Source: a virus
DNA length: 41,649 bases
Strand: one strand, 5' to 3'
Virus record (IMG/VR): IMGVR_UViG_3300034061_004507
Location: 1 to 41,649 of that record
In this document: positions 1 through 41,649 of the stretch, piece after piece
Position numbering within the stretch: the first letter of the stretch is position 1
How the letters are laid out: every line of letters starts with the position of its first letter
Position numbers and translations under genes: made by a program
The notes under the pieces: generated by a model
Seen by the model: the letters and a program-made list of their open reading frames with translations, nothing else
What the model was told of the DNA's origin: nothing
Database searches by the model: none

Positions 1-848
1 AAAGGTAATTCTTCTGATGGTTCTTCATCCGCTTGTGGGTCAACAATAGGTGTTTCTTCTTTAACACCTCCAAGTGAAATTTCCGCTTCTTCTCCGTAAA
101 CATATTTTTTAAGTTCACTACTCCAAATTGGTGTTTCTCCTACCGCAACTGCTTCTAAATATTCAACAGGTTTTTTAGAATAAACATCACTCCAAGTTAA
201 TTCATCTTTAACCCAACCATCCATGATTTCTTTATCTTCGTGTAATGGTGCAGGATCGTCATACATAATTGTTTGAACAACAGTATATTCTTTTCCTTGT
301 GGTGTTTTTGCCTTTATCAACTCAATGATTAAGTCTCTACCTTTTTCAGCATCAGTAACATCACCTTTTGCTTTCCAAATAGGAAGAATTTTATCTAATA
401 CACCTTCTTGTTTGTAGTTGTGTTTAAATCTCCAAAACTTAACTCCATCTTGTTCGTTATCTCTGTCAATAACTTTAACGATGTAAAACAATCTTGCTCT
501 GTATTGAGATGCTAAATCTTTATCTTCTTTCTTACCTGTAGAAATAAGTTCATTATAAACTTCAGTAAGTGGTGATCTTTCGTTGTCGTTTTTATCAGGG
601 TCATACAACTTAACCCATTGTCCGTTAACTTGAATTTCGTGATACCAAACTTCAACAAATGGTGAAGAACCATCTTTTGTTGGTAAAATTCTAATTCTTT
701 TTTGTGCTGATTTCTCATTCTTTTGAAGAATTGCAGAGAAGTACTTCTTCATTCTGTCTTCTTGAGAAATGTTTGATTTTTGTGAACCTCCACTTGGTTG
801 TGAGTTCTTTTCGTACTGAGCGAGTACCGCATCTAAAGCATTTGACAT
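1..848 (-). CDS. 32: gp32-like single-stranded DNA-binding protein (3' end beyond window)
   Basis: Open from an ATG at 848 to the left window edge (about 282 codons), so the C terminus is missing. The start reads MSNALDAVLAQYEKNS. The core aligns by eye with T4 gp32: RIRILPTKDG matches VIRFLPSKND, VNGQWVKLYD matches KKNGKWYIET, and DGVKFWRFKHNYKQEGVLDKI matches the EGKVFKYRFGKKIWDKI region. In T4 this protein coats ssDNA during replication, recombination and repair. The visible end is acidic (EEAEISLGG, then DPQADEEPSEEL), as expected for the partner-binding tail. The T4 zinc site (His64, Cys77, Cys87, Cys90) is not preserved: the His is present in WYHEIQ but no Cys follows. No Shine-Dalgarno precedes the ATG. 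It lies just downstream of a hairpin terminator, so it is probably its own transcription unit. Confidence 0.8.
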   Translation of the reverse strand, partial: MSNALDAVLAQYEKNSQPSGGSQKSNISQEDRMKKYFSAILQKNEKSAQKRIRILPTKDGSSPFVEVWYHEIQVNGQWVKLYDPDKNDNERSPLTEVYNELISTGKKEDKDLASQYRARLFYIVKVIDRDNEQDGVKFWRFKHNYKQEGVLDKILPIWKAKGDVTDAEKGRDLIIELIKAKTPQGKEYTVVQTIMYDDPAPLHEDKEIMDGWVKDELTWSDVYSKKPVEYLEAVAVGETPIWSSELKKYVYGEEAEISLGGVKEETPIVDPQADEEPSEELP

Positions 849-922
849 AATTTGTTTTTTAAAAATTTATACTCTTTTATCTGAATAAAATATAAGTATA
901 AATCTAATAATGTCAAATAAAA

Positions 923-944
923 AAGGTTCGGATGACCGAACCTT
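923..944 (-). terminator. rho-independent terminator before gp32
   Basis: Perfect 9-bp stem (AAGGTTCGG / CCGAACCTT) with a 4-nt loop. It is followed by a T run on the minus strand and also has a T-rich tract on the plus side, so it could act in both directions. It lies 5 bp past the stop codon of the preceding minus-strand gene and separates that gene from gp32. Confidence 0.85.
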
Positions 945-948
945 ATTT

Positions 949-1710
949 TTATAGTAATCTTCTGTTTCTTCTATAATACATTTCAGATAGTTTTTCTTCT
1001 TCTTCATCAAAATCATTAAAAGTACCTTTTATCTCATTTGGTGAAAAATTTTCAACTTCGTCTGATGTTAAAACATATTCATTTTTATCCGTTTTATCCA
1101 TTTCAATTTTTTTATCATCAAAAAAATCTGTTAATTTTTGATTATATGGATAAGAATCTAAAGACCTCAACATAAGTTTTTCTTCAGGTGTTTTATCACG
1201 ATACTTATCAAATTTGGTTTCTAAACTATTAATTCTATTCATTATTTGGTCAATATTAGCTAACTTTGCTTGTAAATCATCTAATTTACCAAATAAATTA
1301 TCCATAATCTCATCTTGTTTGTCTTTCATTTCTTTTTGAGAGGTAACAAGATCAGTGATATCAATTTCTTCCGTGTCTTCACCACCTTCTTCGCCTTCAC
1401 CACCAATTTCTTCAACGTCAGGATCATTTGCAACATCAACAGGTTCAGGAACTTCAGCACCACCCGCGGCGGGATCAGAAGGAGCGGCGGGATCAGCAGG
1501 AGCTGCGGGATCAGAAGGAGCGGCGGGATCAGCAGGTGCTGCGGGATCGGTAGCCATTGGGTCTGCTGCGGGATCAGCAGGAGCTGCCGGGTCGGCACCA
1601 GGGTCTGCTGGTGGGGCACCTGTCAATTCATCACCTTGTTCTTTAAGAATATATTTATTAATCTGATTAATTCTTCTTAATTCTTCAAGTATTTTTTTGT
1701 CTAAACTCAT
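949..1710 (-). CDS. acidic protein with DPAAP repeats and coiled coil, unknown function
   Basis: Product of 253 aa. Residues 1-27 are a charged helix (MSLDKKILEELRRINQINKY). Residues about 30-82 are a low-complexity stretch of ADPAAP and SDPAAP units, followed by a very acidic segment (residues about 88-120). Next comes a predicted coiled coil (EMKDKQDEIMDNLFGKLDDL, then LANIDQIMNRINSLETKF, residues about 125-170), and the tail is acidic and ends in RRNRRLL. The repeat is encoded by GC-rich DNA unlike the rest of the window. The flexible Pro/Ala linker between helices suggests a scaffold-like or virion-associated protein, but I do not recognise a family. It lies 12 bp after the 74-aa gene and is followed by a terminator, so it is the last gene of its operon. 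Confidence 0.75.
   Translation of the reverse strand: MSLDKKILEELRRINQINKYILKEQGDELTGAPPADPGADPAAPADPAADPMATDPAAPADPAAPSDPAAPADPAAPSDPAAGGAEVPEPVDVANDPDVEEIGGEGEEGGEDTEEIDITDLVTSQKEMKDKQDEIMDNLFGKLDDLQAKLANIDQIMNRINSLETKFDKYRDKTPEEKLMLRSLDSYPYNQKLTDFFDDKKIEMDKTDKNEYVLTSDEVENFSPNEIKGTFNDFDEEEEKLSEMYYRRNRRLL
1471..1611. repeat. GC-rich 18/36-bp tandem repeat coding for DPAA units
   Basis: A 36-bp unit made of two 18-bp halves (gggatcagaaggagcggc and gggatcagcaggagctgc) occurs at 1471-1506 and again, almost exactly, at 1507-1542. Degenerate copies continue to about 1611. On the minus strand it encodes alternating SDPAAP and ADPAAP, so copy-number changes stay in frame. Confidence 0.85.
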
Positions 1711-1722
1711 TTTTGATTTTTT

Positions 1723-1947
1723 TTAACCATTTAATAAAGTCTTAACCCCTGTTGGTGTTTCGACTTTTAATGTTTTATTTGTTTTCATAGTATTGTCAAA
1801 TCTTTCAATAAGTCCGTCTTTCATTCTTATTGTATAACATTCTCCGGTATCTAAATCACAAACTTGTTGATGTTCTTGGTCTATTTGTTTGTGTGTGATT
1901 CTTGTATCTTTTTTTAGATACTCATCTAATAAATTTTTTACACTCAT
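1723..1947 (-). CDS. small hypothetical protein (74 aa)
   Basis: Product of 74 aa with no recognised family. It starts MSVKNLLDEYLKKDTRITHK and contains two Cys (VCDLDTGECY), then a short beta-rich end (TLKVETPTGVKTLLNG). A TATTTATT element lies 13 bp upstream of the ATG, and the next gene starts 12 bp after its stop, so it probably heads a two-gene operon with the DPAAP-repeat protein. No Shine-Dalgarno sequence is present. It could be a small virion or regulatory protein; nothing in the sequence decides. Confidence 0.65.
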   Translation of the reverse strand: MSVKNLLDEYLKKDTRITHKQIDQEHQQVCDLDTGECYTIRMKDGLIERFDNTMKTNKTLKVETPTGVKTLLNG

Positions 1948-1960
1948 AACTATTTTTATT

Positions 1961-1968
1961 AATAAATA
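1961..1968 (-). promoter_or_regulatory. TATTTATT upstream element
   Basis: Minus-strand TATTTATT followed by AATAAAAATAG, 13 bp before the ATG of the 74-aa gene. It is one of a recurrent set of sense-oriented TATTTAT(A/T) elements before gene starts and a candidate late promoter. The reading as a promoter is an inference. Confidence 0.35.
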
Positions 1969-1975
1969 TATCGTT

Positions 1976-4900
1976 TTATGGAAATGGATCGCTAAGTATA
2001 TAAAAATAGTTTACTCCTTTTATCATTTGTTCAACATTATAAGCGTAGACAATATCACTTATTGTACCACTTGTTCTTTCTAATTTAACTTTATCGTATA
2101 ATTGTTCTGCGGTTAACCCTATGCCGTCTCTTGACTCCCAAATCATTATTTTAAGTTGGTTTAATGCACAGGCCAACCTTAGTACTTTAATGTCTGTAGT
2201 ACCGGTATATGCCGATAAAGCAGGATCGTTTAATGTTGAAGAAACGGTATTTGCAGAATATAAATTATTTATAAATGTAGGTGATCCAACAAATAGTGTT
2301 TTATAGTCGGCTTCCATATATTCTATTGGTTTTATAATATCTACGAAACAAGGAATTGGTGTGTCGGACCCATTAAAATCAACACATGTTTGTTCTGTAA
2401 ATTTAGCGTCCAATGCTGGTGGATTATTTAAACATGTAATACCAAATAAATTATTATTATTACATGTTACCGACGACCCTCCTGCAGTATTTATAGGGAA
2501 AGTTTTTGCAATACCAAAAAGCCAAGCTCTAATAGCCTTAGTACTTGTATTTGCACTAAGTGCACTAACTAAATCATTATCGGTTATTGTTGTTTTTACG
2601 TTAGTAATAAAAGGTTTAGTTGTATATGTTGTAGCCCCAATACACGCCGCATTTGTTGCATTATTTGGGGCAGTTGATAAATTAACAACGTATGTAGACA
2701 CCGGATTGGTGTCTGGTTTTCTTGATGCCAATATTTCTTTTTTCCATTTTGTTGTAAAATTTTTGTTTACTCCCATTAAAAAACTTTCTGGTTTTGGTAA
2801 AGAAAATAATGGCATTCTAACTCCTTTAAATGAAGTATCAAAACCTCTTTCACTTATAGAATGACTAACTTCTGTAATCCAATAAGGTCCTCTAAATAAT
2901 GGGACATGTCTTAAATTAAAATACATTGTGGGTTGGATTACCGCACACCCCATAGATTTAACATCACATGTATATGACCTACTTTTATATATACTATAAA
3001 GAGAAACTGATTGTTGTGCAACACTATCGCCGGCACCTGCCTTACCTAATTGCTCATTAACAGCAAAAGTTTCTGCGGTGTTTTTCTTTTCAGACATATC
3101 TAAACTTACGTCTCTAAAAATATTTTGATTAAGTATTCCAAAATCAACATTAAACCCAACAACAGGACTTGATTTTTCATAGTCAATATTACTTGCAGGT
3201 ACTCTTAACGGGTTTGTTGATGAATTTCTCATATCAAAAGAGTCGTCACCAAATTTAGAAAATGTTGTATCCGAAGTTTGTAAGTGTTCAGATTGTTTTC
3301 CAACATATATACACAAAAATTTTGGTTTTGAGTTTAAATAATCAACGTTTAAATAAGTACCAAACATAGAATTAGGGATTTCAACAGGTATTGTTTGGTT
3401 ATTTATTACTGCACTTTTTATTCCATAAAAATTTATATAAGAAGGTAAAGCGAAGAAAATTAAATTATTATCTGTTAAAATATTACTTAATAAATCCATT
3501 ATGGATTTTTTATCTTGATTTTTTAATTGCCCTAATAGTTTATCAGTTTCAACAGTTAATTCATCACCAATATCAACATTGGCTCTGTCGTGAAAAAGAA
3601 AGTCTTCAAATAATAGTCTATTTTTAAAATCACTACCAGCGATCCATTTATCATTTAAATTTTTAAAAACGGTATATGTTTCTAATTTTAAAACATCTCC
3701 GTATGTGTTTGGTGTTTGATTTGTTAATTTATTTGTTACGTTAGCATTTTTTAATTTTCCATTTAATTTACTTAAAGTTGCATTAATAGTGTCTTCGTTT
3801 TCGTTGTTTACTTTATTTAAGTAGTCTTTTAAGTCTTGTAAAAAATTTGTATTGTTGTATGTTGAATCTTCTATTTTTTTAGTTACATATATTTTTATAA
3901 GTTGTGATAAATTTTTAACATTGTCTTCGTTAAAATCAACATTAAATTCTTTAAAGAAATTAAACACGTATGAGTTAGGATCTGTAAGGGACGCCTTTGG
4001 TTCTGTTGAGTCTCCTATATATTTATACAATTCCTTCCATGCTTCAATTCTTTGTGATTGTGAAATAACTAACGTAACATCAGGTGGTAAATTATTACCA
4101 TACGTTCCGTAGTTTAATTTTGCACCAGGGCTACCTTTTAAAGGTATATATGTAATGTCGTCAGTAAAATCATTAAAATATAATCTATTAAAGTTACCGG
4201 GATTTCCTAATTTTAAAATACATTCAAAATTTAAAAATTCACCTATGCTCTTTGTCATAGAGTTTATTTGGTTTTCTAACAAACTAAACCCTGTTTGATC
4301 TTCAGTCGACACGCTGATATTATTTTTATCTACAAAAAATATTTTTTTAAGTTGTTCAAGTAAAGATTTTTGTTCTTGGTTTTTTGTGCCTTTAGAGTTA
4401 TCTTCACCATCTAAAACTATATTGTTAATAGGTGTTTTTTTATCGCAAAAACCTAAAAAATAACCCTCAAATAAATCCAAAGTTTTTGGATCAAAAATAT
4501 TAAATATTTCTTCTATGTTTGCTAATTTTATATTTTTGTTTTCTAATGTTGGCGGCGCAATACTAAAATTTGGGTTATTAATTAATAAGTACTCAGATGG
4601 GGTTGGTTTTTTTATTAAGCTATTATCAAAATATCCGTAATTAGGAACCCCCCATAATGTTCTAACGGAACCATTATACATTTTTTTATTATCTAACAGT
4701 TCTTCTTTTTTATTTGTTAATTCATTATATGACTCCCAAACCGCTTGATTTATATCTATACCTCCACAAGAAGGAAATAGTAAATAACTTTTTTGTCCAA
4801 CACCAACATCAACATTACCTTCACAATCCATATACTCAAAGAAATTTAAAACTTTCATCATTCTATTTTTTTCTGTTGAGTCTCCTGACAAACTAAAACT

Positions 4901-7900
4901 GAATGTTGCGTCGTTATTTTTTCCTATTTTTATTTTTTTACTTGTTGTTATTGCGGATAAACTATCGGGTGTATACGTACCGTCAAATAAATCTTTATTT
5001 GTAAAATAATAATAAACGTCATTCATTAACTTAGGGTATAGCCCTAAATTAATTACGGTAACGTTAGCCTGTTGACCATTAACATTTTGTGTTTGGGATG
5101 TTTGTAAAACATGTGTTAAAGGATTGTTGTTAAAATCAAAAAGATTATATGTTTTTGTTGTTGAGTTTGTTATTGGATCAAAAATGTTTTTATAATCTAT
5201 GTCTGTCCAAACATTATCTAAAATATCAATAGTAAAATTAGAATCAACCCATGTTTTATATCTGTGCCAAATAGATCCGTATTTTAAAATCCAAGCGTAT
5301 GGTAATTGATGAATTGCCGAAAATTTATTTAAAGTAGCGTAAAGATAATCAATATCTGTCTGTGTTTTTCCATCAGAATTTATAGTCTTTAATTTATGTC
5401 TTGTTGAGATTAAAGGTAGTGAATTTAAAAAAAGATACCCTAGAGCAGTATATGGATTTTTATCTCCTTGTTTTTCTTTTTTAACTCCCTCGACAATTGA
5501 ATTGACAAAATATGGGGTATTTAAAAAAGAAGTTGTTTGTACTTTTTCATTTACTTGTCCTGAATAAGATGATCCATAATCTATTTGGTTTTCTGTAAAA
5601 TATCTATAATCTACAGATCTTTGAAAATAAAAACTTTTTAAGTCATTTCTAGAATTTATGGAATATTTTAAAGTAGCTCCTGGTGTTGCTAATGGTAATT
5701 GTGATCCATTAAAAAACCCAAATCGATCGGTTAATGCAGATATTTTTTTACCTCCAACTGTGTCTGTTAATCTTGAAACTACCCTTTTTTTAACATCATA
5801 GTCAAAAGAACTTATCGTTTCGTTTGGTGATTCTACGTTTGTTATAAAAACACCATCATATAAATTATTTTTTAACCAATTAACATTTGTAAATGGAAAT
5901 GTGTCTAAAAATGAAAGTTTATTAGATCTAGTGTCTTTTAAATAATCTTTAATTTTTTCAGATGCTTTTTCGCCAGAAATTATTGTTTTGGCGTTAGAAC
6001 TAATAGTATCGACACTATAAATATTATCTTTATTTATAATTTCATTTACAATATATTGTGTTATAAAATTGTTAGATTGAAAATTTGTAAAATTTGTTTT
6101 AGATGTATTATTTTTTAATTCATCTATTAAATCAGTGTACGTTTTAATTTTATTTTTAAAGTTAGTAACTAATGTATTATCGTTTTGAATTGACTCAAAG
6201 ATATTTTCAGATTCAAATTCACCTATTAAATCACTAAGTCCGTTAATACCTGTGTTTCTTACAAATTTAGTATAATTAGTATTTAAAAAACATCTCTCAA
6301 ATACTTCATAAAAAAATACAGCAGGTTGTAAATTATTATACGGTATATATTTAAATGGAAATTCAATGGCATTAAATGAAACATACTTTAATTGATTAGC
6401 ATTATTATTGTAGTTATTAATTGGTGCCGGTGAAAATGTGCTATTAGCAGCATCTAAATAACCTTCAGTGAACTCTAATTCGGGCCATATATCCCAATCA
6501 TTACTTGTTACCACAGTACCGGGATATTTAACCTCATACAGTTCTCTACCATTTTTATCCGTTGTTTTTTCATAATATAAAGGCCATGGATAAACAATTG
6601 CCTCATTACTTAAAGTACCAGTACTAACTTCTACTTTTTTTACGGCATCAGGGCCTAACCTACCGTTTATAATTAAGTCTAATCTTTTTGAATTTTTTCT
6701 TTGGTCCCATGCTCTTTCATGGACATCATCCATCAATTTAAAAAAAGCATCTACACCCGCAATTAAAACACAAAAAATGTTTCTTATTGTTGGTTCAAAT
6801 CCTAGTGGTCCTTTTTTTAAGGGTGATACACTTGACAATACGTATGTTAAATTTTCTTCTATTAATTTTTCTTGTGATGATAAAGTGTCTTCCGCCTTTT
6901 TTAAAATATCTAAAAAACTATTTGCGGTAAAATCCGGTGTACCTGTTGTTGGTTCTCCAAATTTAAAAAAATATGGATCTTCAGTGACTATTGACGATCC
7001 ATTCCAAACTTTTTCAATAGACCCTAAAGCGGCTTCTTCTTTACTTATAAATTCATTCAATTCATTGTTGATTGGGTCTCTTCTATTTCTATATCTATAA
7101 GTTTTTAACCAGTCAATATTACTTTTAAATGTACTTAATGACTGTTTTTCTACTACTAAATTTTTAGCATTTACACCATTGTAATTAAAAGGTGAAATAG
7201 TTAAATTAAAACTTTTTTTTGTTCCGTCCGGTTGATCTATAGGTACTTGATTTGGTGTTTTACCAAATGCCGCATTTTTTTCTAATTTTTCTAAATAAAC
7301 TTTACAGGCTTGTTCAATATTATTAATAATATTCGTTCTATCGGTTTTACTAATTGAATCAATAAAAGTGTAATTTACTTGATCTCCAACTATAAATGTT
7401 TTAGTTAAATTTAAAAATTTACTTTTTGTATATGAAAAAACAACAGATTTTAAATTATTTATATTATCTCTAAAATCAGCAATTTTATTTATAATTTGAA
7501 AGTCAGCCTTTGCTGTTCTATCTTTTTGAGCTTTAGTATAATTCTCTAATCTAAATATTAATTCATCAATATCAATTTCATCAAAATCGGGATCAATTAA
7601 TTTTTTATCTTTATATTGTTTATATACTTCTTCTAATTTTTGTCTTCCAAGATAGGTATTAACTTGTGTTGTTTTGGTTGTGTTTTTTCCTTTTCCTACA
7701 TTTTTTGTTATTGTTCTTGGTAACATTTTAGGTGCGTTTCTAGCATAACCAACAAGTGAATCAAATAATAGTGCGTTAAGTCTACCAATTAACTCTATAT
7801 CAATTTCAAAATTACCGTTATCGGGTGAAAATTTAGCATTAAATTTTCTTAATGTTAATTGTAGTCTTATTGCCTTTCCATAATAACCTTTAATTGTTAA

Positions 7901-8494
7901 ATAAAATATTGGGTATGGTAAGTTAAAAAATACAGAATACATTGAGTTATCTCCTTGTTCAAAAAGAGTCCTACCTTGTACATCAACTAAAGTCATGTTT
8001 ACTGTTGGTGTACCTGCAGGTGTTATTTTAACACTAATTGATTTGATTCCCAACATTTGGGTATCTTCGTAATTTAAAGTTTTTCTTCTATACTGTGTTT
8101 TACCATCAAATGTTGTCGCATATTCAGATGTTTGGTTTGGTGCCTTTCCTTGTCTTGAACCTTTTCCTGTTATTTGATCGGTCCAACTACTATCAAATGC
8201 CTTTTTTCCTTTTGGTTTTAAAAAATTAATATTTAAATCTTCGTCGCCACCAGCAAAAGAGGCTATTGTTGTGTTAACCACTGGGTTTGTATCATAACTT
8301 TCACCAATGGCTAGTTTTGTTCTTGGGATTATTTTTGTTTCTAAATTGGCATAATATACAAGATTTTCATGCTCGACAAGTCTCGGTTCTCCGTCAGCGG
8401 TTTTTGTTGACGTAACTTTATTGGGATCAATTAAAATTATATTATCATATCCCGTTTCAACATATACATCTTGTTTACTAAATTTATCTGCCAT
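1976..8494 (-). CDS. giant baseplate hub-like protein (2172 aa)
   Basis: Product of 2172 aa. Residues about 148-245 (IKSISVKITPAGTPTVNMTL, then YSVFFNLPYPIFYLTIKGYY) look like the first beta domain of a contractile-tail hub protein (gp27/gpD type). Residues about 1841-1893 (TMYFNLRHVPLFRGPYWITE, then VSHSISERGFDTSFKGVRMP) resemble the end of the hub fold, where a tail component is positioned by a G-x-Y-x-I-x-x-V-x-H pattern. About 1600 residues of unrecognised sequence separate them, far more than in T4 gp27 (391 aa). The last 200 residues form a separate Cys-containing domain (NNNNLFGITCLNN); a cell-wall hydrolase is possible but I see no catalytic motif I can vouch for. Its start overlaps the end of the gp53-like gene by 11 bp, which suggests translational coupling. 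The hub assignment is inferred from pattern and position. Confidence 0.7.
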   Translation of the reverse strand: MADKFSKQDVYVETGYDNIILIDPNKVTSTKTADGEPRLVEHENLVYYANLETKIIPRTKLAIGESYDTNPVVNTTIASFAGGDEDLNINFLKPKGKKAFDSSWTDQITGKGSRQGKAPNQTSEYATTFDGKTQYRRKTLNYEDTQMLGIKSISVKITPAGTPTVNMTLVDVQGRTLFEQGDNSMYSVFFNLPYPIFYLTIKGYYGKAIRLQLTLRKFNAKFSPDNGNFEIDIELIGRLNALLFDSLVGYARNAPKMLPRTITKNVGKGKNTTKTTQVNTYLGRQKLEEVYKQYKDKKLIDPDFDEIDIDELIFRLENYTKAQKDRTAKADFQIINKIADFRDNINNLKSVVFSYTKSKFLNLTKTFIVGDQVNYTFIDSISKTDRTNIINNIEQACKVYLEKLEKNAAFGKTPNQVPIDQPDGTKKSFNLTISPFNYNGVNAKNLVVEKQSLSTFKSNIDWLKTYRYRNRRDPINNELNEFISKEEAALGSIEKVWNGSSIVTEDPYFFKFGEPTTGTPDFTANSFLDILKKAEDTLSSQEKLIEENLTYVLSSVSPLKKGPLGFEPTIRNIFCVLIAGVDAFFKLMDDVHERAWDQRKNSKRLDLIINGRLGPDAVKKVEVSTGTLSNEAIVYPWPLYYEKTTDKNGRELYEVKYPGTVVTSNDWDIWPELEFTEGYLDAANSTFSPAPINNYNNNANQLKYVSFNAIEFPFKYIPYNNLQPAVFFYEVFERCFLNTNYTKFVRNTGINGLSDLIGEFESENIFESIQNDNTLVTNFKNKIKTYTDLIDELKNNTSKTNFTNFQSNNFITQYIVNEIINKDNIYSVDTISSNAKTIISGEKASEKIKDYLKDTRSNKLSFLDTFPFTNVNWLKNNLYDGVFITNVESPNETISSFDYDVKKRVVSRLTDTVGGKKISALTDRFGFFNGSQLPLATPGATLKYSINSRNDLKSFYFQRSVDYRYFTENQIDYGSSYSGQVNEKVQTTSFLNTPYFVNSIVEGVKKEKQGDKNPYTALGYLFLNSLPLISTRHKLKTINSDGKTQTDIDYLYATLNKFSAIHQLPYAWILKYGSIWHRYKTWVDSNFTIDILDNVWTDIDYKNIFDPITNSTTKTYNLFDFNNNPLTHVLQTSQTQNVNGQQANVTVINLGLYPKLMNDVYYYFTNKDLFDGTYTPDSLSAITTSKKIKIGKNNDATFSFSLSGDSTEKNRMMKVLNFFEYMDCEGNVDVGVGQKSYLLFPSCGGIDINQAVWESYNELTNKKEELLDNKKMYNGSVRTLWGVPNYGYFDNSLIKKPTPSEYLLINNPNFSIAPPTLENKNIKLANIEEIFNIFDPKTLDLFEGYFLGFCDKKTPINNIVLDGEDNSKGTKNQEQKSLLEQLKKIFFVDKNNISVSTEDQTGFSLLENQINSMTKSIGEFLNFECILKLGNPGNFNRLYFNDFTDDITYIPLKGSPGAKLNYGTYGNNLPPDVTLVISQSQRIEAWKELYKYIGDSTEPKASLTDPNSYVFNFFKEFNVDFNEDNVKNLSQLIKIYVTKKIEDSTYNNTNFLQDLKDYLNKVNNENEDTINATLSKLNGKLKNANVTNKLTNQTPNTYGDVLKLETYTVFKNLNDKWIAGSDFKNRLLFEDFLFHDRANVDIGDELTVETDKLLGQLKNQDKKSIMDLLSNILTDNNLIFFALPSYINFYGIKSAVINNQTIPVEIPNSMFGTYLNVDYLNSKPKFLCIYVGKQSEHLQTSDTTFSKFGDDSFDMRNSSTNPLRVPASNIDYEKSSPVVGFNVDFGILNQNIFRDVSLDMSEKKNTAETFAVNEQLGKAGAGDSVAQQSVSLYSIYKSRSYTCDVKSMGCAVIQPTMYFNLRHVPLFRGPYWITEVSHSISERGFDTSFKGVRMPLFSLPKPESFLMGVNKNFTTKWKKEILASRKPDTNPVSTYVVNLSTAPNNATNAACIGATTYTTKPFITNVKTTITDNDLVSALSANTSTKAIRAWLFGIAKTFPINTAGGSSVTCNNNNLFGITCLNNPPALDAKFTEQTCVDFNGSDTPIPCFVDIIKPIEYMEADYKTLFVGSPTFINNLYSANTVSSTLNDPALSAYTGTTDIKVLRLACALNQLKIMIWESRDGIGLTAEQLYDKVKLERTSGTISDIVYAYNVEQMIKGVNYFYILSDPFP

Positions 8495-8801
8495 AATAGA
8501 AGAAATGTGTTTCTAATGCCGACTTGTAATCTTGGATTGCTGCGGCTAGTGGATATGGAATTATTAAAATAGTGTCTTCAGTAATGTTAGTTTCTAAACC
8601 CATATAACTTGGGTTAGCTAATAATATCAACCAACCAAAAGTAGGTGACCCATATTTTTCTAAACTTATCTTGTCAAGTCGACTTCTTCCTTTTTTATAA
8701 ATGAACCTCTGGTCTGATGCTCTCGCAGGTAATTTAACAAATGGAACCATTGTTTGCTTACCATCTATTAGAAAATCTTTATATCTATTATAAAATTCCA
8801 T
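8484..8801 (-). CDS. 53: baseplate wedge gp53-like LysM protein
   Basis: Product of 105 aa. Residues about 30-80 (RFIYKKGRSRLDKISLEKYG, then PTFGWLILLANPSYMG and ILIIPYP) fit the LysM-like pattern of T4 gp53 and of P2 gpX: an R-x-D-x-I-S helix, YG-x-P, a W-x-I-L-x-x-A-N-P core, and a terminal IP-x-P. In T4, gp53 links wedges around the hub during baseplate assembly. T4 gp53 is 196 aa, so this is a short version that keeps mainly the LysM part. It sits between the two giant baseplate genes, overlapping one by 11 bp and separated from the other by 22 bp, which supports a baseplate role. No Shine-Dalgarno sequence precedes the ATG. Confidence 0.7.
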   Translation of the reverse strand: MEFYNRYKDFLIDGKQTMVPFVKLPARASDQRFIYKKGRSRLDKISLEKYGSPTFGWLILLANPSYMGLETNITEDTILIIPYPLAAAIQDYKSALETHFFYYGR

Positions 8802-8823
8802 AATTATTATATAGTTTGTTTAT

Positions 8824-11800
8824 TTAATAAGTAAATTTTTTCTTTAAATTAAATTCATTACCTCCAACAGATTGGTCGCTTGTTATTTTTCTCCAATTTT
8901 CAGCATCGGTATCGTTTGTTGGGTTTTGTTTAAAGAATTCTAAAACTCTACTAATATCAAAAGGTTTTAGGTATGTGTCTTTAATTATTTCTTTATATAA
9001 ATCGGTTTCTTCAAATTCAGTAAAGAACTTGTCAGTTTTTTCTTTAGATTTTTTATATTTGGTTTCTAATGAATTGGCATTATTTAAAAGAAATGTTTTC
9101 CAAGCTTCTTTTTTACTATCTTTTATTCTATCTAAGGCACCTGCATTATCTATTGAGTCTTGAAGAAATTTATTAACATATTCTAAAGGGCTTGATAAAA
9201 TGGTACCCCCAAATAAAATAAAGAATCTATTTTCAGGCCCAACGTTTAATTGTTGTTGGCCTTCTAAAATATAAGTTTCAAAAGTAAAATTATCATTAAA
9301 TTTTAAAGTATTTTGTGGTATAATATTTTTTATTTTTAAATTAGTATTAAATTGATCCATATCTAAATATAAATCATCTACAGATCCTTTAAGTTCGGTA
9401 TATGCATCCGGAAATGTATTCACACTTGGCGTTCCTCCTGAAATATCAAAAATTGTTATGTCTCCATTTTCTCTTTTATAACCATCTTTACCACTATAAA
9501 TAAAATTAATTTGGTCGACTATTTTAACAAACTCTAATTCTTTTTGTTGTAGTCTTGAATTTGACTCTAATAAGGTAAATTTATAATAGTTAATTCTTTC
9601 TTTTATGTCTCTTTTTAGTTGTGATTTTATTGATAATTTATTTAAGTTTGTAAAATCTTCTAAATTCATTCCTTTTAATAATGGACAATTATCGTTTTCA
9701 ACATCACTAATAGCCAAAGTTTGTAAGTCTTGTAAGTTTTTTTCAATTTTTGTTGACAAACCGATTACTTCTAATGTGTTCGTACCATAAACACCAGAAG
9801 TATATTTTCTACTGTCGGTAAAAATAGAATTTAACCCTATAAGTCCTTGATTATAAATCAATCTTAATTCATTATAAGTTGATTCTAAATATTCTCTACT
9901 TATTTTTGCTAATTGATTTACCTTTTCTTTATAATCAATAGTACCTTTAATTGTATTATTTGGTATATCAACATCTCTTTTTACTATATTACCAAAAGGT
10001 ACTCCGTAGTCGTTTTCATTTTGTCTTTCATTTCTATCATTTAAACCTATTTCATTTTTAATATTTTCAATAAACTCTTGGTCAAAATTTGAAGCGACTA
10101 TTTCTGTTTGTTCTGCCCTTTCGTCATACATTTCAGTATTAGCATAAAAGTTAAACGATAACGCGTTTTGTAGTTGTGATATAGGTTCTTTTAATCCGTG
10201 ACCACCAATAAAGTTAAAGTTTATCGATACTTCTGCAATCATAGGTTGTAATCCAATACCTTCAGGATTTATATCCCATTGACCGTCTTTAGGGTATGTT
10301 AATGATAAAGAATCTATTACAATTTTTGTGTGCCAAAAATCGCCCACTCTTAAAACACAAACAGGTGGTGCACCAAACGCACTATTAAATGCGTCTTTAT
10401 ATAATAATGTGGTTGTTCCCGGTCCTGTCTCAACAACTGTAGGTACAGTATCTCCAGGTCTCATACATTGTTGTAAAAATACTAATCTTTTATTTAATCC
10501 TTCAGGTGTTATAGCATGAAAGGCTGGATGAAAATATTTTAATTGTTCTTTTAAACCGTTAAATACTGTCGGTGAGTCGTTTTGTAACATTTCAAAGTAG
10601 TCGCACTCGCATACTAATTTTTTTAATAGTTTACCTTTTAAATTTTGTTTAACTACAGTTTCATAGGTTGGTTTAGGGTAAACAGTTTTTTCAATATATT
10701 TTGGTTCTTTTGGTGGTTCAGGTTTATCTGAAGTGTTTGTATTTTTTGGGTCCGGTTTATCTTTTTCTGTTTCGTCAACTTTAGGTTCTGGTGTAGGTTT
10801 TGATTTTTCAACTAATTTAATATCAACTATGGAAACTTTCCTACATGCAATTGCATTTACAGAGTGTGTTGCCTCTCCAGTATTTTTACCGTTTGATGTG
10901 AGAGGAAACGGTTTTGAGCAATCAATACCAGAAAATTGATCTTGAGTAGTTATTGGTGGACTAAATCCGGCAAATGTCGGTTCAAAAGTTAAAGGAAAAT
11001 TTTTATCGGCCTTACCATTAGTATGGTCGTATTTAAAAAATTCATTTAATTTTTTCCCATTTGATGAAACTACACTAAATTTTTCCATATATTTAACAAA
11101 AGCACTAACTCTTCTAGCGGAAAGTGATTTATTAAATGAATCGACATAATAATTTGCAGATGCTGATCCCAACACTTTAAAACTCATCGAGTTACCCTGT
11201 GAAAGCCATTCTAATGTTTTTGTTAAAAACTCATCAAGTTTAGTTTTTTTAGTTCTAATATAACTAAACATTTCTTTTATTGAATTAGGTGTTGAGTCAA
11301 TATATGTCTTAAAAAAATCGGGATCGCTTCTACTTACACTACTTATTGGGACAAGGACTCTATTTTTACGGTTACTAGCAGGTGGATATTTACTATATTT
11401 ATTTTCACCATCGGATCTTCTTATTGCCTCAGCTATGTGCCATTCTTCCATATTTAATGGTGGTGTTTGAAGCCAAGGTCTAGGTGTTCGTTGTAAGGTT
11501 GTTGGTTGTGTTATTTGAGGAGTACTACTACTCGCAACTGCAGCACTTTCAGCATATTGTTCATAATATATATCAAACGAGGTTGCGGCTTCATTTTCAC
11601 TACCAGTCGTAGATGAGCTAACGTCATATGTACTTGGTTTATCGTTTGCGTAATACATTACTGGAAATGTATTAATAAATTCATTAAAATCGCTTTTACC
11701 TAATTCTTCAGTATTTACCGGTTCTTCTATTTTTTCATTAGATTCTTCTACGATTTCTTCTTTTACGGTATTTGGTGGGGTTATTACTTCTGGAACTAAT

Positions 11801-14800
11801 TCTTTAATAACTTGTGGGTCTCCCGTTTTTTCAATAACTTCAAAAATATCACTCAAAGTAAATGTGGTAAATTGACTTGCCACTTCATATGGATCATATT
11901 TTAAACATCCCGCAAAAAATGAATTTAGAATTGCAGTAAACCTAGATTCATCTTCTTTTGCCAATTCTTCAGAAACTAATTTATCTAAAATACAAGGGTG
12001 GTCCACTACTATTTTAAAACTAAGTTTACCCGTTCTTTTTGTGTTTGAATACGTATATATTGGTTCTGTTCTTCCTAAAAAAGTTGTTGGGTTCCAATCT
12101 GTACTTACACTCTCATCAAAAGTAACATCATATGGAGGAAACCACATAATTCTACCACCATTAGGTCCTCTTTCACAAAGAGCCAAATCTTCAACGGTGT
12201 ATCCCGGTCTGTTTGATGTTCTCCATGCTAAATTTTCTAAAGATAACATATATTTTTTTGCACCTCCAGGAAAAATATTAGTAGAATCTCCACCGGCAGT
12301 ATTTTTCATCGGTCCAATATTCAAATTATAGGTGTTGTCTAATACCGAATTATTAAATTTACGACCAGATTTTGTTATACCATCTGTTTTTTGTAAAGCA
12401 CCTATAAAAGCGTAAGGATCGTCTTTAGTCCAAACTCTACAATATTCTAAACCTTCGGCAATACCACCTTTAACTGTTGACTTGTCTACTGAATTTTTTG
12501 TTCTCCATTTTACAATTCTAGACCCTTTTGTCATTTCGGTGTATCCGTCATTAAAAACTTTTGAAATTTGGTTAATGGCAGTTCCTACGTGTCTTAGTCT
12601 TTTTTCATCATTACCAATATCGTTTGCAACATCAACAAGTTTTTGTGTCGCTTCTAAAATTGATCCTTCGGTAAATTTATTTTTTATTGTATTTTTACCT
12701 GATAAAGTATTATTTAACCTATTTTGAAAGGTGTTAGAACTAGCACCTGCAGAAGACGTTTTAAATTCTCTACCATTAGGCCCTACTTTTTTACCTATTT
12801 GTGGTTTGGTTTCATTTCTATTTCCAGCCCAAGTAAAACCACCTTGTATATCTCCATTATCAAAATCACTAATAGATTCAACCCCAAACGCACCTTTTAT
12901 TTCTCCTTGGTAAATTGTAGGTTTAGTTAATTCATCATATAAATCACCTTCATACAATCTCGCCCAAATACCATCACCGTAAACAGGCGTTGGTTCTCTT
13001 TTTCTTTTTTCAAATTTAGCCTTTGGTAATTCGTCTTTTTTAATTAAACTTTTAATAAATGATTTTCTTTTCCCTACATAATATTTAGGATCAGGAGCAA
13101 ATATATTTGGGTCTCTAAATGAGTTTAATTTATAATCAGGAACATAAAGGTTATATTTTAATTGTGTGAATAATTCTTTTTGTGTACCTGAACCTGTATT
13201 AGATAAAAACAATTCAGATGCAGTGTCTATGTTAAATGAAGTAATATCATACAATTTACTAAAAACCGGTTTGAATAGTGCAGCAACAGGGTTATCTGTA
13301 ACTTGAGTTAAAAATCTTTCATTAGGATAATCAAAGTATTCACCAGGTATAAAAGAATATGGTGAATAAAGTCCCGCAAGTTTTGCTGCAAAATTTAATG
13401 TTTTACCAATAATTAAATCAGGAACACTAATGGCCCAATTTCTTTCAATTAAAGGAATGTTTCCTGTTGCAATTCCTAAAACGTCAAATGGATCGGTATT
13501 TGGTTTTACTGAAAGCTGAGTCGACTGTAGACCATCGGGTTGATTAAATGATGTATCAAGAACATTAATCCTACCAATAGTCTGTTGTAATAACTCCGCA
13601 GTTACTCTATATGCAAATTCTTTTTTAAGTCTATCAGTTGCAATACCCATTAATGTAGAGTCCTGACTTACACTACCATCACTACCTTTAGGGTCATTTT
13701 GAATTAAAATCGCATATGGTGTGTATATTGAAGGGACAAAAACTCTTGTACCGCCATCACTATTCGCGTATGGTTGTCCAAGTAATTTTATTGGTAGGTC
13801 GTTTACGTTTACCAATTCAGGATTACCATAATTATTTTCAGGTACGTATTTATTTTTATTATACGCGTCTATTAATTCTGTTTCGGCATTAATTTCTAAA
13901 TTACTGTTGTTTGCCGAAGTTTGATTTGGCCCATACTCTCCTTTATTGTTAGCACCAGGGTTACTTAATACCTCTATTTGTTCGTCATCAGTTATATCGT
14001 ATCTATACGGACCATATGAACTACCGTCATTTTGTGGTTTATATAAATTAATTTCATATGCTTGTGTTGCTTTATTTTCTAAAGGTATTTGTATTCTACT
14101 AAAAGTGGTGTCAGATAAATTGTACTCACCAGGGTTTGGGTTAAGGTTATTTGTTAATGGTATATCATTTAATGCGGTATATCTTGTTGTTCCGTATGGT
14201 GCTGATGGTTGTGTATTTGTTTGTGGTTTATAATAATTTATACCATATATCTCAATTTCTTTATTTTTACCTTTAATTTCTAATAAACTTGGTTCGGTAT
14301 CTTCTAAACCATACGTTCCCCCATTATTATCCGGCAACCCTGATTCCCTTAATCCTTGTACGTCGTCATTAATACTCCATTTTACATTACCAAAAGACGA
14401 ATCAGGTCTATATTGGTTACTATTATAAAGTAATATTCTTGGGTTATTAGCTAAATTAGTTAAAGCATTTGAAAAAGATACAATCCATTCATCATTTGCA
14501 GTTGTTTCAAGATATGTACCACTAGCATCTTGAGTTAATATATTAACAAAATCAAAATTTAAATCATATCTTGTGTTACCATAAAAATTATTTCCGTTAC
14601 CTAAAGGTTTCCAAATATTAATTTGATATGCTTCCCCCTCTTTTTGATTACCTTTAGTTGAAACATAATTCCCTAATACCCAATTTGGGTCATTAAATCT
14701 TTGGTTGTATTCGCCAAAACCTGTTGATATTGAATTAAATAAATCATTATTTATTGAATATTTTGTATCTCCATAGAATTGAATATTAAATCCAGAAGAT

Positions 14801-15882
14801 ACGGGTCTATATATATTTGTATTATAAAGTTCAACTTCTTTAAAGTTAGCACTTACCGATAATCTATTTTGGTTAATTACTTGTAACGATTGTGTTGATT
14901 GATCATAAACATTAAGTTCACTTCCTGGCGTACTTAAAAGAAAGTTATTATCATCATTAATGTTATAAATGACACCATTTGGTGCGATTAGTTTAAATTT
15001 ATTTTTAATTGTATTATCAAAAAATTCAACAAAACCAACATTAGAAACATTATTATTACTTACCCAAAAAGGATCTAACCCTCTTTCAGGGTAAAGTCCA
15101 AATCCTGTCGTATTAATAACCTCATCATTATTTATGTCATATAAGGTACTACCATAATCTTGTCCATTAGGACTATAAACGTTTTTAGGTTTTAACTCAA
15201 TTTCTTTACTATTACCAACCTGTTCTAATTCATTATTAAGTGTGTCGCTAATATCATATACATCATTTTTATTAGCTTTTTGTACATCATTATTTATACT
15301 ATATCTTGTTCTACCATAATCAGGTCGACCAGTAGGGTTATAAATGTTTTTAGGTTTTAATTCTATTTCTTTACTATTACCAACTTGTTCTAATTCGTTA
15401 TTAAAAGTATCTGTAATATCATAGACATCATTTTTATTCGCCTTTTGTTGATTGTTATTAATGTCGTATCTTGTATTACCGTAATTAAAACCATTTATTT
15501 TTGGTACATATATGTTTTCAACGTATAATAAAGTTTCTTGGTAATCTCCGTTTTTTTCTAATTTAGAACCTATAGTTGTACTAAGACCATAAGGACCTTC
15601 ATTAGAATTTGTGTTTTTATCAACATTAATATCCACAGAAGTACCAAAATCAGAACTACCAGGTCCGTATTGATTTTTAGTTATTAATATTCTTTCTTGT
15701 TTATCACCAATATCTTCAACATTTGGGGAATCAATAACACTATAATCAACTAAAACTATTTCATTTGTTGCGGGTTTATCATTAAAACCAGTCTCGCCAT
15801 TTATTCTATATGGTGGCAGGTTAATTGATAAAAGTTTTTTTCTAAAATTTTCAGTAGAATCAAATGATAGTGGACTATCCAT
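8824..15882 (-). CDS. giant multidomain baseplate protein with N-terminal repeats and OmpA-like domain (2352 aa)
   Basis: Product of 2352 aa. Residues about 54-697 hold roughly ten divergent repeats with the core N-x-Y-x-P...YG-x-TRY-x-INND. Residues about 1211-1299 (GPNGGRIMWFPPYDVTFDES, then FLGRTEPIYTYSNTKRTGKL and IVVDHP) resemble tail-tube-initiator baseplate proteins of the gp48/gp54 type. Residues about 1544-1694 look like an OmpA C-terminal domain: KVLGSASANYYVDSFNKSLS, ARRVSAFVKYM and, after an insert, ACRKVSIVDI. A Pro/Lys/Glu-rich linker follows (about 1690-1735), then another conserved block (VCVLRVGDFWHTKIVIDSLS, NPEGIGLQPMIAEVSINFNF and ALSFNFYANTEMYDERA, about 1834-1922) and a helical C terminus. 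It probably combines tube initiation, wedge contacts and peptidoglycan binding in one chain. Domain calls are by pattern only. A TATTTATT element lies 16 bp upstream. Confidence 0.7.
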   Translation of the reverse strand: MDSPLSFDSTENFRKKLLSINLPPYRINGETGFNDKPATNEIVLVDYSVIDSPNVEDIGDKQERILITKNQYGPGSSDFGTSVDINVDKNTNSNEGPYGLSTTIGSKLEKNGDYQETLLYVENIYVPKINGFNYGNTRYDINNNQQKANKNDVYDITDTFNNELEQVGNSKEIELKPKNIYNPTGRPDYGRTRYSINNDVQKANKNDVYDISDTLNNELEQVGNSKEIELKPKNVYSPNGQDYGSTLYDINNDEVINTTGFGLYPERGLDPFWVSNNNVSNVGFVEFFDNTIKNKFKLIAPNGVIYNINDDNNFLLSTPGSELNVYDQSTQSLQVINQNRLSVSANFKEVELYNTNIYRPVSSGFNIQFYGDTKYSINNDLFNSISTGFGEYNQRFNDPNWVLGNYVSTKGNQKEGEAYQINIWKPLGNGNNFYGNTRYDLNFDFVNILTQDASGTYLETTANDEWIVSFSNALTNLANNPRILLYNSNQYRPDSSFGNVKWSINDDVQGLRESGLPDNNGGTYGLEDTEPSLLEIKGKNKEIEIYGINYYKPQTNTQPSAPYGTTRYTALNDIPLTNNLNPNPGEYNLSDTTFSRIQIPLENKATQAYEINLYKPQNDGSSYGPYRYDITDDEQIEVLSNPGANNKGEYGPNQTSANNSNLEINAETELIDAYNKNKYVPENNYGNPELVNVNDLPIKLLGQPYANSDGGTRVFVPSIYTPYAILIQNDPKGSDGSVSQDSTLMGIATDRLKKEFAYRVTAELLQQTIGRINVLDTSFNQPDGLQSTQLSVKPNTDPFDVLGIATGNIPLIERNWAISVPDLIIGKTLNFAAKLAGLYSPYSFIPGEYFDYPNERFLTQVTDNPVAALFKPVFSKLYDITSFNIDTASELFLSNTGSGTQKELFTQLKYNLYVPDYKLNSFRDPNIFAPDPKYYVGKRKSFIKSLIKKDELPKAKFEKRKREPTPVYGDGIWARLYEGDLYDELTKPTIYQGEIKGAFGVESISDFDNGDIQGGFTWAGNRNETKPQIGKKVGPNGREFKTSSAGASSNTFQNRLNNTLSGKNTIKNKFTEGSILEATQKLVDVANDIGNDEKRLRHVGTAINQISKVFNDGYTEMTKGSRIVKWRTKNSVDKSTVKGGIAEGLEYCRVWTKDDPYAFIGALQKTDGITKSGRKFNNSVLDNTYNLNIGPMKNTAGGDSTNIFPGGAKKYMLSLENLAWRTSNRPGYTVEDLALCERGPNGGRIMWFPPYDVTFDESVSTDWNPTTFLGRTEPIYTYSNTKRTGKLSFKIVVDHPCILDKLVSEELAKEDESRFTAILNSFFAGCLKYDPYEVASQFTTFTLSDIFEVIEKTGDPQVIKELVPEVITPPNTVKEEIVEESNEKIEEPVNTEELGKSDFNEFINTFPVMYYANDKPSTYDVSSSTTGSENEAATSFDIYYEQYAESAAVASSSTPQITQPTTLQRTPRPWLQTPPLNMEEWHIAEAIRRSDGENKYSKYPPASNRKNRVLVPISSVSRSDPDFFKTYIDSTPNSIKEMFSYIRTKKTKLDEFLTKTLEWLSQGNSMSFKVLGSASANYYVDSFNKSLSARRVSAFVKYMEKFSVVSSNGKKLNEFFKYDHTNGKADKNFPLTFEPTFAGFSPPITTQDQFSGIDCSKPFPLTSNGKNTGEATHSVNAIACRKVSIVDIKLVEKSKPTPEPKVDETEKDKPDPKNTNTSDKPEPPKEPKYIEKTVYPKPTYETVVKQNLKGKLLKKLVCECDYFEMLQNDSPTVFNGLKEQLKYFHPAFHAITPEGLNKRLVFLQQCMRPGDTVPTVVETGPGTTTLLYKDAFNSAFGAPPVCVLRVGDFWHTKIVIDSLSLTYPKDGQWDINPEGIGLQPMIAEVSINFNFIGGHGLKEPISQLQNALSFNFYANTEMYDERAEQTEIVASNFDQEFIENIKNEIGLNDRNERQNENDYGVPFGNIVKRDVDIPNNTIKGTIDYKEKVNQLAKISREYLESTYNELRLIYNQGLIGLNSIFTDSRKYTSGVYGTNTLEVIGLSTKIEKNLQDLQTLAISDVENDNCPLLKGMNLEDFTNLNKLSIKSQLKRDIKERINYYKFTLLESNSRLQQKELEFVKIVDQINFIYSGKDGYKRENGDITIFDISGGTPSVNTFPDAYTELKGSVDDLYLDMDQFNTNLKIKNIIPQNTLKFNDNFTFETYILEGQQQLNVGPENRFFILFGGTILSSPLEYVNKFLQDSIDNAGALDRIKDSKKEAWKTFLLNNANSLETKYKKSKEKTDKFFTEFEETDLYKEIIKDTYLKPFDISRVLEFFKQNPTNDTDAENWRKITSDQSVGGNEFNLKKKFTY
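13790..15720. repeat. about ten diverged coding repeats (NxYxP...YGxTRYxINND)
   Basis: Protein-level repeats at residues about 54-697 of the 2352-aa baseplate protein. Examples are NIYVPKINGFNYGNTRYDIN, NIYNPTGRPDYGRTRYSINN, NVYSPNGQDYGSTLYDINND, INLYKPQNDGSSYGPYRYDI and NQYRPDSSFGNVKWSINDD. Spacing varies from about 55 to 80 residues. Confidence 0.75.
15181..15475. repeat. recent 165-bp direct duplication inside the baseplate gene
   Basis: A stretch starting at 15181 (gtttttaggttttaa) is repeated from 15346 with few mismatches over about 105-130 bp. The offset of 165 bp equals 55 codons. Both copies encode NKNDVYDI(T/S)DT and NNELEQVGNSKEIELKPKN, the two most similar of the N-terminal repeats. 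Confidence 0.85.
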
Positions 15883-15898
15883 ATTATTTTCTTTTTAT

Positions 15899-15906
15899 AA
15901 TAAATA
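15899..15906 (-). promoter_or_regulatory. TATTTATT upstream element
   Basis: Minus-strand CTATTTATTATAAAAAG, 16 bp before the ATG of the 2352-aa baseplate gene. Member of the recurrent TATTTAT(A/T) set. Confidence 0.4.
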
Positions 15907-15924
15907 GAATGATTAGTATTTTTT

Positions 15925-18075
15925 TTAAGAAAGATTACCTAACTTTTCTCCGTAAGATTTACTTAATCTTTCATTAACAATAGTCATAACATTTTCTTTA
16001 AACATCCTTTGGAAATTAGGGTCTGAGTCTAAAATTTGTGCCAACGACCCTTGTAATCCTTCTACTTTTATTTTAACGTCTCCATTAACACCAACATTTC
16101 CTGTTACTTCATTTGTTGTTTTATTATTAACATCAACGGCCTTTGTTAAGTTTTCTAAATTTATATTTTTAGTTAATAATTCTTCCATGTTAGTACCTAA
16201 ATTATTTTGTATTTCTGTTGTTTTATTGACGTTAATTATATTTGGTATTGTTTCTGTTTTTATATTAGGTGTTACTTCAGTTGTTGGTATCTCTAAACTC
16301 ATGTTTTTAGTCAATATTTCTTGAAGTGTTTGTAATTTATTTGTATCACTATTTTGCATAGTGTTTAATATTGAAAATGCCCCTTGTGCGTTATTAACAA
16401 AACTATCTAAATCCGGTGCTGCTAAAAAATCGTCTTTTGGATTCATCGTAAATTGACCAAATGAACCTGTTACAATTGATCCTCCTTTAAGATCAGATGG
16501 AATATATATATCATTAGCTTCAATGCTAGTTATTTTGGTTTTTACTGCATCCCAAACTTCATCTATTTTTGTTGCCGCACCTTTCATTTTATTGATTACA
16601 TCCTCTAGATCAACACCAAATTCACCACCAGTTAAATAGTCGCCGGTTGTTGTGTTCATTTTTGTTACTATTTTATCAAAAGCTTCAACTACACTAGTTG
16701 TTCTACCCTCTAACGCCGTTGTCATAGCCTGTAAAGAGGTTATTCTACTATCAAACAAAGTATCGGCAAACTTATCACCAGTACCTTTACCGGCTTTATA
16801 AATAACCGAATTCGCAACTTTTGTTAATTCTGCGGTTAATTTTTCTGATTGCGTTCTTTGTTCTTTTGCCAATATTTCGTTTTGGTCTTTTGTTGCTTGT
16901 AAAATAGATCCAATTTCAGTAAGTTTCATGGAATCTGTTTTGTCCATTTCAGTTTGCATGTTTGTAAAAGTGTCTAATTGCCCTTGAGTCAATTCTTGTA
17001 CTTTTACCCAATCTTGTGTTCCTGGTAATTGTACTTGCCACTTACCATCTTTCATTTCTGCCATACTGGCAATAAGTTGTTTTTCTTCTTCTTTCATTCC
17101 GGCACCAAAACCAGGAATTTCCGACATAATTCTTTGTTCTTTGGCCGCCTTAATTGCACTTTTTGCTAATTCATCATAATTTAAATTTAACTCTTTGGCC
17201 ATAGCTTTCAATCTATACATTTGTTGTGTACCAATCTTAAACTGACCTGTTTCTGTATTATATTCTGCGGATGCTGCAGTAACTTTAATCATTTCTTCTT
17301 GTAAACCCTCAATATCATTTTGGGCCATATGTAGTAATTTAAACGGATCCCCTAAAGCACCAACATTACCACCTAACATTTGCATTGAAGATGCCATTTC
17401 AATCGCTCTGTCCGGATCTAAAGCGTCTTCAGCTAACTTCATAGTTTCTTTAAAATCAATACCCAATTGTTTAGCTCTAGCAACCATATTAGTCAAACCT
17501 TGTACTCCATTTTTAAATTGGTAGGTATTAGTTTTTTCTAAATTGCCCATCACTTCTTTTGTTAACTGAGCAGCATTTACACCAAAACCTTTGGCGGTTT
17601 TATACATTCTAGTTAAATAAATTTGTGCTTGTTGTTGTCCCATACCTATTTTTGAAAATTCAGCGGTATAAGCAATAAGTTCTTTAGTTCCTATACCCGT
17701 TAATTTGTTAAGGTATACTGCGTTATCTATTGTTTCTTGTTGTATTGTTGGGATCCTACCTGTTTCGTTGGCATATTCAGAAATCATTTCAACAGTATCT
17801 TTCATTTCAAGATTAAAATCTTGATTTCTTTGCATTGCGTTAAAAATACTTGTTTCTAATGCATTACCAAAACTTTTACTACCATAAGATAATTCTCTAG
17901 CTAATTTTGTTGAGGAGTCTTCTAATTTTACAAAAAATGTTTGGTATCTATTATAGTCTAGGGCATCGGAAAGTGCCGATTTAATATCAGTCTTAAACTG
18001 ATTTATACCCATACTCTCACCTATGTCATCAGTATAACCTCCCGTTGGTGGGGTCCCCATTAATAACCACATCAT
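15925..18075 (-). CDS. tail tape-measure protein
   Basis: Product of 716 aa, mostly predicted alpha-helix. The segments GQQQAQIYLTRMYKTAKGFG, NMVARAKQLGIDFKETMKLA and GQFKIGTQQMYRLKAMAKEL have the look of phage tape-measure proteins, and the gene lies directly after the tail chaperone gene, the usual place for a tape measure. It would set tail length, serve as the core around which gp19 assembles, and pass through the tube at infection. At about 1.5 angstroms per helical residue it would span about 107 nm (an inference, assuming full helix). T4 gp29 (590 aa) is the functional counterpart. The ATG at 18075 gives MMWLLMGTPPTGG; internal ATGs at 18060 and 18010 are alternatives, the last having the only AGGTGAG-like leader nearby. 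Confidence 0.7.
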   Translation of the reverse strand: MMWLLMGTPPTGGYTDDIGESMGINQFKTDIKSALSDALDYNRYQTFFVKLEDSSTKLARELSYGSKSFGNALETSIFNAMQRNQDFNLEMKDTVEMISEYANETGRIPTIQQETIDNAVYLNKLTGIGTKELIAYTAEFSKIGMGQQQAQIYLTRMYKTAKGFGVNAAQLTKEVMGNLEKTNTYQFKNGVQGLTNMVARAKQLGIDFKETMKLAEDALDPDRAIEMASSMQMLGGNVGALGDPFKLLHMAQNDIEGLQEEMIKVTAASAEYNTETGQFKIGTQQMYRLKAMAKELNLNYDELAKSAIKAAKEQRIMSEIPGFGAGMKEEEKQLIASMAEMKDGKWQVQLPGTQDWVKVQELTQGQLDTFTNMQTEMDKTDSMKLTEIGSILQATKDQNEILAKEQRTQSEKLTAELTKVANSVIYKAGKGTGDKFADTLFDSRITSLQAMTTALEGRTTSVVEAFDKIVTKMNTTTGDYLTGGEFGVDLEDVINKMKGAATKIDEVWDAVKTKITSIEANDIYIPSDLKGGSIVTGSFGQFTMNPKDDFLAAPDLDSFVNNAQGAFSILNTMQNSDTNKLQTLQEILTKNMSLEIPTTEVTPNIKTETIPNIINVNKTTEIQNNLGTNMEELLTKNINLENLTKAVDVNNKTTNEVTGNVGVNGDVKIKVEGLQGSLAQILDSDPNFQRMFKENVMTIVNERLSKSYGEKLGNLS

Positions 18076-18090
18076 AATTTAATATTTTAT

Positions 18091-18098
18091 TATAAATA
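18091..18098 (-). promoter_or_regulatory. TATTTATA upstream element
   Basis: Minus-strand CTATTTATAATAAAAT, 15 bp before the tape-measure ATG and just after the stop of the chaperone extension frame. Member of the recurrent set. Confidence 0.4.
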
Positions 18099-18103
18099 GA
18101 ATT

Positions 18104-18271
18104 TTATTTATTTTTTGAATATTCTTTAACTAACTTATCAATAAAATATTTTCTTTCGTAAGTGGGCATAGTCATTAAATCACGATAAGAAAAGTTACCA
18201 TGTTTTATTAAATAATAAAACTCATCAAGTAAAATTTGTTGGTAGTTAGAAGAAAGGACGAAAAAACTCAA
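18104..18271 (-). CDS. frameshift extension of the tail-assembly chaperone
   Basis: A second frame overlaps the end of the gp26-like gene and reads to a TAA at 18106-18104. It encodes VLSSNYQQILLDEFYYLIKH, then GNFSYRDLMTMPTYERKYFI and DKLVKEYSKNK. There is no ATG until 18175, inside what looks like the folded region; the only upstream options are a TTG at 18271 or a ribosomal frameshift. A +1 shift at GAG-TTT-TTT-C (18269-18260), where tRNA-Phe can move from TTT to TTC, joins the frames and gives a chaperone of about 297 aa. Tail chaperones just upstream of tape-measure genes commonly use such frameshifts (lambda G/GT, P2 E/E', Mu). Expression by frameshift is inferred; the open frame itself is visible. 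Confidence 0.65.
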   Translation of the reverse strand: MSFFVLSSNYQQILLDEFYYLIKHGNFSYRDLMTMPTYERKYFIDKLVKEYSKNK

Positions 18272-18998
18272 CCCCAAAGCCTACGTTCAACGTAACCTTT
18301 TCTCCAGACGGGGCTATTACAGTTCTCACTAAATCAACCTTTGGTTCACATTCATTTAAAAAATTTCTTAAATATTTTGAATCTGAAATTGGTAGTTGTG
18401 GTATTATTTTATTTATATATTCTCTATCTTCTTTTCCGTCGATTTCTAAGATTTGTTTTTCTAACCTTTTTGTTGCAACAGGAGCAATAAACCCTTGTGG
18501 GTATGAATCAATAATTTTTTCTAATTCTTTTTGATCACCCATATTCATAAGTTTAACTTTTACTTCGTGACCTGACTTTGGTAATTTTGTTTTAAAATGT
18601 CCGTTTTCATCGGGTTCGTTTTTTGGTTTAACGTAATCTACAGCATCTAAAATAATCGACCCTTCAAATTCTTTATTAGTTGCAGGATCAATTAATTTAA
18701 AATTATATTCAGGACCAAATGATGTGTTTCTTAAAAATACTAATATTGCTTGAACGTCAGCATCAATTAAATCATTTATATCAAAACCAGGTTCGTAAAT
18801 TTTTTGTCTTAATAATCTACTAATTAATCCGTCTTTACCTAAATTAGGTGACATTAATAAGTTTTCATCTTCAGCAGTTAAATATCCTACTTTAAGTGCT
18901 GATTTTTTATTTTTATAAAATTTACCACCACTAGGTAATTTAATAACATCATGTGGTAAGTTAAAATCCATTTGTCCATAAGAAGCAATATTATCCAT
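18246..18998 (-). CDS. 26: gp26-like tail-assembly chaperone
   Basis: Product of 250 aa. The N-terminal part (HDVIKLPSGGKFYKNKKSAL, then VGYLTAEDENLLMSPN) and FDINDLIDADVQAILVFLRN resemble the T4 gp26 baseplate/chaperone family (T4_baseplate): a short beta hairpin after LPS-x-G-x-x-Y, a TAEDE-x-LL segment, and a helix that positions one subunit against the next. T4 gp26 is 208 aa. It lies between tail tube and tape measure, where tail chaperones are found. The last codons (VEFFRPFF then TAA) overlap a second frame that probably extends the protein through a frameshift. It would bind the tape measure and recruit tube subunits before tube assembly. The ATG at 18998 is the first in frame and has no Shine-Dalgarno sequence. 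Confidence 0.7.
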   Translation of the reverse strand: MDNIASYGQMDFNLPHDVIKLPSGGKFYKNKKSALKVGYLTAEDENLLMSPNLGKDGLISRLLRQKIYEPGFDINDLIDADVQAILVFLRNTSFGPEYNFKLIDPATNKEFEGSIILDAVDYVKPKNEPDENGHFKTKLPKSGHEVKVKLMNMGDQKELEKIIDSYPQGFIAPVATKRLEKQILEIDGKEDREYINKIIPQLPISDSKYLRNFLNECEPKVDLVRTVIAPSGEKVTLNVGFGVEFFRPFF

Positions 18999-19050
18999 AA
19001 TACAATTTTTATTTAAAAAATAATTTGTTATTATTATATGTAAATAAAAA

Positions 19051-19071
19051 ACCCCACATTAAATGTAGGGT
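19051..19071 (-). terminator. rho-independent terminator after tail tube gene
   Basis: On the minus strand ACCCTACAT, loop TTA, ATGTGGGGT (9-bp stem with one T-G wobble), followed by TTTTTATTT. It lies 29 bp past the tube stop codon and would favour high expression of the tube alone over the genes downstream. Confidence 0.85.
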
Positions 19072-19099
19072 CTTGAAAAAATAATATGTATTTTTTATC

Positions 19100-19588
19100 T
19101 TAGTAAACTAAGATACATCTATCAGGTCTAAGTGTTGCTTTAACAGTTACAATTTTTTCATCACTATAATCTAATGAATCCATATCAACACCTGTTAAGA
19201 ATACACCTTGTAGAATCCATTTTTCAACAGCAACTCCTGTTGGGTCTAGCATTTCTAAAGTTACGTTCTTTTTGTAACCAGCGGCATAACCCATACGACC
19301 TGTAATAGATTCAGCATGTAATCTAACCCACTCCATTAGTGCTTGTGATGCTGAAGGACCGATTGGGTCTAAGAATGTAACATCTATTGATTCCCAGTTA
19401 AATCTACCCGCAACATAAGTTGACGTATTAAGGAAAGGTATTTCAACTTCACCAATTTTAATTTTTGGTCTTGAAGTACTTTGGACATACCAAGAATTGA
19501 TACCCAAGTTACTTTCAAAAGTTAATATAAACCTGTTTTTCTTTTTAGGTTCATATTGTATCGGCATTTTCATTAATAAATCGGCCAT
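19100..19588 (-). CDS. 19: tail tube protein, gp19-like
   Basis: Product of 162 aa, matching the usual length of T4 gp19 (163 aa). The KKKNRFILTFESNLGINSWY start, the central FNWESIDVTFLDPIGPSASQ, the helix ALMEWVRLHAES and the strand VTLEMLDPTGVAVEKWILQG are characteristic: P-IGPSASQAL-x-EW marks the helix packing between tube subunits. It forms stacked hexameric rings inside the sheath. It is bounded by a terminator on its 3' side and by a TATTTATA element 30 bp upstream of the ATG, so it may be transcribed as a single strongly expressed gene. Confidence 0.9.
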   Translation of the reverse strand: MADLLMKMPIQYEPKKKNRFILTFESNLGINSWYVQSTSRPKIKIGEVEIPFLNTSTYVAGRFNWESIDVTFLDPIGPSASQALMEWVRLHAESITGRMGYAAGYKKNVTLEMLDPTGVAVEKWILQGVFLTGVDMDSLDYSDEKIVTVKATLRPDRCILVY

Positions 19589-19618
19589 AATTTCAAAGTT
19601 TTAATTTTTTTATTTTAT

Positions 19619-19626
19619 TATAAATA
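19619..19626 (-). promoter_or_regulatory. TATTTATA upstream element
   Basis: Minus-strand GATATTTATAATAAAAT, 30 bp before the tail tube ATG. One of the best matches to the recurrent motif. Confidence 0.45.
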
Positions 19627-19693
19627 TCTGTAATTTATTTTTTTTCTATTTACTTTCTTTTTTTTTAAAATTATTGTTCTAGTATAAAAATTA

Positions 19694-20713
19694 CTAATTA
19701 TATTTTTTCTTTTCTCCTCCTTTAGTTAAATAAATAGATATTGGTTCATCTTCATATTCTTGACTAACCATATCAGTTGTTTTTTCCACATTTTTAGGAT
19801 CGTCATCTGAAAAACCTATTTTAACGTTTTTAGTTAAAAAGTCTTCTATGTCATCCATAATTTCATTGTTAGCCACATCATTTTTAAATTGGGGTCTTAA
19901 ATCAGACAGTTTAACATTTGGTTCACTTCTTAAAATAGAGTGAATTAGTTCTCCCGCAGTTTGTCTACAATCAGATATAAATTTCCTTAAAGCCTTTTTC
20001 TTTCCTTCTTCAGGATTTGACGCACTACCTTCACCAAAACTAACAGGAGCCATTAAACATCTGTCCAAATATTCAATAACTAAATTACTGTCATCAAAAT
20101 CGGCAACAAATTTTTTCTCATCAATATCTTCTTTAATTGTAGTTAGTCCGGCATAAATTTTATGATATTTTCTAAGATTATCTATAAGTTCTTTTTTTCT
20201 TATACCATTGTGGTCAGCCGCGATTAAATTAAAAATAGCCTTTCTTAAAACTTCAGGATTGTGTCCCCTTGCCGTTATAATTGCAAAAATTGAACCTCCA
20301 TTAATACATTCAACAAAATCATTCCATGCTGGACCTACAGGTGCGGTCATAGAATCAATAATAAATTTATTATCACCTGCTTCTCTAAAATATTTAAACG
20401 GGTCTGAAGTGTACCCAACAATTGTTGTTCCCTTATAATTAAAGTCTTCTTCCCCTATTTGGTGTCTGTGTTCAGCAAAGTCTTCAGTTGACATGCCTAC
20501 CTCATCTTCATTTTCAGACATAACCATAATCTTAGTTGGCATAAACATTATATTATCATCCCAATCAAAAGCATAATATTTTAAATCAGGTCTTAATTTT
20601 AAACCCTCTTCAGTAGAAACAGTGTAAATACCTTCTTTAATTGCGTATTCATATACACTTTCTCTTATTTTCTTTTTAAGAGATTGTTCATAAATTTGTT
20701 TTCTAAAATTCAT
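19694..20713 (-). CDS. HAD-superfamily-like protein in the tail block
   Basis: Product of 339 aa. Motif I is at residues 50-54 (FDWDDN: Asp50 and Asp52 as candidate nucleophile and acid/base), motif II at about 145-150 (IITARGH), and motif IV near the C terminus (GFSDDDPKNVE, about 301-306). A Lys-rich helix (EEGKKKALRKFISDC) is a candidate for motif III. This is the HAD hydrolase layout, with an inserted region between motifs II and IV that may be the cap. Substrate unknown; phosphatase or nucleotide-end phosphatase activity is possible. Its start overlaps the stop of the upstream 46-aa gene (ATGA). Residues 1-30 form a charged helix (RKQIYEQSLKKKIRESVYEY). It sits between tube and sheath, so it may be a virion or assembly factor. 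Confidence 0.7.
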   Translation of the reverse strand: MNFRKQIYEQSLKKKIRESVYEYAIKEGIYTVSTEEGLKLRPDLKYYAFDWDDNIMFMPTKIMVMSENEDEVGMSTEDFAEHRHQIGEEDFNYKGTTIVGYTSDPFKYFREAGDNKFIIDSMTAPVGPAWNDFVECINGGSIFAIITARGHNPEVLRKAIFNLIAADHNGIRKKELIDNLRKYHKIYAGLTTIKEDIDEKKFVADFDDSNLVIEYLDRCLMAPVSFGEGSASNPEEGKKKALRKFISDCRQTAGELIHSILRSEPNVKLSDLRPQFKNDVANNEIMDDIEDFLTKNVKIGFSDDDPKNVEKTTDMVSQEYEDEPISIYLTKGGEKKKYN

Positions 20714-20850
20714 TTTTTTTGAAGTTTCTCCAATAATTTTTCTAATTGTTTTTCAGTAATAACAATATTTTGTTTTTTTGTTGAAAAACTTTCATAAGGT
20801 CTACTTTTTAAACCTAACGATTCGTTAATTATTTTTTTTTCTATTTTCAT
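20710..20850 (-). CDS. small charged protein (46 aa) coupled to the HAD gene
   Basis: Product of 46 aa starting MKIEKKIINESLGLKSRPYE and ending in an amphipathic helix TEKQLEKLLEKLQKK. Its TGA overlaps the ATG of the HAD-like gene (ATGA), which suggests translational coupling. A TATTTATA element lies 13 bp upstream and a terminator of the sheath gene precedes it. No family recognised. Such proteins in tail operons are often small assembly or virion-head proteins, but function is not known here. The ATG at 20850 is the only reasonable start. Confidence 0.6.
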   Translation of the reverse strand: MKIEKKIINESLGLKSRPYESFSTKKQNIVITEKQLEKLLEKLQKK

Positions 20851-20863
20851 AGTATATTTTTAA

Positions 20864-20871
20864 TATAAATA
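20864..20871 (-). promoter_or_regulatory. TATTTATA upstream element
   Basis: Minus-strand ATATTTATATTAAAAATA, 13 bp before the ATG of the 46-aa gene and after the sheath terminator, the expected place for a promoter. Confidence 0.4.
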
Positions 20872-20876
20872 TATAA

Positions 20877-20898
20877 TGGGGGACATTTCTATCCCCCA
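20877..20898 (-). terminator. rho-independent-like terminator after tail sheath gene
   Basis: 7-bp GC-rich stem TGGGGGA / TCCCCCA with an 8-nt loop, 11 bp past the sheath stop codon. The minus-strand side continues TTATATATTTATA, a weak T tract; the plus side has CTTTTTATTTTTT, so it may act in either direction. Confidence 0.7.
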
Positions 20899-20909
20899 CT
20901 TTTTATTTT

Positions 20910-23900
20910 TTATACATCATCAAAAGATGCTCCTGCCGGTGTAATAACAAACTCAATATCAATGTATTCTAAAGCTCTTGTTGGTTTCAAGAAAATTTTA
21001 CCTGTCATTGTATTTGAATCTAAGTCTTCAGCGGTTCCTGAAACGGTAACTCTAAAGTCAATCAAACCTCTTTCTCTTCTGATTTCATCTAAGATTGGGT
21101 TTACCGAATCTAAGAATTGTTGTCTAACTTTATCGTCGTTTTGTTCAAATAGTAATCTTACTGCCACTGCTGAAATTAATTTTCTTGCTTGTAGTAACAA
21201 TCTTCTTACGTTGATTCTATCAAGTGCCGATTCTCTAACTTGTAAAGTTTTGTTACCCCAAATTACCGTACCAACATCAGTAAAAGTTGCGATTGGGTTA
21301 ATTCTACCTTTATATAAGATATCTCTATCGTCTTGAGTTAATCTTTTTCTTGCCCCATCAGAAGTAACAATACCTCTAGTGTAACCTGCAGATGCAAACC
21401 AAGGTTTGAAAATCTTATCAGTAAACGCTAAGTTTTTAACAACTTCTGCCGTTGGTGGAATCCATATTGATTGATTATTTTCCGTGTCGTTTCTTAAAAT
21501 CCAAGGATAGTAAGTCGCAGTATAGTTAGAATCAATATCAACATCATCTAAATTATCGACCGCCTCTTCAGGGAATATCAAATTATCATTCAAATTATTG
21601 ATTGATGCCGTAGTAAATAGGTTGTAATCAGGAGTTGTACAAATATATATCGAATCTGCTCTATCAGTTTCAACCATTTCGATAGCTTCTTCAACCAAGT
21701 TTGAGTTATTTTTGTAGTCAATACCAGGTGTTGTAAATATATTAATATCAACGGATTCTGGATTAGCAAATGTTTTTTGACCCCATAGATACGCGTAGTA
21801 GTCGGTATTAGCCCAAACTTCTTGATTAGGACCTGTAATTCTTCTAAAAGCTCCCCAACCTGTTGCGTTTGGATATGTCGCATCTGCTTTATATCCTTTT
21901 AAGAAGTTAGTCCCCCCAAGAGCAAATCCATCACCATTAGTTCTATATTTTCTATAAATGTCCCATCCGTCAAATCCACCCGCAAACACTAAAGTAAATC
22001 TTCTTGAATTTGAACTATAATATGGGTTAGCTTGATCTGTAGGGTTTGATTGGAAACTAGCATCACCCACAAAGAATTTTGAATCCCCAGATGTTGGTCC
22101 GTTACCACCGATTAAAACTATAGTTGCTCCACTATCCATGTGGAAACCTTTTGTAACGTAACTCCACTCAGTTCCTTCGCCAGTTGCCAAGTTAGTAGGT
22201 GATTGTTTACCTCTATAGGTTAAGTGATCAGTATCAAATCCAACTTGTGAAGAAATTCCTAAAGATACTTTTCTAACTCTATCACCACTTGCTCCTGATC
22301 TGATAGGGGCACCTGTACCAAAAGTTGAAAAAGGTGGTGTATAAATAATTTGATTAGGTCCAAAATATTGTGTTTTAAAATTAATAAATGGTGGTTTTGC
22401 GTTCCCATAAGATCTTTGAACTAAACCTTCAAAACCTGCTGGTACTGCGTCTGATGGTGCTTCCTCACTCATATCAACCATTATATATCTTGATTTTAAT
22501 GGGAATTCACCATTAGATGTTCCTATTTTTTTGGCGATATAACCATTAGATGTCGGATCTAATGTACAACCAACAAATGATTGTAAAACATTAGTTGCCG
22601 AATCTGTATCATCAAATGAACGTACAAGTACATCAAAAGTATTATTATCTAAGTCAATGTTAGCTAAAGTAACCTTAACTTGAAAATTTGCTCTAGTACC
22701 ATCTGAAATAGTTATGAATTTAAACAACCTATAAACTTTATTACCTCTTAGTTCAGACACAACAAATGGTGTTTCAGGTGTTTGATATTTTTCTAATGAA
22801 TATGCAATTGTATTTGTGTTAGGTGAGTTTCTTAACCCTGGCAATGCCACTAAACTTGTTTTTAGTCCTCTAATTTTGTGTTCTAAATAACCTGTGTTCA
22901 AAAATGTAGGATAAGCCTCCTCAACAAAAATAGGGAAATCATCTGAATCTATAGTACCATTAAAGTTAGTGTAACCAAGAGTAGTACCTATAAAATTTGT
23001 TTGGTCAGAATCTAATGAAACCTCAAAAGAAAAATTATTATTATCAACAGTAACTCCTGAAATTAAGAAAGTACCAAAAGGATCTTCAGTTATACCTGAA
23101 TATAAACCAGAACCAATCATTGTTACTGCAGTAGTTGCACTAACTTTATATACAGGACCATTATCACTTGCATATGTTGTATCACCTCTTGATCTTAAAG
23201 TTGCAACTACTACGTTGTCATAATCAGAATAAGCAGTACCTGAGTAGTTAGTACCACTAAAAGTAACTGTACCTGAATATGATCCGGCAGTTGGTGTTGA
23301 TGCTAATGTACTTACAACACCACCAAAACCGTAACCTGCGTAGTTTGGTGAACTATAATTAAATAAAGTATAATACCATGAATCGTTATCTGCCGATGTT
23401 AAATCAGTATTAGATAATATAACATCAGGTACGTTCATTAAATTTTGGAAGCTAGTTGCACTTGATGAAATAGAGGCTCCTGTTATTGCGTTAAATTGGG
23501 CGGTAGCAACAGAACCAAAAAATAAAGAGGTTGTTCCTGATAATAAACTACTATTAACCCTATAACCAATTTCGCTTGAAATTAAATCTTCAATCTGTTC
23601 TTGTATTGAAGTGGTTAGACCGTTAGAATCTTCATATGATTCAGTAAAGTCGTTAGTTAAAAATGCTGGAATAGTACCAAATACTACAGTACCGCCTGTT
23701 GTTCCTGTAAATGCCAATGTACCCGATAAATTTGTTGTAGAACCAATGGTGTCTACATCAACGTCACCAATTGTTGCAATAGACCAAGAAGGACCGGCGT
23801 CGTAACCTGATAATCCTAAAATTCTAGTTACAAAAAGTTGATTAGATTCTGATAAATAAGCCTTAGCAATATACGATGCTTCGTATTTTGGTATTGTAGT

Positions 23901-24107
23901 ACCAACATATTTAGCGGGACTTGTTCCACCAAATACCGAAATATACTCGTCATAATCTTTAATAAATATAGGTTCAAATGCTGGTCCTTGTAAGGTCTCA
24001 CCAACAATACCTAATGTAGTTACTCCAACACTTTGTGTTACAAAAGTAAGGTCTCTTTCTGATGTATACACACCAGGAGATACAAAAACTTTTCCGTTAG
24101 ATGCCAT
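20910..24107 (-). CDS. 18: contractile tail sheath protein, gp18-like (1065 aa)
   Basis: Product of 1065 aa. The N terminus VFVSPGVYTSERDLTFVTQS, then GVTTLGIVGETLQGPAFEPI, is the classic sheath start. The C-terminal part (TVIWGNKTLQVRESALDRIN, RRLLLQARKLISAVAVRLLF and TGKIFLKPTRALEYIDIEFV) is the conserved sheath core and the strand that links to neighbours in the mesh. T4 gp18 is 659 aa, so this protein carries about 400 extra residues, mostly between residues about 130 and 700, rich in Thr, Ser and Gly, as expected for domains exposed on the outside of the tail. A TATTTATA element lies 33 bp upstream of the ATG and a hairpin terminator follows the stop. It wraps the gp19 tube and contracts to drive it through the host envelope. 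Confidence 0.92.
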   Translation of the reverse strand: MASNGKVFVSPGVYTSERDLTFVTQSVGVTTLGIVGETLQGPAFEPIFIKDYDEYISVFGGTSPAKYVGTTIPKYEASYIAKAYLSESNQLFVTRILGLSGYDAGPSWSIATIGDVDVDTIGSTTNLSGTLAFTGTTGGTVVFGTIPAFLTNDFTESYEDSNGLTTSIQEQIEDLISSEIGYRVNSSLLSGTTSLFFGSVATAQFNAITGASISSSATSFQNLMNVPDVILSNTDLTSADNDSWYYTLFNYSSPNYAGYGFGGVVSTLASTPTAGSYSGTVTFSGTNYSGTAYSDYDNVVVATLRSRGDTTYASDNGPVYKVSATTAVTMIGSGLYSGITEDPFGTFLISGVTVDNNNFSFEVSLDSDQTNFIGTTLGYTNFNGTIDSDDFPIFVEEAYPTFLNTGYLEHKIRGLKTSLVALPGLRNSPNTNTIAYSLEKYQTPETPFVVSELRGNKVYRLFKFITISDGTRANFQVKVTLANIDLDNNTFDVLVRSFDDTDSATNVLQSFVGCTLDPTSNGYIAKKIGTSNGEFPLKSRYIMVDMSEEAPSDAVPAGFEGLVQRSYGNAKPPFINFKTQYFGPNQIIYTPPFSTFGTGAPIRSGASGDRVRKVSLGISSQVGFDTDHLTYRGKQSPTNLATGEGTEWSYVTKGFHMDSGATIVLIGGNGPTSGDSKFFVGDASFQSNPTDQANPYYSSNSRRFTLVFAGGFDGWDIYRKYRTNGDGFALGGTNFLKGYKADATYPNATGWGAFRRITGPNQEVWANTDYYAYLWGQKTFANPESVDINIFTTPGIDYKNNSNLVEEAIEMVETDRADSIYICTTPDYNLFTTASINNLNDNLIFPEEAVDNLDDVDIDSNYTATYYPWILRNDTENNQSIWIPPTAEVVKNLAFTDKIFKPWFASAGYTRGIVTSDGARKRLTQDDRDILYKGRINPIATFTDVGTVIWGNKTLQVRESALDRINVRRLLLQARKLISAVAVRLLFEQNDDKVRQQFLDSVNPILDEIRRERGLIDFRVTVSGTAEDLDSNTMTGKIFLKPTRALEYIDIEFVITPAGASFDDV

Positions 24108-24140
24108 TTTTTTAAGTTTGTTTAAAAATTTATTTTATTT

Positions 24141-24148
24141 TATAAATA
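24141..24148 (-). promoter_or_regulatory. TATTTATA upstream element before tail sheath
   Basis: Minus-strand AGTATTTATAAAATAAAAT, 33 bp before the sheath ATG. On the plus strand the same bases read TATAAATAC, the T4 late-promoter form, pointing toward the small plus-strand gene at 24246; orientation is therefore ambiguous at this site. Confidence 0.4.
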
Positions 24149-24234
24149 CTTCAAAAAATTGCAAAAAATTATACTTAAAATAAATATTTTGAATGGAGTA
24201 TGAAAAAATTCTACCTTTTTTCTACCTAATAAAA

Positions 24235-24242
24235 TATTTATA
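24235..24242 (+). promoter_or_regulatory. TATTTATA upstream element (plus strand)
   Basis: AATATTTATATATATG: element ends 3 bp before the ATG of the 49-aa gene. Same sense orientation as on the minus strand. Confidence 0.35.
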
Positions 24243-24245
24243 TAT

Positions 24246-24395
24246 ATGAAAAAAATTAAAAATATAAAGATTTCATTAGAGTCTCATGAAATGTTAAAAA
24301 AATATTGTGAAGAAAATGGTTATAAAATTTATAAGTTTTTAGAAACATTAATACAAAAGACTTGTAAAAAAGAAAAAGACATTTATGGTGAATAA
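24246..24395 (+). CDS. small ribbon-helix-helix-like protein (49 aa)
   Basis: Product of 49 aa: a basic start MKKIKNIKISLESHEMLKKY, then CEENGYKIYKFLETLIQKTC and KKEKDIYGE. A short strand (KNIKISL) followed by two helices split at NG fits a ribbon-helix-helix (Arc/MetJ type) DNA-binding fold, which acts as a dimer. It is the only plus-strand gene within the tail block, sitting between the sheath and tail-terminator genes; its stop is 1 bp from the 3' end of the terminator gene. It may repress a promoter in the neighbouring sheath intergenic region. Not in a known family by exact match; role inferred from predicted fold and position. Confidence 0.6.
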   Translation: MKKIKNIKISLESHEMLKKYCEENGYKIYKFLETLIQKTCKKEKDIYGE

Positions 24396-24396
24396 C

Positions 24397-25437
24397 TTAT
24401 TGTAAATAAGCGGTTGTTTTTATTGTTGAGGTCTGACCGCTTACTGTTTTTACTATATCTATTCTTACAACATCACCATTTGAAACTTGTATTACCTCAA
24501 TATCATCACCAACATAATTATCATTAATATAAACAGAATATGAATTAACATTTTCTAACCCTTTTACTTTTAAATCTGCCGTGTAAAAAAATGGTTCATA
24601 TATTTGTGTATTGTTATCTAAATAAGGAAAATTAAAATCAAAAAAATTTGGTGCCGAAGGAAAAACATTAACTTTTTTACTCGTATTTAAAACATCAACT
24701 TCAAATAAAGACACCTGTCTTGTTATTCCCGGTCTAACTATAAATTCTTCTTCATCTAACAAAATGCCTTGCATAAGAAATTTATAATTGGCTATATAAT
24801 ATTTTCTTTTTTCTAAATCTTTAACCGACTCGTCTGAAACATCTTCCCAAATTATTGGGATATAATGTCCTTTTATCTGTGAGTATGCTTGCCTTGACGC
24901 AAATTTTTGATTTATAATTTTATTAAACTCATTTAGTTCTCTCATTCTATTACAGAACAATTTAACATTAAAAGAAATATCAACAGGTATTGGCTGAGGT
25001 ATTTGATAAACATCAAAACCCTTTCTTTGTCCGTCCCATGTAGGTACTTGTGCGTATAAAAATTCTTTTCTATTTGGTATCTTATACTGTGTAATAAGAT
25101 TAGTACCAAATTTAACTTCAGGCATTCTAACAGTAGTAATAAACGGTAACTTGACATTATCGTCTAAATCTTTAAAGTTCCATGTTTCAGTAAATTGTGA
25201 CCAACTTTGGTTGGTTATTATCTTATCAATCACCGATACTTTTTTACCATCAACATTTAACTCTAAATCATTTTTTACAAATTCTAACATTCCTTTATCT
25301 AAATCAGCATGTAAAACTCCTTTAGGTAAGTACGTACCTTTATCTTGGACTTCATCCAACATCTCCTGTCTTCTTTCTAATAAAGTTTTAACGGGACTTA
25401 ATGGTAAATATTTTTTTTGTTTTTTAGGTAACCCCAT
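24397..25437 (-). CDS. 15: tail terminator / sheath stabiliser, gp15-like
   Basis: Product of 346 aa. The centre (QIPQPIPVDISFNVKLFCNR, then ELNEFNKIINQKFASRQAYS, the IPIIWEDVSDESVKDLEKRK segment and YKFLMQGILLDEEEFIVRPG) aligns in order with T4 gp15 (PSPIKMIYELSIFTRYEDDM, QIVEQILPYFQPHF, KIVLMSAAIDEAIDGDNLSR and WSLTFEVNGWMYPP). T4 gp15 (272 aa) caps the tail tube and sheath and binds the neck. The extra C-terminal part (VNSYSVYINDNYVGDDIEVI) is a small beta domain not in T4. It lies 1 bp downstream of the connector gene at 25439 and upstream of the sheath, in the T4 gene order neck-15-sheath. An AAAGGA lies 8 bp before the ATG, one of the few SD-like leaders here. Confidence 0.75.
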   Translation of the reverse strand: MGLPKKQKKYLPLSPVKTLLERRQEMLDEVQDKGTYLPKGVLHADLDKGMLEFVKNDLELNVDGKKVSVIDKIITNQSWSQFTETWNFKDLDDNVKLPFITTVRMPEVKFGTNLITQYKIPNRKEFLYAQVPTWDGQRKGFDVYQIPQPIPVDISFNVKLFCNRMRELNEFNKIINQKFASRQAYSQIKGHYIPIIWEDVSDESVKDLEKRKYYIANYKFLMQGILLDEEEFIVRPGITRQVSLFEVDVLNTSKKVNVFPSAPNFFDFNFPYLDNNTQIYEPFFYTADLKVKGLENVNSYSVYINDNYVGDDIEVIQVSNGDVVRIDIVKTVSGQTSTIKTTAYLQ

Positions 25438-25438
25438 T

Positions 25439-25954
25439 TTACAATCCTTTAAATTCGTTATCGTTTACAGGAGATGCAATAATTGATCTATAAAATCTCT
25501 TATAACCTGCATATGTGTGTTTATTATCTGTGTATATCCTACCATCGTTTACAACCGAATAGTATCTAACTCTACTTTCCGTTTCATAATAACCAATATA
25601 ATCACCAAATTGAATGTCTATACCTAATTCATCTAATTGAGATTGGTAAACACCAACCTTTAAATTACCTGGTTCCATTTGAGATAATTTTGAACTACCT
25701 AAATCTGTATTTGTAGGAGCCTCAATTTGAACATAACCTTTAAATTCAACAGGAGCTAAAAATTGTACTCCATCTTCAAGCGTTTCACCGTATACATCGT
25801 CTTTATTTGTTTTTTGTCTATCAACTCTGTAAAGAACTAAAGTAAAATTCATATCACCATGTAGCCATTCTTCACCCATGGAAATATCTAAGTTAAAATC
25901 CTCTTCAGAAAAGAATTTATTTAATCTAGTTATTGGTACTCTATTTTGTGTCAT
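25439..25954 (-). CDS. neck/connector protein, possibly gp14-like
   Basis: Product of 171 aa. Segments NKDDVYGETLEDGVQFLAPV and EFKGYVQIEAPTNTDLGSSK, then LKVGVYQSQLDELGIDIQFG with DYIGYYETESRVRYYSVVND, resemble the beta core of T4-type neck proteins (gp14): a D-x-V/L-YGE-x-L entry, then a strand naming a small-molecule-free barrel. It is the first gene of a two-gene unit with the gp15-like terminator (1-bp gap), as in T4 where gp13, gp14 and gp15 are adjacent. Its role would be joining portal and tail. Length is shorter than T4 gp14 (256 aa), so identity is moderate. A TATTTATA element ends 4 bp before the ATG, in the divergent region shared with the helicase gene. Confidence 0.55.
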   Translation of the reverse strand: MTQNRVPITRLNKFFSEEDFNLDISMGEEWLHGDMNFTLVLYRVDRQKTNKDDVYGETLEDGVQFLAPVEFKGYVQIEAPTNTDLGSSKLSQMEPGNLKVGVYQSQLDELGIDIQFGDYIGYYETESRVRYYSVVNDGRIYTDNKHTYAGYKRFYRSIIASPVNDNEFKGL

Positions 25955-25958
25955 ATAA

Positions 25959-25966
25959 TATAAATA
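25959..25966 (-). promoter_or_regulatory. TATTTATA element, minus side of divergent promoter region
   Basis: Minus-strand AGTATTTATATTATATG, ending 4 bp before the connector-gene ATG. It faces a plus-strand copy at 26001. Confidence 0.4.
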
Positions 25967-26000
25967 CTTTAATTGATTTTTTTATATTATTTACTATTTT

Positions 26001-26008
26001 TATTTATA
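26001..26008 (+). promoter_or_regulatory. TATTTATA element, plus side of divergent promoter region
   Basis: TATTTATAATATAATGG: ends 5 bp before the helicase ATG. Together with the minus-strand copy at 25959 it marks a 59-bp divergent intergenic region. Confidence 0.4.
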
Positions 26009-26013
26009 ATATA

Positions 26014-27777
26014 ATGGAAGAATTAATTTCAAAAACTCCCGAAACAAGAGCCCTTCAGTTATTAGATGATTATGTTGGGTCAAATAACTATATCTTAAAT
26101 TTAAAACACAAAAAACAAAATAGTAAGATATTTACACCCACAAGGCCACAAGCGGAGTACATTATAAATTTTCACGGAAGAGTACCAAAGGTTGCAAAAA
26201 AATGGGTAAAACTTGATTCATATTTTGGAAAAAAGATGATGGAAGATAAAATGTACACAAAAGAACCATCGGAAATTTATGTTGAGAAGTTGTTAGTTGA
26301 AAAAGATAAATCATATCATATATGGGGTAAAATTTTTAGTGGGGAAACTTTACATGATTTTTGGATTCCAAAATCAGCTTTAGTAAAAGACAATGAAGTT
26401 AAAAATGTTGTTATTGAGTATTCTAAATACGATCACAGGTCACCAATGTCTCACCAAAAAGAAGCGATTGAAAAATTAGTTAGAAATAAAAAGTTTATTT
26501 TGGCTGATGATATGGGTCTTGGTAAAACAACATCAACAATTATATCTGCACTTGAAACAGGGGCTAAAAAAATATTAATTATTTGTCCCGCATCATTAAA
26601 GATAAATTGGGAAAGAGAGATTGCAAATTATTCAGATAGAACCGTATATATTGCAGAAGGTAAGAAATTTTCAGATGAATCTGATTTTGTAATTATTAAC
26701 TACGATATATTAAAAAATTTTCACGACCCAAAAAAGAAAGACGACTCTATTATTTTAAAATCAAATTTTGACCTTGTGATTATGGATGAGGCTCACATGA
26801 TATCAAACCCACAAGCACAAAGAACAAAAATAGTAAATGATTTATGCGATAGATTAGATAGGGTTTGGTTGTTAACGGGGACACCAATGACCTCAAGACC
26901 AATGAATTATTTTAATTTATTAAAATTGGTTGATAGTCCTGTTGCCGCAAATTGGATGGCTTACGCAAAAAGATATTGTAATGGTTATCAGTTTAGTGTT
27001 GGAAAAAGAAAAGTTTGGAATGTTACAGGAGCATCAAACTTAGATGAATTAAGAGAAAGAACTCAAACACATATTCTAAGAAGATTAAAAGAAGAAGTTT
27101 TAGATTTACCTGATAAAATTATTACACCCGTTTATTTAAGATTAAAATCTAAAGACTACGAGGAACTTATGGGTGAATATTACGATTGGTATGATAAAAA
27201 CCAAGAAGAGTCTTCATCACTTACTATTCAGTTTGGCAAACTTATGAAAGTAAGAAAAGTAATTGCTCAAGAAAAAGTTAAATCAACAATTGAATTAGCG
27301 GAAAACATAATTGAACAAGGGAAGAAAGTTATCATATTTACAAACTTTACTGACACATTACAAGAAATATATAATCATTTTGGTAAATCTGCGGTTTATT
27401 TAGACGGTTCTTGTTCAAAACCTCATCGTCAAAAGGCGGTAGACGACTTTCAAGAAAATGAAAAAATTAAAGTATTTGTTGGTAATTTAAAGGCTGCAGG
27501 TGTTGGTATAACCTTAACCTCAGCCGAAGCAGTAATCATGAATGACTTATCATTTGTACCTGCAGAACACGCACAGGCGGAAGACAGATCACATAGGATA
27601 GGTCAAAAAAATTCAACATCCGTTTATTACCCATTATTTGAAAATACAATCGAGGGTGCAATTTATGACATCTTAACAAGAAAGAAAAAAATCATATCAA
27701 CAGTAATGGGCGATGATTTATTAGAAGACGCATCATCAATTGAAGAAATGTTAAATATGATTTCTAACAATAGATAA
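26014..27777 (+). CDS. SNF2-family helicase-like ATPase (SMARCAL1/UvsW-like)
   Basis: Product of 587 aa. Motif I is FILADDMGLGKTTSTI (Walker A, residues about 162-177), motif Ia ILIICPASLKINWEREI, motif II IMDEAHMISNP (DEAH, about 258-261), motif III LLTGTPM, and motifs V/VI GNLKAAGVGITLTSAEAVIM with DRSHRIGQ (about 524-530), the SNF2 signature. Residues 1-140 form an N-terminal domain of unknown fold that resembles the substrate-recognition part of SMARCAL1/HARP-like proteins. It would remodel or anneal DNA forks, the job UvsW has in T4. The ATG at 26014 is chosen because the open frame upstream (to 25933) runs back through the intergenic region and the start of the opposite gene and gives an unlikely hydrophobic N terminus. 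It is first in a plus-strand operon with superoxide dismutase. Confidence 0.88.
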   Translation: MEELISKTPETRALQLLDDYVGSNNYILNLKHKKQNSKIFTPTRPQAEYIINFHGRVPKVAKKWVKLDSYFGKKMMEDKMYTKEPSEIYVEKLLVEKDKSYHIWGKIFSGETLHDFWIPKSALVKDNEVKNVVIEYSKYDHRSPMSHQKEAIEKLVRNKKFILADDMGLGKTTSTIISALETGAKKILIICPASLKINWEREIANYSDRTVYIAEGKKFSDESDFVIINYDILKNFHDPKKKDDSIILKSNFDLVIMDEAHMISNPQAQRTKIVNDLCDRLDRVWLLTGTPMTSRPMNYFNLLKLVDSPVAANWMAYAKRYCNGYQFSVGKRKVWNVTGASNLDELRERTQTHILRRLKEEVLDLPDKIITPVYLRLKSKDYEELMGEYYDWYDKNQEESSSLTIQFGKLMKVRKVIAQEKVKSTIELAENIIEQGKKVIIFTNFTDTLQEIYNHFGKSAVYLDGSCSKPHRQKAVDDFQENEKIKVFVGNLKAAGVGITLTSAEAVIMNDLSFVPAEHAQAEDRSHRIGQKNSTSVYYPLFENTIEGAIYDILTRKKKIISTVMGDDLLEDASSIEEMLNMISNNR

Positions 27778-27785
27778 TATTTATT
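27778..27785 (+). promoter_or_regulatory. TATTTATT element before superoxide dismutase
   Basis: GATAATATTTATTAATATG: ends 3 bp before the ATG, overlapping the stop of the helicase. Member of the recurrent set. Confidence 0.35.
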
Positions 27786-27788
27786 AAT

Positions 27789-28499
27789 ATGAATATACTA
27801 AAAAAAACAATTTCAATTATTGAAGAAAAAATAAATGATGACTCTCCATCTAAAGAAAAATTAATTTCAGAAATAAAAAGAGTTAGTATTGAAAAATTAC
27901 CATATGAGTATAATTCTTTTGGTTCTTTTATTGATAGTGAAACTATGAATGTTCATTACAATAAACATTATAAAGGGTATGTTGAAAAATTAAATTTAGA
28001 ATTAGATAAAATAAAAGGTAAAGATTTAGATTTAGAACAAATAATTAAAAAAATTTCTAATTTTAATAAAAAAGTAAAAAACAACGGGGGTGGAGCATTT
28101 AACCATGCGTTATTTTGGAAAATGTTATCCCCAAAAAAACAAAAAATATTAGATCCGATTTTAGGAAAAATTAATAAAGAATTTGGTTCGTTTAATGAAT
28201 TTAAAGAAAAATTTGAAGAAGAGGCCAAAAATAGATTTGGTTCAGGTTGGGTTTGGTTAATTTTAACTGATTCTAATAAATTAAAAATTGTCACAACATC
28301 AAATCAAGACAATCCTCTTATGGATACGGAAAAAGAAAGAGGGTACCCACTTTTAGGTTTAGACCTTTGGGAACACGCTTATTATTTAAAATATCAAAAT
28401 CAAAGGGACAAATATATTTCTAATTTTTGGAAAGTTGTTAATTGGGGGTTTGTAAATGATTTATATACTACACAACTAAAAAGAAAAGATTCTAAATAA
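27789..28499 (+). CDS. Fe/Mn superoxide dismutase (Mn-type)
   Basis: Product of 236 aa. Metal ligands are at His56 (MNVHYNKHYKGYV), His106 (GGGAFNHALFWKML), Asp192 and His196 (GLDLWEHAYYLKYQNQR). The gating residues His60 and Tyr64 are present, and FGSGWVWLI and NFWKVVNWG are the family signatures. Gln173 in SNQDNPLM together with GGGAFNH is the Mn-type pattern (E. coli SodA). Residues 1-36 are an extra helical N terminus not in E. coli SodA. It converts superoxide to O2 and H2O2, presumably in the infected cell's cytoplasm, since no signal peptide is seen. It sits 11 bp after the helicase stop and 29 bp before the neck gene. All key residues are present, so it should be active. Confidence 0.93.
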   Translation: MNILKKTISIIEEKINDDSPSKEKLISEIKRVSIEKLPYEYNSFGSFIDSETMNVHYNKHYKGYVEKLNLELDKIKGKDLDLEQIIKKISNFNKKVKNNGGGAFNHALFWKMLSPKKQKILDPILGKINKEFGSFNEFKEKFEEEAKNRFGSGWVWLILTDSNKLKIVTTSNQDNPLMDTEKERGYPLLGLDLWEHAYYLKYQNQRDKYISNFWKVVNWGFVNDLYTTQLKRKDSK

Positions 28500-28500
28500 T

Positions 28501-28528
28501 AAGATATTTATATAAAAAATAATATCTT
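28501..28528 (+). promoter_or_regulatory. inverted repeat with TATTTATA before neck gene
   Basis: Perfect 8-bp inverted repeat (AAGATATT at 28501-28508, AATATCTT at 28521-28528) with a 12-nt spacer; it ends at the base before the ATG. TATTTATA lies at 28505-28512 within it. It could be an operator or an mRNA hairpin, and the recurrent TATTTATA element is embedded. Confidence 0.45.
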
Positions 28529-29647
28529 ATGTCTACTATTATTATCACCGGTCAAGAAAGAGAGGCACTTTATAAAAGAATAAGAAATCTTTTAGGAGCA
28601 CCTTTACGTTCAGTCGAATTGGAAGACGAAATGATGGATTCATTATTAGAACTTTCAATTGAAGATTATGAACAACATATACAAGATTGGCTTATTGAAG
28701 CACAATGGTCTTCTGTGTATGGGTTAAATTTAGACGAACAATCAATAACAAGAGCATTAACTACTCGTGATATGAATTGGGAGACTCAATACACTTATGC
28801 CTACTCTAAGATTGTTGGTTTACAAGCAGGTGGTGATTGGGTTTTAGAAAAAGATTATATTGATTTAGTACCGGGTCAACAGATATATGAAATACCTGCA
28901 GGTCGAGAAATTAACGAACTTTTATGGTTTTCAAGATCGGAATTAGACGCAGCATATTTTGATCCATTTATGGGTGGATTTGGTGGATTTGGTGGTATTG
29001 GTTTAGGTGGTGGTGCTGGGTTTTCACAAATGGGTACGACTGGTAATTATTTTGTTACACCGGCCTTTGACATTCTTTTAAGAATGCAAGATATAAATAT
29101 TAAAAGAAGAATTATTACGGGAGACTTAACGTACAGGGTAACAGCACTACCTGATGGAAAAAAAGCTCTACATTTATATAATGTACCAGGGGGTAAGTTT
29201 GATTTTGGTAACATAAGTAGAAACCAATACAAAGTTTGGTATTGGTATTATGATACTGAAAATAGGGAAGACTGTTTAGCAAACAACCCTGATGTTGTTA
29301 GACTACCTAGTGATATTCCATTAGAAAGATTAAGATGGGATAAATTAAACAACCCATCAAAAACTTGGGTTAGAAGGTGGTTTACAGCATACTGTAAAGA
29401 AACTTTATCTAAAGTTAGAGGTAAATATAGTGGTAACTTAAAAACTCCTGACTCTGAATTAACATTAGAGTACCAATCTTTGGCGACCGAAGCAAAAGAT
29501 GAAAAAACTTCTTTATGGGAAGAACTAAAAACAAGATTAGAAAGATTAAGACCTGAAAAACTCATGGAACAAAAGGCTTTACAGGCTGAAAATTTAAATA
29601 AATTATTAAAATTCAGACCATTTCAAAGCCCTATCAATATAGTTTAA
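28529..29647 (+). CDS. neck protein, gp13-like
   Basis: Product of 372 aa. The start (RIRNLLGAPLRSVELEDEMM, then DSLLELSIEDYEQHIQDWLI) follows the T4 gp13 style: a short helix, LGAP, then an acidic helix that packs on the portal. A long beta core (DILLRMQDINIKRRIITGDL, then YRVTALPDGKKALHLYNVPG) and a C-terminal helical part (KETLSKVRGKYSGNLKTPDS) continue. A Gly-rich loop (GGFGGFGGIGLGGGAGFSQM) at about residues 149-168 is unusual. T4 gp13 is 309 aa. It would seal the portal vertex and join the tail to the head. It is on the plus strand, opposite to the gp14/gp15-like genes, a rearrangement relative to T4. Identity is by pattern and position. Confidence 0.6.
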   Translation: MSTIIITGQEREALYKRIRNLLGAPLRSVELEDEMMDSLLELSIEDYEQHIQDWLIEAQWSSVYGLNLDEQSITRALTTRDMNWETQYTYAYSKIVGLQAGGDWVLEKDYIDLVPGQQIYEIPAGREINELLWFSRSELDAAYFDPFMGGFGGFGGIGLGGGAGFSQMGTTGNYFVTPAFDILLRMQDINIKRRIITGDLTYRVTALPDGKKALHLYNVPGGKFDFGNISRNQYKVWYWYYDTENREDCLANNPDVVRLPSDIPLERLRWDKLNNPSKTWVRRWFTAYCKETLSKVRGKYSGNLKTPDSELTLEYQSLATEAKDEKTSLWEELKTRLERLRPEKLMEQKALQAENLNKLLKFRPFQSPINIV

Positions 29648-29651
29648 TTTT

Positions 29652-29984
29652 ATGGCGGTATTTAAAACATCACAAATAAAAAAAACAATTAACGGTAAAG
29701 AAGTTTTTGTTTCAGAGAGTGTTATTATAAATAGTATTTCATATAGCACAAATGGTGAAAACTATATTGTAGTAAAAGATGTTAATAACTGTTTAATTTT
29801 TTTAAATTCAGATACAAGCGATCATGTTATAATAAAATCATTAACAAACGTTTTAGTTAAATCAAACGAACTAATAGATGAGGAATTTAATGAAGTAGAA
29901 CTAAATAAAGGTGCCTGTGTCGAATTTAAAAAAATTGGTGATTATTGGTACATACTATCTTCAGACGGGTTGAAGAACTCTTAG
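29652..29984 (+). CDS. small hypothetical protein (110 aa)
   Basis: Product of 110 aa, 4 bp after the neck gene. Beta-rich pattern: VFKTSQIKKTINGKEVFVSE, then IINSISYSTNGENYIVVKDV and FLNSDTSDHVIIKSLTNVLV, with VEFKKIGDYWYILSSDG near the end. A small virion or head-decoration beta domain is likely; no family recognised. Its stop overlaps that of the convergent DNA polymerase C-terminal frame (TAG at 29982, TAA at 29981-29983 on the other strand), and a hairpin (CTTAGT / ACTAAG, 29980-29996) spans the two stops. Confidence 0.55.
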   Translation: MAVFKTSQIKKTINGKEVFVSESVIINSISYSTNGENYIVVKDVNNCLIFLNSDTSDHVIIKSLTNVLVKSNELIDEEFNEVELNKGACVEFKKIGDYWYILSSDGLKNS

Positions 29985-31003
29985 TCAAAAACTAAGGACA
30001 TTAAATCCCCATCTTCATCGAATTCATAAATATCATCATCATCTACTTCATTTTTTAACTTACTTTCTAACATAATTCTTCTATTGTTTTCAACTCTTTC
30101 ACTATCCACTAAATTAATTGTGTCATCAATATACATGTAGTAAGGGTCAATTCCAACACTTTTCCAAAACGTAACTTCCATATCAGAAAGAGTTAATACC
30201 TCATCTAACTTATCTTGGTCTTTTTCTTTCATAGGAAACCCTCTACCCATAATAGTTTGTGATTTTGTAAATATTGGCATATCTTTAGGATTCTCAATTA
30301 AAATATCTTTTCTAATTTCAGGACTATAAACAACTAACAGAGGTTCAATTCTTTTATTAAATGCTGCCAAATATCTTGGTACATTATATTCACCTAATAA
30401 ATCAGGATTTAGTTCAATTTCTTTTTCATCGATTAAATAACAATTTAAAATAACTTCACTTTTTGATAACATTTCAAGTGGTACAGCACCATAACCATCC
30501 ATGTAGTCTTGTATTTGTTTTTTAGTCATCTTGGTTGTTTTCTTTTGAACGTCTCCATGTGATTTTTTTTCACCGTTATTAACGTAATAGATTGTATCAC
30601 CTAAACCAGGATTTTTACCAGCATTCATCAAAAGTTCCATATGTGCTTGACGAGACATTAAACTTCCTGCCTTTGTTGTTTTTGTGATGTGAACTTTATA
30701 ATCCTCTATTGATTGTTTAACACGAGCCTTGTTTGCAATCTTTGCTAATGGGATTTGTTTATTAAATATTTTATCTACATACTCATAGTAAAAATCCAAA
30801 AACTCGGCACCCTTACCATCAAGTAACATTCTTAGTCCTTTATCTAAAAATTCTGCAACATATGTTTGAAGTTTTTTAGATTTAATTGTATTACCTGTTA
30901 ATTTAACTTTACCTTTATCTGTTAGAAGTGCGTAGTTTTTACGTGCCACGTTAATTGTTGCAGGCCATACACCATCAATATCAAGACCCATTTCGTTTCT
31001 CAT
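29981..31003 (-). CDS. 43: family B DNA polymerase, C-terminal fragment (second frame)
   Basis: Product of 340 aa from the ATG at 31003. It begins after the catalytic motif C of the neighbouring frame and holds the rest of the palm, the thumb and the C-terminal tail: EMGLDIDGVWPATINVARKN (like the KKRYAL part of T4 gp43), LRMLLDGKGAEFLDFYYEYV (thumb helix) and an acidic end DEDGDLMSLVFD. The frame continues upstream of the ATG to at least 31036 (EADVAEYNDLFM), which would join directly to the upstream frame if one G were skipped. Thus the ATG at 31003 may not be the true start. No Shine-Dalgarno sequence. It converges on the plus-strand gene ending at 29984. Confidence 0.8.
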   Translation of the reverse strand: MRNEMGLDIDGVWPATINVARKNYALLTDKGKVKLTGNTIKSKKLQTYVAEFLDKGLRMLLDGKGAEFLDFYYEYVDKIFNKQIPLAKIANKARVKQSIEDYKVHITKTTKAGSLMSRQAHMELLMNAGKNPGLGDTIYYVNNGEKKSHGDVQKKTTKMTKKQIQDYMDGYGAVPLEMLSKSEVILNCYLIDEKEIELNPDLLGEYNVPRYLAAFNKRIEPLLVVYSPEIRKDILIENPKDMPIFTKSQTIMGRGFPMKEKDQDKLDEVLTLSDMEVTFWKSVGIDPYYMYIDDTINLVDSERVENNRRIMLESKLKNEVDDDDIYEFDEDGDLMSLVFD

Positions 31004-31028
31004 AAATAAGTCATTGTATTCTGCAACA

Positions 31029-32861
31029 TCAGCTTCCTTCTTCTACTAAACCATTAAGACCTTTACCTACATAAGTGTAGTTATCTCTATCTTCAGGAGT
31101 TTCAAAGTTTACACCATCCGTATCCATTACAAGTGGAGTGTAACCTTTACTCATGAAGTACATAATCATCTGTCGTAAATACTGCCTTCCGGTACACGTA
31201 ATCTGTTCTCCCATGTCCATATCACCCCAAGGGAAGACGTGGGGTGCAGATAATGATCCAAAGAAGGCATTGATAAAGATTTTGATTGGTAATTGTTTCC
31301 TGTCGTATGAGACAGAAAGTTTCGGATCCGTTTTTTTAAATTCACTTGCTAAATTTTTATATTTTATACGGGTATCTCTAAAGTATTTTAACATACTTTT
31401 CATCGCACCCGTTACGTCACATTTTGGAAATACATCATGAACCAACTGAATAGAAGGATAAAGAGAAGAGTAGTCAAGTTTTAATACTTTTCTTGAGTAC
31501 CCTACTTGAAGTAATCTTGACAAACCTCCTGTAAATTTTCTTTTTGGTAACTTTTTAGGAATTGCTAAATTATGTTTATAGGACCACGCACACATAATCA
31601 TTTTCCATAAGGTAGCGGTACCCATAGTTGAAAGTCTCTCGTATGTTGTTGGTACAAGTTTAGAAAGTAAAAAGTTTGCTTGATTAAACTGTTCATCAAC
31701 AACCATAGTTTCATAAAGGTCATCATCAAGATAATCTTCAATTATTTTTGAACCTGTAATTTTTTTATATACGTCATCTCTTCTTGAACATATTTCATCT
31801 ATTTTAGAATCAAGTCCTACTTTTTTGTAGTTACCGTTTTCTTTATTCATCCAATATTCTTCATTGTCAAAATAAATTTTACCGATTTTATCACCTTCTA
31901 CATAAACACGATTTTCTTTTTCTGCTTCAATAAATTTGGTAATGTACTTCAAAGACCAACTCTTAATGTCAGAGTTAATAGCCTGTGCTCTACGAACTGC
32001 GTGCGCAATATCAATAATATTGTAACCCCACATTTGTGTTTGAACGTAAGGTTCCATTTCATTCGCTAACTTCAAAATCCCGTCTTTTTGTTTTAATGAA
32101 TAATCAGGATTTAAAGTTTTAGCAATTTTTTTAATATTTAATTTTAAAATCTCTGCACGTTTTAAAATAAAAGGAAAGTCAAAGAATGCTGAGTTGTATC
32201 CACCAACAAGAGAAGGTTTTAGTTCGTCTATTGTTTTAAAAAACTCAATAATCATTTGTCTTTCTTCATCTTCATTTTGAGCGGATAATAATTTTAGAAA
32301 ACCACGATTGTCTTTCATCCCTATCAAGAATATTTTACTTGTCTTGGGATCTAAACCTGTGGTCTCGATATCGAATACAAACCTGTGTATTTCATCATAT
32401 TCATCAAACCCTTTAAATAGTCTTTTACTTTTTTGAATTAAGTATTGTTCGACAGGGGATAGTATTGTAATTGCGTCTGAATTATCTCTACCCCACGGAT
32501 CGAGACCTCCACCTTTAAAAAAGTTTACAAGATTTGAATATGATTTTGTTGTTTTAACCAAGAACGTTAACCCGTTCTTCAATCTTTCGTCACCGTGATC
32601 TTCTAATTTTTCTATGATAATGCCGTTTTCAGACATTGCCTTTTTTTGTAAGTCTTTATTCCCTTTATAAAAGTTTTTACTTCTAAGGTCACCAACCCAA
32701 GCAAACGGAATAAAAGTATCCATTCTCAAAAGTTTTCCTTTGATTGGGTCTTGTATTACTTTAAATATTTTATCTGATTTGTAATCGTATTCTAATGCTA
32801 CGATATATTTTTCTTCGTCTTCGCCGTGTAAAAAGCGTTCAATTTCTTCTTGTGGAACCAT
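31029..32861 (-). CDS. 43: family B DNA polymerase, N-terminal and palm part (first frame)
   Basis: Product of 610 aa. 3'-5' exonuclease motif I is FVFDIETTGLDP (Asp164, Glu166), exonuclease motif II is VGGYNSAFFDFPF, polymerase motif A LKLDYSSLYPSIQ (about 460), motif B KIFINAFFGSLS (about 525) and motif C VMDTDGVNFE (about 579). It stops at TGA 31031-31029 with the sequence GKGLNGLVEEGS, just after the catalytic Asp pair. A normal family B polymerase cannot stop here, so the frame must be continued by the downstream fragment. With a +1 shift the join reads GLVEE-EADVAEYNDLF and gives a protein of about 960 aa (T4 gp43 is 898). It replicates the phage genome with gp32. A TATTTATT element lies 60 bp upstream. 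Confidence 0.9.
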   Translation of the reverse strand: MVPQEEIERFLHGEDEEKYIVALEYDYKSDKIFKVIQDPIKGKLLRMDTFIPFAWVGDLRSKNFYKGNKDLQKKAMSENGIIIEKLEDHGDERLKNGLTFLVKTTKSYSNLVNFFKGGGLDPWGRDNSDAITILSPVEQYLIQKSKRLFKGFDEYDEIHRFVFDIETTGLDPKTSKIFLIGMKDNRGFLKLLSAQNEDEERQMIIEFFKTIDELKPSLVGGYNSAFFDFPFILKRAEILKLNIKKIAKTLNPDYSLKQKDGILKLANEMEPYVQTQMWGYNIIDIAHAVRRAQAINSDIKSWSLKYITKFIEAEKENRVYVEGDKIGKIYFDNEEYWMNKENGNYKKVGLDSKIDEICSRRDDVYKKITGSKIIEDYLDDDLYETMVVDEQFNQANFLLSKLVPTTYERLSTMGTATLWKMIMCAWSYKHNLAIPKKLPKRKFTGGLSRLLQVGYSRKVLKLDYSSLYPSIQLVHDVFPKCDVTGAMKSMLKYFRDTRIKYKNLASEFKKTDPKLSVSYDRKQLPIKIFINAFFGSLSAPHVFPWGDMDMGEQITCTGRQYLRQMIMYFMSKGYTPLVMDTDGVNFETPEDRDNYTYVGKGLNGLVEEGS

Positions 32862-32921
32862 ATTTGTATTTTTTAATTTGGGTTATTATACTCACAAAAA
32901 ATATTGTGATTTCCCTTTCTT

Positions 32922-32929
32922 AATAAATA
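32922..32929 (-). promoter_or_regulatory. TATTTATT upstream element before DNA polymerase
   Basis: Minus-strand CGTATTTATTAAGAAAGG, 60 bp before the polymerase ATG, within the coding end of the preceding gene's leader region. Weaker by distance than others. Confidence 0.3.
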
Positions 32930-32948
32930 CGAAATGGTTGATCAAATG

Positions 32949-33302
32949 TCAAATAATGTTTATGTATAAATTTGAAACTATTGGTGCAATTAATTCTCCG
33001 TTTTCTAATATAACTGAAAACTCTCCAATATATCTACCTTTTTTATTTGTGTCTTTTTGTGTCCATTTATAATAGATATAGTATTGTCTTTCAGAATCTG
33101 GATTTGTTCTATTTTTTTCTGTTAAATATGCAGGTTGCATAAATATTTTTTGAATTCCATTATCTTCACTTTTCATTGAGAATCGGATGTTTGCATTATC
33201 TAAAACAGAATAAAATTCTTTCCATGAGTCGGTTCTTCCGTCTCTAATAACATCCATTTTTAAAATGGGTAGCGTTGTATTTTGTTGAATAAAAAATTCC
33301 AT
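32949..33302 (-). CDS. small structural protein, BppU-like pattern (117 aa)
   Basis: Product of 117 aa. It reads MEFFIQQNTTLPILKMDVIR, then DGRTDSWKEFYSVLDNANIR and, later, QYYIYYKWTQKDTNKKGRYI with GEFSVILENGELIAPIVSNL. The final strand order (T-x-x-D-x-x-x-x-G-x-Y-x-G-x-F) resembles the N-terminal domain of baseplate upper protein BppU and similar small phage domains that bind fibres. Together with the neighbouring fibre genes it suggests a baseplate or fibre attachment factor. The similarity is weak and I could not confirm a family. A TATTTATT element lies 25 bp upstream. No Shine-Dalgarno sequence. Confidence 0.5.
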   Translation of the reverse strand: MEFFIQQNTTLPILKMDVIRDGRTDSWKEFYSVLDNANIRFSMKSEDNGIQKIFMQPAYLTEKNRTNPDSERQYYIYYKWTQKDTNKKGRYIGEFSVILENGELIAPIVSNLYINII

Positions 33303-33327
33303 AGAATAAGATTATTTGTTTTTATTT

Positions 33328-33335
33328 AATAAATA
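33328..33335 (-). promoter_or_regulatory. TATTTATT upstream element
   Basis: Minus-strand AATATTTATTAAATAAAAAC, 25 bp before the 117-aa gene ATG. Confidence 0.4.
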
Positions 33336-33337
33336 TT

Positions 33338-33973
33338 TTACTGTTGGAAATATTTTTCAATTCGTTTACTTAATCTAACTCTTGGATCATTAATATCTCT
33401 TTTTAATACCGAATACGGTAATAAGAACCCAAAACTTAAAAACACCCTCCTTGAATTAAATTCATTTGTCCAATGTTTATATAATGAAGCCTCAAAAGAA
33501 TATAAATCAGTTTCTTGTATCTTTACCGTGTGTTTATCTAAAAATAAATCATAATCCTCAGATAAAACACTTATATTACACTTATAGTTAACATAACCAT
33601 CAATTGATGCGTCATAGTGAGGATTTATTTTTCCGCCTGTATTCATATCTACCGCCTGTAAAAAAACGTTTTCTTTTGGAAAATTAAATTCTTTAGATAT
33701 TTTATCTATTATATTATGTATAAAATCAGGTAATGGATCTTTAGATACATCCGATATTGATTGGAATTTTGTAATATAATTGGTTAAAGGATTATTTGAT
33801 ATGTCAAACATATAAGAGTTACCGTTTAGTTCTTTAGATAATTCGGTTAGGTGATGATTGCTATCATTACCAATATGTTTAACTGAATCTATCCATGTTA
33901 ATATTTTATTTACCTCATCTTTTGTGATGAATTTTTTTTTTAACTTAAAAGGGTTTAATTCCGTACTTTCCAA
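33338..33973 (-). CDS. 2-oxoglutarate/Fe(II)-dependent oxygenase-like protein
   Basis: Product of 211 aa. The double-stranded beta-helix metal triad is visible: HxD as His119-Tyr-Asp121 (GGKINPHYDASIDGYVNYKC), distal His167 (EASLYKHWTNEF) and the 2-oxoglutarate-binding Arg at 175-176 (SRRVFLSFGF). Spacing fits small phage 2OG oxygenases, common in T4-like phages. It could hydroxylate a protein side chain or a nucleotide; substrate is not visible. Its start overlaps the end of the 88-aa gene by 29 bp. No other in-frame ATG occurs before residue 55, so the M at 33973 is kept. It forms an operon with the two small genes upstream. Confidence 0.8.
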   Translation of the reverse strand: MESTELNPFKLKKKFITKDEVNKILTWIDSVKHIGNDSNHHLTELSKELNGNSYMFDISNNPLTNYITKFQSISDVSKDPLPDFIHNIIDKISKEFNFPKENVFLQAVDMNTGGKINPHYDASIDGYVNYKCNISVLSEDYDLFLDKHTVKIQETDLYSFEASLYKHWTNEFNSRRVFLSFGFLLPYSVLKRDINDPRVRLSKRIEKYFQQ

Positions 33974-34211
33974 TTTTCTTTAGGTTATGTTTTACCAAAA
34001 ATTCTTTTGGGTTCATTGCCTCAATTATTGTTAATTCCGCAGAATCAATCATCTGTTTGGCTTTTTCATCGGTAACCGCCAATACACACAATTTATGCGT
34101 TGCGGGTAACTCTCCTGTTGGTGATAAATCTATTTTTAAGATATTATCATTTTTCATTTTTTCTCTTGCTTGTGAAACTTTAGATTCTTCACATAATATA
34201 CAAATTCTCAT
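33945..34211 (-). CDS. small conserved-looking hypothetical protein (88 aa)
   Basis: Product of 88 aa: MRICILCEESKVSQAREKMK, then LPATHKLCVLAVTDEKAKQM and EAMNPKEFLVKHNLKKIG. An alpha/beta pattern with hydrophobic strand RICILC, a CxxC-like pair split (Cys4 and Cys7), and HKLCVLAVT. No function assigned; it resembles small proteins often found in T4-like phage genomes. Its ATG overlaps the TGA of the 95-aa gene (ATGA), and its end overlaps the oxygenase start by 29 bp, so all three are translationally linked. Confidence 0.6.
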   Translation of the reverse strand: MRICILCEESKVSQAREKMKNDNILKIDLSPTGELPATHKLCVLAVTDEKAKQMIDSAELTIIEAMNPKEFLVKHNLKKIGKYGIKPF

Positions 34212-34495
34212 ATCACTTGTTTTTTAATAATTTTAGCAAATTTATTCGTATTTCTTATTGCTTGAATTTCTTGAAGTCTAATTTGAATATCTTCCTCAGT
34301 TAATTTTAAATTTCTTTTATCACCCAATCTTGTTTTTAAATCGTTTTCTGAGTAATTGTTTAAAAGTTTACCTTTTTCTTCATTATATTTAGACGGAGTC
34401 AAATAAGCCGCGTCTTTATTATTTTCTAACCAAGTATCTTCATCTGCAGATACTAAAAAGGTTTTATCTGATTTTTTTTGAATTTGTTTTATCAT
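34208..34495 (-). CDS. small hypothetical protein (95 aa)
   Basis: Product of 95 aa, helical and charged: MIKQIQKKSDKTFLVSADED, then WLENNKDAAYLTPSKYNEEK and EEDIQIRLQEIQAIRNTNKF. No family recognised. Its ATG overlaps the TGA of the upstream 281-aa structural gene (ATGA) and its stop overlaps the next ATG, indicating coupled translation. It may be a chaperone or attachment factor for the fibre genes, but that is a guess from position. Confidence 0.55.
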   Translation of the reverse strand: MIKQIQKKSDKTFLVSADEDTWLENNKDAAYLTPSKYNEEKGKLLNNYSENDLKTRLGDKRNLKLTEEDIQIRLQEIQAIRNTNKFAKIIKKQVI

Positions 34496-35337
34496 GATGG
34501 TAATGTATATAAAATGTTTATTTCTACTGGTGTGTAGTATAATTCTCCTGAAACATAATCTCCAAGTCCAAAATCAAAAACAGTAAGAAGAACAGAGTCG
34601 TCAATTTCTGCGTCTGTTACAACTTGTGATTGAAAAATTAAATTGGGGTTTATTACACTTAACCCACCATTTTGATTTATGAAAGTTTGTGTTAATTCTC
34701 TAGGAAATGAATTTTCAGAAGGTCCTCCATCGTTTTGTGCAAAATATATACCGTCAATTGGTTCAGACCAACTTACATTAAATCCTAATGTGTTTTCTAA
34801 TTCTGTAACAACAAAATCGCCAGCGGAATTTAATTCGGATCCATTTGTCCATTCGGTAGGGATGAATCCTGTTGCAATAAAAATACAACCGTTTTGATTT
34901 ATAGTACCACTTGTAACATCCGCAATATTTGAAAAATCGTCTCCGAGTACACTTGTTATTTGATAAGTTGCGTTATTATCCCCACCAACTAGTGTAACTT
35001 CATCATCAACTAAATAATCTGATCCTGAATTACTAACACTTACGTTAACCACTACTCCTGATGAAAATTCTACATCTAATTGTAAACCTGAACCGTTACC
35101 TCCTGTTGTGGTATAAGTAGTAACACCATCAGGATAATTTGTTCCATCATTAGTGATGTTACCATTATCAACATATCCCCCAGCATAATTAATTATCTCA
35201 TACGATTCTCCAATAATAAATTTATTATCAAAATCTAATAATTCTGTACCACTCAACGGAGGTGTTTGTGTTAACAACGCCTTATAGGTTTTGAATGGAT
35301 ATTGATTTGTTACGTATTTAACTGGTGCGCTTGCCAT
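34492..35337 (-). CDS. fibre/virion structural protein (281 aa)
   Basis: Product of 281 aa with Gly-, Thr- and Asn-rich beta structure. Residues about 60-130 (VDNGNITNDGTNYPDGVTTY, then VSNSGSDYLVDDEVTLVGGD) form a repeating small beta domain seen in phage fibre proteins (G-x-x-Y-x-x-G/D-D-x-V-T-L). The N terminus MASAPVKYVTNQYPFKTYKA starts like the downstream 145-aa protein (MASA). C-terminal part: NPNLIFQSQVVTDAEIDDSV. A short fibre or accessory attached to the large nonapeptide-repeat protein is likely. Function inferred from composition and neighbours. Confidence 0.55.
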   Translation of the reverse strand: MASAPVKYVTNQYPFKTYKALLTQTPPLSGTELLDFDNKFIIGESYEIINYAGGYVDNGNITNDGTNYPDGVTTYTTTGGNGSGLQLDVEFSSGVVVNVSVSNSGSDYLVDDEVTLVGGDNNATYQITSVLGDDFSNIADVTSGTINQNGCIFIATGFIPTEWTNGSELNSAGDFVVTELENTLGFNVSWSEPIDGIYFAQNDGGPSENSFPRELTQTFINQNGGLSVINPNLIFQSQVVTDAEIDDSVLLTVFDFGLGDYVSGELYYTPVEINILYTLPS

Positions 35338-35361
35338 TTTATATTTATTTTTAATTTTTTA

Positions 35362-35799
35362 TTATCTATCACTAACAACAGATTCTTCACTACTTGAGGT
35401 TCTTTGTGAAATTATATTTGACCAATTTTGTGCAGATTGTTCCTTTTTTTGTCCAAAATTAGATTTTTCATAAAATTTAGTTATTTCGGTTGAAAAACTT
35501 GGTTCTCCACCGCCTTCTATGGTTACTTTAGTGGTTGCCTTTGCCTCTATAGGGTTTTTTTTATCCCCATTAAATACATTTATTGATAAATCAAACCCCA
35601 CTGAAGGTGGAATTATTAGATAAGTACCAATCATTTGTCTATTTTCAATCGAAACACCATCTGGAAAACTACCACTTAAAGTGTATTGGTAAAATTTGTT
35701 GGCGATAAAATCTTTTGATATCACTTTATCTAAATCATACTCTAACTTTTCTTTGGAGTTTGATGATACTATTTCTGTATTAAAATTTGCACTTGCCAT
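35362..35799 (-). CDS. structural/fibre accessory protein (145 aa)
   Basis: Product of 145 aa: MASANFNTEIVSSNSKEKLE, YDLDKVISKDFIANKFYQYT, LSGSFPDGVSIENRQMIGTY and a beta-rich centre IEAKATTKVTIEGGGEPSFS, ending in a Ser-rich tail. No family recognised. It lies 25 bp after the 1502-aa fibre gene and 24 bp before the 281-aa structural gene, all on the minus strand, suggesting a fibre operon in which this protein may aid fibre folding or attachment. The poly-Ser/Glu C terminus (SSSEESVVSDR) is likely disordered. Confidence 0.5.
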   Translation of the reverse strand: MASANFNTEIVSSNSKEKLEYDLDKVISKDFIANKFYQYTLSGSFPDGVSIENRQMIGTYLIIPPSVGFDLSINVFNGDKKNPIEAKATTKVTIEGGGEPSFSTEITKFYEKSNFGQKKEQSAQNWSNIISQRTSSSEESVVSDR

Positions 35800-35824
35800 T
35801 TTATTTTTATTTTTTAATTTTTTA

Positions 35825-38800
35825 TTATACGTCTATATCAACTATAGTTAATACATCCGTTGAGTCATAGAAAGACAATCTAGGTGTACCATCTTGTCTG
35901 TCAAAAATAATTTTTGTCATATTTGCATCATACACATATGTGGCAGATGTAAAGTCATAATTAAATACTTTTGTAGATAAGATTTGATTTTTAGTGAAAG
36001 CGCTAGTGATTATATTACCACCAGCAGTTTGACTACCGTCATCTCCAAAGTAATCACCAATATTATTATTGTTAAATCCAGATGAAATAACATTTTGTGT
36101 ACCAACACCAGCATTACCAAAGAAATTACCGATTTTGTTGTATTGGAAATCAGTATCAATTTCGTTAAATGCTGAATAATTACCCAAATTATTAGATATA
36201 AAGTTACCACCAATAGCACTTGGGGATCCGCCTATACCTGAGTTACCAACAAATAAATTACCTATTGTATTATCCAATGTGTTTTGACCAAATACGTTAA
36301 ACCAAAAGTCGTCACCAATTTTGTTATTTGTGAAGTTTAAATCAATAGCGTTGAATATAAAATTATCACCAATAACATTAAACTGAAATCCGTCATTTAT
36401 GATGTTACCACCATCTCCGTTTGAACCGCCACCAACTGAAGGGTAGTTTGTATCATTACCAAAGAAATTACCAATTTTATTGTATTTGAAATCATTGAAT
36501 ATTACGTTCTGTACCGGTGAACCAGGACCTGAACTATCATTACCAAAGTAATTACCTATTTCATTACCTTCAAAACCATCAACTACTGTATTTCCAACAA
36601 AGAAATTTTCAATATCATTACCTATGAAACCATTACCAATAGAATTTAGAGTAAAATAATTTTCAATATCATTACCAGCAAAGGCAATACCTATATTATT
36701 ATTTTCAAAATTATTTTCAATATCATTACCTGTAAATGTATTACCTATAGTATTATTTTTAAAATCATTTTCAATTGCATTACCTATAAAGTCGTTAGAT
36801 ATGTTATTTTGGAAAAAATTATTACCTATTACATTATTATTTGAATCTTTACCTATTGTATTATTATTAAAAGCTTTAGCAATAATATTATAATCAAAAT
36901 TGTTACCGATAATATTAGTATTAAACCCATTACCTAATGTATTATTTCTAAAATCCTTACCGATATTGTTATCACTAAAATTATTACCTATTACATTATT
37001 TCTTAAACCATTCCCAATAATGTTATTAGAAGATAAATCATTTATTTTGTTATTTCTAGAGGTATTTCCAATGGAATTATTACTAAACTCATTACCGATA
37101 TTATTTGATACGAATTCATCACCTATACTGTTAGTAACGAAGTAATTACCAATAGAATTTCCAGTAAAAATATTACCTATAGAATTTCCACTAAAAACAT
37201 TTTCAATATCATTACCAGCAAAGGCAATACCTATATTATTATTACCAAAATAATTTCCTATTTCATTACCTTCAAAACCATCTAATATTGTATTTCCAAT
37301 AAAGTAATTTTTAATTGAGTTATCTTCAAAATTATCACTAACGGTATTACCTGAGAAAAAATTCCCGATATTATTATTGTAAAAGTATTCACCAATAGTG
37401 TTATCCAGAAAATTATCGTTTATAATATTACCTTGTAGTTCTCCCAATCCGAAACCAAAATCGTTACCTATTGTGTTATTACTAAATAATGCACCAATAT
37501 TGTTAGAGGCAAAATTATCACCAATAGTGTTTCCAAAAACGACACCTTTAAATGTGTTTCCAAAAACACTACCCAAAAAGTCATTATCAGAAATAAATGG
37601 ACCGAAGGTATTACCATTACAACTTCCACTAATTTGATTTCCTCCAAAACCCCAATCTGTTCTATTTTCACTAAAATCCTGATACGTTATATTACCTTTA
37701 AATTCGTTGAAAATTTGGTTATCATTAAAATTACCGTATATTGTATTGTTTTCAAATTGTTCACCGATTCTATTGTTAAATGTTTCTCCACTTATTGAAT
37801 TATTATTAAATCCGAAACCAATTTCATTCTTATAAAAATCTTGGGTTATTATGTTATTACTAAAATTTAAACCAATTTGATTATCTTCAAAATTATCACC
37901 AACGGTGTTATTTTTAAAATCATTACCAATAACATTATTATACGCAAATTGACCAATAATGTTATTTTCAAAATTATCATTTATGATATTACCATATGGG
38001 TCACCACCACCATAACCAAAATCACTACCAATTATGTTATTTCTAAAATTATTACCAATGGTATTATATGCGAATCTTTCACCATTATTTTGTTGTGTGT
38101 AAATTGAGTTCCATTCAGTATCACCAGGACCAGGCCATTGATTATTAAATGGTGGTGTGTCAGTTATTGTGTTATATAATCCACCTTGACTATCTCTTGT
38201 TAATTCTACAACACCAGGAACGATAATATCCACTTCTGAACCATAATTAGTTTTAGTAAACACAACGGTTGAACCTGTGGTATTACCATTTGAATCCAGT
38301 TCTTGTCTTTCATATTGGAATCCACCACCATTTCCACCTTGTGTCCATTGTGTGAATTTAATTCTAAAATATTGTTGTGTTGATATAACTCTCATCACAA
38401 GTTCCTTACCTAAAATATAACTACCAACATTATTACTGAGTGAAATTCTTAATGTGTTATATGTTCTTGTCGATACCGTTGATAAGTCGTTCCACCCAAA
38501 TAAATCATCGTTTGATGGTCTATTATTTTCAAAATAAGTACCAACTTTATTAGTGTTAAATTCATTACTAATTACATTATTATAAAAATAATAATCAGTT
38601 GTGTTTTGATAAAAATCATCATCTATAGTATTGTTATTAAACCCATTACCAATATTATTTAATCTAAAATCACTACCAGTTGTGTTATTGTTAAATCCGT
38701 TTAAAATGGTATTACCCTGAAATTCACCATTAATTTCATTCTCTTGAAAGTTTGTACCAATTTGGTTATTTTGAAAATCTTGTCTAATAACATTTTCATT

Positions 38801-40333
38801 AAAATTATTACGAATATAATTTCTATAGAATTCAAAATTACCATAGTTAGCAAAATCACCGATTACATTATCATTAAAGTTGTCCAATATTTGATTTTTA
38901 TAAAAATCAGAATAAATCGTATTATTATTAAATTCATTAGCAATTAGGTTATCATAAAATTGTGAAAATATTTCGTTATTGTTAAATTCGTTACCAATTA
39001 GGTTATCATAAAAATTCCCATCAACAATATTATTATTAAAACCGTTACCAATTTTGTTATCCTCAAAGTCATCGTATATGGTGTTATTATTAAATCCAAC
39101 ACCTATTTGGTTATCAACGAAATCAATATTGTTAAATATTTTATTGTTGTTGAAGTTATCACCTATCACGTTGTCATTAAAATCATCACAGATAATTAGA
39201 TTATCTCGGAAATTAGCAGCTATTTGATTATCTGTGAAATCCTCGTCATTGTAAATTGTATTATTCTCAAACTGGTCTCCTATAATATTATGCTCAACAT
39301 CACTCTTAAATGTGTTATTCCTAAAATTGTTACCTATTCGGTTTCCAATTACATCCTCACCGAAGACATTATTTGGTAATAAAAAAGTATTCTGGCTCCA
39401 ATCTATAAATGATGCGACATCACCAACGTAATTTGAAATTATAGTTTCATCATCAAATAAAAACGTAGGGTGTTCCGTATAATCAATTGATATATTATTT
39501 TGTTTATAGGTAAGACCGTCTCTTTGTGCTAAATAAAAACTAGAACCAGATAAAACAGCTGGTATAGTTAATCCACTTACAACCATACTTGTGTCAGCCG
39601 ATATTGATACAATTTCAAAGAAAATCTCACTTGAATTAGGAATTGCTATGTGATCACCAGTATTATAATTTGAAAATACTGTTCCTGTACCTATTACTTC
39701 ACCCGTATTTTGAATTAGTTCAATCGTTCCTTTGGCGATATCTTTTTCTTCATAATAGTAGTTATCATACCTTCTAAATAAAACATCTCTATGGTCATAG
39801 TCAGTTCGGTTGTTAAATTCATCAACCCTTTCGGTAATTCTACCAAATGCAACATTATTTGTAACTTCAGTAGCACTAAATGTCCAGTCATATCTTATTT
39901 TATCATTTGGGTATGTTGGTTGATAAGCATCACTTGAAATCGTATTAACTGATGTTGAGAGAACCATTAAAGGTTCAACAGGTCCTTGTTTGTAATTAGA
40001 TGTGATACCTGTATTAATAATAGGATTACCATTATAATCATAATCAGGTTGATCATAACATGTTCTAAAGTCGGTTATTATGTAGTAAGATCCTGTAGTT
40101 AATCCACTTCCATCAATCAGGTCTTGAATTTCTGAATATGTTACTTCAGTGGCACCAGTAAAGGATCCACCAAATTCTTCAAGAGAACCATCCGGATTCT
40201 TTTTTTCAAATGACCCACTATTTAAATCAACACCAACGTAATAAGTGTCAGTGGTTCCACTTAAATTATTGAAATCTTCTCCTGTAACGTAAATTGTGGT
40301 TTTACCATTATTTTGTTGTATTATTCTTCCCAT
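35825..40333 (-). CDS. large fibre with 9-residue (5+4) solenoid repeats (1502 aa)
   Basis: Product of 1502 aa. Residues 1-320 form a non-repeat N-terminal domain (FGRITERVDEFNNRTDYDHR, then DVLFRRYDNYYYEEKDIAKG), as in other phage fibre proteins. Residues about 321-600 and about 752-1447 consist of a repeat whose core is N-x-I-G-x-x-F-x-N: in TIYDDFEDNKIGNGFNNNIV and on, Phe recurs every 9 residues and Ile/Val sits 4-5 residues away. Residues about 601-752 break the repeat with a beta insert (TYNTLRISLSNNVGSYILGK). The end (SATYVYDANMTKIIFDRQDG) caps the array. The regular I-F spacing and Asn stacks suggest a beta-solenoid rod. A TATTTATA element lies 12 bp upstream. Its role as tail fibre or particle decoration is inferred from composition and neighbours. 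Confidence 0.75.
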   Translation of the reverse strand: MGRIIQQNNGKTTIYVTGEDFNNLSGTTDTYYVGVDLNSGSFEKKNPDGSLEEFGGSFTGATEVTYSEIQDLIDGSGLTTGSYYIITDFRTCYDQPDYDYNGNPIINTGITSNYKQGPVEPLMVLSTSVNTISSDAYQPTYPNDKIRYDWTFSATEVTNNVAFGRITERVDEFNNRTDYDHRDVLFRRYDNYYYEEKDIAKGTIELIQNTGEVIGTGTVFSNYNTGDHIAIPNSSEIFFEIVSISADTSMVVSGLTIPAVLSGSSFYLAQRDGLTYKQNNISIDYTEHPTFLFDDETIISNYVGDVASFIDWSQNTFLLPNNVFGEDVIGNRIGNNFRNNTFKSDVEHNIIGDQFENNTIYNDEDFTDNQIAANFRDNLIICDDFNDNVIGDNFNNNKIFNNIDFVDNQIGVGFNNNTIYDDFEDNKIGNGFNNNIVDGNFYDNLIGNEFNNNEIFSQFYDNLIANEFNNNTIYSDFYKNQILDNFNDNVIGDFANYGNFEFYRNYIRNNFNENVIRQDFQNNQIGTNFQENEINGEFQGNTILNGFNNNTTGSDFRLNNIGNGFNNNTIDDDFYQNTTDYYFYNNVISNEFNTNKVGTYFENNRPSNDDLFGWNDLSTVSTRTYNTLRISLSNNVGSYILGKELVMRVISTQQYFRIKFTQWTQGGNGGGFQYERQELDSNGNTTGSTVVFTKTNYGSEVDIIVPGVVELTRDSQGGLYNTITDTPPFNNQWPGPGDTEWNSIYTQQNNGERFAYNTIGNNFRNNIIGSDFGYGGGDPYGNIINDNFENNIIGQFAYNNVIGNDFKNNTVGDNFEDNQIGLNFSNNIITQDFYKNEIGFGFNNNSISGETFNNRIGEQFENNTIYGNFNDNQIFNEFKGNITYQDFSENRTDWGFGGNQISGSCNGNTFGPFISDNDFLGSVFGNTFKGVVFGNTIGDNFASNNIGALFSNNTIGNDFGFGLGELQGNIINDNFLDNTIGEYFYNNNIGNFFSGNTVSDNFEDNSIKNYFIGNTILDGFEGNEIGNYFGNNNIGIAFAGNDIENVFSGNSIGNIFTGNSIGNYFVTNSIGDEFVSNNIGNEFSNNSIGNTSRNNKINDLSSNNIIGNGLRNNVIGNNFSDNNIGKDFRNNTLGNGFNTNIIGNNFDYNIIAKAFNNNTIGKDSNNNVIGNNFFQNNISNDFIGNAIENDFKNNTIGNTFTGNDIENNFENNNIGIAFAGNDIENYFTLNSIGNGFIGNDIENFFVGNTVVDGFEGNEIGNYFGNDSSGPGSPVQNVIFNDFKYNKIGNFFGNDTNYPSVGGGSNGDGGNIINDGFQFNVIGDNFIFNAIDLNFTNNKIGDDFWFNVFGQNTLDNTIGNLFVGNSGIGGSPSAIGGNFISNNLGNYSAFNEIDTDFQYNKIGNFFGNAGVGTQNVISSGFNNNNIGDYFGDDGSQTAGGNIITSAFTKNQILSTKVFNYDFTSATYVYDANMTKIIFDRQDGTPRLSFYDSTDVLTIVDIDV
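35990..39375. repeat. tandem 27-bp coding repeats of the fibre gene
   Basis: Degenerate 27-bp units (9 codons) over most of the stretch, with an insert at about 38075-38530. A 43-bp identical copy occurs at 36661-36703 and 37201-37243, exactly 540 bp (20 units) apart; a second pair (cctatttcattaccttcaaaaccatc) at about 36555 and 37257 is 702 bp (26 units) apart. This is evidence of in-frame unit shuffling or duplication. Confidence 0.85.
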
Positions 40334-40345
40334 GTCTTTTTAATT

Positions 40346-40353
40346 TATAAATA
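40346..40353 (-). promoter_or_regulatory. TATTTATA upstream element before fibre gene
   Basis: Minus-strand GATATTTATAAATTAAAAAG, 12 bp before the ATG of the 1502-aa fibre gene. Confidence 0.4.
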
Positions 40354-40386
40354 TCTTTACTTTTTTATTTTTCTCTTATTTTTTAG

Positions 40387-41649
40387 TTATAAACTAAAAT
40401 TTCTTACCGCTCTAACAGGTAAACTATTCAGTTTACTTTGAAATGCAATTTGACCTGTAAAAAAGTTAACATACATCGCCCCTGGAGGATTAAGAATAGG
40501 TATATTAAATGTTGCAGTTGCTTCTGTGCTTGACCAATAACCGACATTCTGCCCCATAACATTATTCAAATAAAGTAAATTGGTTCCACCATTACTCTGT
40601 AATGTTTTATTTACATTAAATCTATTTTGTATAAGTAAATAAAGTTCATCTATTGCTGGTAAATACCAATCATTAACAGAACCGACACTGTAATTTAAAC
40701 AAAGTTGTGCTGCACTGTTGGGGGATTGAGTTGCAATTATATTGGTGTTAGACAAACCGTTCCAACTACTAGTTGCCGCATTTAATACATTAACATCACT
40801 CCAAACAGAGTTTGTTAAATCACTCATTGAAACAACTAAATAGTTTTCATTTACACCATCTAAATATCTATGAAATATTACTCCTCCTTCTGATGGAACA
40901 TATTGTCCTATTTCGTATGTATATTGATTACTACTAATACCACTTAAATTTGATCCATCACCGTAAAAAGTACCGCCAGATATTGTTGTTGCACTTAAAG
41001 TGCCGTTTACCGTTAACCCACTAACCGAATCAATATACGCATTAAAAATGGTGTTTGTGTTATCGGTTAATGTTATTGTGTTTGTTAAATTATCATAGGT
41101 GACTCCCGTTAAAAAAGTGTTTGAATCTCCGGTTAAAGAACTAATATTAACAGTATATGCTGAAGGTGATACGTTAGTATCAAAATAAATAATACCATTA
41201 TTGTAAGATGCGCCTGTTGTAAAAACGTCAGTACTTCCGGTGAAAAAACCATTGACCGTTACATCTGTACCATTACTTGTTGATAAAGTTAATGTTCCTC
41301 CTGAATATGTTCCTGAAGTTATTAAATCATTAAATGTTGGTAAATCTACTAAAACTGTTTGTCCTGATCCACTTAAAGTGCCTCCACTTAAAACTAAATC
41401 ACCATTCAAAATAACTAACTGTGAATTTTCATTTAACAATAATGTACCTAAAACAACTAAATCTCCGTATATGAAACTTTGTGAATATGAACCAATTTCA
41501 ACAGTACTTCCTGAAGGTATATACCACCTACTGTCAGCATTAATATCAATCAAAGCATTAGCAATTGTACCACCTGTAGGGTTTGTGAGTGTAAGAGTAT
41601 TTGCGGAAAAAGTCATTCCTGACACACCAATAGATTGTAGATAATATAA
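40387..41649 (-). CDS. adhesin with C-terminal DUF1566/C-lectin-like domain (5' end beyond window)
   Basis: At least 420 codons. The frame is open to the right window edge, so the N terminus is probably outside; the in-window GTG at 41625 (SGMTFSANTL) is a fallback start. The first half is Ser/Thr/Gly-rich beta repeats (GTLLLNENSQLVILNGDLVL, then GTYSGGTLTLSTSNGTDVTV). Residues from about 235 of the GTG-started form (GQYVPSEGGVIFHRYLDGVN, then NDWYLPAIDELYLLIQNRFN, GYWSSTEATATFN, and LPVRAVRNFSL) match the DUF1566/Lcl pattern of the C-type-lectin fold, used by some phage receptor-binding and DGR-variable proteins. It probably binds the host surface. No Shine-Dalgarno or clear start is visible. 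Confidence 0.75.
   Translation of the reverse strand, partial: LYYLQSIGVSGMTFSANTLTLTNPTGGTIANALIDINADSRWYIPSGSTVEIGSYSQSFIYGDLVVLGTLLLNENSQLVILNGDLVLSGGTLSGSGQTVLVDLPTFNDLITSGTYSGGTLTLSTSNGTDVTVNGFFTGSTDVFTTGASYNNGIIYFDTNVSPSAYTVNISSLTGDSNTFLTGVTYDNLTNTITLTDNTNTIFNAYIDSVSGLTVNGTLSATTISGGTFYGDGSNLSGISSNQYTYEIGQYVPSEGGVIFHRYLDGVNENYLVVSMSDLTNSVWSDVNVLNAATSSWNGLSNTNIIATQSPNSAAQLCLNYSVGSVNDWYLPAIDELYLLIQNRFNVNKTLQSNGGTNLLYLNNVMGQNVGYWSSTEATATFNIPILNPPGAMYVNFFTGQIAFQSKLNSLPVRAVRNFSL

Follow-up and report, generated by a model that had tools for sequence, protein, structure and literature searches.

The window analysed here, a 41,649-nucleotide stretch of viral DNA (positions 1 to 41,649 of IMG/VR record IMGVR_UViG_3300034061_004507), carries on its minus strand a series of putative tail genes in the order sheath, tube, chaperone and tape measure (Table 1), the same order as annotated in the records of phages immuto, SP-15 and LIS04. 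The 250-aa ORF that follows the tube gene is predicted, from homology and gene order, to be a tail-assembly chaperone of the T4 gp26 family. It matches PF12322 (T4_baseplate; E 7.6e-7, 29.5 bits against a cut-off of 24.5) and phrog_150 ('baseplate hub'; E 9e-9), families to which T4 gp26 and gp51 belong too, and it lies immediately 5′ of the tape-measure-like ORF, with the tube gene nearby.

Table 1 Features of the chaperone locus in the window
Feature	Position	Strand	Basis or remark
Putative tail sheath, upstream	20910..24107	minus	size and gene order
Tail tube protein, gp19-like, upstream gene	19100..19588	minus	phrog_4542 E 8e-28, PF06841 E 1e-4
Predicted tail-assembly chaperone TAC-N, short form, 250 aa	18246..18998	minus	T4 gp26 family
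Upstream RNA hairpin	18271..18314	minus	
Candidate shift site TTT TTT CGT C	18257..18266	minus	P-site slip codon TTT 18263-18261, A-site CGT 18260-18258
TAC-C extension, 51 residues, predicted to be read only after the +1 shift	18104..18259	minus	
Tape-measure-like ORF	15925..18075	minus	position and size

An AlphaFold2 model covering TAC-N, built with an alignment of 84 relatives, reached a pLDDT of 86; single-sequence folding was useless (pLDDT 30). The model resembles the SP-15 baseplate hub protein (TM 0.81) and other T4-like 'baseplate hub assembly' proteins, and no solved structure was matched by TAC-N in sequence or fold.

The 3′ end of the chaperone gene is overlapped by a second reading frame. 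The 0-frame stops at TAA 18248-18246, the +1 frame runs open from 18280 as far as the stop codon at 18106-18104, and the two overlap at GAG-TTT-TTT-CGT (18269-18258). If TTTC were read as one step, a 297-aa fusion would result, with 51 residues past the slip (...VEFF-VLSSNYQQ...FSYRDLMTMPTYERKYFIDKLVKEYSKNK). The +1 frame has no ATG before its core, and the overlap contains two in-frame TTG codons (GCT TTG GGG TTG AGT TTT TTC). A reading of the same DNA made from sequence only had proposed a programmed +1 frameshift at this point, from TTT to TTC, that would add about 51 residues just upstream of the tape measure: the coordinates, the missing ATG and the length of the extension are confirmed, and the tape-measure-like ORF begins 28 nt past the extension stop. 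Among relatives, a long ORF started by ATG begins 20-34 nt after that stop in 48 of the 48 scored, and a tape measure is annotated at the equivalent place in immuto and SP-15.

The arrangement is conserved in the window's clade, sampled as the best 80 of 277 relatives of the 250-aa protein (55-99% identical); these sequences share ancestry, and counts of them are not counts of independent events. All 80 listed loci carry TTTTTTCG in phase, as TTT-TTT-CGN with all four CGN codons in use, so that within the overlap UUU would occupy the P site and CGN the A site. Since the same 80 loci keep TTTTTTCGN together with an open, conserved extension (core LDExYYL...FSYxDxxxMPTYERKYFI), the frame arrangement is not a matter of chance. 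Aligning relatives for TTTTTTC and the extension frame was the check suggested by the sequence-only reading, and both features were retained throughout. Nine of the loci have a +1 frame that becomes open just 20 nt ahead of the 0-frame stop; the shift must then fall at or after AATTTTTTCGN, leaving TTTTTTC as the sole plausible slip site. Purifying selection acts on the extension (pN/pS ~0.38 among window-clade relatives), and the last ~27 codons of the clade's chaperone gene show a synonymous identity excess of 0.23-0.27, against ~0.04 elsewhere in the gene. A search of genome contigs for relatives returned none. Three loci (L049, L053 and L070) have a 0-frame ORF two codons longer (FFSI) before its stop, with the same shift site and extension.

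Beyond this clade, the extension lies in the +1 frame in all 117 distinct loci of two wider groups, the relatives of Flavobacterium phage immuto (53 loci) and of Microcystis phage Mel-JY01 (64 loci), whose sites read TTT-CTT-TGG, TTT-CTA-TGG, TTT-TTT-TGG or CTT-TTT-TGG. Five further phages share the +1 extension: the 484-kb phage LR756508 (TTT-CTA), Streptococcus phage GXN1 (TTC-TTT-CGT), Bacillus phage SP-15 (TTT-TTT-CAC), Listeria phage LIS04 (TTT-TTT-AGT) and Rhodothermus phage RM378 (TTT-TTT-TGG). Loci of the GXN1 and SP-15 types were few among the viral contigs searched. The window-clade extension aligns with those of its +1 relatives at hhalign probabilities of 97-99%. T4-like phages of a large group, most of them uncultured, appear to make their long chaperone by a +1 skip at UUU.

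The codon preceding the site ends in T in none of the 117 loci, where codon usage predicts ~58 (24.9 in the immuto group, 33.5 in the Mel-JY01 group); if the loci were independent, the probabilities would be 6.5e-16 and 4.9e-23, respectively, values that are overstated for related sequences. In the window's clade the codon before TTT is GAR. The −1 heptamer T_TTT_TTY is hence avoided, as would be expected of a slippery site at which selection disfavours the −1 path, and the canonical −1 arrangement (X_XXY_YYZ, here T_TTT_TTY with a −1-frame extension) is absent from the +1 groups. In their public entries, Mel-JY01, immuto and SP-15 have part of the extension listed as a hypothetical protein in its own right (L083:3740-3976, L084:3875-3985 and L086:3797-3916, respectively). 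The present analysis corrects this annotation: the records examined either give the extension in that form or omit it.

The same frame would be reached, with one extra Phe, by a −2 slip on TTT-TTT, as in Mu. TTTTTT is invariant in the window's clade, and tRNA-Phe could re-pair there two bases back; at TTT-CTT, TTT-CTA, TTC-TTT-CGT and AAC-TTT-CTA, however, such re-pairing is broken, yet the extension of these relatives stays in that very frame. A +1 slip fits every homologous site because UUU re-pairs to UUC and UUU_Y works throughout (in LIS04 through the first TTT), which favours +1 and makes a −2 slip improbable. It is less probable still, and indeed very unlikely, that TAC-C is a separate small protein started inside the overlap, from TTG or, in some relatives, from ATG. 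Candidate starts do occur: among 52 distinct relatives, 24 have a +1-frame ATG nine codons before the slip and 34 have TTG at −6. The earlier observation that the extension has no ATG of its own accordingly extends to 23 of the 52, the window included, that lack one anywhere before the core, but not to these 24. None of the starts is conserved, six relatives offer neither ATG nor GTG nor TTG ahead of the core, and the candidates are by-products of the 0-frame codons AAT-GTN (the source of the ATG) and TTT-GGG. Moreover, TAC-C runs straight on from TAC-N in a single protein in T4 gp51, and an independent start would leave both the invariance of TTTTTT and the avoidance of T unexplained.

Two further explanations do away with the ribosomal shift altogether. 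Transcriptional slippage would have a homopolymer to act on at the window-clade site, but six T make only a short run, the frame is kept in relatives with TTTCTTTGG or TTTCTATGG, which have no run above three, and the codon-phase constraints (no T before TTT, and TTT never TTC) suit ribosomes; we consider it extremely unlikely. A sequencing error or a decayed gene has nothing to recommend it beyond the frame break itself, and its probability is negligible: it is refuted by an arrangement common to the 80 listed window-clade loci, the 117 others and several independently sequenced isolate genomes, and by the selection acting on the extension.

Upstream of the site, the window's clade conserves an RNA hairpin whose stem ends 7 nt from the slip codon. 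The outer stem (18314-18309 with 18276-18271), [G/A]CCCC[G/A] facing [U/C]GGGG[U/C], is paired in 42 of 42 distinct clade sequences, and the inner stem (18297-18293 with 18283-18279, with one G-G mismatch in the window) is paired in 94.8% of cells of the same set; slid controls were about half paired. Two-sided compensatory changes fill 34 cells, compared with 8.8 in shuffles (0/500 as high). When RNAalifold was slid across the whole gene, this hairpin was the only consensus structure, with essentially nothing elsewhere. Taken alone, the window sequence is not unusually stable in this region (z 0.08). No downstream stimulator was found in the 170 nt 3′ of the site in 52 window-clade sequences. 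The TTT-TTT-TGG groups lack the hairpin, which therefore cannot be essential across the family. Upstream of the site, the TTT-CTT group shows no more than a weak hairpin, ambiguous in that the region is also under constraint from the IPIG protein motif. The codons GCC, CCG and GGG, invariant or nearly so in the hairpin region, are rare in the phage.

In the internal loop of the hairpin, GGAGAA (alignment columns 22-27, window 18305-18300) is invariant in the 42 sequences, and its GGA is not the commonest Gly codon. Pairing of this loop with a downstream TTCTTC was considered and rejected: it cannot form while a ribosome occupies the site, and the columns are too invariant for a covariation test.

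Stable 5′ hairpins abutting a shift site are known to act like an internal Shine-Dalgarno sequence, raising +1 and damping −1 frameshifting on 70S as well as 80S ribosomes (PMC6321510, PMC3639245). The hairpin described here would offer a natural test of RNA refolding behind the ribosome as a driver of +1 shifts, so far an idea drawn from engineered constructs. The genes of the window also bear on the choice of stimulator: of 22 gene starts, 20 lack a Shine-Dalgarno and are rich in A near −11 to −13 and −3, matching the description given for Bacteroidia, in which ribosomes make no use of such sequences (PMC9976891). These starts suggest a Bacteroidota-type host for the phage, and on ribosomes that ignore the Shine-Dalgarno a hairpin would be a sensible substitute. 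In the same genes, CGN codons total ~2 per 1000, against 25 for AGA.

We propose that programmed +1 frameshifting on UUU_C very probably produces the long chaperone, with the rare A-site codon and the upstream hairpin as stimulators; the evidence for this is comparative throughout. Ribosomes would arrive at GAG-UUU-UUU-CGN, where the P-site tRNA-Phe on the second UUU would re-pair to UUC, one base forward, as the rarely used Arg codon CGN waits in the A site. In the window's clade the hairpin, its 3′ end 7 nt 5′ of the slip codon, would refold behind the ribosome and push it forward, replacing the internal Shine-Dalgarno of bacterial +1 sites such as prfB. A minority of ribosomes would continue into the TAC-C domain, so that one gene may yield a short (TAC-N, 250 aa) and a long (TAC-NC, ~297 aa) chaperone, both presumably acting on the tape measure and tube as lambda gpG/gpGT do.

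In P-SSM2, S-PM2, HTVC008M, Cr30, phiM12, KVP40, phiW-14 and XacN1 the extension is found in the −1 frame instead. All eight phages have T as the last base of the codon preceding TTT, giving T_TTT_TTY (TTTTTTT in XacN1). The extensions of the two lineages are homologous (hhalign P 94.4%, E 9e-8), and phrog_634 matches both the −1-lineage extensions and T4 gp51. The window-clade extension is thereby linked to known TAC-C through the −1 lineage; compared directly with the single T4 gp51 sequence, it gave no significant match. Orthologous chaperone genes therefore split into −1 and +1 lineages with opposite nucleotide rules, T or never T before TTT: cyanophages, KVP40 and other T4-likes would slip −1 at T_TTT_TTY, and the window's clade +1 at the equivalent point.

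In a tree of the family the +1 group falls on one side of a branch, weakly supported (79/37) because XacN1 is a long branch; the placements of XacN1, RM378 and phiW-14 are unsure owing to long branches. T4 gp26 and gp51 group together beside KVP40, a −1 phage, which points to duplication from a frameshifting ancestor. T4 has two separate genes where the window's clade has one gene, predicted to be frameshifted by +1, but both systems share the PF12322 family, TAC-C, and a short and a long form. The lineages hint at how T4 gained its separate genes: judging from this grouping, gp26 and gp51 look like the duplicated short and long forms of a frameshifting ancestor.

Vladimirov, Gautam & Davidson reportedly identified the T4-like chaperones in 2022, with frameshifting conserved in several T4-like groups and T4 using genes 26 and 51. 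Two later papers credit frameshifted T4-like chaperones to Vladimirov et al. 2022, cited for the two-gene arrangement in PMC10885494 and for poly-T −1 signals in PMC12846349. Frameshifted tail chaperones are general in tailed phages, T4 having long been the exception, and −1, −2 and +1 shifts are all used (PMC5009743). The existence of a frameshift is hence not new given this earlier work, and the suggestion that the event is unusual for a T4-like phage survives for its +1 direction only. Virion proteomes, proposed as a test by the sequence-only reading, would serve poorly, since neither lambda chaperone form is present in the mature virion (PMC5009743).

The window gene resembles lambda gpG/gpGT in lying between tube and tape measure and in gaining a C-terminal domain by a predicted frameshift near its 3′ end, a likeness drawn from gene order; lambda shifts by −1 and the window's clade would shift by +1. 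In bacterial prfB (RF2), a +1 site is likewise stimulated from just 5′ of the P site, but by an internal Shine-Dalgarno and with a stop codon in the A site, in place of the putative hairpin stimulator and sense codon of the window's clade. The chaperone of the haloarchaeal myovirus HSTV-2 very likely shifts by +1 as well, in another virus group and at another site, a comparison made from its description (PMC5009743). UUU_CGN itself is already familiar as a +1 motif from influenza PA-X and the plant amalgaviruses, eukaryotic RNA viruses with an identical site, a proposed P-site slip from UUU to UUC and a rare Arg A-site codon; unlike for the window's clade, no conserved 5′ hairpin is described in the parts available of these reports (PMC3498833, PMC5052127).

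Frameshifted chaperones, +1 chaperones and UUU_CGN are thus each already known. The literature searched yielded no account of the +1 lineage, the T/no-T direction switch or the conserved 5′ hairpin, and the direction switch between orthologues and the hairpin look new. Our results place a +1 programmed frameshift, as a well-supported prediction, in a large group of T4-like phages. More tentatively, the locus may represent a natural, conserved bacterial +1 signal in which a refolding hairpin replaces the Shine-Dalgarno in Bacteroidota-type hosts, combined with a −1/+1 switch among orthologues, a broader reading that we hold possible but somewhat short of probable.

Elsewhere in the window, a family B DNA polymerase is seemingly split (29981-32861, minus strand) into two ORFs, the first (610 aa) holding the exonuclease and part of the polymerase domain (PF03104, PF00136) and the next (340 aa) lacking a Pfam match. 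An iron/manganese superoxide dismutase gene (27789-28499, plus strand; PF02777 E 1e-40) lies on the opposite strand inside the structural gene region, and an SNF2-type helicase (25933-27777, plus strand; PF00176 E 3e-30) is transcribed away from the tail genes. Finally, positions 35825-40333 (minus strand) encode a 1502-aa protein of degenerate short repeats (xxNxIGNxFxxN) without Pfam match, whose make-up suggests a long tail or fibre protein built from repeats.

Follow-up and report, generated by a model that had tools for sequence, protein, structure and literature searches.

A superoxide dismutase with a conserved [LI]xE leader end in uncultured T4-like phages: a candidate packaged and processed head protein

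The viral stretch analysed here (41,649 nucleotides, positions 1 to 41,649 of IMG/VR record IMGVR_UViG_3300034061_004507; hereafter, the window) encodes a 236-aa Mn-type superoxide dismutase (SOD) at positions 27789..28499 on the plus strand, and within a large uncultured T4-like phage group this SOD is a core gene of long standing. The conserved [LI]xE at the end of its N-terminal extension, together with the fusion of relatives to further domains, points to head packaging and proteolytic processing. The best single explanation, to which we give about an even chance, is that the SOD is packaged in the virion, processed by a protease, and delivered with the genome. The extension would act as a propeptide that takes the SOD precursor into the prohead core, and a phage gp21-like prohead protease would cut after [LI]xE (E28/I29 in the window; slashes mark candidate cuts), so that the mature head would contain an SOD close to the canonical form. 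Ejected along with the DNA, this enzyme would then remove host superoxide early in infection; protection of packaged DNA or proteins is a further possible role. Neither the [LI]xE end nor the fusions were noticed in the first-pass annotation of the window.

The assignment of the ORF as an SOD is secure. Both Pfam domains scored far above their curated cut-offs (Sod_Fe_N, 1.6e-21, 77 bits against 27; Sod_Fe_C, 1.1e-40, 138.2 bits against 20.9), and the closest solved structures were MnSODs, with that of Sphingobacterium sp. T2 (6gsc/5a9g) at the top (E ~1e-58, ~44% identity). Alignment to this structure placed the metal ligands at H56, H106, D192, and H196, and Y64, Q173 (the Mn-type Gln), E195, and Y199 were invariant across 19 aligned relatives. 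The GGG-x-x-NH signature was present as GGGAFNH, and the NQD signature as NQDNPLMD, containing Q173. The protein has the two domains, the three His and one Asp, the second-shell Gln, and the Gly-Gly of the Fe/Mn SOD family, and the complete Mn-type enzyme described in the first pass, with intact ligands and Mn signatures, was borne out. The product looks like an active Mn superoxide dismutase.

Homology to most cellular SODs began only at residue 33-36; the added N-terminal extension recorded earlier is therefore real. In the AF2 model, the C-terminal domain was good, and the extension formed helices at residues 2-15 and 21-30. The pLDDT was ~40-62 across residues 1-36, so the extension is probably flexible. 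Codons 1-28 (27789..27872, plus strand) constitute the fast-evolving part that ends in LISE and is the candidate propeptide, as indicated by the conserved [LI]xE, dN, and low pLDDT. Codons 29-236 (27873..28496, plus strand) cover the SOD domain, the predicted mature product of a cut at E28/I29, which was delimited from the start of homology and from the specificity of T4 gp21, known to cleave after L/I-X-E (PMC9026906). In close pairs, dN was ~0.26-0.53 over the 27 codons that close the extension versus 0.05-0.10 in the SOD domain, on which purifying selection was strong (dN/dS 0.04-0.09).

The [LI]xE motif was located directly before the SOD domain in 58 distinct phage SODs of the first alignment, in 77/77 distinct proteins of a second set, and in 94 of the 97 distinct proteins, as called, of a wider set. 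For the remaining three (L379, L381, and L396), the site appeared once the reading frame was followed back beyond the start first assumed (ILKE/M twice, LLE/M once); one of them seems to begin at a non-ATG codon, and in the other two the leader lies in a different frame, the SOD frame of L379 and L381 being broken from the visible leader by a frameshift (~2880-2970). Among 78 cellular SODs, one had a matching pattern, at a different offset. The window site is LISE (residues 25-28), and the middle residue varied among phage SODs (S, N, T, L, V, Q, D, or K). The P1' residue was I (56), M (32), A (4), or Q (2), that is, I or M in 88/94, whereas capsid and other candidate sites mostly had A, G, S, D, Q, or E. 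A fast extension with a fixed [LI]xE resembles a propeptide with a fixed cleavage motif, though the residues could also be kept by constraint on a helix or linker. When conserved [LI]xE was searched for in 98 orthologous families, a modest N-terminal excess was obtained (38, 24, and 13 sites); the boundary criterion of this test lacked specificity, [LI]xK having scored higher, and the search is too weak to carry weight.

The SOD gene is flanked, as the first pass had it, by genes for an SNF2-type helicase upstream (25933..27777, plus strand; first ATG 26014) and a neck/connector protein downstream (28529..29647, plus strand; phrog_211 head-tail adaptor, 5.9e-11), both of which are conserved neighbours. 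The neck gene was used as the anchor of a locus survey. SOD was found between helicase and neck, directly upstream of the neck gene, in 77/78 neck-anchored loci, a count that includes 8 SODs outside the search pattern that were recognised in the locus listing; L394 was without SOD. The sample consisted of the best matches to the neck protein and thus describes this phage group, not phages at large. The order PolB, 110-aa gene, neck, SOD, helicase, and then more virion genes recurred in G001, G002, G005, and G006. In loci L236-L240, a leader and a nuclease were present in the same slot (VTLILSE/SKAEKC) and SOD was absent; the helicase upstream of the slot in L236 (516-2882) appears to contain an intein (sequence after MGLGK). 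Elsewhere in the window, the family-B DNA polymerase (29981-32861, minus strand) is interrupted near 31003-31029 by a frame change that divides it into parts of 610 and 340 aa, either a real disruption or a sequence error, and its G002 counterpart is a single 941-aa ORF. The region 35825-40333 (minus strand) encodes a 1502-aa protein built from numerous short repeats of the NNxIGNxF type, which may be a beta-helix tail or fibre protein.

In relatives, the SOD was encountered alone, as HExxH domain-SOD (~362 aa), as SOD-tail (~510 aa), and as HExxH-SOD-tail (711-820 aa), and, wherever flanking sequence could be read, these forms lay in the slot downstream of the helicase. The linkers of the multi-module proteins carried [LI]xE (LITE/G, INE/S, ILSE/A, INE/I), including the linker preceding the tail. 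Each tail type examined also stood alone behind a leader such as MKIIITESS (L315, L317), MKITISEGQ (G001_118104), or MKFIMSESQ (L072_9479, MKFIMSESQYN); the leader of L236 was MKNTENKV...LILSES. One standalone nuclease-like gene was located between protease and scaffold in G001. The ~270-aa tail of the 510-aa class resembled PD-(D/E)XK weakly, its best structural matches being Holliday-junction resolvases and a homing endonuclease (E >0.01), and it is tentatively regarded as a PD-(D/E)XK nuclease. The HExxH motif suggests that the N-terminal module may be a zinc protease; the Pfam search found nothing in this module. The HExxH domain was also seen alone (129 aa) at another locus, beside an FKBP-like gene (L295, L296, L310, and L300 3001-3390). 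In the HExxH-SOD fusions, the [LI]xE site is internal, and the extension therefore doubles as a linker between domains.

A Peptidase_S77 prohead protease was detected in 6/12 related contigs and a gp23-type capsid protein in 7/12; the missing genes mean little, as all records may be partial. In the window, a 41.6-kb fragment, no capsid or gp21-like protease gene was found among the ORFs examined. In each of the four contigs read through, the capsid prosequence had SHLINE/A at its end, in agreement with the T4 rule (PMC9026906). Targeting propeptides of T4 internal proteins have 10-19 residues (PMC9026906), and those of giant phages are longer (PMC9026906, PMC5694885). In four contigs, a leader pattern, mostly of the RLTESDL type, was observed on 29 proteins whose mature parts formed 29 unrelated clusters, and [LI]xE occurred at residues 15-30 in 26 of the 29 versus 190 of 882 other proteins; including a second leader type gave 45 mature clusters. 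The leaders of the standalone tail modules are similar to those of these ~45 unrelated proteins. Dozens of unrelated proteins of G002 and G001 (L101-L133) had leaders of the MKKVIRLTESDLxRIVKRVINE or MKIIITESQ types.

Such leader-bearing proteins are treated here as candidate head cargo. Two further candidates lie in the window, both on the minus strand: a DWDDN (HAD-like) motif protein (19694..20713) with a leader ending in AIKE/G, the leaders of its orthologues ending in LNE/G (G002, G006), ILE/G (G001), and VSE/G (G005), and a Pro/Ala-rich protein (949..1710) with a leader ending in YILKE/Q, with YVLNE/Q and YILNE/Q ends in G002 and G006. The window SOD has the L/I-X-E propeptide end of T4-type internal proteins (LISE 25-28, conserved), and its leader did not resemble those of the other candidate cargo: a search with the profile of phage-wide leaders missed those of the SODs (best E 0.11, mostly >1), and the two are therefore not claimed to be the same. 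A wider proposal, which we put forward tentatively and below an even chance, is that the prohead protease matures a modular injected polyprotein at the neck locus, with HExxH, SOD, nuclease-like, and other exchangeable modules joined by L/I-x-E linkers, and that this polyprotein is part of a set of ~45 or more leader-tagged head cargo proteins.

Relatives of the window SOD were encoded in at least 593 IMG/VR stretches, so that the earlier statement that Fe/Mn SOD is rare in phages did not hold, and the gene is not missing from related phage genomes. From these, 80 relatives of 59 to 83% identity were kept, nearly all aligned from residue 1-11; other phage copies share the extension. No PHROGs family matched the window SOD. 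In the 'phages' collection, 14 SOD records were found, none a convincing phage copy and most of them unannotated phage-named or bacterial records; MW462191.1, the one examined in full, was rejected as a phage SOD copy on account of its bacterial genes (class C beta-lactamase, efflux, Tet(X4)), and records such as OR850395.1 and AFYI01000005.1 look like bacterial sequence. The bacterial look of phage-named records with an SOD match would suit a gene that is host sequence, an assembly chimera, or a very recent capture, as would the closest cellular relatives of the window SOD, which were mainly Bacteroidota (41-52% identity) and make a Bacteroidota host likely. Nevertheless, in a tree of 54 phage representatives and 65 cellular SODs, the phage SODs did not nest among the cellular ones and formed one clade outside all those sampled (support 100/100, stem 0.45). 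This deep clade and the top cellular identity of 52% argue against recent host capture, the identical gene order in independent contigs speaks against a chimera or host contig, and we consider this origin extremely improbable. Of the roles proposed in the first pass, protection from oxidative stress stays plausible, and that of a recent host-derived auxiliary gene is not supported.

The main rival to packaging is an ordinary auxiliary SOD, made during infection, that remains cytoplasmic and reduces the superoxide of the infected cell, with the extension as an uncleaved linker or structural addition; we rate it as a serious possibility that falls somewhat short of even. It agrees with the intact and constrained catalytic residues, with the failure of the leaders to match the phage-wide profile, and with I or M at P1'; the [LI]xE could belong to a helix adjoining the SOD domain, and SOD is listed as a phage auxiliary gene, for example in Microcystis viruses (PMC12542629). 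It leaves unexplained, however, why L/I-x-E with a free middle residue is kept in a fast-evolving extension, and why the fused tail modules are also found alone behind leaders. The leader-profile mismatch, the P1' residues, and the internal position of the site in HExxH-SOD fusions also count directly against a packaged SOD, as do the modest and non-specific 98-family test and the lack of capsid and protease genes among the window ORFs examined. Alternatively, the SOD fold might be kept mainly as a module for head-neck assembly or dimerisation, with enzyme activity secondary. The SOD nearly always adjoins the neck gene and is fused to other domains, which would suit such a role, but the ligands, the second-shell Gln and Tyr, and the dimer-interface Glu are all conserved, and some loci have the nuclease without the SOD, so that SOD is not essential to the neck; we regard this role as unlikely.

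If the SOD is packaged, these phages would bring in a ready-made antioxidant enzyme as infection begins, and among bacterial viruses they would offer a parallel to the chlorovirus virion SOD. Metabolic enzymes and exchangeable modules would then be among the goods delivered by T4-type head packaging, and an [LI]xE that follows a fast-evolving leader would serve as a sequence rule for picking head cargo in uncultured phages. Even if the enzyme is cytoplasmic, an SOD that is a core gene at one fixed locus in a large phage group suggests that oxidative stress matters in infection.

In the literature, we found no report that links SOD, in the present sense, to a prohead protease or to capsid targeting. 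Ejection proteins of SPN3US and phiKZ are processed by the prohead protease and packed with the genome, and their N-termini are common to diverged proteins; the protease motif and propeptides differ from those of the phage SOD, and the available part of the source names no SOD among these giant-phage proteins (PMC5694885). The closer parallel is with T4 IPI, IPII, IPIII, and Alt, in which a propeptide ending in L/I-X-E likewise precedes the mature part, and the related phages encode the same kinds of protease and capsid proteins. Unlike these T4 proteins, the SOD would be a metabolic enzyme as cargo, its packaging being predicted from sequence, and its extension is 28 residues long in the window, has a different sequence, and can also serve as an internal linker. 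With the bacterial MnSOD of Sphingobacterium sp. T2 (6gsc/5a9g; ~44% identity), the phage enzyme shares the fold, the four ligands, the Mn-type Gln, and the dimer-interface Glu, whereas the extension ending in [LI]xE, the domain fusions in relatives, and the separate deep clade set it apart. The Cu/Zn SOD fold is unrelated to the Fe/Mn SOD fold. Chlorovirus PBCV-1 has a Cu/Zn SOD (A245R) that is packaged in the particle and thought to lower superoxide in infected cells (PMC7019647). A245R differs from the phage SOD in its Cu/Zn type and in belonging to a eukaryotic algal virus; both are viral SODs, with packaging reported for A245R and predicted for the phage enzyme.

Follow-up and report, generated by a model that had tools for sequence, protein, structure and literature searches.

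An 18-residue-coil nonapeptide repeat protein, a proposed tail-fibre shaft, in a contractile-tailed phage and its uncultured relatives

The locus and the parts of the protein

The stretch of viral DNA that was analysed (the window, 41,649 nt) carries contractile-tail genes for sheath, tube and baseplate-hub proteins and, at positions 35825–40333 of the minus strand (on which all features located below also lie), an ORF of 1502 amino acids (aa) with an ATG start. Based on its repeat statistics and its relatives, this gene is proposed to encode a nonapeptide-solenoid protein acting as a tail-fibre shaft or virion adhesin. Its upstream neighbour (40387–41649) possesses an Lcl_C C-terminal domain and is a probable adhesin of the same module. 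Downstream are located a gene of 145 aa (35362–35799), homologues of which are found directly downstream of the fibre gene in six relatives, and a gene of 281 aa (34492–35337), which weakly matches PHROGs of virion structural proteins and whose homologues in 11 relatives are located close to the fibre gene. The neighbours of family genes carry Lcl_C, YadA_head, Peptidase_S74, Peptidase_G2 and DUF285 domains which, together with the contractile-tail genes, place the gene among tail-fibre or adhesin genes.

The protein commences with a variable N-terminal extension (residues 1–59; 40157–40333), the start of which is poorly conserved in the alignment of relatives (A1) and which may represent an attachment part. 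This is followed by a conserved N-terminal domain (residues 60–192; 39758–40156; YYxITDFxTCYDQPD ... GRITERxDEFNNRTDYDHR) that is common to gp99 of phage PAU and a protein of megaphage LR756504. Kinship of this domain with the gp99 family was apparent from tblastn (33% identity, E 1e-8), from a structural match (probability 1.00 over 130 residues, 30% identity) and from the relatives' alignment. A small predicted beta domain, with strands in the AlphaFold2 model, occupies residues 200–272 (39518–39736); it is possibly the source of short Foldseek matches to tail-tip and tail-fibre proteins in BFVD (probability 1.00), which were reported without the matched range within the model, and on its own it returned no match in a tblastn search of phage sequences.

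The repeat array is composed of two blocks, both delineated by profile and model. Solenoid block 1 (residues 331–603; 38525–39343) holds 24 good as well as degenerate units, equivalent to approximately 15 coils, while block 2 (residues 757–1448; 35990–38065) holds 59 good and further degenerate units together with corner loops, and its repeat number varies among relatives. Between them lies an insert domain of 145 residues (606–750; 38084–38518; GKELxM ... FTQWTQGGNGGGFQYxR), whose signature is present in 29 of the 81 family proteins, with two copies each in L004 and L013, and which alone gave no match to phage sequences. Short corner loops (GGGDPYG, GLGELQG and others) interrupt the array, and the protein terminates in a C-terminal cap (residues 1456–1502; 35828–35968) of the RLSYYDxSDVLNITNI type, detected in 46 of the 81 proteins. 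The first-pass annotation of this DNA had described a distinct N-terminal part and a single insert, both of which are present, the latter at approximately residues 606–750; it had overlooked the corner loops, the 18-residue super-repeat and the C-terminal cap (1456–1502).

Two scans of IMG/VR identified 142 and 161 matching stretches, the first yielding 56 distinct relatives, and with the second added 81 distinct proteins were examined. Related rods occur in about 100 or more uncultured phage contigs and the family is nearly confined to viral contigs. Searches of Pfam, PHROGs, NCBIfam and PDB sequences with the whole protein and with a 36-residue repeat profile returned nothing significant, the best PDB profile matches being short matches to TapA (E 0.08), and a BLAST search of phage genomes with the consensus repeat, limited by the low-complexity filter, gave no match. 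Pfam and PHROG matches on relatives (MerR, holin and others) at E values of 0.05–0.5 were dismissed as chance. The family is described in none of the protein-family databases searched, nor was literature on a nonapeptide solenoid in phages found, the term 'nonapeptide repeat' combined with beta-roll leading mainly to RTX papers.

The nonapeptide repeat and its 18-residue coil

The repeating unit has the consensus N-x-I-G-x-x-F-x-N, and approximately 100 copies of these nine residues are present when degenerate ones are included. There are 83 occurrences of the motif N.[IVLTFP]...F.. in the 1502-aa protein, while 1000 residue shuffles averaged 9.6 and did not exceed 19, and 70 Phe-Phe pairs are spaced by nine residues where 13.3 are expected (shuffle maximum 24), in agreement with the Phe periodicity noticed at first pass. 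The Phe autocorrelation amounts to 0.49, 0.42, 0.34 and 0.29 at lags 9, 18, 27 and 36, respectively, and is negative at lag 5. A profile built from the relatives likewise identified 83 good units in the window protein (shuffle mean 4.5, maximum 11), distributed over the blocks as given above; about 15 degenerate units sit in the gaps between them, so that the original estimate of roughly 100 units was a fair one. The non-core positions of the repeat are variable and the repeat blocks are acidic, block 1 containing 42 D+E and 12 K+R residues.

The true coil consists of two units, i.e. 18 residues, as indicated by two tests that are independent of any structure model. Firstly, identity at exposed positions is higher at even than at odd unit lags by approximately nine standard deviations (even-lag minus odd-lag identity 0.045, as against −0.0006 ± 0.0050 in shuffles), and for the window protein alone the difference was reached in none of 2000 shuffles. 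Secondly, clean repeat-only length differences among relatives amount to 18, 36, 54 and 234 aa and never to an odd number of units: 13 distinct clean indels are exact multiples of 18 and none leaves a remainder of 9, although some shared indels may represent one event counted in several pairs. Other indels (22, 43, 76, 77, 187 and 421 aa), in which loops or larger blocks are affected, provide no information on coil length.

These data bear on the possibility that the repeat forms an intertwined trimeric beta-prism rather than a single-chain solenoid, like the needle of T4 gp5, which is such a prism built of the octapeptide VxGxxxxx. A trimeric state is common among phage fibres and spikes, short repeats of hydrophobic residues and Gly are compatible with a prism of this kind, and the AlphaFold2 models discussed below are of the monomer only. 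However, in a prism a chain needs three units to come back to a given face, so that the super-period would be 27 residues, whereas the unit here has nine residues and the super-period is two units (identity 0.223 at lag 2 and 0.144 at lag 3), with no 27-residue indels. Since repeated strands carrying Ile and Phe are, moreover, already present in the monomer models, we regard the prism as unlikely.

The same coil length is that of an RTX-like calcium beta-roll, in which two nonapeptides form an 18-residue right-handed turn with two sheets, and both the antifreeze protein 3p4g (RTX-like) and the RTX region of CyaA are among the weak Foldseek matches. This reading is nevertheless quite improbable: GGxGxD is entirely absent, the repeat GGxG(N/D)DxUx has no strict or relaxed match and no Pfam RTX match was obtained, while the models contain two strands per unit, not one, and bulky Phe and Ile residues fill two core positions in each unit.

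Predicted structure and proposed role

The first-pass annotation had called for structure prediction of what it took to be a 5+4 solenoid having a core of Ile and Phe, and AlphaFold2 predicted a regular solenoid in both halves of the protein. Residues 1–770 were modelled with a pLDDT of 77 (80–96 over much of 370–600) and residues 735–1502 with a pLDDT of 65, including stretches of 80–92, block 2 thus being of lower confidence; AlphaFold2 can force regular solenoids onto repeats. In the models, strand frequency is 0.88–1.00 at unit positions 2–3, 0.81–0.96 at positions 7–8 and 0.00–0.10 at positions 9 and 1, which corresponds to a 4+5 register, much as had been suggested; Ile and Phe fall within strands, and turns occur at Gly and at Asn-Asn. 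The two short strands per unit would give four faces per coil, and both the four faces and the right-handedness are predictions of the models.

Foldseek returned no PDB match at E < 0.001, hence structural kinship rests on re-alignment with VIA-align, which is blind to folds missed by Foldseek. The closest solved folds are right-handed beta-helices, namely EtpA (Z 20.0, rmsd 2.9, 311 aligned), the designed solenoid 5dqa (Z 16.7, rmsd 1.9, 159 aligned), the pentapeptide-repeat proteins QnrB1 (Z 15.0, rmsd 2.8, 168 aligned) and EfsQnr (Z 13.5, rmsd 3.4, 178 aligned), and several tailspikes (Z 13–17). For the N-terminal 290 residues VIA-align gave no match, a result of little weight because the solenoid filled the list. 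The suggestion of a new rod fold is therefore not upheld, given the 18-residue coil and the superposition of the predicted helix on solved pentapeptide-repeat, designed and tailspike solenoids; judging from the models, the fold appears not wholly new and would best be regarded as a quadrilateral beta-helix in an 18-residue (4+5+4+5) variant.

Tailspike depolymerases and PL6 lyases are frequent among the top structural matches, which would be compatible with cleavage of a host polysaccharide by either the solenoid or the insert. Such an enzymatic tailspike is improbable, as the matches share the general right-handed beta-helix only (4–15% identity), no catalytic family was matched and the non-core repeat positions vary. 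The closeness of the predicted fold to QnrB1 and EfsQnr, and the acidity of the repeat blocks, could alternatively indicate a divergent pentapeptide-repeat protein that serves as an intracellular DNA mimic or as a topoisomerase or defence inhibitor and is not part of the virion. We consider this very improbable, since the register is nine and not five, no such family was matched, and the size, insert, cap, adhesin-like neighbours and PAU gp99-shared domain suit a virion protein better. The pentapeptide, RTX and gp5-type readings were all lowered by the coil-length, indel and motif tests.

The protein is instead probably the shaft of a long virion adhesin, a tail fibre or whisker, of a contractile-tailed phage, formed by a right-handed four-sided solenoid whose length evolves by whole coils. 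The fibre reading is drawn from the gene context and from the domain shared with an isolated phage; virion location, receptor binding and oligomeric state are inferred. The N-terminal region would tie the protein to the particle, with the conserved domain leading into the solenoid. Each coil would comprise two nonapeptides (4+5+4+5), in which short strands at x2-I3 and F7-x8 stack Ile and Phe in the core, while the corners lie at G4-x5 and N9-N1 and Asn ladders run along the edges. Some 50 coils of 4.8 Angstrom each would produce a rod of approximately 24 nm, interrupted by a single globular insert and a number of corner loops that could bear receptor-binding surfaces, and ending in the cap; gain or loss of whole coils would change its length. 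The usual phage fibre is a trimer, which counts against this reading, as does the absence of the regular repeat from PAU gp99, which has the N-terminal domain.

Regular beta-solenoids form a small set, to which this work adds an apparently undescribed repeat family; its sequence rule is simple (an 18-residue coil in which core and corner positions are clear), and its members constitute a natural experiment in rod length. It also gives an anatomy to a fibre family that is unnamed in the databases searched, and provides a link to PAU, an isolated phage that would allow the role of the N-terminal domain to be tested. Whether the family constitutes an undescribed beta-solenoid class, i.e. a four-sided right-handed rod whose sides alternate between four and five residues (18 per coil), whose complementary core pairs (Ile+Phe, Ile+small, Phe+small) vary from phage to phage and which serves as a length-tunable tail-fibre shaft in a large group of phages, uncultured and partly jumbo, appears evenly balanced.

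Comparison with known systems

The coil of pentapeptide-repeat proteins consists of four pentapeptides, or 20 residues. Like these proteins (PF00805; QnrB1, EfsQnr) and the designed 5dqa, with which it superposes well, the array is predicted to form a right-handed four-sided beta-helix with short strands, tight corners and sides centred on a hydrophobic residue. It differs from the pentapeptide-repeat proteins in that its sides alternate between four and five residues, its coil quantum being 18, and in its consensus, N-x-I-G-x-x-F-x-N as against A(D/N)LXX; it is also much longer and phage-borne. Membership of that family has been set at no fewer than (at least) eight contiguous pentapeptides of its consensus (PMC8145042). 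No such run was found here: tandem A(D/N)LXX pairs are absent, the single motif is not more frequent than in shuffles, and the lack of a five-residue period and of a Pfam match agrees with the initial view that this is not a pentapeptide repeat by sequence. The RTX beta-roll shares the nine-residue tandem unit and the turn of two units, predicted here to be right-handed; in contrast to it, the present protein lacks the calcium motif, is predicted to have two strands per unit instead of one and possesses a large aromatic/aliphatic core. With tailspike and pectin-lyase-type beta-helices (Sf6, HK620, CBA120 TSP3) and the TpsA adhesin EtpA, it has in common a right-handed parallel beta-helix (here predicted) and a likely adhesin role, yet the coils of tailspikes and EtpA are longer or less regular, while that of the array is short and nearly exact.

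Gp99 of Sphingobacterium phage PAU (1048 aa; from its length, presumably UniProt H9NBX6), encoded nine genes after the PAU tail sheath gene, resembles the window protein in having the N-terminal domain followed by further sequence, but it carries a long extra N-terminal part and is without the regular nonapeptide array. The megaphage LR756504 protein (L086) and L084, from a phage-like contig binned with a Chitinophagaceae genome, combine the N-terminal domain with nine-residue Asn-rich repeats. Relative to the window protein their core residues are swapped: a small residue takes the place of Phe in NTIGDFSTS and NTLGASNSN, and in NTFGDSNTS Phe replaces Ile and is paired with a small residue.

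A nonapeptide repeat protein and its layout

The ORF at 35825-40333 (minus strand) encodes 1502 residues, and the nonapeptide repeat N-x-I-G-x-x-F-x-N (unit positions 1–9) that the first-pass annotation had discerned in this proposed tail-fibre shaft is borne out, as the pattern N-x-[IVLTFP]-x-x-x-F is present in 83 copies, compared to a mean of 9.6 and a maximum of 19 in 1000 residue shuffles. Additionally, Phe-Phe pairs nine residues apart number 70 against 13.3, and autocorrelation peaks at 9, 18, 27 and 36 were observed for Phe, Ile/Val and Asn, with no Phe peak at lag 5.

A variable N-terminus (residues 1-59) is followed by a conserved N-terminal domain (60-192), a small beta domain (200-272), a first solenoid block (331-603), an insert domain (606-750), a second solenoid block (757-1448) and a cap (1456-1502). 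Using a profile learned from relatives, 24 and 59 good units were identified in the first and second block, respectively, the gaps among them being filled by approximately 15 degenerate units and by short loops (e.g. GGGDPYG) placed between the Phe strand and the following Asn. The insert signature is present twice in L004 and in L013, both loci of relatives. The window protein matched no Pfam, PHROG, NCBIfam or PDB sequence model, and a literature search over open-licence papers found no publication describing the repeat; the nonapeptide repeat protein is real, well delimited and undescribed in the databases searched.

Coil length and predicted fold

The length of a coil was assessed by two tests that are independent of structure prediction. 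Were one turn made of two units, these would occupy different faces, and a correlation between residues would be expected at even lags. This was observed: at the five positions that vary more (2, 4, 5, 6 and 8), identity was 0.133, 0.223, 0.144, 0.181, 0.144 and 0.151 at lags of 1–6 units, an even-minus-odd difference of 0.045 (−0.0006 ± 0.0050 under shuffled unit order); for the window protein alone it was 0.079, a value that none of 2000 shuffles attained. Furthermore, length differences between relatives, counted where 30 flanking residues on each side aligned at at least 67% identity, gave clean repeat-only indels of 18 (n=7), 36 (n=3), 54 (n=2) and 234 (n=1) residues, some common to several pairs such that independent events are fewer, probably seven to nine. 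All are multiples of 18 and none comprises an odd number of units; indels containing loops are not informative in this respect. Judged from these sequence comparisons, one coil is two units, or 18 residues.

AlphaFold2 was run as two jobs, with alignments of family members only. The model of residues 1-770 displayed a mean pLDDT of 77 and a pTM of 0.69 (approximately 80-96 across most of 370-600), and that of residues 735-1502 a mean pLDDT of 65 and a pTM of 0.50, with good stretches of 80-92. Averaged over units, strand frequency in the models was 0.88-1.00 at positions 2-3 and 0.81-0.96 at positions 7-8, while positions 9 and 1 form turns (0.00-0.10). With two strands in each unit and a coil of two units, the solenoid would have four sides, predicted to alternate between about four and about five residues; Ile and Phe lie in the strands, and the corners are made by Asn-Asn and Gly-x.

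Right-handed beta-helices ranked top for both models in VIA-align: EtpA (Z 20.0, rmsd 2.9, 311 residues), several tailspikes and EfsQnr (Z 13.5) for the first, and the designed solenoids 4yei (Z 16.8) and 5dqa (Z 16.7), the Sf6 tailspike and QnrB1 (Z 15.0) for the second. The predicted right-handed beta-helix is thus well supported as the general fold. Foldseek against the PDB returned no E-value below 0.001, and homology to these structurally matched proteins is not supported. In the megaphage LR756504, a small residue (S, G or C) occupies the Phe position with Ile mostly retained; in L084, a phage-like contig binned with a Chitinophagaceae genome, Phe occupies the Ile position, partnered by Val or a small residue. 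Three proteins, read by eye, suggest that complementary pairs fill the core, a pattern that a single architecture with differing packing would be expected to show.

Family, gene context and putative role

Two viral scans yielded 142 and 161 matching stretches, and 81 distinct proteins (331 to 1409 residues) were extracted from the retained loci of both, the contigs reaching 436 kb in length; each of the 81 has three or more tandem nine-residue steps of the Asn-x-hydrophobic type. In some phages (L020, L035, L048) a second member or repeat-bearing ORF adjoins the first. Non-viral occurrence is rare, with one match among 84,980 species genomes, recovered again as the only one among 395 genomes of its phylum. 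This sole match, the 8.5-kb Chitinophagaceae-binned contig, is probably itself phage since it carries lysozyme- and holin-like genes (roles read by eye). At 1132-3897 it bears a tandem gene pair with a common N-terminal domain and differing Asn-rich repeats, the second gene beginning with an apparent Sec signal peptide (MKKIVLLVMVFITNYLGAQS), which would be unusual in a virion protein. Among 50,697 phage records, only LR756504 and phage PAU matched, via the N-terminal domain. The host of PAU is a Sphingobacterium (PMC3738902); together with L084, this points weakly to Bacteroidota hosts for the family phages.

The window is an IMG/VR contig of 41,649 bases whose genes include those of a contractile tail (sheath, tube and baseplate hub), an Lcl_C protein lies directly upstream of the fibre gene, and neighbouring genes in relatives carry YadA_head, Peptidase_S74, Peptidase_G2 or DUF285 domains. 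In PAU, gp99, which bears the N-terminal domain, lies nine genes after the tail sheath. When the first model was compared with BFVD, H9NBX6 ranked best (1048 aa, the length of gp99; 130 residues aligned, prob 1.00), and the matches included short ones to phage tail-tip and tail-fibre proteins (prob 1.00, E 0.05 to 0.08). Gene context therefore suggests that the window protein is a virion adhesin. At the usual beta-helix rise of 4.8 Angstrom per coil (compare PMC13123833), some 50 coils would form a rod of about 24 nm, with the insert, corner loops and cap as candidate contact surfaces.

Several other genes merit mention. The neighbouring 1231-aa protein at L007 2219-5911 carries many DUF285 repeats (a Mycoplasma-type family, E 1.9e-168) and is perhaps another repeat adhesin at the equivalent position. 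Downstream of the fibre gene lies an 88-aa ORF (33945-34211, minus strand) that is approximately 90-95% identical in distant relatives, far above the conservation of surrounding genes. An Fe/Mn superoxide dismutase gene (27789-28499, plus strand; Pfam Sod_Fe_N and Sod_Fe_C) on this phage contig has an SNF2-like helicase on one side and, on the other, a conserved gene whose PHROG match is to a head-tail adaptor. The family B DNA polymerase occupies two ORFs of 610 and 340 aa (29981-32861, minus strand) and a single 966-aa ORF in the close relatives L011, L017 and L022 (85-95% identical), which could represent a genuine split of the gene or an error in the sequence. Two giant ORFs downstream of the tail genes (1976-8494 and 8824-15882, minus strand; 2172 and 2352 aa) had no PHROG match.

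Comparison with known repeat folds

A three-unit period, as expected of a gp5-like trimeric prism, was not seen. RTX repeats resemble the window repeat in their nine-residue unit and 18-residue turn, but they need GGxGxD, and this motif was not found in the window protein. Pentapeptide-repeat proteins have, by definition, at least eight contiguous pentapeptides, with four per coil (PMC8145042). Neither feature was found here and the period is nine residues, in agreement with the first-pass annotation, which had set the repeat apart from the pentapeptide class; the four-sided right-handed shape is predicted here. In VIA-align, 200 residues of the pentapeptide protein 6fls paired with approximately 179 of the first model, the proportion to be expected of 18-residue coils superposed on 20-residue ones. 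The suggestion of a wholly new rod fold is not supported: given that right-handed beta-helices are the top structural matches, the nonapeptide solenoid is best seen as a variant of a known architecture, and its putative phage-fibre role is of a familiar kind, while the predicted 4+5 geometry and the evolution by whole coils are, as far as we know, new.
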